This document shows positions 1-64,000 of a DNA stretch of 64,000 nt, in pieces (position 1 is the first letter of the stretch; every line of letters starts with the position of its first letter). A program made the position numbers and the translations under genes. Below the pieces are notes generated by a model that searched no databases, had not been told where the DNA came from, and was given only the letters and a program-made list of their open reading frames with translations. The DNA is from Zygnema cylindricum. Taxonomy: Eukaryota; Streptophyta; Zygnematophyceae; Zygnematales; Zygnemataceae. The DNA is taken from positions 62,001 through 126,000 of the forward strand of contig JBBHKE010003165.1 in NCBI GenBank assembly GCA_037447655.1. Direction: 5' to 3'.

Positions 1-805
1 TAGTGCTTGCAACAGCTAGTGCCTGTAGAGTAGGACTTCCTCTCCTCAACTCAATGGTGTTCTCTTTGACTAGGATCATAACTAATTTGTCATTCTAGTT
101 CCAATTCCAATCTCCTATTTCGTTTAACCCGCTTATAATATTTTCATACTCATCAGGCACCTTGATCATTGAACTGTTAACTTTTTTTCTTCAAGTCCAT
201 GGGTTTTTTTCACTCTCTGGTTATGCAAACAAAGTTGCTAGATCATTGCAATAGTCATTCATACTTCCATCCTTGCAAATATATTCTATTATTTTATTTC
301 ATTGCACATGTTGTTGCTATACAGATCCACTTTTGTTATTTTTCTTAAAGACTCCCAAATGTCAGCGAACATCTTTTATCCCAAATGAGGAAGAGTGATA
401 GCCTTTATACACTTTGAAGGATGAAGTGTTTCACCACAATGTTTTTGAAGTGCTAATTTTGTAGTCGTTCGCCTCGATCGGTTTTGGTGTCGGGGTGGCG
501 GCTAACATGGTCTTGGTCACCGGAGTGACTCGAGGCAGTTTTGCTCTTTTTTGTCTTATTTGTCCGCGTCCATGAAAATGGTCTCCACGTCCTCCCCTTC
601 CTCCTCTGTGATCGTCAATGAAGATTTGCGAACAGTGGAGGTGATGGGAAAACGAGCTCGTCCAAAACCTGGTGGTGGGCATCGAATGTGTCCCGACACA
701 ATGACCTATAACTGCTTTTCGAAAAGCGCTCCCTCCATCATTGTCTCAAAGTAGATAAAGTCTGATCCATCAAAGACGGGTACCCTTGAGGGTGGGCCCA
801 TAACC
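1..805 (-). pseudogene. Decayed Ty1/copia gag fragment (copia-3)
   Basis: Read on the minus strand, this stretch is a broken gag of the same lineage as copia-2 further right. It begins at a primer binding site with the residues QVMGPPSRVPVFDGSDFIYF, continues with PPPGFGRARFP (PPGFGGVRFP in copia-2) and, after several stops and frame changes, ends at the window edge with MILVKENTIELRRG and LQALAVA (MILVQENTMEIRRG and IQALAV in copia-2). Gag packages the element RNA in cytoplasmic particles. The frame is interrupted many times, so no protein can be made. The element runs out of the window on the left; protease, integrase and RT would lie there. The lineage assignment rests on direct comparison within this window. 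Confidence 0.75.
791..805 (-). promoter_or_regulatory. Primer binding site of copia-3
   Basis: On the minus strand the sequence next to the LTR is GGTTATGGGCCCACC. It is identical to the site in copia-2 and complementary to the anticodon arm of plant initiator tRNA-Met (recalled as GGTGGGCCCATAACC). The ATG inside it is in frame with gag. Confidence 0.7.
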
Positions 806-1250
806 TGAAATTTTGTGGACTACATTAGCCCACAGAATGCACAACTCTAAAAGCCCTCCTAGATAATAGTGCCCTCTTTTGATTTTCCAGGTAATAATTG
901 CCATCCACGCGGAGACTTCATTAACCCATCTTCATCTGTAGAAAGAAAATGCTGCCCTGAGCCTAATGCAAAAAGAAGTGTAAAGTTTGCTCTTATGAGT
1001 GTTTAGTTATGGCTGTTATGGCTACTGAGAGTCAGCCTATATATACTGATTCTCTCTAGAGAGAGGGATCCAAAAACTTCTTAAGTACTAAAGCCCTACT
1101 CACAACCCTTATCTACTGAACTAACTACCAACCAGAGGAGTGCTAAGTATATCTTATAAAAAACCTAAAGTACACTAGCCGCCATAAAAAGTGTACCATT
1201 TATGTATGGCGCCAATAAATACTTTATACCTTTTATTTTGCGTCTTCTAT
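806..1250 (-). repeat. 5' LTR remnant of copia-3
   Basis: The LTR must abut the primer binding site at 805/806, where the plus strand reads TGAAATTTTG. On the minus strand a TATATATA box lies near 1038-1046, which fits a U3 promoter. No second LTR is present in the window and I could not find the outer end, so the right boundary is a guess. Confidence 0.4.
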
Positions 1251-2245
1251 TACTTCCTCTCCATGTACCCAAGTTCGACTGATTCCGTTATATGAATGTT
1301 TCGGATATGTTTGTGTTTATTACCGCATAAGACCCCATGTGTGTATCAGCTTCTTCTACATCAACTACTTATGGACGGAGACTACTTATGGACGGAGACT
1401 AGGTAGGCTAGTATGGGATTTTTACTGCCAGAATTGATACTAGACTCTTTTTGTCAAAGGGTTATCTTGTCTCTCTCTCTTTGTGCCTTAGCCTATCTTC
1501 TTAGCTACTTGAGGGGCAGCCATGGCCCTTTCTCCCTCTCTCTCTCCCAACGTTTACCTACCACAGTCCCTTAGAAGTCTAGAGAGAGGTAAGATACAAA
1601 TTACCATTTTTAGCACGTCATCGCTCGTTCATCGTGGATATTGTTTTACTTTTCCATGTGTACAATTGTGTGTGGCTATTACTTTTATGAGACATTAGCC
1701 ACACACTAGAAGGTTTGAACGATTTCGTTATGGGTGCACAAAAGCAAAAAATTAGATGATCTAGGTTTTATACCTATAAGCTTGTGGAATCTTCATAGAT
1801 TTTGAGCAAAGATGTTTACGTTAAAAAAAACATAAGGCACAGAATGGTAAGAGAATGCATGACATCCAAAATACAATATCGTTTTTTAGCTAATTGAGGT
1901 CCACCCTAAAAGTTCAAGTTTACTAAGAAGACCAGCGGCAACTTATCCTACAACGTTTTGCCATCAAATGTGTCTGTAAATTTAATATCACTTGCTATCT
2001 AAAATCAAACTTTAAAGGTGAACTTTACTAGCTCTTAAGATGCCGTACAATTTCACGCCATTCTTTACCGTATTTTTTTAAATAAAAAACAAATTTTGAG
2101 GACCTAAAGAGATTTCACAGGCTTCTAAGACTAATTATCGATTGTCCCATGTTTTTAGTGTAGTATTCGCTACGCAATAGCTCAATTCATCCCATTGTAT
2201 TGAACGTCCTACAAGAGTAATATAGCCCACAAACTAGACATTTTA
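1251..2245. other. No gene seen; low-complexity and AT-rich sequence
   Basis: Contains a 17-bp direct tandem repeat (ACTACTTATGGACGGAG, about 1365-1398) and CT-rich patches near 1470-1580. There is no coding region, RNA gene or element end that I can support. Confidence 0.5.
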
Positions 2246-3913
2246 AAGCACGCTCCCGTGTAACCGAAAGGTAGTCTTGTTACTTTATTTTTTAGCGAAG
2301 ATTCTTCGTATTACTTTCAAAGCTAATGCAATGAAATCGTTACTTTAAGTTGTGACGGTTGTAGACAACTACAAAACTTGCGAAAATTGATGACCTTTAC
2401 AAAATAGTGACAATTGTAGGCGTTTAGTTCCTTGTGACATTATAAATATTTAGGGTTTGTGGTATTTAGACGTCACGCTAACTTATGATAGCGTCGACGT
2501 CACTAATTCCAAAAAAGAATTGCCATGGTTTCCCGATTTTGTTTTTTTGTCTTTTCTCACTCTACTTGCCATCAAAATATGCTCAAAGACAGTTAAAAGT
2601 ACTATGTTTTAGAGATATTTCATTTGATACCATTATTGTCGTTTTCCATTGCAAGAATTGTGAGATAGTTCCGGTAGTGGGAGAGGGAGAGAGTAAGAGG
2701 CTCCTTCACAAACTTCGCTTCTGTGAAATGGCATCCGTTGCTTGAGACTCCTCCACGACCCCTACACGGAAAAAGGTACGTACAGCTTGGAAATAGAGAA
2801 TTGTTTTTGTTTTTTGGTACTCCGAATACTACAATATTTTTTTTTATAACCTCTAACATGTGTGATAGCATCTGTCTATTTCGTTTACATCTTCAAAGTT
2901 TTATTTAAATATCCTCAAAGATGATTTGCTTAGAAGTTTTAAAATGAGTTAGGGTACTTTCGCATATGCTAAAGCTATAATTAAATTCGGTCATTTTCCT
3001 CCATAACTTAGAAAAATAACGAGAAAATGCATAATCGTACCAAAAAAATGAAATTATCACCGTACAAGTTGCATTACCTTAAAACTTAATATGTACTAGA
3101 GTTTGTCGTCTAGCGCGATGCAGTTTGTGGTCTACCGTGTTTTGACCCACTTTCCCATCCTTCCATCTCATCTTCAAACTTTATATAAAATCACCTCGCG
3201 AGGTGATTTTAAATAAAGTTCCGTGAGGTGAGCGAATAGGCAAATGTTATCGCACCTGTCGAGAGTTTTTGACAATTTTTGTGCGTGGAGTACAAAGAAA
3301 ACAAACCCACTGCACGTTTCCATCCTCTGCGTGACTTTTTTTCCGTGCGTTTTGTTCCGTATAGGAGCCGTAGACGGGGTCTTCGCCAGCGGACGCCATT
3401 TCGCAAAAGCGATGTGTGTGAAAGCGCCTCTCTGTCTCTCCCTCTCCCACTACCGCGTCTATCTCACAATTCTTGCAATGAAAAACGTCTATAATAGTGT
3501 CAAATGAAAGACCTCTAAAAAAAAATTCTTTTTACTATCTTTGGGCCTATTTTGATGGCAATTAGAGTGAGAAAGGATAAAAAACACATTCTGGAAACCA
3601 TGGCGAAAGTTTTAGAATTTGTGACGTCGGCGCTGTCATAATTGAGCGTGACGTCAAAATGTCACAAAACCTAAACATCTACAATGTCACAAGTACAAGA
3701 CGCCTACAACCGTTGCTATTTTGTAAACGTCATCAATTGTCGCGTGTTTTGTAGTCGTTTACAACCGTCACAAATTACACCCTCGTCGACATCCTCACTT
3801 TTGTAAGTAACGATTTCATTTCCTTACATAGGAATGCTTTGAAAGCAGTACGGAGAATCTTCCCTAAAAACAAAGTTACAAGACTAAAGTTTCGGTTACA
3901 AGCAAAAGTACCC
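2246..3913. mobile_element. Long fold-back DNA element, Harbinger-like, decayed
   Basis: The two halves (about 2246-2925 and 3190-3913) are imperfect inverted copies. The left arm has TGTAACCGAAA, TAGTCTTG, GAAGATTCT and TTTCAAAGC. The right arm shows the complements in reverse order (GCTTTGAAAG, AGAATCTTCC, CAAGACTA, TTTCGGTTACA). The outer ends look like transition-mutated versions of the GGGCGTGTCCCCATGTAACCG terminus of the element at 43542-44237. No transposase is encoded; short ORFs such as 2485-2745 and 3244-3507 are the two arms read in opposite directions. Exact ends and target duplication are uncertain. Confidence 0.65.
3177..3220. repeat. Near-perfect 44-bp palindrome
   Basis: The core 3187-3210 (AAAATCACCTCG followed by its exact reverse complement) is a perfect 24-bp palindrome. 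The flanks AACTTTATAT and AAATAAAGTT extend it with one mismatch. It lies at the inner edge of the right arm of the fold-back element and could extrude as a cruciform. Confidence 0.85.
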
Positions 3914-4769
3914 TTTGAGGGACGCGAAAGTGGGTCGAAACGCACTAGACGACAAATTGAAGTACCTTTAAAGTTTCAAGGTGACTCAACTTGTACTGTG
4001 GTAATTTCATCTTTTTGGTAAGGCTGCAGATTTTCTCGTTGCGGGCTAAGCTTGGAGGAAAACGAAACGACAGGAAAAAACCATAGTTGTTCATAGCGTT
4101 TAGTGTGAACAATTCAATCGCGACGAAATTTTGTGGTAGTTTGAACCACAATTCATCTTTAAAACATGAATTACATGTAAATAAAACTCAATTAAATGTG
4201 ATTGTATAAACAAATGACAAGTAAGTACAATCAAGTACACACAAAATACATGTAAAACTGAATCAAATTCAATTTCAAGTAATTAACGAGTACATAACGA
4301 ATTTGTAGGAAGAAAAAGATAGGTATGTTCGAAGAACATCAAGAGACAATGCTATAAGGTTGTCATTTATACAACGGGTTGTATTAGCTTAAATTTGAGA
4401 TTTAAAGTTTTTGATCATTTGCACCACTTGTTTTAGAACTGTTTAGAATTTGAACTTTTTCAAAAATAGTGCACGTTTCAGGGAATAATTATTTAAATCT
4501 CAAATGTTGTGATGTTACTCTATACGTGTATGCATACATTGTTGAACAAATAATCAACATTGCATTTCCATGTTCGCCGTTTTCCCAAAAAACTCTATAG
4601 CGAATATTGATTTGTCGCCCAATTTTTTATGATAAACAAAATGTTCAATCTGGTATCCAAATTGTTACAAATAAAAAATGTAACAAAAAAAACCATCAAA
4701 CCGGTGATGTTTGAAAAATGGTGTGGACAACAATTTTAACGGTGAGTAATGAAACTACACAGTTTTAAG
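3914..4769. other. No gene seen; AT-rich
   Basis: AT-rich sequence with no long open frame and no recognisable repeat family. Confidence 0.5.
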
Positions 4770-5090
4770 GAACTTTAGATCAGTTTTTTTCCAGGGTTTT
4801 GGGGTTTCAGGCACTTTTTAAAACAGAGGGTTTGAGTTTTTTTAAACAGGGTTTTAGGTTTTTGCAAAGGGGTTTTGCTTAGGGTTTTTCAAAGAATACT
4901 ACTGAAGTGTTCCTACAACGAATTAAAGGTTTCACTCAGGGTTTCACAGTTTTCGGGTTTAGGTTTAGGTTTAGGTCTAGAATTTAGTGTGAGAGATTCA
5001 GGTTTATGGTTCCTAATTTAGGGTTAGCGGTTAAGAATAAAGGGCTTAAGGTTGAAGGTTCAGGATTTCGGATTAGGGTTTGACCTAATA
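4770..5090. repeat. Degenerate telomere-like (TTTAGGG-type) repeats
   Basis: Many GGGTTT, TTTAGGT and TTAGGGTT units occur here, including three adjacent TTTAGG units near 4958-4975 and AGGGTTTGACC near 5075. This matches the plant telomere unit in degenerate form. It is an interstitial patch, not a chromosome end. Confidence 0.55.
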
Positions 5091-6740
5091 GGTTGAAGCG
5101 GCGGCAATGTCTGAATCCGCCTTCAATTCGTTTTCAAAAGAGTTCGAACCTTCGCACGTTCACTCGCAGAGCCAAATCTCCCTAGAAAGGACAATCCGGT
5201 GCGTACGGACTGGATTTGTCGCGTCACGGTGGATCTGGAACAGCTACCAAAAAAGAAAAAAAAAAAAAAGCGGTATCGAAACTACCAAACCAGAAATCCG
5301 CCACCTCGTTTCTCGCAATGCGCTGTTTCTGCTCCCATAAATAGTCATCATTGGGCGACAGCTGTCCATGGCGACCATTCGGTCGCGCGAGTTTGTCGTT
5401 ATGCTAAAAGGTCGAATGCTTCAGTGCCGATTTCTTATCGATTTTTTAGGACTTCTCCATGCCTTCAGGTTTTTAGTTTCAGTTTGTCGAAACCTAATCA
5501 GCGATTCGAGGTGTTCACATATTGGGGACATATATGGCGGCATAATGGCATATTAGCAAGGAGACGACGCCTCAACAAATCTATTTTCGTACAATTGCAT
5601 AGTACAGTACAGTACTGTAGTTGGAAGCCGTACAATAATATGTACGTTTTGCATAAATTATTGTGGTGCGGCGGCCAAGAAATTGCCCTTTCGCCAATTG
5701 TAAGTCGCCAAGTGCCCTTTCGTTTGGGCCAAAAGAGAAAGAATTCGATTACTAGAATCCTGTTATTCGCTACAGCACCATCGCCACATACGACAAGTTC
5801 GCTGTAAATTTTAAACTTTCCAACCGGGATTTACCGTACAGTACTATTTTTCGGCGCAAAAAATAACGCAGCCTTGAAAAATGTACGGATAATTGAAAAG
5901 AAACCGAGTCAGTCCAAGAAAACGACGAAAGTGAAAGTCGGTGGGAGGAGATGACCGTTTGTGACTTTTCGCTCGTTCGCTGCCCGGATCCCGAATCGCT
6001 AAAATAATATTTATTTTTGTTTTTCCATTCAGTCATCGACGAATCGGAATAAACATAAAAGACTCGATTGTACTTTAAAAAAAAGATGACGTTATTAGTA
6101 CGTCGTCATTTTTGTACAAAGGATGACGCTACCATGGGAACAAAAGCAAAACCGACATTTTGTCTCATCCGGAGAAAGATAAAACCAGCATATCCGCCCA
6201 TAAACCCGTCGACAGCTGGCACGAATCTTGGCAGAGACCCCAGCGTCGCCTGCTGCCAATCATTTCCGCAAAAATCACAAAAATCTTACGTGCGCAATCG
6301 TTTTTTCCTGACACTCAAAACCCTAATCGGCCTCAAATTCGGCCAAATGGCACACAAATAACTGTCCGCAAACTTTTCTTTTGTCTTATGAGAGAGACAA
6401 ACTTTGTGCTGACGTGGCGCGTATCCCGCGAAACGACGCCTTCCAATTATTTGTACGGAATGTTTTCACAAAATGACATCTCCAGGCATAATCCTGACCG
6501 TCCGAAAACATTCAACTCGATGGAAGGGAACAAACGGCGAACCGACGATTTTTTGGACCGAACTTCTTCTGAGACAGCTGTCATAGGAGTACAGAAAACA
6601 GTCGGTCCACTGTATTTCAACCATCCGTACGATAATCGCGGCAAATCAGGATGCAGGCCGTACCTTCCATCGTCGTCTCCGCAAACGAAAACACACATTG
6701 TTTCGATCCTTTCGCGGTTCACGTGGAACACTAGACCCAG
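5091..6740. other. No supported gene; upstream region of the LysM-like gene
   Basis: Two long open frames (5199-5807 and 6160-6999, plus strand) have no family-like motif, no conserved-looking segments and a composition like the surrounding DNA, so I treat them as chance ORFs. The segment 6100-7072 is probably promoter and 5' UTR of the next gene, ending in a short CT run at 6943-6964. Confidence 0.45.
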
Positions 6741-6748
6741 CCGACACT

Positions 6749-6777
6749 ATCCGTACCGTACACGATCCGTACCGTAC
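6749..6777 (+). promoter_or_regulatory. Direct repeat of GTAC motifs upstream of the LysM-like gene
   Basis: ATCCGTACCGTAC occurs twice (6749-6761 and 6765-6777), about 300 bases before the ATG. GTAC is the core recognised by plant SBP/SPL and copper-response regulators. Function is inferred only from the motif and its duplication. Confidence 0.35.
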
Positions 6778-7072
6778 GGCATCCTCATCTACGAGGTACA
6801 AATAGCGCAATGCCGCGATCTCGGAAGGCACCGATCGGAACTTTCAGAAAATTCCAGTCTCTCAAATTACAAACTAATAGCTGCGGAAGAAAAAGACATT
6901 GAAATTTTTCAAATTAGACGACAAGACAAACGTGACCCCTACTCTCCTCTCTCTCTCTCTCGCTCTCAGCTTTTGCCGGCGGCTTTAGAAAAACAGTGAC
7001 CGAGTTCCTTTCGCGAACTTGACGTCCGAAACTTGACGTTCGGCTCCGAACGGTAACTTTCAACCGTCAAAA

Positions 7073-7864
<792 letters not shown>

Positions 7865-8202
7865 ACATAGTTCCATGTTGGACATGTGTCAGTTCCGTTG
7901 GGAGTTATGTTGAAAGCTTTGCTAGTTACGATGTCAGGAGTTTTGTTTTATTAGGCGTATGTTTTGGAGTTTACATTAGCAGTTTTGTTCAGTTGGGATC
8001 TCTATTGGGATTATTTTGGTGTGAGTTTTCAATTTGAGTTTTCTTTTAGAACTTTCCTTTGGGGAGTTTCCATTAAGAGTTGTATTTGTAGTTTGGTTGG
8101 GAATTGGAAATAATAGTGATATCTTTTTGGGATATGGTTGTATATTCTTTTTTTTTTATGAGGTTGTTTGGTTATTAAGGTTATTTAAGTATAATGTACT
8201 AC
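7865..8202 (+). other. Probable 3' UTR/downstream of LysM-like gene
   Basis: T- and G-rich sequence directly after the stop codon. Open frames here (to 8037 and from 8034) have no recognisable content. The left target duplication of copia-1 ends this stretch at 8203. Confidence 0.4.
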
Positions 8203-8207
8203 ACACC

Positions 8208-8653
8208 TATTGGAGGTGGATTGGCGGAAGCCATGAAATTGTACACAAGAGAAAGATCAATGCATTGGAGAGAGGAATTGATTTGTATTTGGGATGATTT
8301 CATTAAGTGAGAAGAGTCACTTATATACAAAATATACAATGCTAATTACTGTGGAGTCTAAGCGCTCTACGGTGCGCTGTAACAAAGTAATCTTAGTCTA
8401 GATTCTAACAAATGTATGTAAGACAAAAGACTGGACCGTCGGCTAAAAGACTGGACCGACGGTCAAAGGACTTCTACGTAAAGGACTAGACCGACGTATG
8501 TAACGAAAAAGTACAATTGACTGGACCGACGTATGGAAGTACGGACAGGACCAAAAAGTGAGACGTGCGGACAAGTCGGTCAACAAGACTTGACCGACGT
8601 AAGAAAACGTACGAACACGACAAAAAATATCCTACGCTAAATGTCCTGTAACA
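8208..8653 (-). repeat. 3' LTR of copia-1
   Basis: Runs from TATTGGAGG to CTGTAACA on the plus strand. Same length as the other LTR (446 bp). U3 contains repeated GACTGGACCGACG units at 8429-8599. Confidence 0.93.
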
Positions 8654-8664
8654 CCCCCCCTCAA
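8654..8664 (-). promoter_or_regulatory. Polypurine tract of copia-1
   Basis: On the minus strand the sequence directly before the 3' LTR is TTGAGGGGGGG followed by TGTTACAG. This is the usual plus-strand primer position. Confidence 0.8.
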
Positions 8665-8706
8665 GCGAAAACTAGGAAGTAGATTGAGATGAAAATGAAA
8701 GGAAAT

Positions 8707-10677
8707 TTAGCCAGGAGGAGAAGGAAGACGAAGGCCAGAGGAGAGGCGATGGTGCTCAAAGTGAGGGCGATGAAGAGCCTTGGTGAGATAATCGGCCACT
8801 TGGTCGGCGGATTTGACATATAGAAATTGGAGAGTGCCATCTTTGACCCGCTCTCGAGAGTAATGATACTGAATGTCGATGTGCTTCGTCCGCTTGTGGT
8901 GAACAAGATTGCGGATCAAAGCAAGAGCTCCCTGGGAATCCGAAAAGATAAGAGTAGGGGCTGAAGGGGGAAACCCAAGATTGGAAAGGAGAGTCCGAAG
9001 CCAGACAGCTTCCTTGGCGGCGTGACACGCGGCCATATATTCCGCCTCAGTGCTGGAGCATGCCGTGGTAGGTTGCTTTCTGCATGACCAAGAGATAAGA
9101 CCATTACCCAAAAAGAAGCACGAGCCAGTGGTGGAACGGCGGGAAAGCTCATCTTGTGCCCAATCTGAATCAACAAAATCCGTAAGAGCACTGGAGCCAG
9201 AGGAAGAATATGTGAGACAAAGAGTTTTAGTGCCTTGTAGATAACGAAAGACACGTTTGGCTGCGGCAAGATGATCAGGAGAAGGGCGTTGAAGGAATTG
9301 ACTGAGTTTAGTGACAGCTATGGCAATGTCAGGGCGGGTGGCCTGCATGGCATACATAAGGGCCCCTACCATCGAGCGGTAAGTGGCATGGAGGGAGGGG
9401 GAGAGAAGAGAGTCAGTGGAAGGGAGGAGAGGGGCATTGGCATCTAAAGGAGTGGAAAGGGAGGAGCACTCTGCGAAGCCAAAGCGTTCCAAAAGATCAG
9501 AGATAAAGGTCTCCTGAGAGAGAGAGAGGGTGCCAGTTGAGCGATTACGAGAAACTTGGATGCCCAAATAATAAGTGAGCCCACCTAAATCGGCCATGTC
9601 AAAATGGGACTGAAGGAGAGATTTGACAGTGGAGATTTCAGAGAGGGAAGGACCAACAAGAAGGAGATCGTCAACAAAGATGGCAACAATGATTAATGAG
9701 GTGCCAGAGCCACGAGAGTAAATGCTAAAATCGGCATCAATTCGGGTAAATCCTTCTTTCCGCATAATGGCATCTATGGTATGGTTCCAGACACGGGGGG
9801 ATTGCTTTAAACCATAGATCATTTTAATGAGATGGCAAACCAGATGTTCAGATCTAGGGGAAATATATCCTTCAGGCTGATGCATATAAATGTTCTCGGA
9901 CAAGATCCCATTTAAGAAGGCATTCTTAACATCCATCTGATGAACATGGAAATCATGTTCAGCAGCTAAAGCAAGTAAAGTGCGGATAGATGTCAACCGG
10001 GCAATAGGAGCAAAGGTTTCAGTGAAATCTATACCTTCAATTTGGGAAAAGCCCTTCGCCACCAAGCGAGCTTTGTATTTGTCCACGGATCCATCCGCTT
10101 TTTGTTTTACACGGAAGACCCATTTCGAACCGATTGCCTTTCTTCCAGGGGGAAGGGGAACAAGATTCCATGTTTTGTTGGAAAGCAAGGCATTGAATTC
10201 AGCATCAGCGGCATTTTTCCAAAGGGAGGCATCAGGTCGTTTTAGGGCAGCCTTGAGAGAGAGAGGGGCTGAAATAAGAGAGGCAGAGGCCCCAGCCGAG
10301 TAAGCGTAAGCTAGAGAGGCGTGGCCTATGGAAGTAATAAGACTAGAGGGGGGAATTCTAGAGCGTGCGGGGTTTCGGCGAGGTAAATGAGAAGGGTCAG
10401 GAAGAGGGGAAGGCTCAGGATTGGGAAGTGAAGGCTCAAGAGGAGCAATAGACCCAAGAAGAGGTGAGTGGGACAAAATTGTGGGAGAAAGATTGTCAAA
10501 AAGAGGATCATCTTGGAAAAGAGGGGGAGAGGAGGAATTATCTTCAGAATTTGTGACAGGATGAAGAGGAAGGGCAGCTGAGTGGCTGGCAGGAGTGATG
10601 GGAGCAGTCGGGAAACAAGGGGGGTGGGAGAAGATGGAGGAGGAGGGAGACTTGAAGATGATGAGGGGGAAAAACAA
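8707..10677 (-). pseudogene. copia-1 reverse transcriptase and RNase H
   Basis: An open frame of 656 residues. Its N-terminal third is the Ser/Pro-rich linker after integrase. RT starts near WNLVPLPPGRKAIGSKWVFR, continues with DKYKARLVAKGF and MDVKNAFLNG, and has the catalytic FVDDLL. RNase H follows with SSTEAEYMAA and HIDIQYHYSRE, ending 54 bases before the 3' LTR. RT copies element RNA to DNA and RNase H degrades the template. This part is intact, but it is in another frame than integrase (break near 10680), so it can no longer be made from gag-pol translation. The start codon is only the first ATG in the frame. Confidence 0.85.
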
Positions 10678-11510
10678 AGAGGATTAAGGGGAGAGGGGTG
10701 GGAAGGTGTAACGTAGGTGAATTCAGATGGCTGAAGAGAGTGAACGGGAAGGTTTGGGGGAAGAGGGTCATAGAGGGTGAGGGAAGGAAAGTCAGATAAT
10801 GGGGGAAGAGGGGAAGGGAAGGGCATACGAGACAAGGTTTGGAGGAGTGGCGTTTCGTTGAAAACTACTTCTCTGGTGGTGATGACGCGATGCTGAGAAG
10901 GACTCCAGATGCGGTACGCTTTGGAATTTGGAGCGTACCCAACGAAAATGCCACGAAATGCGCGAGCGCCCAATTTGCCGTCCGATTGGAGGAGGTCTTT
11001 GTACCACGCTTCACAACCAAAGATTTTAAGGTGACGTATATCTTGTTTGACAGAGGACCATGCTTCCATTAGAGTAGATTTTGGTAAAGCGTTAGTGGGA
11101 CAAAGATTGCGTAAGTAATTTGCGCAAACGACAGCCTCTGTCCAAAATTCATAAGGCAAATTTGCAAAGTACAGCATAGAGCGTGACATGTCATGTAATG
11201 TTCGATTGTACCTTTCTGCAATGCCGTTTTGTTGTGGCGTCCGAGGCGCCGTTAAATGACGTGAGATTCCATGTTGCATGAGAAATTCAGAAAATTGGTT
11301 GGACAAAAATTCGCCACCGTTGTCACTCCGCAAGACCTTGATTCGTTTGTTGTGAAAATTTTCTGCCAACGCCTTAAATTCCTGAAATCGGGCAAAAGCG
11401 TCAGATTTATGACAGATTGGATACACGTGTGAAAAACGAGTGGCGTGGTCAATGAAAGTGACAAAATAAAGGGATCCACTGTAGTTACGCGTGCGCATGG
11501 GTCCACACAC
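10326..11510 (-). pseudogene. copia-1 integrase core
   Basis: 394-residue open frame beginning with CGPMRTRNYSGSLYFVTF, just after the first catalytic Asp (HTDVCGPM, partly upstream of the ATG). The second Asp is in RSDNGGEF and the Glu is in QQNGIAERYNRT. C-terminal to the core lies the Pro/Ser-rich region. Integrase inserts the cDNA into the host genome. After about residue 280 this frame is out of phase with RT, and the sensible reading moves to the frame of the 8707-10677 ORF. Upstream it is out of phase with protease (break near 11525). Confidence 0.8.
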
Positions 11511-12113
11511 GTCCGTATGTACAAGTGCAAGTGGTCAGTGATGACCGTAGTGCTAGTGGGAAATGAGTGACGCGGCATTTTTCCTTGCACGCAACCGTGA
11601 CAAAAATCCAAAGATTTGTTAGAAAATGAATTTAGTCCAGTTACAAGATTTGGCAAAGTACTCAAACTTTCGCTATTTAAATGCCCATATCTTAAATGCC
11701 AAAGTGGAAAACTTTCGACGCTAACACTTAAAGCAAATATCTTTGGCGTACTATACGATTGTAGGACGTACATAGAATCTCTTGCTACTCCAAAACCTAC
11801 AGTATTGTTGTCTTTTCTATCATAAAAAGTTACTCTATCATTATTAAATTCAGCTTTTAAGCCGTCAGAAGTGGCGACTTTCACAGAAAATAAATTCCTA
11901 GCTAGACTAGGAACAAAGAGTACGTTCTGAATGTGAATAGACACATTAGGGACGTTGACGTTGCCAGAATGAGTAGCCAACAGAATGCGGTCGTCGCCTA
12001 AACGAATCTGCATAGGAGATGATAGAGAAGAAAGGTGAGTGAACCAATCAGATCGTGGTGAAAGGTGGTGACTTGCACCACTATCTATTAGCCAATCGAC
12101 GAGGTTTGAGATA
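11252..12113 (-). pseudogene. copia-1 protease and integrase zinc-binding region
   Basis: The frame opens near 12113 and reads WLIDSGASHHLSP, the aspartic-protease active site (DSG), then a GAG_pre-integrase region with WHLRYGHLN and CHGCVQGK (the HHCC zinc-binding site). The protease would cut the gag-pol polyprotein. It lies in the -1 frame relative to gag; the sequence between them (GCTTTTC) is not a textbook slippery site, so a simple indel is more likely than programmed frameshifting. Near 11525 a second shift puts the integrase core in another frame. Confidence 0.8.
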
Positions 12114-13164
12114 GAAAAGCATACCCTTGTGGAAATTGAGTATCCGGAGTGACATAATTTGGGATATGATGGGCAACATTGCCATATCCAAATTCTGGTG
12201 AGGGAGGGAGGACAAAAGGGGAAGCTACTGGAGTGGGAAAATTAGAGTGAAAATGTGGGGAGAAAGCGGTCGACCAATGGAGGTTAACGGGGTTTGAAGA
12301 GGCATAGTGCGCTGCGGCGTTAGAAGATTGTGGAAAGGATGGAGAAGGGGAATAATGGTGAGGATAAGGAAAATTTGGAGGGAAAGAAATGTGTGGAGGG
12401 AGTGGGGGGGTGGGAAGAACTGGTGGGTTGACATGGGCAGCTTTGGCATTCCCTCCAAGTTTAGGGGGATTGGAAGCCTCGGCTGCTTTCTGCCTCGCCA
12501 ATTTTTGACAGTCTTCAACGGAATGTCCTTTTGTTTTGCAGTAGGCGCAAAACAAACGCTGCACCCCCTTAGAGTTAGTCTTCTGATTTTTGGCAATAAA
12601 GGCATTTGCATTAGAGAGATTTGGAGCAGAAAAAGAGAGAAGTTTTGTCTCTTCATGCAAAAGTTTGCTACAAAGTGAGTGAAAAGGAATGGATTGGTCT
12701 AGATTGTCAAACGAGGAAATGAAATGGGAAAAGGTTTCAGGGAGTCCTCCCAAAAGGGTTGAAGAGAGGTCCTCGTCGGAAAGATGCACGCCTATCATGG
12801 TGCATTTTCCGGCCGACAATTCGACGGTGCTAATCCAATCCTGCATAGATTCCGACGGCTTTTTCATGGAGTTAAAAAACGCTCGTTTTTGAATTCGGCG
12901 AGCGGCCCATCTGGTTTGAATGTAAGCTGCTTGAAGACGACTCCAAGCCTCGGCGGAAGAGGAGGCGCCGCGAATAAGACGAGTGCGCTCGGTAGTAAGT
13001 GACATCACTAGACGAGCGTGCGCATCCTCGTCCTTTTGTTTCCATGTAGCTATTGCCAACTCTTTGGTAGCTTTTTCTGCTGGTGTATCAGTAGAGGAAA
13101 GGATAGGAGGTTTTGAAATTCCTATAAAATGGTCCCAAATCTTCTCGTGTTTGAAAAAATGCAT
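12088..13164 (-). pseudogene. copia-1 gag
   Basis: 358 residues from the first ATG of the frame. The UBN2-type gag region (YDWSFS just upstream of the ATG, then HFFKHEKIWDHFIG, SAEAWSRLQAAY) is followed by a CCHC zinc knuckle, CAYCKTKGHSVEDC, at residues 206-219, and a Pro/Ser-rich tail. Gag coats the RNA genome. The native start is probably upstream at about 13225, next to the primer binding site: FDGQNFYDWSFS precedes the chosen ATG in the same frame, but a TAG lies just before it (about 13206). The frame stops at 12088 and protease continues in -1. Confidence 0.8.
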
Positions 13165-13234
13165 GGCTGAAAATGACCAATCATAAAAGTTTTGGCCATC
13201 AAACTTCTAGATACTATTAGAAGTGGCATGGCTA

Positions 13235-13245
13235 GGCCTATAACC
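13235..13245 (-). promoter_or_regulatory. Primer binding site of copia-1 (mutated anticodon-arm type)
   Basis: Minus strand GGTTATAGGCC directly after the 5' LTR. Compared with GGTTATGGGCC of the other two copia elements, one base differs, and the ATG has become ATA. It does not match the usual acceptor-end site TGGTATCAGAGC. Confidence 0.6.
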
Positions 13246-13357
13246 TATTGGAGGTGGATTGGCGGAAGCCATGAAATTGTACACAAGAGAAAGATCAATG
13301 CATTGGAGAGAGGAATTGATTTGTATTTGGGATGATTTCATTAAGTGAGAAGAGTCA

Positions 13358-13365
13358 CTTATATA
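13358..13365 (-). promoter_or_regulatory. TATA box of copia-1 LTR promoter
   Basis: Minus strand TATATAAG, about 330 bases into the LTR, after the U3 repeats and before the presumed R region. The same box is present in the 3' LTR at 8320-8327. Confidence 0.55.
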
Positions 13366-13466
13366 CGAAATATACAATGCTAATTACTGTGGAGTCTAAG
13401 CGCTCTACGGTGCGCTGTAACAAAGTAATCTTAGTCTAGATTCTAACAAATGTATGTAAGACAAAA

Positions 13467-13637
13467 GACTGGACCGTCGGCTAAAAGACTGGACCGACGG
13501 TCAAAGGACTTCTACGTAAAGGACTAGACCGACGTATGTAACGAAAAAGTACAATCGACTGGACCGACGTATGGAAGTACGGACTGGACCAAAAAGTGAG
13601 ACGTGCGGACAAGTCGGTCAACAAGACTTGACCGACG
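13467..13637. promoter_or_regulatory. U3 repeats with ACCGAC cores (copia-1)
   Basis: GACTGGACCGTCGG, GACTGGACCGACGG, GACTAGACCGACG, GACTGGACCGACG and GACTTGACCGACG follow each other, with one further ACCGAC on the minus strand. RCCGAC is the DRE/CRT core bound by plant DREB/CBF factors. The same block is at 8429-8599. Confidence 0.5.
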
Positions 13638-13696
13638 TAAGAAAACGTACGAACACGACAAAAAATATCCTACGCTAAATGTTCTGTAACAACACC

Positions 13697-15254
13697 GACT
13701 AGTTTATGATAATAAATTAAGACGTATTATAGTTTTTGCTTTCTTAAAAAGATTAAGATTTTCTAGCTAGCTTTCTAAATTTGCGGAAGCAGGAAATATA
13801 AAAGAATCTGGTAACATATTATGTGGAATTTGTTTATTTGAATTCCGAACATTTGCAATTTTTTTGCAAGGAGTTTTGAAATTTGGACATTTGAAAATTG
13901 TTTATCACAATTCCACTTGTCTCAGAATTGTTTAGTTTTAATTTCTATCCTTTTCTTCGTACATTCAAAATTTTTACATTTAAAATTGAAATTTTGAAAT
14001 TTGTAGATTTGAACGTTTGAAATTCCTTAAATTAAGTTTTTCGTATGAAATCTGGAAATTTAAAATTTGTAATTTTTTAAATTTGAAAGCTTTCCATTTG
14101 TGAACTATATTTTAAATTTCTACATTGAATCCTAGCCAAACATATTCGAATGGGAAAACAAGAATCAAAGAGAAATCCGTATCATTATTGTACCATTTTA
14201 TATATTTTTAACATTTTGAAGTACATTTAGATTCAAAATAAGAGTGAAAACACAATTAGTGTGAGAATTAGAATTGTTTTAGTGACTCTAGTTTAACTAT
14301 GATTGTGAACAACAAGAGAATGGTTTAAAAAAGAGGAAATTAGTGGTAAAAAAGAAATTGGATGGATTTATTACACTGTGACGAACATGTTTTGGTCCTT
14401 TCACATATTGGAGTCCATTTTCCATCCTTCCCAACTTCTCCAAACGTCGCGTCACAAAAACAAAGGGCCTCCTAAGGGAAAGAGGAGACACCCTCGGTTA
14501 TTTTCACCTCCTTGCTTTCACTATACAGCACCTCCTTTTTTTTAAAGGATTGAACTGCTGAAATAGCATCTTGATTCGAATCGGTTAACAATTTCTTTAA
14601 AACAATCAATATTGGAACAACAAACGACTCTCGATATTAGTGTTGCGTATGGAGATGATTTTCGTTGTGTTAAGCATTTCGATACTCGTACAAAACTCAA
14701 CGAGTAGTTGCTGTACGGTTTTGGTGCGTTTTGGTACTGTACCGCCATATTTCCGATTTTCAGTTTCGATATACTGAACAGTTTGAATGCTTAGAAAGTG
14801 CAAAAATGTTGGAAAATGTCTTTTTTTTAAGTGTGTCCTCCTTGTAATCCTTTAATTTTGTCTTCCGCTTCGTGATGTTTTTTTGCATTTTTGGCTTTTT
14901 TTGAGGCGATTTTAGTGTTTCTAAGTGCTTTAGCTTTCGGGGTTTCTTTTTGGGCAAACGACTTTATGGGTAAGAAGAATTAAATTCAAATAAAATATCG
15001 TGCAGTTTGGAACGCACAGAAATTAGAGTTACCAATAAAATCGAGCTTTCATGTCGACGAATATCAAGGCTCCGCTCGATATTAAAAATTGAAAATCGTC
15101 GATGCCGGCATTTTCGCAAGGCTGCTCGATATAGACCTCGGAGCAAAAAATGCAGAAATTCAGTGCGGAACATGCGAAATCTTTATGCATTTTGACACTT
15201 TCACTTAAGGTACATTTCATGGAGTCGTAACTTAACAGTGCGTCTCTTTGTGCC
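13697..15254. other. No gene seen; AT-rich, partly low complexity
   Basis: About 13850-14110 is a degenerate series of AAATTTGAAATTTG-like words. The rest has no coding signal I can support. Confidence 0.5.
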
Positions 15255-15262
15255 AAAGTAAG

Positions 15263-15538
15263 GATAGTTCAAAAGTAGGCGTTTTTATGGTAGCCTTTGG
15301 TCGGCGCCTTTATTGTAAGTTGTGTTATGGGCTTTTCATGTGATCTTCTTAGATCTCTACTTTGGTCAACGACCGTCCGATCAGCCAAATCTGACGGTGT
15401 AAATAATTTTTTTGGTCCAAATGTTTTAATTGGTCCAATTTTTGGTCCGAATACAATATGGGTCTTAAGGTCATATTGTATGTTTTGCATACAATAGGCA
15501 TATTTTATAGGCCTACTTTCACCTACTTTTGAACTATG
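15263..15538. mobile_element. 276-bp TIR MITE with 8-bp target duplication
   Basis: Terminal inverted repeats GATAGTTCAAAAGTAGG and CCTACTTTTGAACTATG (one mismatch, at the terminal base), flanked by AAAGTAAG at 15255-15262 and 15539-15546. An 8-bp duplication fits hAT-like elements (a 9-bp Mutator-like reading is also possible, as the next base also matches). Non-coding. Confidence 0.8.
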
Positions 15539-15546
15539 AAAGTAAG

Positions 15547-16254
15547 GGATTTTTTTTGTCATTTTCTTGTAGAGCCGTACCGCGTAAGTTTCTTGAGTAC
15601 AGAAAAACAGAAAAAAAGAGGTACATTTTGCATCATCATCGAATTTAAGATGTACTACATGTTGTCGTCTTGTGTTCTTCGACCCACGGCCACGCCAAAA
15701 AACGTCATCTTCAAACTTTTCTATAAAATACAGGGCCAATGTGTTTTAAAACAAATTATTTTTCAGAAACAAATAGGAACACGTATTCGCACGTGTAAAA
15801 TTTTACAAAAATTTATAACGAATTCAAGCGATGGCGAAAGGTACATTATTCGTTATGTTTTGTCCGTTTGCGTCCATCAAAGTACACAACTTATTGTGTT
15901 TTGTCGCGTTTTGTTTGGTACGGACTTTACCATTCCAAGGGTCTGAAAATTCCGTTGCCATTTGACGAAATCTTAAGAAATCTTTGAGGGCGCCCCAACA
16001 AGTCGCACACGCCGCCTCTCTCACGCAGCCCCGCATTCTCTCAACGTTCAAGGCAATTTTTTACATTATGGTGCGTCGTCACAGATTGTACACTGTCAAC
16101 AAGCGCCATGGGCATTGTCCACGTATACTATCATCACGCCCTTAAGTGACAACTTTGTTTGGTACACATAGGGACACACGAAATCGGAGTCTGCCAGATC
16201 TGCGCTAAAAAACAAAGAAAATTCTCTAAGTTTGAAGTAAATAGAGACGCACTC
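15547..16254. other. No gene seen; diverged MITE-like sequence
   Basis: Several words resemble the Harbinger-like family (GTACATTTTGC, CGACCCACG, CATCTTCAAACTTTT), suggesting an old diverged copy, but no ends are recognisable. Confidence 0.4.
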
Positions 16255-16257
16255 TTA

Positions 16258-16620
16258 GGGCGTGTTCCCATGTGTTAAAGTAAAGGTTTTTTTCCGGCGT
16301 TTTCACAGAAAATGGAACTTCTAACGAGAAAATATTACGCCGTACTAAAAATGAGCAAAAAAACAAGTAAATTTTGCGTCTTCTTGAAACTTGGAAGGTA
16401 CGACAATTTGGCGTTATTAATATCGTGACCCACTTCCAGCTCATCTTCACACTTGCATTGGAATCAAATCGCTACCTGATTTTAATCAAGAAACTACCCT
16501 ATTGACGAATAGAAAACTTGGATTGCACGCGTCAAACGTTTTTCGAATTTTTTTTTGCAGTTAGGAGAGTACACGAAAAAAAAAAATTGTCCGTTTGCTA
16601 ACAATTTGTTTGTTTTTGTG
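16258..16620. mobile_element. Left half of Harbinger-like MITE
   Basis: Starts with TTA followed by GGGCGTGTTCCCATGTGTTA and can be followed base by base against 43542-43890 (TATTACGCCGTAC, CCCACTTCCAGCTCATCTTC, CTACCCTATTGACGAATAG, TTGCACGCGTCAAA). The matching right end is missing, so this is a truncated copy. Confidence 0.75.
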
Positions 16621-17846
16621 GATATACAAAATTTGTTTGTAATTGCATTAAATAGAAAAGCGTAGAAAATGGCAACAGACAGCCGGACAGGATCGGCGCA
16701 TTGAAAAAAGCCCGACGTCTACAATGTCACGCTGAACATTCAATGTCACTTTCACTACACTGCCAATCGCTATTAGCGTTGTGTACACTCATTCCCTCCC
16801 GTTTTTTTTTTTTTTTTATTCTCTTTTAGAGTAGTTCATTCTATTTTTTTCTTTACTCTATTTATGGTTAATTTCCAAAACGAAGGAACGTTTTCGCATG
16901 TATAGTATGGCGTACGGTCGGTGTCAGACCGTACAAATTTGTATCTTTTTAAGTGAAAAACTTTAGTTAATGAGTTTTAGGAACCTCAGACGCATGAGAA
17001 TATGTGCTCTAAAAAATGGATGAAATCGGGTCATCAAATATCACGTTCGAACATATTTGTCCAACAACCACGTTTCGACAATGTGAATATCAAACATATT
17101 CGCACATGCAATATCGTTTAACTCAGTAAAGAACATAACTGTGTGAAATGTTGTTTGGGCGTATAACTGTAAACTTTGATATTTACGGTTTCAACTCTAA
17201 GTAAGTTTTAGGTAATCAGTTAGAGTGATTATTAATGTTATTTTGTGGTTTTGGGTAATTTGGCGTAAATGTTGATGCTATTAAGGTGATAATTATCCCA
17301 TTTAGTATAAAATTCTATTGTAAAATGGTGCCGAACATAAAATCTAGTAAACGTTTATGTAAATATGGGTTGATGTGCCAAAAAAGCCTCAATTTGGGGT
17401 TATTCATTGAATTAAATAGAATACAATATTAACATTTGGCGTAGGTGATATTTGGGGCCGGGAACCACCAAATGCAAACAGGCCGCAAAAAAAAGGGGTT
17501 CCTTCTTCACAAATCACAACAAATCGTCTTTTGTACCTTTGGGATCTAGCGCCTATGTCGTCGCCTACGTCGTCATTCTCATTAAAATTTCAATCAATTC
17601 ACCAAGAAATAGGCTAAAGCGCCGCCGCCTGGTCCACTTCTCATCCATGGATTCCATTTCATGGACGTCATCATTCCATTCCTACTTCCCTTTGCTCACG
17701 CCATCGGTATTTCTCACCCTCCTCATCCATTTTTTTCTTATCGGTTTCTACATCTTTTTTTCTCTCTCACAAATTTATCATCCCATTTTTACCTCTCACT
17801 AAGCTTTGTTTCCTCTCTATCTACCTACCATTTCCTACTCCACCCA
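16621..17846. other. No gene seen; T-run and CT-rich flank
   Basis: Holds a run of 15 or more T near 16802, a GTACGGTC/GACCGTAC inverted pair near 16912-16935, and a CT-rich stretch from about 17660. The CT-rich stretch continues after the chromovirus at 31624, as expected if the insertion split it. Confidence 0.5.
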
Positions 17847-17851
17847 CCTTG

Positions 17852-18371
17852 TGTAAAAAGAGTAACCAAGACACCACGTCCAAGATGCACAGCGGAATAT
17901 TCCCAAAGATTCACTCGTAGCAACACAAAGGTTACACGGTGTATACAAGGAAAAGCTGGAGCTTTATTAATCAGGAAGAGATTACAAATTGTTTGCTCGC
18001 TGTTTGAAGTCTACTTCAAAAAAGAGTGTCTCTTCACTAAATCTACTCACTAATTAGACTAGCTACTTGCCAATTAATCCGTTACTACAGCTAGTCAACT
18101 ATATACACGTGGACACACTTCATTAATTTCATCGTACCCACAGTAAGTTGTAGAACTATACAGTACACTCTACATTTTGCTACATTGCTATGCTGCTAAG
18201 TTGCGTTGCTATGCTGCTATCTTGCGCTAGTCCGACATCGCTGCTACGCTGCTCTAACATCGCTGCTGCCCTGCTCTGACATTGCAACAACAGTAGCTTC
18301 TCCACTTTGCTCCCATAATGTAACCTTATTACAATTTCTCCACTATGCTCCGATTGTGTAACCCTATTACA
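17852..18371 (-). repeat. 3' LTR of the chromovirus
   Basis: Runs from TGTAAAAAGAG to CCTATTACA on the plus strand. Longer than its partner because of an extra segment rich in GCTGCT and CTGACAT words near 18230-18360. Confidence 0.9.
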
Positions 18372-18386
18372 GTGCCCCCCACCTAG
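18372..18386 (-). promoter_or_regulatory. Polypurine tract of the chromovirus
   Basis: Minus strand CTAGGTGGGGGGCAC directly before the LTR. Confidence 0.7.
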
Positions 18387-18414
18387 AATTCACCGTCCCG
18401 ATAAATGATGTTCA

Positions 18415-19732
18415 TTAAGGAAACTGTATTTGTTGCAGTATTCCGTCTATCTCGCTGCGGTAATCCTTGAACTCTTGATGGAGCACATTGAACCTCCGAA
18501 AGAGTTGTTGGTGGCTATCACGTAGGTCATCGATGAAGCTTTGTAAGTCTTCGCTTCTCTTTTCCATGTGACGAGTGCGATGGTCATATGCTGCCAGCCG
18601 CCGCTAGGTGATTTGCCAACTCAGATGTTTGTCTCCTTCCTCGGGGGCACTCTCTGGTGCTACCGGTTCTGATCGAGGCAGTTCTAGTACCACTTAGACC
18701 GGAATCGGACTCGGAAAAGTTTGAGTCGTTTCCGCTGGTTACTCCTCTTTTTCCTCAGCTTCGGCTTCCCACCGCGGTACATTCCTCAATTTGAAAGAAA
18801 CGTGCTTTCTAGCAGCTTGGGCCCTCTGCAACGCGTTCTTTTGGGCCAATTTCAGTGCGCGTACCTCGCGTGTGACTTCAACCCGTGAATTGATATCCTG
18901 GGGGCGAACATTTCATGGATGGTATTTTTAAAGCAACCCGAGAACGTCCACCGGGTATCAGTAGTGGTCCTGGACCACCTCTACAAACGGCAAGACGTGA
19001 GGGTTCAGCTGGACGTAACCCTTATGATTATTCCCCACGTCTTTTCTACGCATGAAATTCCACGCAGGGTGAGAAGGTACGGAGGCAAGAATGTTGAGTG
19101 GTTCCCCAATTTTCCCCGTACGCCACTCTTTTGGCCACTTTGCAGGGTCCTAGTAGAACTGTTTCACAAAGCTGAAGGTTAGGTTGGGGTTTTGGGAGTC
19201 TATGGGTAGAGGAAATAGATAGTCGAGGATTTCTTCTTCCCTCTCACTCTCTTCCTCCCTTTCCCCTTTTTCTCTTTGGAGGAAGAATACGCCATCCTCG
19301 CTAGGATACTACTCCTCCGCCTTCTTCTCGGAGCTCTCCAAAGTTTGCTCATCGCGATACTCTTTTTTTTAGAATCTCTCATCACTTGCAGGTCAGAGGC
19401 ACACTCCTCTTTTGGTGGAGATGTCGATTCCCGCTCTGGTTCTTCGGCATCTGAGAGCTCGTGATCCTCTTCCTCTTCACGGTCACTTCTTTGAGTGGGT
19501 TATACTCTAGGTCTTGCAAATTTTGTGATTCTTCCTCTCTTGTGGTTCCAACTGTGTCCTCCATGCCAAAAGTTGCTTCTACCGTTTCCCCTTCCTCCGT
19601 TACTGTTATACTCTAGTCCACTTCTTTTATGGCCTTGGATGCGGCCATAAGTCAATCCCAATAAGGTATATCATCATTTTCCTTCTACACTAGTCTCCTC
19701 TTTTTCGGTGGTGGAGAGGATGATGACGACAT
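18415..19732 (-). pseudogene. Extra decayed ORF 3' of pol in the chromovirus
   Basis: On the element's coding strand an additional reading frame follows pol. It opens with MSSSSSPPPKKRRLV, a typical monopartite nuclear localisation signal, at 19732, passes an acidic stretch (REEEEDHELSDAEE) and a basic one (RRRRRS, KGKGRKRVRGKKK), then a more globular-looking part (LNILASVPSHPAWNFMRRKD). It ends in a Gln/Glu-rich probable coiled coil (SEDLQSFIDDLRDSHQQLF) with a final TAA at 18415-18417, 43 bases before the LTR. About ten internal stops and two frame changes interrupt roughly 439 codons; most stops fit CAG, CGA, CAA or TGG codons hit by transitions. I do not recognise the family. Confidence 0.55.
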
Positions 19733-20110
19733 GGTCGCTATTGTGGTGCAAAGTTCTAGTAAATCGATAGGTGCCGGTAGGCTGTTGGTATGAAGCAAGT
19801 GGTTCTCCCGACTGCTACTATTAGGTTTTTCATTAGGGCTTATGGCGGCTTTTATAGTGGGTTTTGGAAGTTTCATCATCGAAACCTTCCTTGCGTCCCG
19901 ATGTTCGATGGTATCGCAGTGTTCAAAACTTTGCCGATTGCGAGACTTTGGCGATATCACAGGTTCGGCGTCGCCAGTGTTGCGATTCACAATTTCGTTG
20001 TTGCGATCCTCTATCAGCGTAGTTGCGATGCTGTGTTCTGTGGTAACTTAGTTGCTATTCTTCGATCACGTGGTTGCTCAGCAATAGCGCTGCGATTTTC
20101 ATCATCCTTC

Positions 20111-20715
20111 CTACGTTGTGTTGTTGAGCCCTAAGATGACGGCGACGGTTGCGACATTGCGATTCGTTTTTCGTAGGCGTCCGTTGTGGCTGCCGCTCTG
20201 GTTAGGCTGAGTGTCTGCACTTTGCTGAAATCGACACAGTAATTCCGAGGCGAGAAGATTGTTTTCATCAATCGAAGAATCATCTTCCGCATTGTAACCT
20301 TTCCATCAAACCAAGTTCTGAGTAGTTTGCAACCGCCCTCGTCGTAATAGGCAGGACTAGAGGATCTCTTCTACCTCATATTCATCCAGGGTATTTTGAA
20401 CAGAGGGAAGAGGTGTATTGCGAAGCCGATTTGGGAACAGTGAATCGCGATTGCGGAATGGCTTGAGAAGGGACACATGAAAGACATCATGTATTTTCCA
20501 TTCTGGTGGAATGTCGAGTTTATAAGCAACCGCATTGACTTTGGAGAGTATAGTAAATGGTCTTGTAAATCTTGGTGCCAACTTTGTAGAGAGTGCATGG
20601 GGGAGGGAGAGGTTTGCCATATTCAGTCTTACTTTGTCTCCAACACGAAAGTTAATGTATTGTCTATGAGTGTCAACTTGAGATTAAGACGGCTCTTTGC
20701 TTGTTGCAGGACTAT
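20111..20715 (-). pseudogene. Chromovirus integrase C-terminus and chromodomain
   Basis: The 3' part of the split integrase: LSTKLAPRFTRPFTILSKV and HDVFHVSLLKPF are the conserved C-terminal integrase region. DEYEVEEIL starts the chromodomain, followed by QTTQNLV, WKGYNAEDDSSID and ENNLL, with TAG and TGA codons where the consensus has sense codons. Chromodomains target integration to methylated-histone chromatin. Pol ends at TAG 20111-20113. A frame change lies near 20630. Copia-2 separates this part from 27173-28252. Confidence 0.8.
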
Positions 20716-20899
20716 CGCTGTGTTGAAATAAGTAGTTTTTAATATATTTTCTAGGTCTAAATTTATTAGAAAAGAAAAAGTAGGCAGCCTGCCTCTATCT
20801 CTTTTCTCTCTCTCACCCCCATACTTGTTGTAGTCACTGAAAGAGAGAGAGAGAGAACAATGGAGCCATGGCTGCCTCAACTCCATAGGAAGGACTAAA

Positions 20900-20917
20900 G
20901 AGTGGCTTAAGCCACTC
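20900..20917. repeat. 18-bp perfect palindrome in copia-2 LTR
   Basis: GAGTGGCTTAAGCCACTC, next to the tRNA-like segment and repeated in the 3' LTR. Confidence 0.85.
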
Positions 20918-20926
20918 TCAACAAAA

Positions 20927-21000
20927 GGTTGAGTCCGGAAGGACTCGAACCCCCGACGGGTAGAGCGCGGCGTAGCCGTTAGCTCTAACCAGTCTGTCGT
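20927..21000 (-). other. tRNA-like (SINE-type) segment inside LTR
   Basis: On the minus strand 74 bases contain GGTTCGAGTCC (exact Pol III B box) and, about 40 bases upstream, TGGTTAGAGCTAACG (A-box-like), at tRNA-like spacing. The ends do not pair into an acceptor stem, so it is not a functional tRNA gene. It is more likely a tRNA or SINE remnant captured by the LTR. The copy at 26309-26382 is closer to a tRNA (GACCGGCAGAG). Confidence 0.55.
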
Positions 21001-21539
21001 AGAAGTCCGTTAGGAGATATAGGGTTTCATTAGTATTTAATCTATTGTAATGTACTAGATTCATTTAACTGAAACCCTCGACGCCACACATAGATACAGT
21101 TCTACATATACGAAGTACTGTACTTGTTTGAAATGGATATCGCGCATTTTGTTTCGAAAGCGAAACAAATATCGCGCAAGTATTTATTACGGCCGAGATT
21201 GAATTTCACGTCAAATCTAACGGCGCACATTATCGCCGAAATCCCGGAATGGTCATTTTGGCATTTAGTGACGTGGCATGACCTGGCGCCACGTGGGAAG
21301 ACATCATTCGGTCGCGGGAATTCCGAGGAACGTACGGACGAGTGGAAAGTGGACACGCGTCCACTTAATGGCCTTGTCGTACAGAGGCCGTACAGAAAGT
21401 ACATCGGTAGTAGTACTTTCTTGTACTATACAGTTTTTTGATTGGTTCCTACAGGCAGTAGATAGGAGCTGTGAGAGAGAAGTAGGAAAAACTAGGACTT
21501 AGGAAAATTTAGGTAGATAGTCCTCTCTCTGAGAGTTTG

Positions 21540-21546
21540 TATAAAT
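21540..21546 (+). promoter_or_regulatory. TATA box of copia-2 LTR
   Basis: TATAAAT after a CT-rich stretch, about 820 bases into the LTR. U3 is upstream and the transcript start is probably near 21570. Confidence 0.6.
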
Positions 21547-21760
21547 TGGCATCTTTTCCACCCTATAACTTATCGCCTGGTTGGCCTTTTTCAGTGATTC
21601 TTTTTTCTACGGACTCAGGGGAGTCCAGGCTACACATGGGTGCAGTCAAATTGTCAGTTTGCCTTTTTGGGCAGCAGTGGTTGTGGCTTAAAGTGGGTTA
21701 GTTAAATATTATCTAGAGGCTTCCTGTATTCTGTGGTCCAATGGAGGACACAGAATTGCA

Positions 21761-21775
21761 GGTTATGGGCCCACC
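21761..21775 (+). promoter_or_regulatory. Primer binding site of copia-2 overlapping gag ATG
   Basis: GGTTATGGGCCCACC begins directly after the LTR and is complementary over 15 bases to the anticodon arm of plant initiator tRNA-Met. Its ATG (21765) is in frame with gag (MGPPSMVPTFNGSGF). Drosophila copia is known to prime from an internal fragment of the same tRNA. Confidence 0.75.
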
Positions 21776-22700
21776 CTCTATGGTGCCCACCTTCAATGGA
21801 TCTGGGTTCATCTATTGGGAAGCCATGATGATGGGAGCTTTGTGTGAAAAACGATACTGGGGTATCGTCTGTGGACAAGTGAAACGTCCACCTTCGGGAA
21901 CTCCACCAGGATTTGGGGGAGTAAGGTTTCCTGCAACAACGGCTGCCTCGGCGGAGGAGGCAGATGATGGGGACAGCAGTGTGTCCGAAAAGGGGAAAGG
22001 GAAGGAGACACCCCTCACTCCTATTGCCACAGTATCGGGAGCGGCAATCGTGAAGACCGTGGAGAACGATACTCAAATGTGGGAGGATGTAAACATGGCT
22101 GCCAAGAACTTCATTCTGAGGCACCTCACTCAAGGTTCGGCCACTCCTCATTTTCACATTTACAAGGCCGAGGAGTTGTGGGTGAGTTTGGTGGAAATTT
22201 ATAGAGCTGGAACTATTCAGGAGCTCCAGTTGGCTGAGCAAAAGCTACTGAGTTACACTTACAAAGGAGGAAAGATGTTAGATTACTGTAATGATCTTTC
22301 TTGTTTGTATACGGAAATGGAAAGTGCCGGGTGGATAGGTACAATGAAAATGAAAGTTAACACCCTTATCATGAAATTACCAAATGAGTTCGAAAACTTA
22401 GTGTAACGAGTACAGGGAATGCCTGATAGTTCATGGAAATGGAACACAGTAGTCAGGATGATACTTGTGCAGGAAAACACAATGGAGATTAGGAGAGGAG
22501 GAAAGAGCATTCAAGCTCTAGCAGTAGGAGGGGACCGATAGGGGAAGGACCCGAAGAAACCTTATAGAGGGGAAAGAGATCATTCAGGGGGACAAAGGCC
22601 CCCAAAGGGTCTTTGTCATTATTGCAAAAAGTCGGGACACTTTATTGCAGATTGTGTCAAGCTATCAGAGCTGAGGCTCCAAGAGAACCGTGGAGGGGGT
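21765..22700 (+). pseudogene. copia-2 gag
   Basis: From the ATG in the primer binding site (an in-frame ATG at 21741 inside the LTR is an alternative) the frame runs through FIYWEAMMMGALCEKRYWGI, AAKNFILRHLTQ and ELWVSLVEIY. It reaches a TAA at 22404 and a TAG at 22539, and in the same frame the zinc knuckle CHYCKKSGHFIADC near 22617-22658. UBN2-type copia gag. The two stops are the only breaks in this part. Confidence 0.85.
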
Positions 22701-23708
22701 TCTTCCGGAGGGAAGAAAAAGGCACTTGTGGTTACAAAAGTGTCAGGAGAAACCGAGGATGAGTCCTCTGAGGAGGATGGGGAGCTTCTTCTTGACGAGA
22801 GTTTGGAGGAGAAGGAGATTCCTAGGAGGCAGAAGTGTGCCCTTGGAGCCATCCGGGAAGCTCCACAGGAAGGATGGATCATCGACTCAGGTGCATCCAT
22901 GCATATGTGTCGTGATGAAGAACTCTTCACTAAGTTAAGAAAGATTCCTACTGTAGAGATAGAGTATGGGGATGGGAGAGTGGTTAATACAGATCTAGTG
23001 GGATCAGTAGATCTGAAAGTCTTAGTGGAGGGTAAGACTTCTATACTTACATTCTCAGATGTACTTTACATTCCTCAGCTAAGTAAAAATCTTGTCTCTA
23101 CGTCTGTGTTAGATGACAAACAGTTTGATACCTTCACCAGAAAGGGAGTCTTTACAGCTAAGTTTGGGGATGAAGTTTACTTCACAGCAGATAAGGGTAG
23201 CCAAGGAATGTTTAGGCTTAACTTGAGTAATGAAAAGAAGAATGCTTACAATGTTGGTGTTCCTAAGGTGATGATTTGGCATAAGCGGTTGGGGCATGTA
23301 CATTTTGATAGGTTAAGGGAAATGAAAAAGCTTGGGGTAGTAGATGGCATTGAGTTTAGGGATAATGAAATGATGGATGATTGTAGTGGTTGTGCTCAAG
23401 GTAAGGCTCACAGACTTCCCTTTCCCAAAGCCGCCACATATAGAGGTGAGAAAGTATTAGATTTAGTCCACACAGATATTTGGGGGCCTGCAAAAGTACC
23501 TTCGGTTGGAGGAAAGAGGTTTATGATGACAATAACTGATGACTGGTCTAGATACTCTAGAGTCTACTTTCTGAAAACAAAGTCTGAAGCATCAACTTAC
23601 TTCAAAGAATATAAAGCTTGGAGTGAGAAGTTGCATGAAACCCCCATTAAGAGGATAAGGAGTGATAATGGGGGGAATATACCTCTAACCAGATTGAGGA
23701 ATATCTGA
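22701..23708 (+). pseudogene. copia-2 protease and integrase N-terminal part
   Basis: The frame continues from gag through GWIIDSGASMHMC (aspartic-protease site), WHKRLGHVHFDRL and CSGCAQGKAH (HHCC zinc site) and LDLVHTDIWGP (first catalytic Asp), to RIRSDNGG (second Asp). There a six-G run at 23670-23675 shifts the frame and brings a stop at 23706. Known order for copia pol; the G-run expansion is a likely replication slip. Confidence 0.88.
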
Positions 23709-25048
23709 GAGATTAGGGAGTACAGCACCAAAAAACTGTACCATATAACCTGGAGCAAAATGGGGTAGGTGAGAGGTTGAATAGAACACTAGGAGATAGT
23801 GCATGCAGTATGTTGGCAGACAAGAAAATAGGAAAGAGATTTTGGGTAGAGGCAATGAACTGTGCCAACTATATTAAAAATAGAGTCCTTACCTCAGCTG
23901 TAAAGGGAGTGACACCTTATGAGAGATGGGTTGGAAGGAAACCAGATATCTCACACCTTAAAGTATTTGGTAGCCAAGTTTACAGTCTTGACACCGATAG
24001 GAAAAACTGGAAACTAGATGCTAAGGGAAAACCTGGATACTTTGTGGGATATGATGAGGATGTTAAGGGATATAGAGTCTATGACTTAGCAAAGAAAGAT
24101 ATCATTCTGGTCAAACACTTAGTTGTCATGGATGAAGGGAAGTCATTTGACCCCTTCAAATATACAAAGAAGATAAGGATCAGATTTGAGTCCGAAAGTG
24201 AGGAGAACTCAGTCGTTCCCGAAAAAGACATGAGTAAAACTGTGATTATAGATTCAGGGGAGATCGAAGATACAGGAGACTCACGGGAAACCTCACATAC
24301 TCCTATGGACTTCGAGGAGATGGAAGAAGCGGGACAAGATACGGTTTTTATGGACAGGGGAGCCGATGAGACAGTGAGAAGAAATCCAAGACTTCCATCC
24401 ATTCCAGCTTTGGAGTTTGAGGGAGGAAGGAGGAGCAGCAAAAGGATACAGGAAAAACAAGCTGCCCATAAGGTAACTAAGCTATCTCACCCAGATGAGC
24501 CTCAGTCTTACTTAGAGGCAGTGAATAGTCCAGAGAAAGAAAGATGGATTAGAGCCATAAATGATGAGATGACTTCTATCATGGAAGCAAATACTTGGGA
24601 ACTAGCGGATTGCCCTCTAGACAGAAAACCTATTGGATGTAAATGGGTATTTAAACTAAAACTGAACCCAGATAATACAATTGAGAGGTATAAGGCTCGA
24701 TTGGTAGCGAAGGGGTTCACCCAAAAAGAGGGGATTGACTATGAGGAGACCTTTGCTCCAGTTGTTCGGTTCCCATCGGTAAAGATTCTCCTCAGTCTGG
24801 CCGCAGCGGAAGACATGGAAATTCACCAGATGGATATTAAGACTGCTTTTCTTAATGGTGAGTTAGAGGAAGAAATTTTTATGAGGCAACCCGAGGGGTT
24901 TGTGGAAGAAGGAGAAGAGAGCAAAGTGTGCAGGCTCATAAAGTCCTTATATGGACTGAAACAGGCTCCCCGACAGTGGAATAAGAAACTAGATGAGTTT
25001 CTCACCGATCTGGGATACATCCGGATCAGCTCTGACCATTCTATCTAA
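23709..25048 (+). pseudogene. copia-2 integrase end and reverse transcriptase
   Basis: Resumes in the shifted frame: TVPYNLEQNGVGERLNRTL holds the integrase Glu. A TAG at 23714-23716 is the only stop before the linker. RT follows with NTWELADCPLDRKPIGCKWV, RYKARLVAKGFTQ and MDIKTAFLNG, then LYGLKQAPRQWN. A TAA at 25046-25048 interrupts RT just before the catalytic motif in the next segment. Confidence 0.88.
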
Positions 25049-26077
25049 ATGTTTGAAGATGAGAATGGTGTCATTTTTATTGCAATTTATGTGGATGATC
25101 TGCTTGTGTTAAGTAAGTCTTTAGAGAATATCAATAGGCTAAAGAAAGATCTTAGGGGCAGATTTGATATGAAGGATTTAGGGGAGGCAAAATATATTTT
25201 GGGGATCCAAATGGAGAGAGATAGGGGGAAGAAGATTATCAGACTTACTCAGAAAGAAGCAATAGGTAATATGCTTGAGAAATTCCAGATGGAAAATGCT
25301 AACAGTTGTACCACTCCCATGCACTTGAAAAAAGGAAGTGATGGGAGTGTAGAAGGAGGAGTGATGATCTTAGACGATCAGATAAGTCCAGAGGAGAGAG
25401 AGTTCATGAAGTCTATCCCTTATAGACAGGTCGTAGGAAGCTTAATCTATTTTATGAATTGTACCAGGCCGGACATAGCGGCGGCAGTTGGTGTACTCTG
25501 TAGGAGTCTTAATGATCCTAGGAAGAGGGATTGGGAAGCAACCAAGAGAGTCATGAGATATCTGGTGGGAACTAGAGAGTTATGGTTGCATTTGGGAGGG
25601 GAGCACACTAACATCACTACTTGGAGTGATGCCAGTTATGGGGACGCACCTATGAGACGATGCACTTCTGGGTATGTGTTGTATGTTGGGGAAGGTGCTT
25701 GCTGTTGGAGCATTAAGCAACAAAAGGTGGTTGCTCAGTCTACTATGGAGGCTGAGTATATGGCGTCTTGTTCTGCTGTGAAAGAACTAATGTGGGTGAA
25801 GTCATTATTGCAAGAACTGGGATATATGAAGGAGGGAGTGCATGAAATCTTTTGCGATAATCAAGCTGCAATCGCAATCGCAGCCAATCCAAAACATCAT
25901 TTCAAAGCAAAACATATGGACATAAGATTAATCTTCGTAAGAGAAAAAGTTGAAAATAAAATTTTAAATCTTGTGTATAGACCTGATGAAGAAATGGTGG
26001 CTGACATGATGACCAAACCTGTGCCCTCTCCTAAATTAAAATATTGTCGGGAGAAATGCGGGTTAAAAAAAAATTAA
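25049..26077 (+). pseudogene. copia-2 RT catalytic part and RNase H
   Basis: Same frame as the preceding segment after its stop. IAIYVDDLLVLSKS is the RT catalytic site, then GLEAKYILGIQ-like and TRPDIAAAVGVL. RNase H has WSDASYGD, QSTMEAEYMA, CDNQAAIAIA and HMDIRLIFVRE. Ends with KKN and TAA, 24 bases before the 3' LTR. Confidence 0.9.
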
Positions 26078-26087
26078 AATTTGACTA

Positions 26088-26101
26088 GAAAATAAGGGGA
26101 G
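26088..26101 (+). promoter_or_regulatory. Polypurine tract of copia-2
   Basis: GAAAATAAGGGGAG directly before the 3' LTR start TGTTGAAAT. Confidence 0.75.
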
Positions 26102-27142
26102 TGTTGAAATAAGTAGTTTTTAGTATATTTTCTAGGTCTAAATTTATTAGAAAAGAAAATGTAGGCAGCCTGCCTCTATCTCTTCTCTCTCTCTCGCCCC
26201 CATACTTGTTGTAGTCACTGAAGGAGAGAGAGAGAGAGCAATGGAGCCATGGCTGCCTCAACTCCATAGGAAGGACTAAAGAGTGGCTTAAGCCACTCTC
26301 AACAAAAGGTTGAGTCCGGCAGGACTCGAACCCCCGACCGGCAGAGCGCGGCGTAGCCGTTAGCTCTAACCAGTCTGTCGTAGAAGTCCGTTAGGAGATA
26401 TAGGGTTTCATTACTATTTAAACTATTGTAATGTACTAGATTCATTTAACTGAAACCCTTAACGCCACACATAGATACAGTTCTATAAATTACGAAGTAC
26501 TGTACTTGTTTGAAATGGATATCGCGCATTTTGTTTCGACAGCGAAACAAATATCGCGCAAGTATTTATTACGGCCGAGATTGAATTTCGCGTCAAATCT
26601 AACGGCGCACATCATCGCCGAAATCTCGGAATGGTCATTTTGGCATTTAGTGACGTGGCATGACCTGGCGCCACGTGGGAAGACATCATTCGGTCGCGGG
26701 AATTCCGAGGAACGTACGGACGAGTGGAAAGTGGACACGCGTCCACTTAATGGCCTTGTCGTACAGAGGCCGTACAGAAAGTACATCGGTAGTAGTACTT
26801 TCTTGTACTATACAGTTTTTTGATTGGTTCGTACAGGCAGTAGATAGGAGCTGTGAGAGAGAAGTAGGAAAAACTAGGACTTAGGAAAATTTAGGTAGAT
26901 AGTCCTCTCTCTGAGAGTTTGTATAAATTGGCATCTTTGCCATCCTATAACTTATCGCCTGGTTGGCCTTTTTCAGTGATTCTTTTTTCTTTGGACTCAA
27001 GGGAGTCCAGGCTACACAAAGGTGCAGTCAAATTGTCAGTTTGCCTTCTTGGGCAGCAGTGGTTGTGGCTTAAAGTGGGTTAGTTAAATACTATCTAGAG
27101 GCTTCCTGTATTCTGTGGTCCAATGGAGGACACAGAATTGCA
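26102..27142 (+). repeat. 3' LTR of copia-2
   Basis: About 97% identical to 20721-21760 and one base longer. Carries a second copy of the tRNA-like segment (26309-26382) and G-box. Confidence 0.95.
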
Positions 27143-27172
27143 CGCTGCTTTTTCTAAATTGATACGCAACGT

Positions 27173-28252
27173 TTAGGTAAAGTCCACTGAGGCAAGTGTG
27201 CTAGAGTCGGTTACAATCAGATTTTGGGAAAAGGTTGGCTGTCGCTTGTTGAGAGAGAAGGGCGTAGCATTCGTGAAAGAATGAACATCACTATTGTACG
27301 CAACTTCAATCATTGTAAGATGGTTCGTCCAATGTGTCTGGTGTACCGACACGTACGCCCGTAGAGCTTCGTCTAATGTCATGTTCACTCTCTCCGTTTG
27401 TCTATCAGTTTAAGGGTGATAGGCGGTGGACATAGCTAATTGTGTCCCGCGGATAAGAAAAAGATTCTTTCTGAAGTGGCTAACGAATTTGTGGTCGCGG
27501 TCATTGACAATTTTTTTAGGAAGTCCGTGGTGACGGAATATCTCACGGAAGAAGAGATCCGCGACATCTCGAGTTGTAGCCGTGGTTTTTGTGGGGAGGA
27601 AATGAGCCATCTTTGTAAGATAGTCGACAACAACAAAAATGGAGTCGTAGCCATCTAGCGTTACTGGAAGTGCGACGATAAAATCCATCGAGATTGCTCC
27701 CCAAGGGACGGATGGTGTGGGGAGGGATTGCAAGAGTCCTTGACCACCAGGATCCGTTTTATTCTTGTTGCATGAGTCACAAGTTCGGATATACTACGCA
27801 ATATCCTTGATCATATTTCGCCAATAATAAGCTTCGCCAACTCGTGCAGTAGCTTTGTCTCGCTCGAAGTGTCTGCTGACGGGTTCGACATAGCTTAGTT
27901 GCAAGATAGTATATCGTAACTCTTGATTTGTCGGAATATACAATCGGGTTGTCTGACTCGATTTGTACCGCCACATGCCGTTGGCAATATCAACCAATAT
28001 CTTTCTTTTGACGAGTTTTGCAATTGTGTCGTCGTCTAAGCATGTCGCCTTAATTCGGTCCAGCCACTTTTTTTCCACTTGCACCGTACTTGTGACAGTG
28101 GTGAATTTTTTGTCGTAAAGTTTGTTGGCTGCGATAATATCTGCTTTCACGGATTTGTCCCTACGTTCCTGCGATACCTGCGATAGATCCGCCGCGGTTA
28201 TCGCAGCAACACGTGGTCTCTTTGACAACTCTCCTTGACAATGTTTCGACAT
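27173..28252 (-). pseudogene. Chromovirus integrase (5' part)
   Basis: Read on minus: YYWRNMIKDIA and CDSC form the HHCC region. SMDFIVALP holds the first catalytic Asp, and NDRDHKFVS the second. YHP, with TDRQTERVN reconstructed across a stop, holds the Glu region. The frame is interrupted by TAA/TAG codons near 27410 and 27780. The rest of integrase continues at 20715 after removal of copia-2. Integrase would insert Ty3 cDNA. Confidence 0.85.
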
Positions 28253-29406
28253 GCTTCATTTTACCGGGTTTGTATTCGATGGTTAACTCCGGTCTGAAAT
28301 TTTGTAAGAATGTCATCCATCTGGCCTGTTTCTTAAATAACTTCAGCTGTGTTTGCCGATAATGTAACTTATGGTGGTAAAAAATCACCGTGATCCCCTT
28401 CCTTTGAATGTAACACTTCCAAACTTCCAACGCATTTATGATGGCTAACATTTCCTTCTCGTGAGTGGCCAAATTAAGTTCCCCCGCCTTAAGTTTATGA
28501 CTATTATAGGCGATGGGTTGTAGGCCTCTTCCGTGATCTTGCATAAGAGTCGCTCCAATAGCCGTATCACTCGCGTTAGTGATTATTGTCCAAGGTAACT
28601 CTGGATAGGGAACCCCTAACATATGGGCGGTAACCAATCGCTCATTTAGCGTGTTAAAGGCTGCCTTGTGTACTTTCTTCCACTCATAAGGCACGTCATT
28701 TTTGAGCAAATTCGTGAGTGGTGTGGCGATTTTTGCGAATCAATCCACGAACTGTCGATAGTAGGAGCATAACCCAAGGAAGCTCCTCAACTCCGTGATA
28801 TTTTGCGGGTGTGGCCACTCCTTGACTGCCTTAGTTTTTCTATACCGCGATTCCATTCTGACTGACCACATTGCCCAAAAACGCCATCTTTTCTTTCAAA
28901 AACTTACATTTACTCATTTTGGCGTACAACTTATTCTCCCTTGGGACTTGTAACATAGTTTTCAGGTGCTTGATATGGTCCTCTAGTGTTTCAGTATACA
29001 CTAGGATGTTGTCCAAAAAGACCATTACGAATGCATCTAGATACTACCAAAAGATAGAATTCATCAAATGCATAAAGGTAGCTGGGGCATTAGTCAATCC
29101 AAATGGCATAACTAGGAATTGAAAATGACCGTATCACATCCTGAACACTATTCTCTCCACATCCTCCTCCGCAACTCGAATCTAGTGGTATCTACTACGC
29201 AAGTGTATCTTAGAGAAATACCTAGCACCCTTGAGTCTGTCTAACAATTCATCGATCCTGGGAAGGGGGTACGTGTTTTTGACTCTTAATTTATTTAGCG
29301 CTTGGTAGTCCACACACATACAAAAACCTTCATTCTTCTTGGACACAAAAAGAACGAGGGCTCCATAAGGTGACTTGCTCGGTTCAATGGATTTGGCCTC
29401 GACCAA
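28161..29406 (-). pseudogene. Chromovirus reverse transcriptase and RNase H
   Basis: [42 protein letters not shown] and LVMPFGLTNAPATF. The catalytic motif reads VFLDNILVY, where the family has two adjacent Asp, so the second Asp is replaced by Asn. RNase H: ITNASDTAIGATLMQ, again with Asn in place of the first catalytic Asp, then ATHEKEMLAI. At least six stops and frame changes occur between 28710 and 29200. Both Asp-to-Asn replacements are G-to-A transitions on the coding strand. Confidence 0.88.
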
Positions 29407-29795
29407 CTCCGAAAGTTGCTATTTAAGTTCATCTGACTCAGTATAACTCATCTTATACATCCTGTTGGTTGGGGGCACTGCTCCCGGAACAAGTTCAATT
29501 TTGTGGTCTACGTCGCGTTTCGGAGGTAAACCTACCAAGAGTTTTGGGGAAAAAACATCATCATACTCATTAAGAAGTTTCGTCACAACTTCCGGGGCCT
29601 CAACAGAAGTCTATCGTGCATCGTCCCCTCTTTTGGAGTCGAAGTCAGGATCCTTTCTTGTCCACTCTTTCACGACCTCCTCCATCGGTTGTACGACAAC
29701 CATTCCAATTGTTTCCCTTTTCTTGAGTGCCCTCTTAAGCTGTAAAGCCGAAAAGAGGCGTCCCTCTTCCAAACCTTTACTAGCCCCTCCAGTGT

Positions 29796-30305
29796 TTACC
29801 TCATACTATTTTTCGCCTTTGGGGACCTCATACTGTTGTTTCTCCAATCAATGGTCGGATTCCACTTTTGAAGCCACGGCATCCCCAAGATTACCTCATG
29901 ATCCCCGAGCGGTAATACATGGAGTGTCTCATACCAATGAAAGTTCCCCAAACTAACCCACATTCGAGGTGTGCGATGAGTGATCCCAATAGAGGTGCCA
30001 TTGGCAATTTGGACCGATTGTTGATCTGGAACAACTATGAGAGGAAAACTCAACTTCTTCACTGTCTTCTCGTTGATGGAATTCCCGGAATCTCCAAAGT
30101 CAACCATGAAGCTAGTTACGCTACCCCCAATCTTTCCTTGAAAAACCAAGGGGTCTCCACCTTTTCCAGCTAATCTCATGACATTCAGTTTGCCTTTTCT
30201 GGGGTCTTTTCTCCTTGGGCATTCTTTGGCCATATGATTCAAGAACCACACTGGAAGAATGATCCATTTTGTCTCCTCCTCTAGAGTTCTTGAGGGACAG
30301 GTCAT
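29796..30305 (-). pseudogene. Chromovirus gag end and protease
   Basis: A degenerate zinc knuckle (NHMAKECP remains) is followed by a retropepsin-like region: SVTSFMVDFGDSGNSINEK, IANGTSIGIT, VILGMPWLQKWNPTIDW. The active-site triad reads DFG instead of DSG or DTG, so the Ser/Thr is lost. The domain end VILGMPWL is typical of Ty3 protease. Confidence 0.82.
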
Positions 30306-31039
30306 TGGTCTTCTTCCTAGTGGTCTTCTTCTTTCTTTTAATTGCGTTGACCAAGTCCATGTCCTCCTTAATTGCTCCCTGCTCCATAGGGGTCAGACCA
30401 TCATCCCTTCGGCCCCCTCCGCTACTACTCGATCTAAAATCATGGGACCTACGAAGGGTGAAGTCAATTGAATCAATCCGTTCCGCAAATTGGAAAATCG
30501 CAGAAAGGCTTGCAGTTGTTCTTTCCCATGCAAGCCAGTGTTCCACAACGCGTCGGATTGAAGCCTTGAGCCCTTTAACATATCGGTCAACAGCCTCGTC
30601 CTCCGACATTGTTGGAATCTAAACTCTGCACTCCAAGAATCGTTGCGTGTACTCGAATACGGAGGTGCGTTGTCTCAACACATAAATCCTATCCGTTGCA
30701 GCCCTAATTGTGTTCACGGGTTGCCACCAGTCACACAGAGAACGAACAAACAAGGTCTAATCAGCGGGTACCTCGCCGTCTTCCACCATTGCCCTCCACC
30801 AGGCTTCTGCAGCCCCCCTTCAGTAAACCTCTTGCATAATAAATCTTTTCGCGATCGGATAGGCTTGAGAAATTCTCCAAATAGTTCACCACCGAAAACA
30901 ACCACGCATCAAGATTCTTGTGTTTGGTAGGGTCAAACTCATCGGGCAATCTCAACTTCGGTCTCCTCAAATCTCTCTTTGTGCTTCCATGTGCTCGTTC
31001 ACGAAGACAAGGTTCCAAAGTTTCTATGGTGTCACTCAA
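30121..31039 (-). pseudogene. Chromovirus gag
   Basis: LRLPDEFDPTKHKNLDAWLF, a conserved start of the Ty3 gag (retrotrans_gag) region, then MSEDEAVDRYVKGLKASIRR and a basic Ser/Gly-rich tail. Two or more frame changes (about 30760 and 30120-30310) break it. The start would be near 31130, next to the primer binding site. Confidence 0.78.
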
Positions 31040-31143
31040 GTGAGCCTTCTACAATCTAACGTTCTCCAATTCCCAAAGGACTCGCTCCAACATATCAGTT
31101 GTGGAGACACCGTGACCTTCCATACTGTCGAGTCATGAGGAAT

Positions 31144-31157
31144 CGTTGTGATACCAA
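31144..31157 (-). promoter_or_regulatory. Primer binding site of the chromovirus
   Basis: Minus strand TTGGTATCACAACG. TGGTATCA matches the complement of the 3' acceptor end of initiator tRNA-Met, the usual site, in contrast to the copia elements here. Confidence 0.75.
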
Positions 31158-31618
31158 TGTAAAAGGAGTAACTAAGACACCACGTCCAAGATGCACAGCG
31201 AAATATTCCCACATATTCACTCTTAGCAACAACAAGGTTACACGGTGTATACAAGGAAAAGCTGGAGCTTTATTAATTAGGAAGAGATAACAAGATTGTA
31301 TGCTTGCTGTCTGAAGTCTACTTCCAAGAAGAGTGTCTTTTCACTAAATCTACTCACTATTTAAATTAACAACTTGCTAGTTAATCCGATACTACCGCTA
31401 GTCAACTATGTACACGTGGACACACTTCATTAATTCCATCCTATCCTTACTAGGTTCTACAACTATACAGTACACTCTATATTTTGCTATGTTGCTATGC
31501 TGCTAAGTTGCGTTGCAATGGTGTTATCTTGCGCTAGTCGGACATCGTAGCTGCGGTGCTCTGACATCGCAACTACAATAGCTTCTCCACTGAGCTCCTA
31601 TTGTGTAACCTTGTTACA
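31158..31618 (-). repeat. 5' LTR of the chromovirus
   Basis: Plus strand TGTAAAAGGAG to CTTGTTACA, 461 bp, diverged from 17852-18371. Confidence 0.9.
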
Positions 31619-31623
31619 CCTTG

Positions 31624-32215
31624 CCTCCTCCATATCTCCTTAAATCTATGGTGAAAAACGCTTCCTCTCTTCGTTTGCGTGTCCCTCTCCCTCGCCATAT
31701 TTCTTGCCTCACCATCTCCCCATAGGTTTGCTCCACCTCCCCCTCCCTTCCTCTCCTCTCTCCCTGCCTGTACAGCCTTTTCTCTTTTCCTCCTCTCCCC
31801 CTCTCGCCCTCTCGGTCTACCTCTTTTTATTTGTTAATCCCTTTTCTCCCGCTATATTTTTATCCATTTTTTTGTCTTCTTTGCCTCATTCTCACCTCTC
31901 ACGGAGCCAATTCTGCTCACTCTTAATCTGCCTCCCATTTCTATTTTTGATACCACTTTCGCTCTCCCCCTCCTCTTCTATCTCTCCACCCTGCTTCCCT
32001 CCCTTTCAATGTGCCTCTCCCCCTCTCTCCCTCTTAATATGCCTCTCTCTATTTGTGAATCCTTCTCTATTCCTATATTTTTATCCCTTCCCTTCTTTCT
32101 CACGCTAAATAAGCCGATCGCACCCCTCTCAAAGTTCCTCCCTTTCCCCCCCCCCCCCCCCCCCCCTATAGATGCCACCCCCTCACCTTCGCTCTATCCA
32201 ACTCCCTTTTCCTAA
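31624..32215. repeat. CT-rich low-complexity tract with 21-base C run
   Basis: Continuous pyrimidine-rich sequence; 32146-32166 is 21 consecutive C. It is the continuation of the CT-rich stretch at 17660-17846 from before the chromovirus insertion. Open frames in it (31704-32108) are composition artefacts. Confidence 0.8.
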
Positions 32216-33276
32216 CCATCCTGAAATTATTTCATTCAAGTTGTTTTGTTTTTTGTATATTTCGTTTTGTTGTTTTCTATTTGTTTGTTTCGATTTGCAT
32301 TTTTTTTTTTTTTTGTGGTTGCTAATTTGTCTGTCGTTTTTTTGTTATCTTATTTGCAATTGTGATATACAGTTTATTACCTCTACATTTGCAACCGAAT
32401 GAGCATGAAAGTGAGGTATAAAAGAAGAAGTTTTGAACGCGATGGAGAAAGTGAGGGAGTAGAGGAAAGAGGAAGGTGAGGAAAGGAAGGAGTAGAGGTG
32501 AGAGAGGAAAGAGGGAAAAGAAAAAAAGAGTTATTTTAAAATAGTGATAGTAAAAGTTGCATAGGTTTTTAGTGTGTTTGGTTTTTTATTCAAAAAATGA
32601 CAAAAGCAAATAGAATATGGAGAAATCTAGCAAGGAGTATTTTTTTATGTTTTTACTAGGTTTTTACGTCTGTATTTTTCCGAGATAGGTTTATGATTAT
32701 TATGTTGTCAATAATGATTGTATTCGGTTCCATAGCTATGGATCAAATGTACATTTGCCAATTTTTGCACGATATTTATGTGCCCCGTGAAAGGAATATA
32801 AAAGAAAGCGATTTGTCGATTATGGTATAATTTTATGTTATCCACTTTTTTGATTATGTTTTTTATTTTTGTTTTTGGGTTTTGTATTCTACATATGGTT
32901 TTGATTGTAAAAAAGTTATGCTCCGATGTTATTGTGATAATGACATTAAAAAAAAAAATGTACATGGGAATCATTTTATTATTGAGATGAAAAAAGCAAA
33001 GACAATACAAAAAATTGACTGATGATTGTTGATTTTGAATTCGGTGGATCAAACGGAAGAGAATAAGTGGATGTTTTGTTTACTTATTTGAAAGAAAAAA
33101 ATAAATCCGGAACACAATTTATTTTTGTGTTAATAAATTCGGAATACAATTGTCTGTGTAAAGACTACGCAAGCTGCACATCACAGCTGCACATCACAGA
33201 GAAGTATATTTACGGTATAGTCCATTAAATATGGCTATGTATGGCTTCTATTTATAATAGAGCTAAAGTTGTATCG
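32216..33276. other. No gene seen; AT-rich
   Basis: A purine-rich patch lies at 32430-32530 and a direct repeat AGCTGCACATCAC at about 33172-33197. No coding signal. Confidence 0.5.
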
Positions 33277-33420
33277 TTCAACGACGACACATTTTCGTCG
33301 CTGAATGGTAAAATATTTGTTTACCATCAGATTTACCATCCAGTGACGAGACCTTCTCCTCGCTGAATCGTGGTGTCAATTTTGTACATTTCAGCGACGA
33401 GACTATCTCGTCGCTGGAGC
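33277..33420. repeat. GCGACGA hairpin array 1
   Basis: Three short inverted repeats in a row, each with a stem like TTCAGCGACGA and TCGTCGCTGAA around a different loop of about 6-8 bases. They lie about 380 bases beyond the transposase stop codon, where subterminal transposase-binding repeats would be expected. Confidence 0.7.
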
Positions 33421-35710
33421 AGTCTAAATGTCGGATCTGACCTAGCAATGTATTACATTCGTCGCCCAACGTGGAAAACAACATGAAACACATGATTCCC
33501 CAAACACATTGAAAACTTCATTAACATCCAATGTCATTCAAGTTTTGTTCCAATCCATCATTTTCAGTATCAAATTTCAAAATGATAATCAAAGAAGGAT
33601 ACAATTATATTGAACTTATCATGGATACAATTTATGCGACATACTTTGATAAACGCTAAGTACAAGTACAACACTAACCACCGAAAAATACTAAAAAAAA
33701 AAATAACACAAAAACACCAGTTCTATAATTTTATGTTGAACTTCATTCCCACTTCACTAATTAAACCACTTCTCTATCAAAGGACTCTAAATCTTCATTC
33801 TCCTATTCCGCGTCATCAAGGACTTGATCCTTTCGAGTGTCGGCATCTTGAATGCCTCGGACAAAATCTCGTGCTGATGTAGAAGGAATAAACACCTCAT
33901 CGCCTTCGAAATGGCATCGCCATTTCATCATGATGATTTGTAAATCCGGGGTGAGCATTTTCTCATCCTATTTCCCGTCTTTCAATGACAAGCCGCACTC
34001 AATCATAGCTTTACGTGCATAACCCATCCCTTGATTGTCCTTCATTCCGTTGACTTCGCGAATTGAATCGCGAGCCAACTAAAGGAAGAAAGCCTTCTCG
34101 GGCCCGAGTAGCTTCCCGGACCAACCCTTGCCACTCGGATGGGACCACGCATGCTTTTCGATCCCGTTCATTTTCCAATCCTCCCATTTCCGCGACCAAA
34201 CCTCCTTAATTTTGGAAATGACAAAGGAGTCGGCGGGTTGCAAAAGGTGAGTCGCGCAAGGAGGGAAGAAGTGGAGTATAGTCCTCTTGGCGAGTAATAC
34301 TCGGCTCAACTCCTCGGAATTGTTATGACCGCCACAATTGTCGAGGAATATTATTTTTTCACGTCGTTCGTGGTCTCTTTGGTAAGACCTTGGCTCTTCT
34401 ATCCATTTCGGGAATACGGATTTATCATTCGATCCTTTGGGGCTGGTTCGGTAGCAAACTCCTACAATAGGAAAAAAATAAAGGATTGGGGGAGGGGGTG
34501 AATTACGTGAGGGGGATATAAAGAGGGAGAGGGAGAGGAGGCCGATAGGGGGCGGTGAGGGAGAGAGATAGAGGGGAAACTCATATTTTTATAGAGAGGA
34601 ATACGTTAAAAATATAGGAAAATAACGAAGATGCAAAATATTTCAAAGATTCAAATGTAATGAAACTTACCCGGTACATCGTCGGCAAGGCCCTTTATCG
34701 GGTAATTTTGACCGTGGTTTGTGAATATTATCATTGGAAACTCGATTCGTGCATTCGCGCCTTCCGTGAGTCATACCATCAATGTCATGGACTCTCCACC
34801 ACCCGCAACGTCGGCGTATCCTACAACCTCGTCGCCGCGAAAGCCCAAAATTTTCTTGTTGTCCATATTTACAATTAAGCAAGTTTCGTCCATGTTCTCC
34901 ACCAAATCCTTGTTAAATCGACCTATTATCCACCAAAAAAATATAAAACACAAACGAAAACAAAATGCAAATGAGTATAATGAAAAAAATGACATTGTTG
35001 GTTTACATTGTAGTCATCTTCAAAAGGTTTGGGGGTTACCAAGGCAACAAATGTTTCACACTCGTTTCCCTCAACAAGCATAGAAAAGATACTGAATAAT
35101 AAACTATATACGATAAGAAGCAAAAAAGGGAAGGAAAATACGAGGCTTTCCCGAAAGAAATCCTCTTTTTAATGCGCGCATGTGATATGCCACGATCCTC
35201 TCGATGTGATCCTCCTTCTCCCGACTTAATTGTAGTGTGCCCTTTTGAGCTCGGGCGACAAAGCTATGTTTTTCGAAAAAGCATTCAATCCAACGCCGAG
35301 TGATTCTAATGTCGATCACTTCACCATTGCCGTCAATAAATTCCGGCGCACCATTCTTTTTCATTTCGGCAATGATGTAATTAGCCATTTTACCCACAAT
35401 TATAGTTGACATTTTCATGCCCGCCTTTTGGAATCGGAAGAATTCGTCCACTAAGTCGTTGTGAACCTTCTTCACCCATGGTAGCTCCTTCCTACCCCTT
35501 CCCGGTAACGCATTTGTTACCGCCACGCTCCTCTTTCCAAAAACCGAAGTAGATAAGGTGAGAGTAGTTTCCCTTATCCCTTTAAGTATCGCCACCCTTT
35601 CGACCCACCACCGCCTTCCCTTCTGGTACTCTGCAATCGGAGTAAAGAAAGAACAAAAATTAGTCACTGAAAATCAACATAAAAAGCCATTACACTTTAA
35701 GAATCGCTTC

Positions 35711-35845
35711 AGCTACGAGGATTTGTCGTCGCCAAATTCAGCGACAACAAATCCTCGTCGCTAAATCAGCGTCGACAGCTGGTCGTCGCTGAATTAGGCG
35801 ACGACAATATGTCGTCGCTAATTTACCAACGACCATTCGTCGCTG
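35711..35845. repeat. GCGACGAC hairpin array 2
   Basis: At least four inverted repeats built from GCGACGAC/GTCGTCGC with different loops, directly upstream of the RRWW exon, inside the large intron of the transposase gene. Confidence 0.75.
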
Positions 35846-36095
35846 TATCGACGTTTAGCTGTAAATAATAATTTTGGGAGAGTTATGGTTGAGCGAAGAC
35901 TGAAATTTGTCGCTGCTTACGCACAAGGCGCTGTCGTTGCTATATTTAACAAACACGACAGATAATAAAAAAACAATGTTAATTTGTAGGTTAGCGACGA
36001 CAAAATAAAAAGAGAAGGATAAATGAACAAATTCGGAAATCACAAACATACTGATTACCGCAAATCTTTTTGAGACAACTCCCGTGTGAGCCTCG

Positions 36096-37922
36096 TCACT
36101 TGTTCTTGTTGGGCGGCCAATTGGTTAGTGAGTGCCTCAATTGTTCGTGGCCAATCCTCTTCTGTCGACGGTGGAAGGGGGCTAATCGGACACCGAACCC
36201 TTGGGGGCTAATCGGACACTGAACCCTTTGGATTTCGCATAGACGGGGTCGCCTCACTCGAAGATTTTGGAACTTTTGTAGAACCGAGGTACGAGCCGCT
36301 CGGAGAGCCATTACCTTGGGAGTTTTCCGACAATACTTGAGGACGGTGAATAGTTGGGGTTCCCACGGATGGTGAAGCCGCAATAACGTGAGAACATTCA
36401 CCCGAAAACCGCGGTTGTCGTGAACAATCCACGTATGTCGTGGATCCGTCGGATCGAATTGCCGTATGTGGGCAAACGTCGAGCCTCCATCGTCACCGTC
36501 GATGAAAAGCCACGTCAGATGAGCGGGGACATCCGGGGGGATGTCGAGAATTTCCGGGTGGGGATTTCCCCTCGAGTTTAGGGAACGCGGTTCACCATAC
36601 CTCCAATGTTCAAGCCATTCGGCAACCGGAATGAAATGCTTGACCCGAGGCATAAAAATGCCCATTTCCTCCTCTCCTATGGGAGGGGGGGAAAACCAAT
36701 CCGGATCCTCAACTCGGTATGGAGCATGAGGACCCGGATTACCTAATACAATGCCTCTCTCCCAGTTCGGAGTGGGAGGCGCCTCGAGCACGTCGTCATC
36801 ATCCCCATATTTATCCTCTCGTTGTCGTTCCTCTCTATTCGGAATTTCCTCGTCCTCAGTGGTGGCCTCATCCACATCCTTCCATAACTGAATACCGTGG
36901 GATGTTCTACTTCGGGGGTACGCTTCTCATCCGGCGGTTCCTCCCCTTCCACAATACTCTCGTCGCTATAAGAAGTTGAGGGGACGTAATCCTAGTCGCT
37001 CCATTGACTAACTTTCTGTTTTCCTAGTTTAATTTCCCTCCTCCTCTCTAACTTTATCCGTGCCTCACTCCCTCCCCCCTCCTCTCTCTCATAAAAAATC
37101 ATATTTTTCCTTATTATCCTCCTCCTCCTCCTCTTTACTCCTCCCCCCGCCTCACTCCCCTCCCCCTCCTCAACCGTTGCCTCTTTTCCCCTTCCTTCCT
37201 CACCTAATGACGCCCCTCCCCCACCCTCCCCCTCACCTTCGTCCTCCTCCCTCTCATCAAAAATCATATTTTTCCTTGTTATCCCCTCCTCCTCCTCTCT
37301 ACTCCTCCCCCCGCCTCACTCCCCTCCCCCTCCTCAACCGTCGCCTCTTTTCCCCTTCCTTACTCACCTAATGCCGCCCCTCCCCCCCCTCCCCACTCAA
37401 TGTGTTCTCTCCCCCCTCCCTCCCACCTTCGTCCTCCTCCCTCTCATCAAAAACTCTAATTTTTCTTTTTCTCCTCCTCATCCTCTCTACTCTTCCCCCC
37501 GCCTCCCTTCCCTCCCCCCCCATAACCGTCGCCTCTTTTCCCCTTTCTTCCTCCCCTATTGCCGTGCCCCCCCCTCCCTCCCTCCCTACTAAACTTTTTC
37601 TTTCCCACCCCCCCCCACCTTCGTCCTCCTCCTCCCTCTCATCAAAAACCCTAATTTTTATTCTTATCCTCCTCCTCCTCCTCTCTAATCCTCCCCCTCT
37701 CTCAATTCCCTCCCCCTCCTCAACCGTCGCTTTTTTTCCCCTTCCTTCCTCACCATCTACCTCCTCCTCACTACTCACCTCAACAGATGCCCCTTTTTCC
37801 TTCCCTTCACTCTTTCCTCCTTCCCATCCAATGGCTAACAGGGTTGCCGCCTCCAGTTGCCTCGCTAACTCTTCCGCGGTCGCCGTAACAAGGGGAGGAT
37901 AGCGACGGCGATAAGCCATCAC
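36096..37922 (-). pseudogene. Unidentified decayed ORF inside the transposase intron
   Basis: A 259-residue frame (36875-36096) includes EDPDWFSPPPIGEEEMGIFM, HFIPVAEWLEHWRYGEP, DVPAHLTWLFIDGDDGG and WIVHDNRGFRVNVLTLLRLH, which look like a folded domain. An upstream Glu/Arg/Gly-rich frame (37922-37368) starts MMAYRRRYPPLVTATAEELA and contains several copies of VFDEREEDEGG-like units. A stop at 36989 and frame changes near 36890 and 37300 separate the pieces. Same strand as the transposase. It could be a second element-encoded protein, an alternative exon set or a nested insertion. I do not recognise the family. Confidence 0.5.
37060..37760. repeat. Four imperfect tandem repeats of about 165-195 bp, C/T-rich
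   Basis: CTCTCATCAAAAA-type starts occur at about 37087, 37252, 37441 and 37636. Each is followed by a TTTTT stretch, a CTCCTC run, ACTCCTCCCCCCGCCTC and CAACCGTCGCCTCTTTTCCC. They code for the repeated basic/acidic units on the minus strand. Confidence 0.8.
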
Positions 37923-38334
37923 GGTACGTCATCGCCTAATTTGTTGGCTGTTGCCCTCCAATTAAAGATGCGAGTAAAATAGAACTGAAGAAAACACGAC
38001 TACAGAAAGTGGAAAGAGTACAAAAAATAATAGCCCAAAACCCTACTTTGATGAAAGATACACAACAATGTTAAATAGTATGATTTCGTGCGAGGGATAC
38101 TTACATTATGTATGGTCAGGCACGTATTAACTTCGTCGCCTATTCGACGCGCTCGGCTATTCCAACACTAGCGCGACGAAATGAAGCAATGCATCCCACG
38201 TTTCATTTACAACGCCATTTCAATATTGGGCGTCGTATTCGTTCGACATTTTTTATACTTTTAAGTCTAAGTGACGGCTACACTTTTAACCGGCACGAAT
38301 TATGTTTTTGAAACTTCCAACGTTGAGGCGACGA

Positions 38335-38395
38335 CGCATTGTCGTCGCCTTTTTGATTTCGCCACCACATTCAAGCGACGACACCATGTCGTTGC
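38335..38395. repeat. GCGACGAC hairpin array 3
   Basis: GGCGACGACGCATTGTCGTCGCC is a near-perfect hairpin (stem 8-9 bases), and AGCGACGACACCATGTCGTT a second. It lies in the transposase intron, 250 bases from exon A. Confidence 0.75.
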
Positions 38396-38944
38396 ATGTC
38401 CATTCGATTGAAGTCATAACAAAAACTAATTGGACAACGTTGCAGAACCACACATCATAACGACACGAGGTGGGGGGGTGGGGAATAATGGGGCATATAT
38501 AAACATACAATATGAGATGAATATAATCAAATATAAATTATACAATATGTCTAATTAAATACAAACAATGCGAACTAGCGACACACAAATTAGGCAACCA
38601 GAGTTTTCAATATCAAGGTAAGGACAATGGTAAAAACTCTTACTTGTACGATACACCCCCAAAAAATGTTGCAAAAACTTCTTGATAGTCTTCGGGATGA
38701 GCAATTCTTTTCCATTTTCGTGACAATCTGCAATCATCCAATTGATTACTTGAAGTCGAATAATTTTCGTTGAAACTTGCTGAACATTTGGGATAGACAA
38801 CGGGACGTTCCGGTATGTATCACACGGTGAGTCCAAATCTCTGATAATAGCGCCTTCCACGAGGGGGTCCACGTCGGGTGATCCCATTTCTTCACTCGGT
38901 GGGTCGGGTCCTTGGGTTTCGCTACAATCCATGTCCTCTTCGGC

Positions 38945-39633
38945 TAGAGGTGGCAATAATCCGGCCGTAGCTATGTTTTTCGGCGCAAAAAAAGTGGTAA
39001 TATGGGAAGTAATAGGCCACATATTTGCAATAATAAAGAAAAAAAATTGCCAAAAAAGGATACAAAGCAAATAATAGAGATGCAAATGCCAAAGTAACCG
39101 GAGAATTTGAAAAGACACTGCCATTGCTGGACCGCACGCCGGATATATATACCAAATACAAAAACCCAAGAGGGACAATAAAGTGGGAAACCATTTTCCA
39201 AACTTTCGTTGTTCAAAATTTGAATTTAAATAATTTCCGTGTTGGTGAATTATCAAAATATTATAGGCAACATTGACAAAGAGGGAAACTTTCAAAAAAT
39301 GCGTCAGTTTTGAGAGAGGGAGCATGCACGTGGTAGGCGACGGACGATTTTCATGAAAGAGCCATGGTAACTGTTTGTTGCTAATTGTATGTACTGGTCG
39401 ATTTTGGTATGGCGACGGGTATGGCAGGCGGTTGGTGTCACGTCATGCTGGAGCCGTAATATTTGCGTGGATATAAAATTGTCCATGGTAATCATGGGCG
39501 ACTAATCACAATTTGCTCGAGACGAGGTGGTTGTCGAGTTTGTTCATTTTGGACGAATTTAGAATAAGAGTTTACTATAATACATCATTCCATTAATGCT
39601 AATACCGGTCACTAGCCAAAGATACAGATTAAA
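38945..39633. other. No supported gene
   Basis: A hydrophobic open frame (minus, to 39325) runs into transposase exon A, but its upstream part has no motif and looks like AT-rich DNA read through. The right end of the transposon should be in this stretch; no clear terminal repeat was found. Confidence 0.4.
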
Positions 39634-39759
39634 GTGCAACCATTTTAGAGTTAACACACATTTTAGCATCAATTCACCTTTATAAAACAAAGCATCGTGC
39701 AACCATTTAAGAGTTAACACACATTTTTGCAACAATTCACTCTAATAAAACAAAGCATC
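39634..39759. repeat. 63-bp tandem duplication
   Basis: Two copies of a unit starting GTGCAACCATTT, with GAGTTAACACACATTTT and AAAACAAAGCATC, about 85-90% identical. Confidence 0.85.
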
Positions 39760-40204
39760 ACGGCAGTATTAGCGTAATGAACGCTTATTAACGTACAGTG
39801 TCGAGATACAACGGACAAGCGACCAACTTTTTAGACAACAAAGCGTTGCGTAATTATTACAACTGTACAAATGACGCAACTTGCAACAAGCCAAAAAATG
39901 TAAGCTTTACAGCGTAGCGCCGACGCTTAACCGCGGTAAAATAGTCTGACATGCACGTGTGAATCTTTTACGTGACAGCGTACGATTTCAAAAAAATAAT
40001 GTACGGGTACTTATATTAATGTAAACTTGTTTGTGACAGACATTTAGTTTTTCAAAAGACGCAAATTAGAATTATTAAACAATTAGAATGTATGTTTTAT
40101 AACGAAATTGTCAAATTCTTAATTAGCGTAAACCACTGTAATTTTTCCATACACGCTAAAGAAACTTCTACGCTAATAGCGGTTGGCGGTGTAGTGTACT
40201 GTAC
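39760..40204. other. No gene seen
   Basis: AT-rich. CGCTAATAGCGGTTGGCGGTG near 40168 recurs in similar form near 16770 (reverse), 42250 and 44265, and may be an element-internal motif. Confidence 0.4.
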
Positions 40205-40447
40205 CGCCCATTTGTAGATGTAGGCGATTGCTAATGTTGTCCACGTGTGGGCATCTACAAATGTCCACAGTATGTTAAGAGCTTGTTCTAGTGTGCAAAT
40301 GTCCGTAGTTTGTTTGCGTCTACAGGTGTCGCAAGATATTGGCGACGTCTACAACTGTCACATATTCGAAGTAATGAAAGCGCAAGTAACGATTGACATA
40401 CGCACACTTTGAACGTTTCAAAGTTTTGGTTACATGGGAACACGCCC
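40205..40447. mobile_element. Right half of Harbinger-like MITE
   Basis: Matches 43905-44237 of the complete copy (GTAGGCGATTGC, GCGCAAGTAACGATT, GGTTACATGGG) and ends with the inverted terminus AACACGCCC followed by TTA (40448-40450). The left half is not present here. Confidence 0.7.
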
Positions 40448-40650
40448 TTAGTCTTGCCTTTAGTAAGATTTGAAATTTCCACTACGCTTCAAGATATTTT
40501 TGCACTGTTTGCCACTTTGCCCTCGCACTTAATCTCCGTACCTTTTGTTTATAGGTGTTTACGGACGTTTTCCGGTACATACTAGGTTTCTTAAATTTTG
40601 GCCCGCGATGTGGTTCATGTGGACAAGGGACACATTCAAAAAACGAGTTC

Positions 40651-41354
40651 GAGCATTGTTCCATTAGGCGGTCTCAAGAAACATCAAAAATTTGTCTACT
40701 AAAGCCATCGTTCCATTGTGTTGGGTCAGTAACCGACATTATTTTTGCGTGGCGAAACTTGATTGATCCACGTAATAGATGAATACAATTTTGAAAACCT
40801 TCAATGAATCTCTGACAACAAATTGTGACAACTTATTCGTACCAGCGAAGGTAAAAAGTGACTCGTATGACGTATTGAGTAAAATATGTACAAGCGGATG
40901 AAACTTAAGATTTGTAAAAGCGTACGAAAATGTCAGAATGGTTATTGGATGGCAACAGACGCGTGAATCAATATCCTCCGTCAAAGATTTTTTTGCGTCT
41001 TCCAGTGGCCTCGCATCCTCCTTGGCAAAACGCACATGTCATATGCGACGTGTACTCACCTAGTCGCGACGTTGTCGTGGATATTTGTTCACTTTTCCTG
41101 GAGACACGGTGCTATTCGTTCAGGCGCTAAGAAGTGACCTACTCCGGGTCACTTGTTGCGAACTGAAAGTGTCAGACGAAGGAGTATCCGATAATGCATC
41201 TGACGGTCCACGTTTACGTCTATAAACATGGAGAATGAAATCCCTCATTCAGTAGGTTTGTTTTTCTAACATTTTATTTTTTCTGGTTCGCGCTGTACGA
41301 AAGAGTACGACTTTCAGTAGACAACAACATTGTTTCCCTTATGGAACCTTACCC
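40651..41354. mobile_element. Harbinger-like MITE, about 704 bp
   Basis: Left end GAGCATTGTTCCATTAGGCGG, right end TATGGAACCTTACCC followed by TTA (41355-41357). The ends are only partly complementary and the left flank is TTC, not TTA, so the left boundary is less sure. Inside, GGGTCAGTAACCGACATT and GTACCAGCGAAGGTAA are shared with the next element. Confidence 0.5.
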
Positions 41355-41357
41355 TTA

Positions 41358-42602
41358 GAGCGTTGTTCCATTAGGCGGTCGTTGTAAACATCAAAAATTC
41401 GTTTACTGAAGCGACTATTCCATTTGCGTTGTTCACACTTGGAAAAATGGGAAAACGATGTCATAAATTTTGGGATCCGTACGCCAAATTTTATAAAATG
41501 ACAAAAAATACAGCGATGACGGTTTAGGCGGTTGGTTTCGACCGTTTTGGAGCGTAGCGGAGGACAAAAGATGCAATTCTATGCGTCAAAACTCAACAGT
41601 TGCGCAGAGGAAACGGCAACTGCCGTCCGCCATCGGACATCATGTTCGAAATGCATTTTTTCGTTTTTGAAGAATTTCAAAAACGAAGCGCATGGACGTG
41701 AACTGTACACGAATTCATTCCGTCGCAAAATTATGAACAAACTAGGGGACCAATCACATAAGAGAACACGTAATGTCAAAAAAAAAAAAAAGCAACGATG
41801 GAAAAAAAAGGGCATGTCCAAAGTTCCTTCGCGGTTATTTTCGGTCTGTAAAAACGCTTGCGTGGCAGTACATTTTGGTTTGGAAGGATTCGTACATATC
41901 ATGTCCGCAAAGCGTTTCCTTTTTTGTACGAGCAAGTGGCTCTTATCACGACACGGTTGTTGACGTTGGCTAGCGTCACGTGCCAGTTCACGACGGACAA
42001 AAAAAAAGCACCGTTTCCATACCATACCGTTTTCCCCTTTTTCAAGTGTGAACCACGCAATTGTGTCGGGTCAGTAACCGACATTGTTTTTGCGTGGCAC
42101 ACTTTTATTTGGCCACGTAATGGAAGAATACGATTTTGCTAATCTTTAGAGAATCTTTTACAGCGAATTGTGACCACATATTTGTACCAGTGAAGGTAAA
42201 ATAAGTGAGGATAAAATAAAAAAAAAACGGGACGGAATTAGCGTACACAACGCTAATAACGATTGGCGGTGAAGCGGCGAGCGCCGGAATCTACGGCGTC
42301 TTTAAAAATTTCAGCGAACTAATGGCGAGCGCCGGAATTTACGGCGTCTCTAAAAAGTTCAGCGACCTAGCGGCGAGCGCCGGAATATAAGGCGTCTCCA
42401 ACGGCGTTTCCTTCTGAAGACGGAGTGGGGGACAAATAAAAATACGCGCGCGCAAATGAAGCAGCGTCTTTTTATATTTCATGTCCGTACAATTTTTCGT
42501 ACAATCTGAGACTTACGTAATCTACGAAATTTACGAAACTAGCTAATACTACGTAGTTTTCGGGAAAAAGTCAAAATCCGTACGAATGGGACTTCTACGC
42601 TC
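41358..42602. mobile_element. Harbinger-like element, 1245 bp
   Basis: Begins GAGCGTTGTTCCATTAGG and ends CTTCTACGCTC, with TTA on both sides (41355-41357 and 42603-42605). Shares internal sequence with 40651-41354. Short open frames in it (41532-41963 and others) have no transposase motif, so it is non-autonomous. Confidence 0.6.
42274..42412. repeat. 48-bp tandem repeat, three copies
   Basis: GCGGCGAGCGCCGGAAT, then TACGGCGTCT and TTCAGCGA, occurs at 42274, 42322 and 42370. GC-rich island inside the AT-rich element. Confidence 0.85.
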
Positions 42603-42605
42603 TTA

Positions 42606-43301
42606 GGCTGGACTTCCATTAGGCGTCCCAGTAATTGTACGTAAATTTTTACTGAATGGCGTGCTTTCAATTAGGTCGCGTTTGTAAACTTGCGTGGCTC
42701 ATTCTGGTTGGTAACACGTAGGTTAATATTCGATGCTTAAAATCTGGAAATAGTCTTCGAATGCAATGTCAGAACGCAATATCTGTACGAGCGGAGGTAA
42801 TATCTGTACCAGCGGAGATGATATCTGTACCACCGGAGGTAATTAATGACTCATACAGAGGGCATTAAATGTACTACCCAAAATTTCAAAACGCAACGAC
42901 AAATAGGCGGCGACAAACTTTGATGGTAGGAGCCTGACGGAATAATTTCGGCGGATTCGCAGCCACCCTGGCGGAAGGCACATGGCCCTTGCGACGTGTA
43001 CGCACATACACGCGCGTTTATCGTGGATTCTTTTTACCTTTTCCACGCGGCCTATTTTTACACGTTCTGTATTCTAGAATTGTCCTCACTGTGCACGGTC
43101 TTAGAAAACTGTAGGTTGGTGACGTGGCGTCACGGATAAAAAGTAAAACTAAAATCCGACGATCCCAATTAACGCCTACAACCTTGAACAATTTTCTGTA
43201 ATGTTGTTTTCGTTGAAAAAAAATTATTTCTGTACGAACCTGTACGAAACAGTACGTCCTTTAGTAAAAAACCTCACTTTTTCGGTAATGGAAGTCCACC
43301 C
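42606..43301. mobile_element. Harbinger-like MITE, 696 bp
   Basis: Termini GGCTGGACTTCCATTA and TAATGGAAGTCCACCC are inverted repeats (one mismatch), with TTA on both sides (42603-42605 and 43302-43304). A 21-bp unit (ATCTGTACCAGCGGAGGTAAT) is repeated three times at about 42780-42842. Non-coding. Confidence 0.8.
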
Positions 43302-43541
43302 TTAGTCCCACACTTCGCAAAGTACAGTACTGCCCGGGTACCTTGCGATGTGTTTTTTTTTTAATAAATACAGTACACCTTGTATCACTATTATTTCCTT
43401 GCCACTTAAAACATTTTTTCTCCGTACACACCTGTCGGAATATGGATCTGACGGTTCGATTAAAAGCTAAGATTTGCACCTTCCAATTGGTGGTCTCCAT
43501 CTAAAAATCGGACAAGTGTGTACGGATAAAAGATGTTCTAA

Positions 43542-44237
43542 GGGCGTGTCCCCATGTGTTCAAGTAAGGGTTTTTTCCCGTCGTTTACACAAAAAATGGG
43601 ACTTCCTACTTGAAAATATTACGCCGTACGAAAAATGGGCAAAAACTCAAATACATTTTGCGTCATCTTGGAACTTGAAATTTACGGCGATTTGGCAGTA
43701 TTATCATCGCGACCCACTTCCAGCTCATCTTCACACTTGTAATGAAATCAAGTCGTGACCTGCTTTTAATAAAAATACTACCCTATTGACGAATAGAAAT
43801 CGTGGGTTGCACGCGTCAAAAGTTTTTATTTGTCTTTTTGCAGTTGGGAGAATACACGAAAAAAAATTTGTTTGTCCGTTTGCTTATGTTGTCCACTTGT
43901 GGGCGTCTACAAATGTCATTTTGTAGACGTAGGCGATTGCTTATGTCGTTCACGTGTGGGCGTCAACAAATGACAGTTGGCGTCGACAGTTGTCCCAGTA
44001 TGTCAGGAGCTCTTTGCGGCGTACAAATGTCCGCAGTTTGTTCCGAGACGGTTGGCGTCTACAAATGTCAGCAGTTTGGGTTTCGCAAGTATTGGCGACG
44101 CGTACAGCTGCCACATATTCAAAATAACGAACGCGCAAGTAACGATTCACATAGGCACACTTTGAAAAGTACACCGTAAAATCAGCGCTAAATTCCAAAA
44201 TAGCGTTTCAAAATATCGGTTACATGGGGACACGCCC
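43542..44237. mobile_element. Harbinger-like MITE, 696 bp, complete copy
   Basis: Perfect termini GGGCGTGTCCCCATGT and ACATGGGGACACGCCC, with TAA on both sides (43539-43541 and 44238-44240). Three-base TWA duplications are typical of PIF/Harbinger elements. Best-preserved member of the family also seen at 16258 and 40205 and, decayed, at 2246. Confidence 0.88.
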
Positions 44238-44344
44238 TAAGTGGCGAAAAAGTTGATAACACTAATAGCGATAAACGGTGTACTGTATAGTACACTGTAC
44301 ACTATACCATACCGTACTATACCGTCCTATCGTTTAAAATGTGG

Positions 44345-44372
44345 AACCCTAAATTTTGTCGGTAACCCTAAA
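44345..44372 (+). promoter_or_regulatory. Two teloboxes upstream of the rhodanese gene
   Basis: AACCCTAAA at 44345-44353 and again at 44364-44372, about 160-185 bases before the ATG. Teloboxes are common in promoters of growth- and translation-related plant genes. Confidence 0.55.
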
Positions 44373-44400
44373 CCTGACCTAATCTTATTCCTAGTCTTTT

Positions 44401-44440
<40 letters not shown>
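44401..44440. repeat. (CT)n in 5' UTR
   Basis: About 19 CT units, 90 bases before the start codon of the rhodanese-like gene, where Y-patches and CT-rich leaders are common in plants. Confidence 0.9.
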
Positions 44441-44443
<3 letters not shown>

Positions 44444-44529
44444 CTAGCGTCACGAAAACTGACGTGACATTTTTGTTCTCCTCTCCCTCTCTCCCTTCTT
44501 TTTGAGAAGCTACAGTACAGTTTAAGCCA

Positions 44530-47079
44530 ATGGAAAGCAAAGACCCTCCGCCTTCTGATCCCTCTCCTCCCCCTGAAGAAGATCCCAATGAGACACGTGG
44601 CAAACTGCGCATCCAGGGTGTCGGTGGCTCCTTGTCCGTACTACTACAGCTGGCGATTTTGGCGTTCGGTGTACGGCACTTGCGAAATATTTTGGCCAAG
44701 CGGAGTCAGAATGCGGGGAAAAAGACAGGACCTGGTTTGTCTCCTTCGTTTGCGACAATTACAGCTACTGCTCTCCGCCAGCTCATCAGTTTGGATCCTT
44801 GTCCGTACCAACTGCTGGATGTACGGACGAGAGAGGAGGCAAAATCTTCACCGGTTGCCTTTCAGGATGTGGTCAACATTCCTGGTTGGATTCTTTGTCT
44901 TTTAGTCTCTTTTGAACTGCAGTAGGGTTAGGGCTAAGGGCTATAAGCTAGGATTATAATTTTAGGGTTATAATTTTAGGGTTATAATTTTAGGGTTTCT
45001 GGCTATGGTTGGTTTAAATGGAATTATTATTATTATTTCATTTATGAATTATTTTGACGGATGGGATTTGGAATGTCGGTGCTTATGCTTAATTAATAAG
45101 ACTTTTTTTTGTCGTCTTTTGTCGATATTGAAAAGCCTTGTCTTTTCTGTTCAAACATCCATTGACCAATTTTGAATGTTCAATGTTTCATATTGAATGT
45201 CATTGGCAATGCCCATGGTTTTAATCAACATCATGCAACTTTTAATGTTTTTAATGTTTTTTATCTGCCGTTTCCAATTCGAATGCGTTTTTTAATGGGC
45301 ATATCTAAATTCAAGTGCCATTAACATCCCATATTTTTAATTTTCAATGTTGAACCTTCGTTGTTCAATTTTAAATGTTCAATGTTAAATTTTTGATGGT
45401 CAGTGTTCAATGTTCAATGTTTGAATGTTAAATTTTTAATGTCCAATTTTCAATCTTCAACGTTCAATATCCAATATTCAACAGTCAATGCTTAGCAACC
45501 TTTTTCACGTTCAACATTCAACCTCAATTTTTCAAATTCCAATGTCCAATGTACAATCTCTGATGCCTAATGTTTTCAATTCTAATGTCCAAAATCTACA
45601 TTTTTTTTCTCTTGCCTCATTCCTTGCTTCCTTTGCAAAAAAATAAGTCGAGTTTAAAAAACTCAAAAGCCCAAGAAACCCTCTAAACCCTTAAAAATCC
45701 TCTTTCACCACCTACAAAACTCTGAAAAAAATCCCTAGCGAAAACTGAAGTTCAAATTAAATACTGCATTCTTTTTGTCTCGTCTCTCTTTTTTGCAGAA
45801 AATGAGTTGAGGGGAGCCCTCCAATTGCCTTCCGCGGCATGGGAGCATCGATTCGGAAATGCAAAACAACCCGACCGTCGAAAACTTTTAATTTTTTTGG
45901 CATTCGATGTTCACAAACAGGAGCATGCGGCCACTACAGCTGCGACTCTCGGCTACAGCCGGTACATTCATTTTACTACTTTTTTATACTTATTTTTTCA
46001 ATTTATTCCCTCTTTTTTTTCCTCATTAGGCTGTCGAGCTGGCTTTCTTCTCTTGGCTACAGCTGGTTGATTCACTTCTTTTTTTTGTAATTATTAAAAA
46101 TTTCATTGCTTACTGACCTTCGTAAGTTCTCTTTTGTAATCATTCCTTCCTTCACGAGCTCTTTTTCATAATTATTCCTTCCTTCACGAGCTCTTTTTTG
46201 AAGTTATTCTCTCATTTGTAAGTTCTTTTTTGTAATTATCGCCTCCCTCGTAAGTTTTTTTTTGTGATTATTCTCTCCCTCGTAAGCTTTTTCTTGTACT
46301 TAAACATTCCTTTGTTAGCTTTTTTGTGCTCTTTCCCTCCATTGTAAGCTCTTCAAAATGAATTAAAAGATTCTTTATTCTTTTTTGGAATCTGGATCTC
46401 AACGATTGATCGATCGATGATCTGACCACGGATCGATCTGATTCTGACTCGGATTTGACTCCGCTGCGCTGATTCCCCGCCCCCGCAGCGGGTTTGCCGC
46501 GTCGAGTTTAATAACGGATCCTTGTTCGACGCACCGATGCGCGGCAAGATGCTCCCTCTCCCTCCCTCTCCCCCTTTCTTCTCCCCTCTTCTCTCCCCTC
46601 TCTCCCTCTCTCTCTCCCTCCCTCGCTACTCTCTCTCTCGAAACTATGTTTTTACTTAAAAAATTACAATCTGCGGTGTGACGTGACAGGTGCTGCGTTT
46701 TGAATGGAGGACTGAAGGCTTTGGGGAAGGAGGGACAGCCTGCCCCAATAAAGTGGATTAATAGGTAGGGGAGGAGGGAGAGGGAGGGACAGCCTGCCCC
46801 TATGAAGTGGATTTATAGTTAGGGGGGGAGGAAGAGGGAGGGACAGCCTTCCTGTTTGAAGTGGATTGATAGGTGTTTTGTCATCTTGCTGTCCGTCCGG
46901 GCCTGCTGCCGAGTTTTTAGATTTTTTTTCCATTTCCCTTTTTTTTTTTGACAAAGTCTTTTTTCTTAACTTGTCATTAAAATAATTGTATTTTAATTAA
47001 AAATTTGTGCATATATAATTTTATTTTCCTCGTCATGAAAGAAAGCTTGTCTTTTCACGATCTTAAAACACTTGCATCT

Positions 47080-47140
<61 letters not shown>

Positions 47141-48623
47141 CCTCTCTCTCTCTCTCTCTCCCTCTCTCTGTCGCTCTCTCTCTCTCCCTCTCTCTCTCTG
47201 TCTCTCTCTCTCTCTCTCAGGGACGCTCTGGCCATCTTGATGTCGCGTCACGCAGTGACCATGGCTGCTGGAGAGAAGGGCTCGGGAGTTCCTATGGGGG
47301 CCCCCATCCTCCTGGATGTGAGGAGACACGACGAGAGAGCTTTTTTCGGATCGATTCCGGGCTCTCGTCACGTCCCAGGTTTTTTCTTTGTTTTGCCTGT
47401 TTTTTTTCTTCTTTTATCCTGTTTTTTTATTTTTTTGTTGGTGATAATGATTCATTTTTTTGTCGTTTTCCTGGAACAGTTTTTTCAGATGATTGTGGTA
47501 ATGATTCAATTGTTTTTTGTTTTTTCCTTTTCTCGTGCAGTTTTGATGATGATTATGATGATAATAATTCAATTTTTGTCTTTTCCTTGTACGGTTTTTG
47601 ATGGCAATTCTGATGACGATTGGTTTTTTAACTTTTTCCGTTTGGTCTCTTTGTCTTTTCTCGTTGTCCAGACGATTTTTTTTTTTCTTTTTCTTGTTGA
47701 TCATACAACTTTTTTTTTTGTTTTCTTCTCGTTGACCAGAAATGTTGTTTTAGTTTACAAAATTCTTTGAAGAACAAATGTTTGTAAAGTCACTCCAGAA
47801 AAATCCTTTTTCCTCTTGCAAACATTTTTCCTTTATATTTTCCATTTGCAATAGCTCTTCCAGTTTTTATAATTGATTTTTTTTTTCCTTGAATACAAAA
47901 AACTTAAGAAGATTTTTCGAAAGATTCTTCAATAATAATGCAATGTGAGTTGATCTTTAAAAAAATAAGTGTGTAGTGAACAATTTACCAAAGTTCTGAG
48001 GAATTTGAAGAAATTGTAAAAAAAACAAAATTGAAAAAATTGGGAGAAATTTGAAGAATTTGGAAAAATTTTGAAGAAATTTTCTGAAACTGAAAGCAAC
48101 TTTCAGAAACTTTCAGAAACTGGAAGAATTTTGAAAAATCTGGAAGAAATATGAAGAAATTTGAAGAAATTGGAAATAATTGGAAGAAATTGGAAGAAAT
48201 TTGAAGAAATTGGAAGAAATTTGAAGAAATTGGAAAAAATAATTAAGAAATTTTAGGAAATTTGAAGGAATTTGAAGATATTCCTATGTTTATGAAGTTG
48301 TTTAAAGATATTCTAAGATATTTTGAGGTGGTTTGAGAACATTTTAGGAAATATTAATAACATTTTCAGAAAATTTTAAGAAAATCTTCGCAGATTCTAA
48401 CAAAGATTTGGTGCAAGTTCAGAAATTTTACGATTTTTTTTTGTAATGAATTAAACCATCTTAATCGAAAAAATATATACGTAAAAAAGTAAAAAATAAA
48501 AAAATAAAAAGAATAAAAATAAAAAAATCCTTATTTTTTATGGATTGTGACGTGACAGGTCGCACTAACAGACGAGCCCAATGGGCGGCTCAAATCGCCC
48601 ACGATTTAGGCTTTGAAAAGTGA
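44530..48623 (+). CDS. Membrane-anchored protein with two rhodanese-like modules
   Basis: Four exons, 44530-44884, 45799-45961, 47221-47378 and 48559-48623, with phases 1, 2 and 1 and GT-AG borders, give 246 residues. An acidic/Pro-rich N-terminus is followed by one hydrophobic segment (SLSVLLQLAILAFGVRHL, about residues 34-51). Module 1: YQLLDVRTREEA, NIPENELRGALQLP and LLIFLAFDVHKQEHAATTAA; the usual active-site Cys is absent. Module 2: PILLDVRRHDERAF, GSIPGSRHVP, then directly RTNRRAQWAAQIAHDLGFEK; about 35 residues including the Cys loop are missing compared with a normal domain. A role as a non-catalytic, organelle- or membrane-bound rhodanese protein is inferred. A missed exon in 47380-48558, or a further exon after a GTGAG donor at 48620, is possible. 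Confidence 0.6.
44926..45798 (+). other. Intron 1 of rhodanese-like gene; low-complexity repeats
   Basis: Three copies of TTATAATTTTAGGG lie at 44950-44998. A degenerate ATGTTCAATGTT word series covers about 45170-45600. Confidence 0.6.
46110..46350. repeat. Imperfect tandem repeats of about 35-40 bp in intron 2
   Basis: TTTTTTGTAATTATT, a CCTTCC or CTCCCTC word, and GTAAGCTCTT recur about six times. Confidence 0.7.
46725..46880. repeat. 54-bp tandem repeat, three copies
   Basis: AGGGACAGCCTGCCCC at 46731, 46785 and 46839, each with AAGTGGATT and ATAGGT. In intron 2 of the rhodanese-like gene. Confidence 0.9.
47081..47219. repeat. (CT)n abutting the exon 3 acceptor
   Basis: Almost pure CT over about 140 bases ends directly in the acceptor CTCAG at 47220, so the microsatellite is the polypyrimidine tract. 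Confidence 0.92.
47980..48270. repeat. GAAGAAATT repeats in intron 3
   Basis: Many copies of TTGAAGAAATTGGAAGAAA-like words. A-rich low complexity. Confidence 0.8.
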
Positions 48624-48654
48624 GATTTTGCATTAATAACCTCAATTATTAACC

Positions 48655-48945
48655 TGTCTTCCTATCTCTCCCCCTCTCTTCCTATCTCTCTGCCTCATTT
48701 TCCATCTCTCCCCCTCTCCCTCTCTCCCTCTCTCCCTCGCCCTCCCTCTCTCCTTCCCTCCCTCTCCCTCTCTCTTTCCCTCCCTCTCCCTCTCCCGCTC
48801 TCCCTCCCTCCCTTTCCCCCGCTCTCTCTCACTCTCCTTCTCCCCTCACCTTTTTCATTCTTTTTCACCATGCATTCTCGATCCCTCTCTTTCTCTCTCT
48901 CTCTCTCTCTCCCCCTTTCCCCCTCTCCCTCTCTGTGTAAGTTGG
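48655..48945. repeat. CT-rich tract downstream of rhodanese-like gene
   Basis: CCCTCTCTCC-type sequence over nearly 300 bases. Open frames in it are composition artefacts. Confidence 0.85.
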
Positions 48946-49099
48946 AGATTGGTTGGGTAGGTTTTGTTAGGGTGCGGTATATTGTTGTTGGTTTTGTTCT
49001 CATCCACCAGATATGGGGTGGACGAGGAGTGTGGGGTGGATGGAAGAGATGGAGGGGAGGTTTGAAAAGGACAGAAATTAACATGGGTATACAATAGTG

Positions 49100-50598
49100 T
49101 GGAAGCAGTGTCTGGTTTCGATGATGAAGAATGAGCACGTAGCTATTTAAATCCTTGGGGAGTTGTCACCATAAAACAAAAATACGATAGTACAGTTCCA
49201 ATATTGTACTAACTTCACGTTTTGTACGTATAAAATTGAATTTGTAAAGGGTTCTGTAATAACGTTACATATGAGACAGTTGGTTCCCTGTGTTAATTAG
49301 TTGGATAGGATTACACTCTTGGACACAGTTTTGACCATTGTGACATGAGTCTTTATTGCAAAAATTGCGATGGTAAAACCATCTGTGTACAAAAGGGGTA
49401 AAACTGAAAAAAAGAAAGAAGAAAACAGTGAACATAGTCACCGGTAATCGGGGAGTTCAAACAAACTAGGCGCGGACTCGGACGCGCCCGCTCATTCGTG
49501 GAGAGTTTCGTCCTTTCATAAGTAGGAAAGGTAATCATTAATTTGACATCGTACATTATGTTGAAGCTCGGACGTTATAATGTTCGCAGATAAAGTTCGA
49601 ACTTACACTGTTTGTACACTTTGTTCTATGCTACAGTAATGAACAGTACAGTACTGAGATGTGACACCTGGACGCCAGATTTTGCGCACATGTCGTGCAG
49701 CAATAGCTTCTCAAAAGTACAAGAGCATCGCATTCTTGTACTGTTTATAAAATCCTTGCGCAAATGATAATTTTCCTTTTGATACTTTCCAGTTTCCACG
49801 ATACCATTTATGGAAAAATGGAATTCCAGACGTGGCGTCTAGAAGGATAGAGGTGTGCTTTATTTCTGTGCTTTGAGTACGATTCGTCCACGACACGTGT
49901 CATATTTTGCAGTTGCAAGTGATATTTTTTGATTTCTGTTTTTTTTCTTGTGGTTGCCAACCGGAATGTCATGATTACAATGATAGCACAGTACGTACTA
50001 CTGTACTAGAGTACGGCTGGTTCAAAATGAGTTTGTGATAGAACTGAACAATGTGGTTTTAACCGGACCGGTCCGAACTTAACCTTAGAGCCTGCTTACT
50101 ATATGAATTTCCATGCGGTTAACTGATGTACGGACACAGAGAAGCGGTTTCCCGTATTTTAGGTTGAGTTTGGCTCGGTCTAGTCCAGTTTGGTTCGCTT
50201 GGGAACCAAGCGTGGGCTGCTAACAACGCTGAGTGCTACAGAGTACGGTACAAATTAAATTACGGTACATTAGTGTACGATATCGTACATTTCTGTGACT
50301 GCTGACAGGATTATTGACGCTTCAACGCAGATACCCTATTTGACCCTTTGATCTTTCCTCGTCCGAATGCGAATTTTGACGACTTCTGTACTCTTCACTG
50401 CCATCTTTTTTTGCCTTCCCTACTGTCTCTTTGAGTTAATTTTGCCCACCTAACCTTTTTGACTTCCCTGTTTCGTTCCTTTCTCTGTGTTCTTTTCACC
50501 TTTGGCCATTTCCCTTTTTCTTCTCTTCTTTCTGCCTCGCCTTTCCTTTTCATCCTGTTTTCTCTTTCCGCTTTTCCGCTGTCTATTTCTCATTTCTT
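49100..50598 (+). other. Intergenic region and promoter of the FLX-WW-RRM gene
   Basis: No gene. GTAC-containing words are frequent (CAGTACAGTACTG near 49645, GTACGTACTACTGTAC near 49992, GAGTACGGTAC near 50243, CGGTACATTAGTGTACGA near 50263). The last 250 bases are CT-rich, as expected of a leader. Confidence 0.5.
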
Positions 50599-51228
50599 AT
50601 GGCGAACAGAAATCGGATGCCGCCTCAAATGGGGGGAGGAGGCCGACCTGGTCCACAAGGTCCCCTTCTCAGGGGCCCCGGTCCTAACCATTTTGGTCCT
50701 CCTCCTCCCATGGGTCCCCAAACCCTAGTGGTCACTGGTCCGCTTCTGAATCCTGGACAGGTGGAACAAAAACTGCAGCAACAACAAAATGAGATTCATC
50801 GTCTTTTGACGGAAAATCAACGGCTGGCAGCAACACACGTGGCGTTACGGCAGGAACTGGCAGCAGCGCAGGGGGAATTACAGAGGTTCCAGCAAACTAT
50901 GGGTGTTTTGCAGTCAGAAAATCGATCCTTAGTTGAGAAAGCCGCAAAAATGGAACAAGACATTCGTGCAACAGGTACAAATGTTTAGACAATGAAGACG
51001 ATGACGGTGATCACGATGGTTGCATCAGCTTTGTGATTAATGCATATTTGGTGTTTTTGTCATGACGTTCTTTTTGTTTTTTTCATGGAAGCAGTGTAAT
51101 GTTTTTTGCTTAGAAGATGGCCACCTCTCTCCCCCCCCCTCTCCCTCTCTCCCCCTCTCCCTCTCCCTCTCCCCCTCTCTCCCTCTCCCTCGCCCTCGCC
51201 CTCGCTCTCCTCTTTCTCTCGCCCTCTC

Positions 51229-51306
<78 letters not shown>

Positions 51307-54300
51307 TGGCTTTGGACTCATTTATTGTATCTCTCTCGGGTGTTTGGCAGAGCCGATGAAGGTAGATCTTCACCAACTGCGAATGGAGTTGCAAAATGTG
51401 GTTGCTCGACGCAATGAACTCGATCAGGCGCGTCTTGCGCTGACTCAGCAAGTTCAGCAACTTCAGCAAGACAACCAGATGATGCATACCGACCTTCAGA
51501 AGCTTGGTCCTCTGCAGGCAGAGCTGGATGGGCTTCGACAAGAGTTTCAGCGCGCTAGGTCTGTGCACCACCTTTTTCTGGAAAAAGTTATTTGGTTTCT
51601 GCCGCAGTTGTTTCTAGGGCTTGATTCCACAATTTTTTTGGAGTTGTACTGTTGTAAGCTGTTTGGGGGAGTTTCTCCTTCAAGGTTTTTGTGTAGGGTT
51701 ATAATGAAAATAGTTGTGGAGCATGTAGTGATGTTTCCGATTTAGGTTTTTATGTGGTCTTTGGTGCAGCACCTGTTGTTGAGTTGCCGTTTCTCAAGTC
51801 TTACGACCGTTATGAGGTTGCAGATTTTGCATTTCCTGGGACTGCAGATTCGGAAAAAATCAGTCCGCTTGTCTTCTTTATAACTCTTGCATCTTTTTTT
51901 TTTATGATGAGAGCAGGTCCCTTCCGGCCATGATTATTGGAGTTAAAGAATTATAAGAGAAAATGCAAAACTAGAATGTATCATACTAATTTAGTTTACG
52001 GAGGACATGACGAATTGAAGTTCACTTCCTTAATCAGTGTTGTTAACTCTGTGATATGATTTTCGGCCAAAAAAAGCTGCGAATGACGTAGTGTTAGTAA
52101 CTCCAATAGCCATGAGCAGTGTTCACTTCTCTATTGTTAGCTCAATTGTTTTCCTATTTGCGCTTGATTCATATTTCAGATCAGCCCTTGAATTTGAGAG
52201 GAAAGTGAATGTTGAGCAGCATGAACAAAAGCAAGCAATGGAGGCCAATCTAGTCTCTATGGCTCGGGAAGTGGAGAAACTGAAGGCCCAGCTAACAAAT
52301 GCTCAAAGAGGTTCTTCTGGTACGTTTTTTGTTTTGTTTTAAATTCTTGTTAATATGGAAGTCTCAGGCGGGAATCTTGACTTATATACATTGGTGAATT
52401 GTTACAAAATTCGTTTTTTTTTTTTCCTTTTTGGCGCACCTAGCAGGTGCAGCTCCTACTGCTCCATATTCCGCCGGTGGTTACGCTGTTTCTGAGACAA
52501 CCTATTCCAATGGACCACTGCCCCAACAGCCTTATGGCAATGGATATGCAGTCCAGGCAAGTTCATGTGTATTACCAAGGTCGTCCTGTCAGTCACTTGT
52601 GGCTTTTATGGGGTAATTACACGTTCACGACTACTGGCGATACTTGCGAGTAATCATCACTGCACGTTTTTTGCTAAATCGTACAGTTTTTTACATGAAT
52701 ATGATGATTACTTCCCAAACAGGGCTTGTATATATTCAATTAGACAGATAGGTATATAAATGTTCGTTCACATGTGGATGTTTCAACTTGTGCAGCCTGT
52801 GTATGGCATTGGCTTGTTTTTCTTATGTCCTCTCTGCAGGTTCTCACCAATTTTTATGCAAGAATACGTGGGAGTTTCATGTGTCAAGTAGTCCATTGTG
52901 CTGGACTGATGTTCGAATCAATTGTGTTTTCTGAAAAAATACAGCAAAAGAATAAAATACCGTACCACGATTGCGTCATGACATCGTGGGCGATATTTGG
53001 ACACTGCACAATTCCTGACCTTGTTTGTTTATTTATTTTCTGGGTGGCCTGGGGGTAGAATTGGACCCTGGCTTGACCTAAAGAACTCTAATATGATTCC
53101 TGACCTCGCCTTTCTGTATCATCAGGGTGGGTTGGGGGTAGGATCAGACCCTGGATTGACCTAAAGAACTCTAATATGATTCCTGACCTCGCCTTTTTGT
53201 ATCATCAGGGTGGGTTGGGGGTAGGATCTGACCCTGGATTGACCTATGGTGGTGCTGCGAATCACTGGGGACAACCCAACCCGTATGATGTGGCTCGAGG
53301 CCCCTCTAATGTACGTGGACGTTCTAAGAGAAGGCTATCAAGTTGAGAATGATGTATTATCAGGATGATTTATACGTTGGTAGTATTAAGGTTCGATGCT
53401 GTAGAGCAATGCTCAGGCCAGTTTTTTTTCTGGTGAAAGTCATTTAAGGAAGCATACTAGTGGTATATGATTGTGACCAATTTGTGATAAGTGAACACCG
53501 TCGTTCTAGTGCCATTCATCTTGCGCCTTCATACATTTTTGGATTGTGACAGCTAGCAACGAAAGGCATTAGATTTCGCGTCTGTGGTTAGTTCATGAGT
53601 AGCACTATTGTTTGGTGGACCTGTTGTCTTTTTAATCTTCCATACCTTGCCAGAGATAGACTGTGTGTAGGGGCCTCTGGAGATATAGATTCCGTCTTGG
53701 TAGCTATTCCGGTTCATGAAGTAGCACTGTTGTTTGGTGAACCTGTTGATTTCTGTTTTTTTCGTAGTTGTGAATGTAGACTGACTTGGGGGGCCCTTGG
53801 AGATATAGTTGTGAACATACATGCTATTCAGGCTTGTCCCCGAGGGTCTAGTTTGGAAGGAGGATCTAGAGCACCGATCTGAGGGTATAGCTTCGCTCAG
53901 CGTTCTAAAAGCTTGTATAGGTATCACCTTGTTAATCTGAGATAAACATGGGATGGACTTATAAGGCCACCTGTACATTTTTTGAAAATTAGCGTTAGGG
54001 TGTGCAATGGCCAATTCTGGGTTGGGTTGTTAATTTTTAAGACACTGCCTGTTGTTTTGTTGGGAGAATGCTGCTAGTCTATTACACTTTGGGCATGGTA
54101 ACGATAGTGGGTATCATGGGACAGTATCTTGTTTTTGTTCGCGAGAATGGAGTAGGTGCCTTGTAGGTGTAGTTGTCACTTAGTTTAGTGGGAGCTGGGA
54201 TTTTTTAGTAAGCGAATAACAGATATATCTGTATGTAGTAATTGCTGGTCAATAAAAGATCGTATGTGCAGGCACTTATGTTTTCCTGAGTGTTTTGCAC

Positions 54301-57300
54301 CCTTTCTGAATTTTTACAATGCGGTAGTTAGGGGTCATTAAGACGAATTTTGCAAGATAGTGTGGACTTACATTTTCACAGTATATTTGATGAGAATCCG
54401 GGTTACATCTGTGTACAAGAGTAGTTGCAGGGATTTATGCTCATCATGGACAGAGCTGTACAGCATAGGCCTTCCTGAGTTGAGCAGTTGATGTAGAAAA
54501 TGTTGTCTTTCTTGTCATAGGTTATGTTTTTTCTTCAGGGTAGCCAGCGGTGAGAAAAGGCATGGATATGCTGTACAGTGTCGCACTTTTTTCTCATTCT
54601 CTGCAGTTTAAGACCTCAATTTAGGTGTGGGAAAACGCTCAGAAGAGGCAAAATGCAAAGCCTCTTGATGTCATGCAACAAATTTCCATTCGTCTGGGGA
54701 ACTATTTTCAAGTTTGGTAACCGTGGATGCAATTTTATCTCAACTGTCTTCACTATTTCTATGAGTCCCTGCTGCAGGTTGACCGTTTCACATAAGTGTG
54801 CTTCTTTGAAGGTACTTGTGGAATAGACATCCGCTGCTTCTTGGAAGAGAACGGGAAAACGGCAATTGCATACAGTCAGAAGATGCTGAAGCACATAAAT
54901 GTTGTCACGTTTTCTTTATTTGAAATCACAACTTGTGCCTGGTTTCTTTTTTTCTTTAGTGACATTTTTTGGTTCAGTTTTTCTTTAGATAATTTTCAAG
55001 AAGTTGATTACAACTTATTCTGGATGTTCTAAACTGACAGCGATTCCGTGATCAGAAGAGGCATTGGTACTTCTTGTTCAGGACTTGCATCATGTCAGTA
55101 GCTCATACTTTTTGAGATAAGGTCGTAAGTGAACATTATAAATGTGCATCTTCTTCAATTTTTACCTGGATGGCAAAAGTTATATAGCAAGTTGTGAACC
55201 ACTGATAGTAGAGGTCGAAGTTACCATGTTTTTTAAGTGGGGCGCTAGAGAGTAGCAAAAGAATTGCACCGAGTGTCTTTCATCATGCAGTGTTTGTAAT
55301 AGTTTCTTATGTCTGCATCGAATTTTACTGCGTATCTTTATCTTATTGAAGTCGAGGGAAGTTCTGCTATTTGGGCTCTTTTTTAGGGACGACTTTGTGC
55401 TAGACCTGATGTGACCAGGTTGCTTGGACTGACCATCTCCGTTTCTAATGCCGATTTGGCGGATTCCTGCATTGGAGGATGGCAATTCTGTTTTTGAGCT
55501 TATATGTCCGTTTGTACTAGTATTTTTGAGTTTTTTTCTTTATTGCGCACAGATGGCGTTTAAATATGTTTTCTGATAACCGTGAATAGTGATAAAGTGG
55601 CAGGTTTCCTGTTTTAAGTAGTTGAAGAGGAATCTGCGGTCACTACGTCATCAGTGTTAGGAGTTGTCAGTGCCTTTACACGAAATAAACCTGCCTTGAT
55701 TTATTGACAGGCATATTGAGGGTTTTAAGGAGCATTCAACGTTTTGTTGTGTGATGCCTGAGTAACGAGAGCATTGGTGGTTATTTGCCTCCTGGCATTG
55801 TCAATATTCATAATTGCACGGGGTATCGTTGGCGTTGTTGGTGTAGTTTGTTTTTCTTATTTGATGAAGCTGAAGTCTGCATTCTTCAGATAATTAATCT
55901 TCGTTGTTCGTACAAAAAATCGTTGTATGTTTTACTACACAATTTGGAATTCATGGAACCATACTTTCTCTTGAGATAGCTAAATCAATGTTCAGTTGGT
56001 GATATCTTGTTTTTGAGTGTAGGTGGTCTTCAACAGTCTGATTGATAGGATATGTCTGTCCTTTCTGCTAATGTTCTCATATCAGATTTATGGTTTCACT
56101 ATTTGGCTGTTGTCTTCCAAAGTTTTGTTGTTCATCTAGATGCTTAGGTAAATGCCAGAAAAGCTGTGTACATCGTTTCTTTTGAAGCCCATTCCATTCG
56201 TGTTGGTGGATATTGATTTGTCAACACTTCAGATTTTTCTTTGATGCATTAGGGGGATGCCATAGTCCAGCCACTTTCTTCACGCATAAGTTGATCCTTG
56301 TTTCTTTTGTGACTATGATCCAACTTGCAGAACACTGCATTTGTAGGTTTCTTCGTCTGTGTTAGGAAGTTGTCTGTAGTAGAAAGACATATTTTTGCTT
56401 GTTTTCGCTGTGTTAAATTGTAGGAAGGTAACTGTGCTCGGTTTTATAATAACAGAGGGGTTTCAGGTTTTACAGAAAAAAAAAAAAATTGCTTGTTCTG
56501 GCTGTGTTAGATTGTAGCAATGTAGCCGTGCTCGATTTTATGTTAAATCTAGGATTTATGGTTTCCATATAAAAATCTTATGATGGTCCTTGTGCTCGGT
56601 GCACTTTGGATCCATTGTCAAGCTCAGGCTGAGCATTTTTTTTTTTTTTAAGTTTTAGACTCCCCTCTTTATGGCCCAAACGAACGAGCCAAATCGTTTA
56701 TGTGGAGCAGTCAATTGTGACAGCAGCAAGCATCTATGCCAAAGAAAGTTGAGGTGATGTTTCGCTTTCCAATCAAACTCTTTGTATCCTTCTCCATTTC
56801 TTGACGTGAGGGCGAGATGAACAAGGGTAGAAATCTAGTAGTACTAGTATGTCGATGGATGGTTTACATGTACGCTTCATCCTTGAGGCAATGTTAACAT
56901 TTTCGTGGTGGCACCTCAGCATTTGGTCTGGCCTATCTTTACATTAGACACTCTGCTGATGCTGGGACCGATTTATGGTTTTAGTTATCTTTTCTTAAAT
57001 GAGAAGCACAGCTAAAAATTTCGTTTTTGCTTAATCAGGTTAGTGGATGTCAAGGAGGATTTAAGTAGATGAATACAGTGCAGCTTATTTAGACTTAAAC
57101 CTATTTAGCTTTAGTATCTCATAGCTGGCCAGGATGGCCATTTGTGCAGTAAGTGTCAATTGTGGTCCTAACCCTTAGTTTAATTTCTCCCTATCTGACA
57201 TCTGAGATCTTCACAAAAGATATCTGCTGCAGAATTATTCCTTTTGTAGGTGTAGCAGGCCTCGAATGAACGCTGCTTGGAATGAGACAATGACACTTTT

Positions 57301-58655
57301 TTGTCTTGTTCACTAGTAATTCTTACTGCAGACTATTACATGACTGTTTGCAGTGAGGGCTAGGGTAAGGGTTCCTTACCACCTCAATTGCAAGTTAACC
57401 TTTTGTAGGTTTTTTCAGTCCCAACCTCCCCAGAGAGGAAGACATGTTAGAATGTCTTGAGGTTAGCACATTTTCGGTAGAAATTGAATGGGATCACATT
57501 CATGCAGGTTCTTGGACAAATTGTATTTGTCATGAAAACGTGTACACTTGATACGCATGTTTGCTTAGGGTCATTATGGACTGGTTTGCTGTTTAGGGGA
57601 TCATCTTGCAGGATGCAGACGGTTTTGAAATCCATTTGTGTGGTGCCGATGTTTCTGTGGTCTTGGTCTATATGTTTATTCTTAGTCATCAGCCCCTTAG
57701 GCATGTGTTTTGTTTATTGGGACATGTATTCTGCGATTATCAGTACTTCCTATCTTCCTTTAGGGCTTTAGGCTGTTAGTGTAGCCCAACTTATTTGAAT
57801 AATGGTCCTCTGTCTATCTGCAGTATCCTCTGCAAAGCTCTGTCAACCAGAGGAGCAAAGTTAGATGTAACATTTTACTTTTTCCACTGAATGATTGCAG
57901 CTTTGTATACCCAAGTGTTTAGGCTGAGCTATTAGCTGATTGATGCTCCATTCAACCCCCATATATTTTTTTCAGGAAATTTATATAATTTTTCTGAGTT
58001 GTGATAGTTTTTATTTTTTTTCTTTGGTAGCCATGAGCTCACCTAGATGTCAAAAAACGAAAAAAGCCCAAATTTACATTCAATATGATAGAATCAAGTG
58101 TTTTAGAGATAATCTAAAGATCTTGTTTTTTTGTCGAGTTTTTTGTCAGTTTGCAATTTGCCTGTGTAGCTTTTGCTATTGCTCTCAGGTCTTCATTGCG
58201 ATTTTAACTTTTACATGTCTTATCTGCAGGATCAATCCACTTCAGCTGTGCCTACCTCGGAATATCAGAACCCTGATGCTGCATCTGCAAATTATGGAAG
58301 GCAGGTGGTATCTTCTTATGTTACTGGACAGGAGTATGCTTCCTCTGGGCCTAAGGATGAGCCTTATAGTGTTGAAGCTGCTGCGAATCAGGTCGCACAG
58401 GCAGCCAGTGAATGGGCAGAGCATAAGGGCCCAGACAACAAGCCTTTTTACTTCAATACTGTGACAGGTGTGAGTCAATGGGAAAAACCACAGGTTTTAA
58501 TTGCAGCGCAACAAGCACAGCAAGCGCCAGTTGCTGCACAGATGCCTGTTCCTGTCCCCTTGGTGTCGTCCCAGCATATTATTTCAAGCACCGTCCCGCA
58601 GACGCCTCCCACTCCTAATATTCAGTCTTTGCAACAACAACAGCAGCAAATTCAG

Positions 58656-58693
<38 letters not shown>

Positions 58694-61600
58694 GCAACAA
58701 CAACAACAGATTCAGCAACAGCAGCAACAAAGTCAACAACAGCAAATACAGCAACAGCAGTCGGGAATGTCAGGATCTGTTGTGTCACAAGGATTGATTG
58801 GCAGACAGCCTCCACAAGGACAGATGCAGTCGACCATGCCCCAATCTGGAATAGGACCAATTTCTCCTCAGATGGTACCTGTTGGTCAACAGCTGTCAAA
58901 TGTGCAGGCGCCTGTAGGACAGCAATCGACCGGCCACTCTCTCAGTGGTAGCCAGCCTCAAGGTTAGCTTCATTTGGCTTTCTATTTTACTAGCCCGACA
59001 ATGTTTTTAGCGTATGCTGTTCTTGACATTAAGACTGCGAGCTAGATGAATTGCCCAGACAATCTGACGTGCTAAAAAAACTAAAGCCTGGAAGTATGTA
59101 GGAGTCAATTTATGCTGAATTATGTAGCTTCCAGTTAATCGCCATGTCGGTCACTTAAGGGATTGAAAGATGTTTGGAGTTCCTGTGCTATTTTTTGTTC
59201 TATTTGTTCTATATTGTTCTAAAGCTTGTTATTGTATTTTAGGTGCAGGTGGTGCGAACCTTTTTGTTTTCGGTGTGCCGGAGGATTATAATGATCAGAA
59301 ATTAGCTGGGCTTTTTTCTCCATATGGCACTGTTGTTCATGCTCGCGTGGGAGTGGACAAGGAAAGTGGTCGTTCCAAAGGTTATGGTGAGATTTGCTGG
59401 CCCATCTTATGTGCTGTCCCATAATAGAATTGGAACCTTTATTATAGCCCATTAAAAGGACAGGTCTCAAATATGCCCTGTGTTTGTTTTCTCTATTTGC
59501 TGTGGTTTTTTTGACTGGCTTTACATGAAGCAGGTAAAGTATAGGTGGGGTATTGGGAAGTTAGGTGTATGAATGTGGTGACAGTGTTAGAGGTGCTGTG
59601 AGGTATCTGTAGCTTGGGAAGCTTAATGTTTGGATGTGAATTATCGGAATTGCGTTCTTTCTTTTTCCTCTCCTTGGCAGGGACCAAGGAAAGATTTAGT
59701 GGTTCTGGCCTCCTTGATGGTATAGTGATGGCTGCATTAGGATTTTTTTTTCTACTTCTTTCCTGGATTTTTCTTATGTTTGTACTTTTGTCGTTTGTAG
59801 AAGTTGACTAGCAAATGGATTTTTTTTGAGAAATGGAATAAAATCTAAGAATCTACTGAGCCAGAGGAGCACAGGAGCTTGATAGAGTTTTATGTGATTG
59901 TGGTTCTGAATTTTTGTATCTGTTCTGGGCTATGCGCACTTGTACAGTGATATTCGAGTTAATAAATGCGATTCCAGTGCATGTTTGTAACTTAAAATTG
60001 TAAATTAGTGTTAAACGGCTCATAACCAGACACGTTCGCACACATGTTTTAGTGCTTAATTCTTATAATATGTTAACTCTAATAAGTCACTAACTCTAAG
60101 TAGCAATGGGTGGTATAGCCTACTTGAAACAAACCTCAGTCTTCTATGAAATAGTGCAAAAAAACAAGTTCTTTTCTTTTGTTATAAATCTTTTCATACG
60201 CTGTGTGTTGTAACACGGCGAGGAACTTTACCTAGCAAACATCAAGTTAGCCCTACTCTTTGGCATTAGTGTGATGCAAGTGCAATTGTCCTGCTTAAAA
60301 CTTTCCTATTCTCAGAACTGCAGTCCTTTAGCATGTTGTATTTAATCATTATTCCCGTATTTGCTGGCTGACAGGGACATCTAGATTGCTATGTTCTTGA
60401 CTTATGTTTTCGTTAATCATTGTGTCTAGATTTGTATTACATTACTTTTGCAGTTAGGTGTTTTCTGACTACCTCCGCTGATATGGAAGGTGGAATTAAA
60501 GTTTGTGCTCTAATTTTGAGAAACCAAGTCCAGCTTCAACCTGCTTTAGAAGACGCTTTCTACATTTCTATGTCACTTTTTGCCTGCATATATTAGCCTG
60601 GAAGATCTTGGCGCCCGAGATTTTTTTCTTTCATTTCTGCTCTGAGGTGGATTGCAAAGCACATTGGAAGGACTTGTCAGGTTATTCCTTCCATGAGCTT
60701 ATCTGCTTGTAAACCTGCCTGCACCATGTGGAATGTAGTTCACTACCTGGATATGAATCTGGTTAGTTGGATAGAATATATCCCGCTTCAAGGCTGTATA
60801 CTCTGTTTCAGGCTTGATGCTCACAAGCTCAAGCTTGACAACCTTGTGAACAGTGCTGTTCTCATAGTCACATGCCACGCTGGAGTTTTGTGTTCTGGAA
60901 AGGTATCATTTTGTCTATTAAGCGTCTGTTCCTCTGAAGATGTTTGGTTTTGTGTTTGTTTCGTCCTCTACATAGTTCATGGTGTCTAATACCAGCAGCT
61001 AGTGGCTCCTACAGCAGAAAACGTGGAGAAAAATAGTATTTGTAAGCTGCAGGTGTTGCCTTTTTTTCTTTTTTCTCCTTTCCAATTGGTCAATCCACAA
61101 CTACAGTTAGAAAGGTGTTGGTTTTCGATCAAAGATACTGGAAGGTCATGTGTACCTATCTGGATGTTAAACTGCTTTTATTTAGAAACTGTCGTAGCAC
61201 AATGCTGTACGTTCATGTGTGACAGCTGTACTTAGCAGATCTCAGTGTCAGAGATGTGAGTGGAACTTGGTAAATAGTATTTGGTGAACGTGAATATGAG
61301 GTTCCAGTTTTGCTGGGAAACTTTCAAAGTTTGCATCAGTTTGCTTGCCTCATGAACTTCCGTAAACGTGCAGGAAAGTACTTGCTTTGCCTGTGTTTAG
61401 GGTACTGCATGAACCAATTATTTTAACTGAAAGTTTTGTTTTCCAGATGCTTTTTAGGAATGAATTTAACCATGGAAGTAGCTGAGTTCTTACAATTAGA
61501 ATGGTTGATACTTAGATCAGTTACAAGTTGAATTACAATCTCTGATTTATATTTACCCTCTTCAAATACATTGCTGAGAAATGTAAACTAAACGCTTAGT

Positions 61601-62394
61601 CTCCTGCAACCCATGGCTGGTTGGGTCTGATCAAATGGTTCGTCTATGTCAAGAAGTTTTTCACGGCTTGTCATATTTGCATCTGTTTGGAATGACGTTT
61701 TACAACTTCTGGTTAGTTGCCAGTAGTTCTCCACTTCCGTTTTCTAGCTTTTCCTGCTCATTCTGGAATGTAATTTTAAAAGGTTAGGAGAAACGTGAAG
61801 TCGATTGTATTCAGATTTGCATTTGAAACAGACAAGTTAGTTTCGGCAGAGTTGCCATTTAGGTGCTGGATCTCCCAGATATTGTTTGCTAGCTAGCTAA
61901 GTGTGTATAGGGTATCTCCCTTTTATCTTCTATTCCGCCTTTTGTGTGTAGCTAGGTGAAGTTTTAGTGTAGGAATGATATGTTGTTGCTCATGTCACTC
62001 ATGAGTACGTTTTTGAGTGATATTGCAGCCAAAGTACTGCAATGTGGTCCTGCAAATATGATGGTTGTGTTTCCAACATGATGTCCTTCTGTCTCCGTGT
62101 CTCGCATTTGGGATTTGTTGAATTGTTTGGACAGGGTTTGTGTCGCTCGACTCAGCAAGAGCTGCAGAAGCTGCCATAGCGGGAGTCAATGGAAAAATGA
62201 TATCTGGGCGAAGAGTGAGAGTGGAAAGGAAGCGTGGAGAGGGGGAAACTCCCTCTGAAGGGCAGGGGGCCCAGAGAGGGGGTGGTTCGCTTCAGCAACC
62301 CCAGCCGCAACAGCATTCCCATCATGCAAATCAAGGGCCAGGGCCTACTCGTAGCCATGGACATCGAGAGAATATTACTTACCGGCCATACTGA
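50599..62394 (+). CDS. FLX-like coiled coil fused to WW and RRM domains
   Basis: Eight exons: 50599-50974, 51351-51558, 52180-52319, 52444-52556, 53209-53310, 58230-58962, 59243-59386 and 62135-62394, in matching phases (total 2076 bases, 691 residues). Residues 1-313 are FLX-like: [19 protein letters not shown], a long coiled coil ([62 protein letters not shown]) and a Tyr/Gly/Pro tail ending [14 protein letters not shown] domain follows ([20 protein letters not shown], then QWEKP), then Gln-rich sequence and an RRM with RNP2 LFVFGVP and RNP1 SKGYGFVSL, ending in [11 protein letters not shown]. The FLX family acts with FRIGIDA-type complexes in Arabidopsis flowering control; WW plus RRM suggests RNA processing. 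The WW exon has no ATG of its own and its acceptor is phase 0, like the donor at 53311. If that donor is not used, translation stops at 53344 after [11 protein letters not shown]. Confidence 0.7.
51121..51303. repeat. (CT)n/(CCCTCT)n in intron 1
   Basis: About 180 bases of CT-rich repeat ending 47 bases before the exon 2 acceptor at 51350. Confidence 0.93.
52441..52446 (+). promoter_or_regulatory. NAGNAG tandem acceptor of exon 4
   Basis: TAGCAG precedes GTGCAGCTCC. Use of either AG keeps the frame and adds or removes one Ala. Confidence 0.6.
52557..52562 (+). promoter_or_regulatory. GC-AG donor site of intron 4
   Basis: CAG followed by GCAAGT is the consensus of the rare GC donor class. 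No GT donor in the right phase is nearby, and it joins in phase 0 to exon 5. Confidence 0.6.
53013..53265. repeat. 83-85-bp tandem repeats over the exon 5 acceptor
   Basis: Three copies of a unit TTCCTGACCTCGCCTTT, TATCATCAGGGTGGGTTGG, GGGGTAGGATC and GACCCTGGATTGACCTA start near 53013, 53098 and 53181. Only the last copy continues into open coding sequence; the middle copy has an intact CAG acceptor, but its exon-like part meets TAA. The first has lost the AG. Confidence 0.88.
53347..58229 (+). other. Large intron 5 of the FLX-WW-RRM gene
   Basis: 4.9 kb of T- and G-rich sequence without a convincing coding exon, RNA gene or repeat. All short open frames here lack motifs. A separate 5' exon of an independent WW-RRM gene cannot be excluded. 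Confidence 0.55.
58630..58762 (+). repeat. CAA/CAG repeat encoding poly-Gln
   Basis: Mixed CAA and CAG codons give a Gln-rich tract of about 44 residues with scattered Ile, His and Ser, between the WW domain and RRM. Mixed codons suggest a maintained tract, not a fresh expansion. Confidence 0.95.
59387..62134 (+). other. Intron 7, splits the RRM
   Basis: 2.7 kb, GTGAG donor after GYG and ACAG acceptor before FVSLDSA, in phase 1, so the intron interrupts RNP1. T-rich, no other gene seen. Confidence 0.7.
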
Positions 62395-64000
62395 AAAAAA
62401 AATTGATAGACCATGGGTCTGAGAGCATGCTATGAAATTCATTGCAATGGAACTTCCAAGCGAGTTTGTTCTGTCAATCCTATCGCATTCGTGAAGGTAG
62501 GATGAGATTCTTTAGTTTGAATGCGTAAGGCTATTACTACCTGAGTTTGATTTTCTGTGAAATGAGCTGTAGCTCTTTGTTTCTTGCAAATATGAAGTAA
62601 AAGTAAAAATGCCACTGGTTTTAGGAGCAAGGTTTGTGTAGAGAGATTGGAGACGAGGGATGCTTTGGTTTCCGATGATGGGTTGATCTCCTCTCCGCAG
62701 TTGAGGGCTTTGCGCATGTTTTACTTGGAGTAGTGTGAATGTTGGGAAGCATTTGTAAGGGTAGCTTGAGGCGTTTTAGGTGTACGTTTCCAGTTTGTAG
62801 AATGGAGAGGTGTGGTAGCTAGATCACTCACTCTGGTAAAATAGTGTTACTTCTGGTCTCTTGTTTAAGGCTACAGAACCATAATGATTTGGAAGTCTCT
62901 TTTTGACTATGGCATTTGATGACTCTTCAGTTGAGGCATGTGCGTAATGTGAATCCCAATTATTTTTCATTAAGTGTTTGAAAATGTCTGACCAGTTTTT
63001 TGAAGGTATGTCGAGGTTTTTCACTGTCCAATCAGTGGCTAGTAGTTTATTATTTGTTCTACAGCATTGTAATCACGATGTCAATAAGCCCAGTCTTTAA
63101 GTATTTTTTTTGAAGGTTAGTCCACAACGTCTCTCTGGTTACAAAATGGATTCTTGTATGAGGAAATGTTTTCTCCTAATTTTTTGTCTCCTATTTATAC
63201 TCTCCAGGTTTATGAACATGTTTCATGGAAATCTTTTTGCATGGTAGTCTGTCAGATTGTGAATTTGTTGGATTTTTTATTCAAGATGATCTTTTTGTCT
63301 ACACCTCGTCTGGGTGTTGTGGTTAGCCAACTAAAAGCTCTATTTTTTTAATTTTTAGTCAGGTTCTCGTTATCACTATTCATATTTTGTAGATAGACAG
63401 CTGCATTCTGTCCTGCAGGTTTTCTTTTCGTTTCCTTTTTTTTTGCTGTTCTATTCTAAGGAACTGTCAAATCTTTACTTGTATAGATTTTTTTTGCAGG
63501 GGAGGATATAAGCTGAAGATTCAAGATAAAGGTATAATCTGAGAAATTATTTTTATTATTAGATAACAGTCACTTCAGTTACCATCTGATGTACTTTTTG
63601 GTGGTCTGTTTTCAGCTGGCTGACCTGAGAGCACTTTAATAGTGACCAGCCATTTCAGTTTGTGATGGTTTGTTTTCACCCGGAAGATGATTGTGGTCAT
63701 TTTAGTGCGTTTCTAGAATTAACTTAATCTTTTGAGTGCGAATTATATAGGTTCTTTATGTGCCCTTGATGTGGTGTCCGTTGTTACCTCGCTCTTTTGG
63801 TAAGTGTGACATTCCTTACCTCCTAAGTAAGATTGTTTTGTGACAGTCTTATGGTTTTTGACGTCTGGTTTGTCCATGTGCCTTCTTGCTCTTTTGAACC
63901 ACTGAGGGGAGTAAGAAAGATTGCGAGACTACTGATTGTTATGCATGTATATAATATGTCTTTGTATATATTTTTTCTGATTTCTAATTTACAGTCTGAG
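62395..64000 (+). other. 3' UTR/downstream region; no further gene seen
   Basis: T- and G-rich like the introns. A TTTTTTTTGCAG acceptor-like site near 63489-63499 might begin a non-coding exon. No coding signal on either strand. Confidence 0.45.

Follow-up and report, generated by a model that had tools for sequence, protein, structure and literature searches.

The FLX-like gene in our window of Zygnema cylindricum (the whole stretch of 64,000 nucleotides of contig JBBHKE010003165.1 that was analysed) is, with a probability that we put at about 0.65, one streptophyte protein-coding gene with two alternative 3' ends, a short FLX form and a long FLX-WW-RRM form. The short form would comprise exons 1-5 and encode an ordinary FLX-like coiled-coil protein of 323 aa. 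The long form would join exons 1-4 to exons 6-8 (656 aa) and carry the same coiled coil followed by a WW domain, a Gln-rich linker and one RRM, a tail that resembles the C-terminal part of moss FCA. The reading frame, the domains, their order in other species, the FLX-like end of exon 5, and a single FLX locus in the genome are observed. We infer that both ends are used in Z. cylindricum and that exon 4 is spliced to exon 6, as well as all of the biochemical functions proposed below.

Eight exons on the + strand give a single open frame of 690 residues and a stop codon, with mutually consistent entry phases (0, 1, 2, 1, 0, 0, 1, 1). The first-pass annotation was thus right on frame and phases, and its length of 691 residues counts the stop. 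Exon 1 (50599..50974) holds the ATG, an N-terminal Gly/Pro-rich part, and the beginning of the FLX-like coiled coil, as indicated by the open frame, a GT donor, and FLX homology. The coiled coil continues through exon 2 (51351..51558; frame, homology, and alignment) and exon 3 (52180..52319; frame and alignment), the latter with a block of 14 residues. Exon 4 (52447..52556) contains the end of the FLX core (YGNGYAVQ) and finishes in phase 0 at a GC-type donor (CAG/GCAAGT); it is the proposed branching exon for both ends. Downstream, exon 6 (58230..58962) encodes the WW domain (58407-58490) and the Gln-rich linker, and exon 7 (59243..59386) the first part of the RRM (from about 59260), including RNP2. 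Intron 7 (59387..62134) interrupts the RRM, whose remainder lies in exon 8 (62135..62394) together with a conserved C-terminus (GPGPTR...YRPY, 62335-62391) and the stop codon (62392-62394). Three relatives stop at the junction equivalent to the intron 7 site, which looks like read-through. The window contains no ambiguous base (N), and scans of it with Rfam (gathering threshold) and for tRNAs found nothing.

The domains follow in the order FLX-like coiled coil, WW, and one RRM. Pfam placed the WW domain at residues 372-399 of the 690-residue frame (E 1.3e-9; PF00397 at 38.3 bits vs. a curated cut-off of 26.9) and RRM_1 at residues 563-633 (E 3.1e-18; PF00076 at 65.8 bits vs. a cut-off of 20.7). 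The RRM motifs are LFVFGV (RNP2) and KGYGFVSL (RNP1), the latter with Leu at its final position when judged against the RNP consensus. With regard to the FLX part, it matches proteins named FLX-like by their sources and includes the conserved coiled-coil core of FLX/FLX-LIKE proteins (segments of 15 and 12 residues); compared with 17 stand-alone members, this core has 18 invariant columns and 40-53% identity over the alignment length. On inspection of the sequence, the Gln-rich linker lies downstream of the WW domain and a Gln-rich stretch upstream of it is not clear.

A search for proteins with the same domains in the same order, as the first-pass annotation had proposed, returned seven database proteins with a complete RRM: P0001, P0002 (Chara braunii), P0003, P0004, P0097, P0098, and P0308 (Selaginella). 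Partial fused forms are P0099 from the moss Ceratodon, which has the FLX-WW-RRM order with a cut RRM, P0279, and P0010 and P0124 (Diphasiastrum). Four of the seven complete proteins (P0001, P0004, P0097, and P0098) have unbroken frames on contigs of 2.2-3.0 kb at most; they are probably transcripts, because this is too short for a locus with such introns. The WW model was found in at least 7 of the 120 FLX-search proteins listed, none of these seven being from a named seed plant, and this set misses four fused or partly fused proteins found by other searches. Recurrence of the order in other species rules out that the exons are compatible in frame by chance, and likewise a lineage-specific or assembly-made fusion. 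The joining of FLX-like coiled coil, WW, and RRM in one gene is thus supported. By sequence comparison, the architecture is recurrent beyond the window genome. It is not an Arabidopsis architecture. We found no description of the combination in the open papers searched.

Exon 5 (53209..53346, + strand) would be the alternative last exon of the short form. Extended to the TGA at 53344-53346, it gives a 20-residue ending that resembles the C-termini of stand-alone FLX proteins, and its di-basic end also occurs in 23/25 of these. Against a profile of stand-alone FLX tails it scored 10.2 bits, a modest score that none of 300 shuffles reached (best, 8.7). Direct global alignment with the nearest stand-alone tail (P0164) was weak: 56/2000 shuffles scored as high, with 121/2000 for the last 11 residues alone and 968/2000 for the tail cut at the proposed donor. 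A C-terminus of the YD..RG..(V)RR type with no other domains is found in the short form only. From these comparisons, exon 5 resembles the last exon that stand-alone FLX proteins normally have. Three tandem copies spaced by 83 bp (53028..53246) duplicate its acceptor region; the second has an intact acceptor and would yield an ending in GSDPGLT followed by a stop. An AATAAA at 54251..54256 is a possible, weak poly(A) signal for the short form, with others at 52951 and 55684 close by.

The first-pass annotation had instead spliced exon 5 to exon 6 (53310/58230) through the donor AAT/GTACGT (53311..53316), which would make a single 690-aa protein with no separate short FLX. This is consistent with the frame being open across that junction, with the intronic GTACGT being identical to the exon 3 donor, and with the longer linker of the fused Chara protein, which aligns better when exon 5 is included (+57). 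Ending the tail at this donor costs just 1.1 bits of the profile score. However, the GTACGT reads as Val-Arg codons within an FLX-type C-terminus, the donor is the sole one of seven that lacks a G at -1, and the exon 5 segment goes unmatched in all 12 fused-type relatives (each at most 2.2 bits on the same profile). In addition, joining exon 4 directly to exon 6 (intron 52557..58229, with exon 5 inside) is in frame, and this version aligns better with 8/11 relatives, while two Diphasiastrum sequences are ties (+1 and 0). On this evidence splicing of exon 5 to exon 6 is probably wrong, and a join of exon 4 to exon 6, in which exon 5 serves as an alternative last exon, appears to have the better support; we regard the single 690-aa protein as unlikely. 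It is similarly improbable, in our estimate, that the window holds two same-strand neighbours, of which the first, an FLX gene, would end at 53346 and the second, encoding WW and RRM, would have a promoter and start of its own in the interval 53347-58230. Such neighbours would fit the stand-alone-like end of exon 5 and the 4.9 kb that follow, and an in-frame ATG at 58215..58217 (+ strand) could serve as the second start. The earlier statement that exon 6 has no ATG of its own therefore holds from the acceptor onward but overlooks this codon, 15 nt upstream. Its context is weak, though, and exon 4 ends in phase 0 where exon 6 begins in phase 0 after a good acceptor. Fused FLX-WW-RRM proteins in Chara and Selaginella and among transcript-like sequences also argue against separate genes. 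Within the gap, a scan of ten larger ORFs from the two strands, a subset of all ORFs, gave no family match that passed its cut-off (four reached E 0.02-0.1 but stayed below theirs), and the strand skew is constant throughout intron 5 and like that of the introns. The same scan gave no support to hidden exons or a further gene in the gap.

The two-ended gene also has to be weighed against an ancient duplication into separate fused and stand-alone genes, with later gene conversion or repeated loss of the tail making FLX cores look lineage-specific; the window gene would then be a fused one in which exon 5 is a relic. Chara, Ceratodon, and Diphasiastrum do carry fused-type and stand-alone FLX proteins under different gene names. 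In the window genome, by contrast, three FLX queries found no second FLX locus in the 353-Mb assembly, and both ends stand in order at the one found. The protein searches returned no near-identical match. In the FLX tree, the window gene lies beside Chara and other sequences (95/95) and is therefore of streptophyte origin. The cores of fused and stand-alone proteins are mixed: the fused Chara protein groups with the Chara stand-alone one (100/100), and the window gene with P0164, which is recorded as stand-alone (100/99). A single clade of all fused cores was rejected (p-AU 3e-5), and the tree requires six changes between fused and stand-alone (bootstrap range 5-7), so the duplication would need several conversion or loss events; we give it little credence. 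Eight of nine tail RRMs group together (86/70) in an alignment of 88 columns, with Chara outside and support that is not strong. The tail RRM thus looks like one family while the cores mix, as would be expected if an ancestral locus made both forms; gene conversion or recurrent duplication and loss would be rival explanations of the tree.

According to the available part of a study in Arabidopsis (PMC11962161), the coiled-coil protein FLL2 is required for larger FCA condensates that direct RNA 3' processing. A conserved gene joining both halves would be a natural link between them, being the kind of fusion that predicts physical association, and it hints that a single gene once encoded partners that today act side by side. 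It is conceivable, though we think it rather doubtful, that an ancestral streptophyte FLX locus made both later partners by 3'-end choice, producing its coiled coil either on its own or with an FCA-like WW-RRM tail attached, and that long-form 3'-processing condensates fed back on this choice as in FCA autoregulation. In seed plants the tail would then have disappeared while the partnership persisted in trans, leaving Arabidopsis FLX/FLL proteins as tail-less remnants. FCA autoregulates through polyadenylation at a proximal position within intron 3 of its own gene. The FLX-WW-RRM gene would be a single-gene version of the FLL2-FCA system in algae and early plants, and it suggests that the original role of FLX proteins may have been in RNA 3' processing, not in flowering. 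The papers searched held nothing on the history of the FLL2-FCA pairing.

Among known systems, FLX and FLX-LIKE proteins (FLL1-FLL4) share the coiled-coil core, and exon 5 has an end like their C-terminus, but the known members are stand-alone, unlike the long form. Moss FCA (P0020/P0023) has in common a WW domain that is followed by a Gln-containing linker and an RRM, and RRM pieces are 50-58% identical to its third RRM. FCA differs in having RRM1, RRM2, and a long Gln-rich region before the WW domain (in the available part of PMC11962161, the WW lies between two prion-like, Gln-rich stretches), whereas Pfam gives the window gene one RRM and its WW is not split by an intron. A separate FCA-like gene with RRM1, RRM2, and WW pieces occurs on another contig of the same genome. 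The window RRM also aligns with the C-terminal RRM3 of the CELF/Bruno type over 88 residues (CELF1, PDB 2cpz, E 7.9e-20, eighth of 246 matches), but the first two RRMs of that family are missing and the RRM is joined to a coiled coil and a WW. The closest solved WW domains by sequence are those of PRP40/FBP11 and TCERG1 (PDB 8pxw, E 2.2e-15); the window gene has a single WW and, by Pfam, no FF domains. The WW, being of the PRP40/FBP11 type, may have a proline-rich binding partner, which might be an FY-like factor of 3' processing. The WW of FCA is reported to bind FY (PMC7673134). The coiled coil would oligomerise and the RRM would bind RNA. The first-pass annotation saw here a link between a FRIGIDA-complex-type scaffold and RNA binding; judged from what is available of PMC11962161, FLL2 with FCA appears to be the closer functional parallel, and the long form may be a covalent counterpart of the pair that builds the RNA 3'-processing condensates of Arabidopsis.

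Across eight forward-strand exons (50599-50974, 51351-51558, 52180-52319, 52447-52556, 53209-53310, 58230-58962, 59243-59386 and 62135-62394), the exon phases agree and one open frame encodes 690 residues plus a stop, bearing out the single eight-exon frame of the first-pass annotation. Residues 1-312 match plant proteins labelled FLX-like by their sources, and Pfam places a WW domain at residues 372-399 and a single RRM at residues 563-633, both above cut-off. The RNP motifs of the RRM are mostly retained (LFVFGV, KGYGFVSL), and the nearest solved structures to the WW domain are those of PRP40A and TCERG1, a class that binds PPLP-type motifs. The assembly containing the window comprises 352.8 Mb in 2689 contigs. 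Two Copia-like retrotransposons with integrase- and reverse transcriptase-like frames, recognised only by eye, also lie in the window at 8707-13206 (-) and 21717-26077 (+).

When we searched for the FLX-like, WW and RRM regions in this order, as had been proposed, three protein searches yielded seven proteins with a complete RRM. These were P0001 (JGI), P0002 (Chara braunii CBR_g26401), P0003 (EukProt, with a name styled as a transcriptome contig), P0004, P0097 and P0098 (all Logan), and P0308 (Selaginella moellendorffii), with P0002 and P0308 established from precomputed Pfam domains and a phmmer match. Partial forms included P0099 (Ceratodon KC19_4G227100; half an RRM), P0279 (FLX end, WW and half an RRM), and P0010 and P0124 (Diphasiastrum; FLX and WW, no RRM in the models), while P0100 from Sphagnum balticum has an FLX core and a P0279-like linker in a gene model without WW or RRM. 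P0001, P0004, P0097 and P0098 have uninterrupted frames (578-734 aa) and longest source contigs of 2.2-3.0 kb, versus 11.8 kb for the window locus with introns, and thus probably derive from spliced transcripts. GPxR occurs near the C-terminus in 8/9 complete-ended sequences (the window, P0001, the database protein P0209, P0002, P0003, P0004, P0097, P0098 and P0308), followed by a final PY in seven and LY in P0003; P0308 lacks it. Judged from these sequences, the shared domain order and C-terminus indicate that the FLX-WW-RRM architecture is a conserved one rather than a peculiarity of one contig.

PMC7673134 gives FCA and SSF as the only A. thaliana proteins with both RRM and WW, so FLX-WW-RRM is not an Arabidopsis architecture, in agreement with the earlier view that the combination is nonstandard. 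We found no description of it in the open-licence PMC literature; the fusion is real, conserved and, so far as literature searches reach, undescribed. In one FLX protein search, seven of the matches listed (best 120 of 164) carried the WW model, and no named seed plant was among these seven. Absence of the fusion from seed plants is not thereby proven, given that this search scores only proteins with the most words in common and that the list also misses P0002, P0004, P0279 and P0308.

In P0099, P0279 and P0269 (a further database protein) the RRM is truncated and loses sense at one place, ...YG, the site of the intron in the window RRM, which suggests that this intron is common to all four. 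The three end by apparent read-through at the intron 7 (59387-62134) junction, and P0279 belongs to a cluster of 82 sequences. Such read-through would make a second and possibly conserved alternative 3' end, with half an RRM left. The RNP motifs are decayed in P0003 and P0308 and partly so in P0097 and P0098, and the RRM is missing from both Diphasiastrum models, so some relatives may no longer bind RNA. RNP1 decay (P0003, P0308, P0097, P0098) or RRM absence (P0010, P0124) hints at a stepwise loss of the tail.

In stand-alone FLX proteins, which lack the WW/RRM part, the YGDGY block is followed by a short C-terminal tail, with a di-basic pair within the final 8 residues in 23 of 25 inspected. 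Read past the proposed donor to its stop (53344-53346), exon 5 scores 10.2 bits against a profile of 21 such tails; shuffled exon 5 tails (n=300) average 0.3 bits (maximum 8.7), and 12 fused-type proteins range from -73.4 to 2.2 bits. Exon 5 cut at the donor scores 9.1 bits, so the profile is better evidence that exon 5 is an FLX tail than a measure of its final residues. GTACGT, the donor put forward earlier, translates as Val-Arg within an exon 5 C-terminus resembling ...YDVPRGVGSHVRR of P0105 (Gb_17540), and alone among the seven donors it is missing G at -1. The exon 4 end and the exon 6 start are both in phase 0, so the frame survives exon 5 skipping (656 aa). Global linker alignments were better for the skipped version in 8/11 relatives, tied in two Diphasiastrum and worse in Chara, a preference driven in good part by length alone, as the linkers of most relatives are near the shorter length. 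Taken together, these features of tail, donor, frame and linker argue that exon 5 is probably an alternative last exon, the real junction running from exon 4 to exon 6 in a two-ended gene. The joined gene of the first-pass annotation is upheld by the conserved fusion, and its splice from exon 5 to exon 6 is probably incorrect. The exon 5 acceptor sits inside a triple tandem repeat (53028-53246, 83-bp spacing), whose second copy supplies an extra acceptor; FLX would then end, shorter, after GSDPGLT.

It is possible that the WW-RRM part is instead a separate gene, for which an ATG at 58215 is in frame with exon 6, in a weak context. Ten of the larger ORFs in the gap (53347-58229) had no Pfam family above its cut-off. 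Intron 5 (53311-58229; 4919 bp) has an AT skew of -0.200 and a GC skew of +0.159, near the values of intron 7 (-0.203 and +0.121), and across its seven ~700-bp pieces AT skew lies between -0.145 and -0.274 and GC skew between +0.067 and +0.249; upstream of the gene (49200-50300) the values are -0.05 and +0.113. With thresholds chosen post hoc, the table already seen, AT skew <= -0.14 coincided with GC skew >= +0.06 in 5/5 1-kb bins at 53-58 kb, 0/50 before 50 kb and 1/2 wholly within intron 7. The flank past the stop (62.4-64 kb) has skew of the same kind, so that the skew of intron 5 is support, not proof, for one transcription unit.

In an FLX-core tree (36 rows, 12 labelled fused, P0100 by judgement), fused and stand-alone cores are intermixed. 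The fused and stand-alone Chara cores pair (100/100), as do P0100 with P0101 (99/95) and the window with P0164 (100/99); both Ceratodon types fall within one moss group (100/99), and the label switches 6 times (bootstrap 5-7). A single clade was rejected for all 12 fused rows (p-AU 3e-5) and for a five-row subset (p-AU 8e-48), in groups set by architecture and tested once the tree had been seen. P0164 and P0101, stand-alone records from transcript sets, could be short products of a two-ended gene. The RRM tree (88 columns) places 8/9 fused RRMs in one group with weak support (86/70), Chara unresolved; by path, the non-fused rows nearest the window are moss FCA RRM3. The common tail, the common FLX ending and the pairing of cores within lineages are consistent with an ancestral locus that had both ends and was afterwards duplicated and split in several lineages. 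The main alternative is gene conversion between old paralogues. The Zygnema cylindricum genome fits the ancestral two-ended locus: searched with FLX queries from the window, Chara and Ceratodon, it gives this locus alone each time (E up to 0.001).

P0212 (MMETSP) has the FCA layout RRM-RRM-WW-RRM and the C-terminus GPGAYRPY, as in fused FLX proteins, which suggests that the YRPY end arrived together with an FCA-like tail. P0307, P0312, P0313 (named Haptolina ericina) and P0315 are also WW-RRM proteins. All but one have a SAP domain, and the four may represent another lineage placing a different N-terminal part on a WW-RRM tail.

The same genome carries an FCA-like gene (contig C2003, 229405-238904) with RRM1, RRM2 and WW pieces, the WW divided by an intron. 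Four RRM3 queries recognised no third RRM there from 236001 to the contig end (best E 0.007, in a stretch without RNP motifs); the same queries recover both window RRM exons at E 4e-5 or better. PMC11962161 describes Arabidopsis FCA as having two RRMs and, within prion-like stretches, a WW. In that account FCA interacts with the 3'-processing factor FY, requires the coiled-coil protein FLL2 for its larger condensates, and promotes polyadenylation inside intron 3 of its own gene. The long form would unite an FLX-type coiled coil and an FCA-type WW-RRM tail in one chain.
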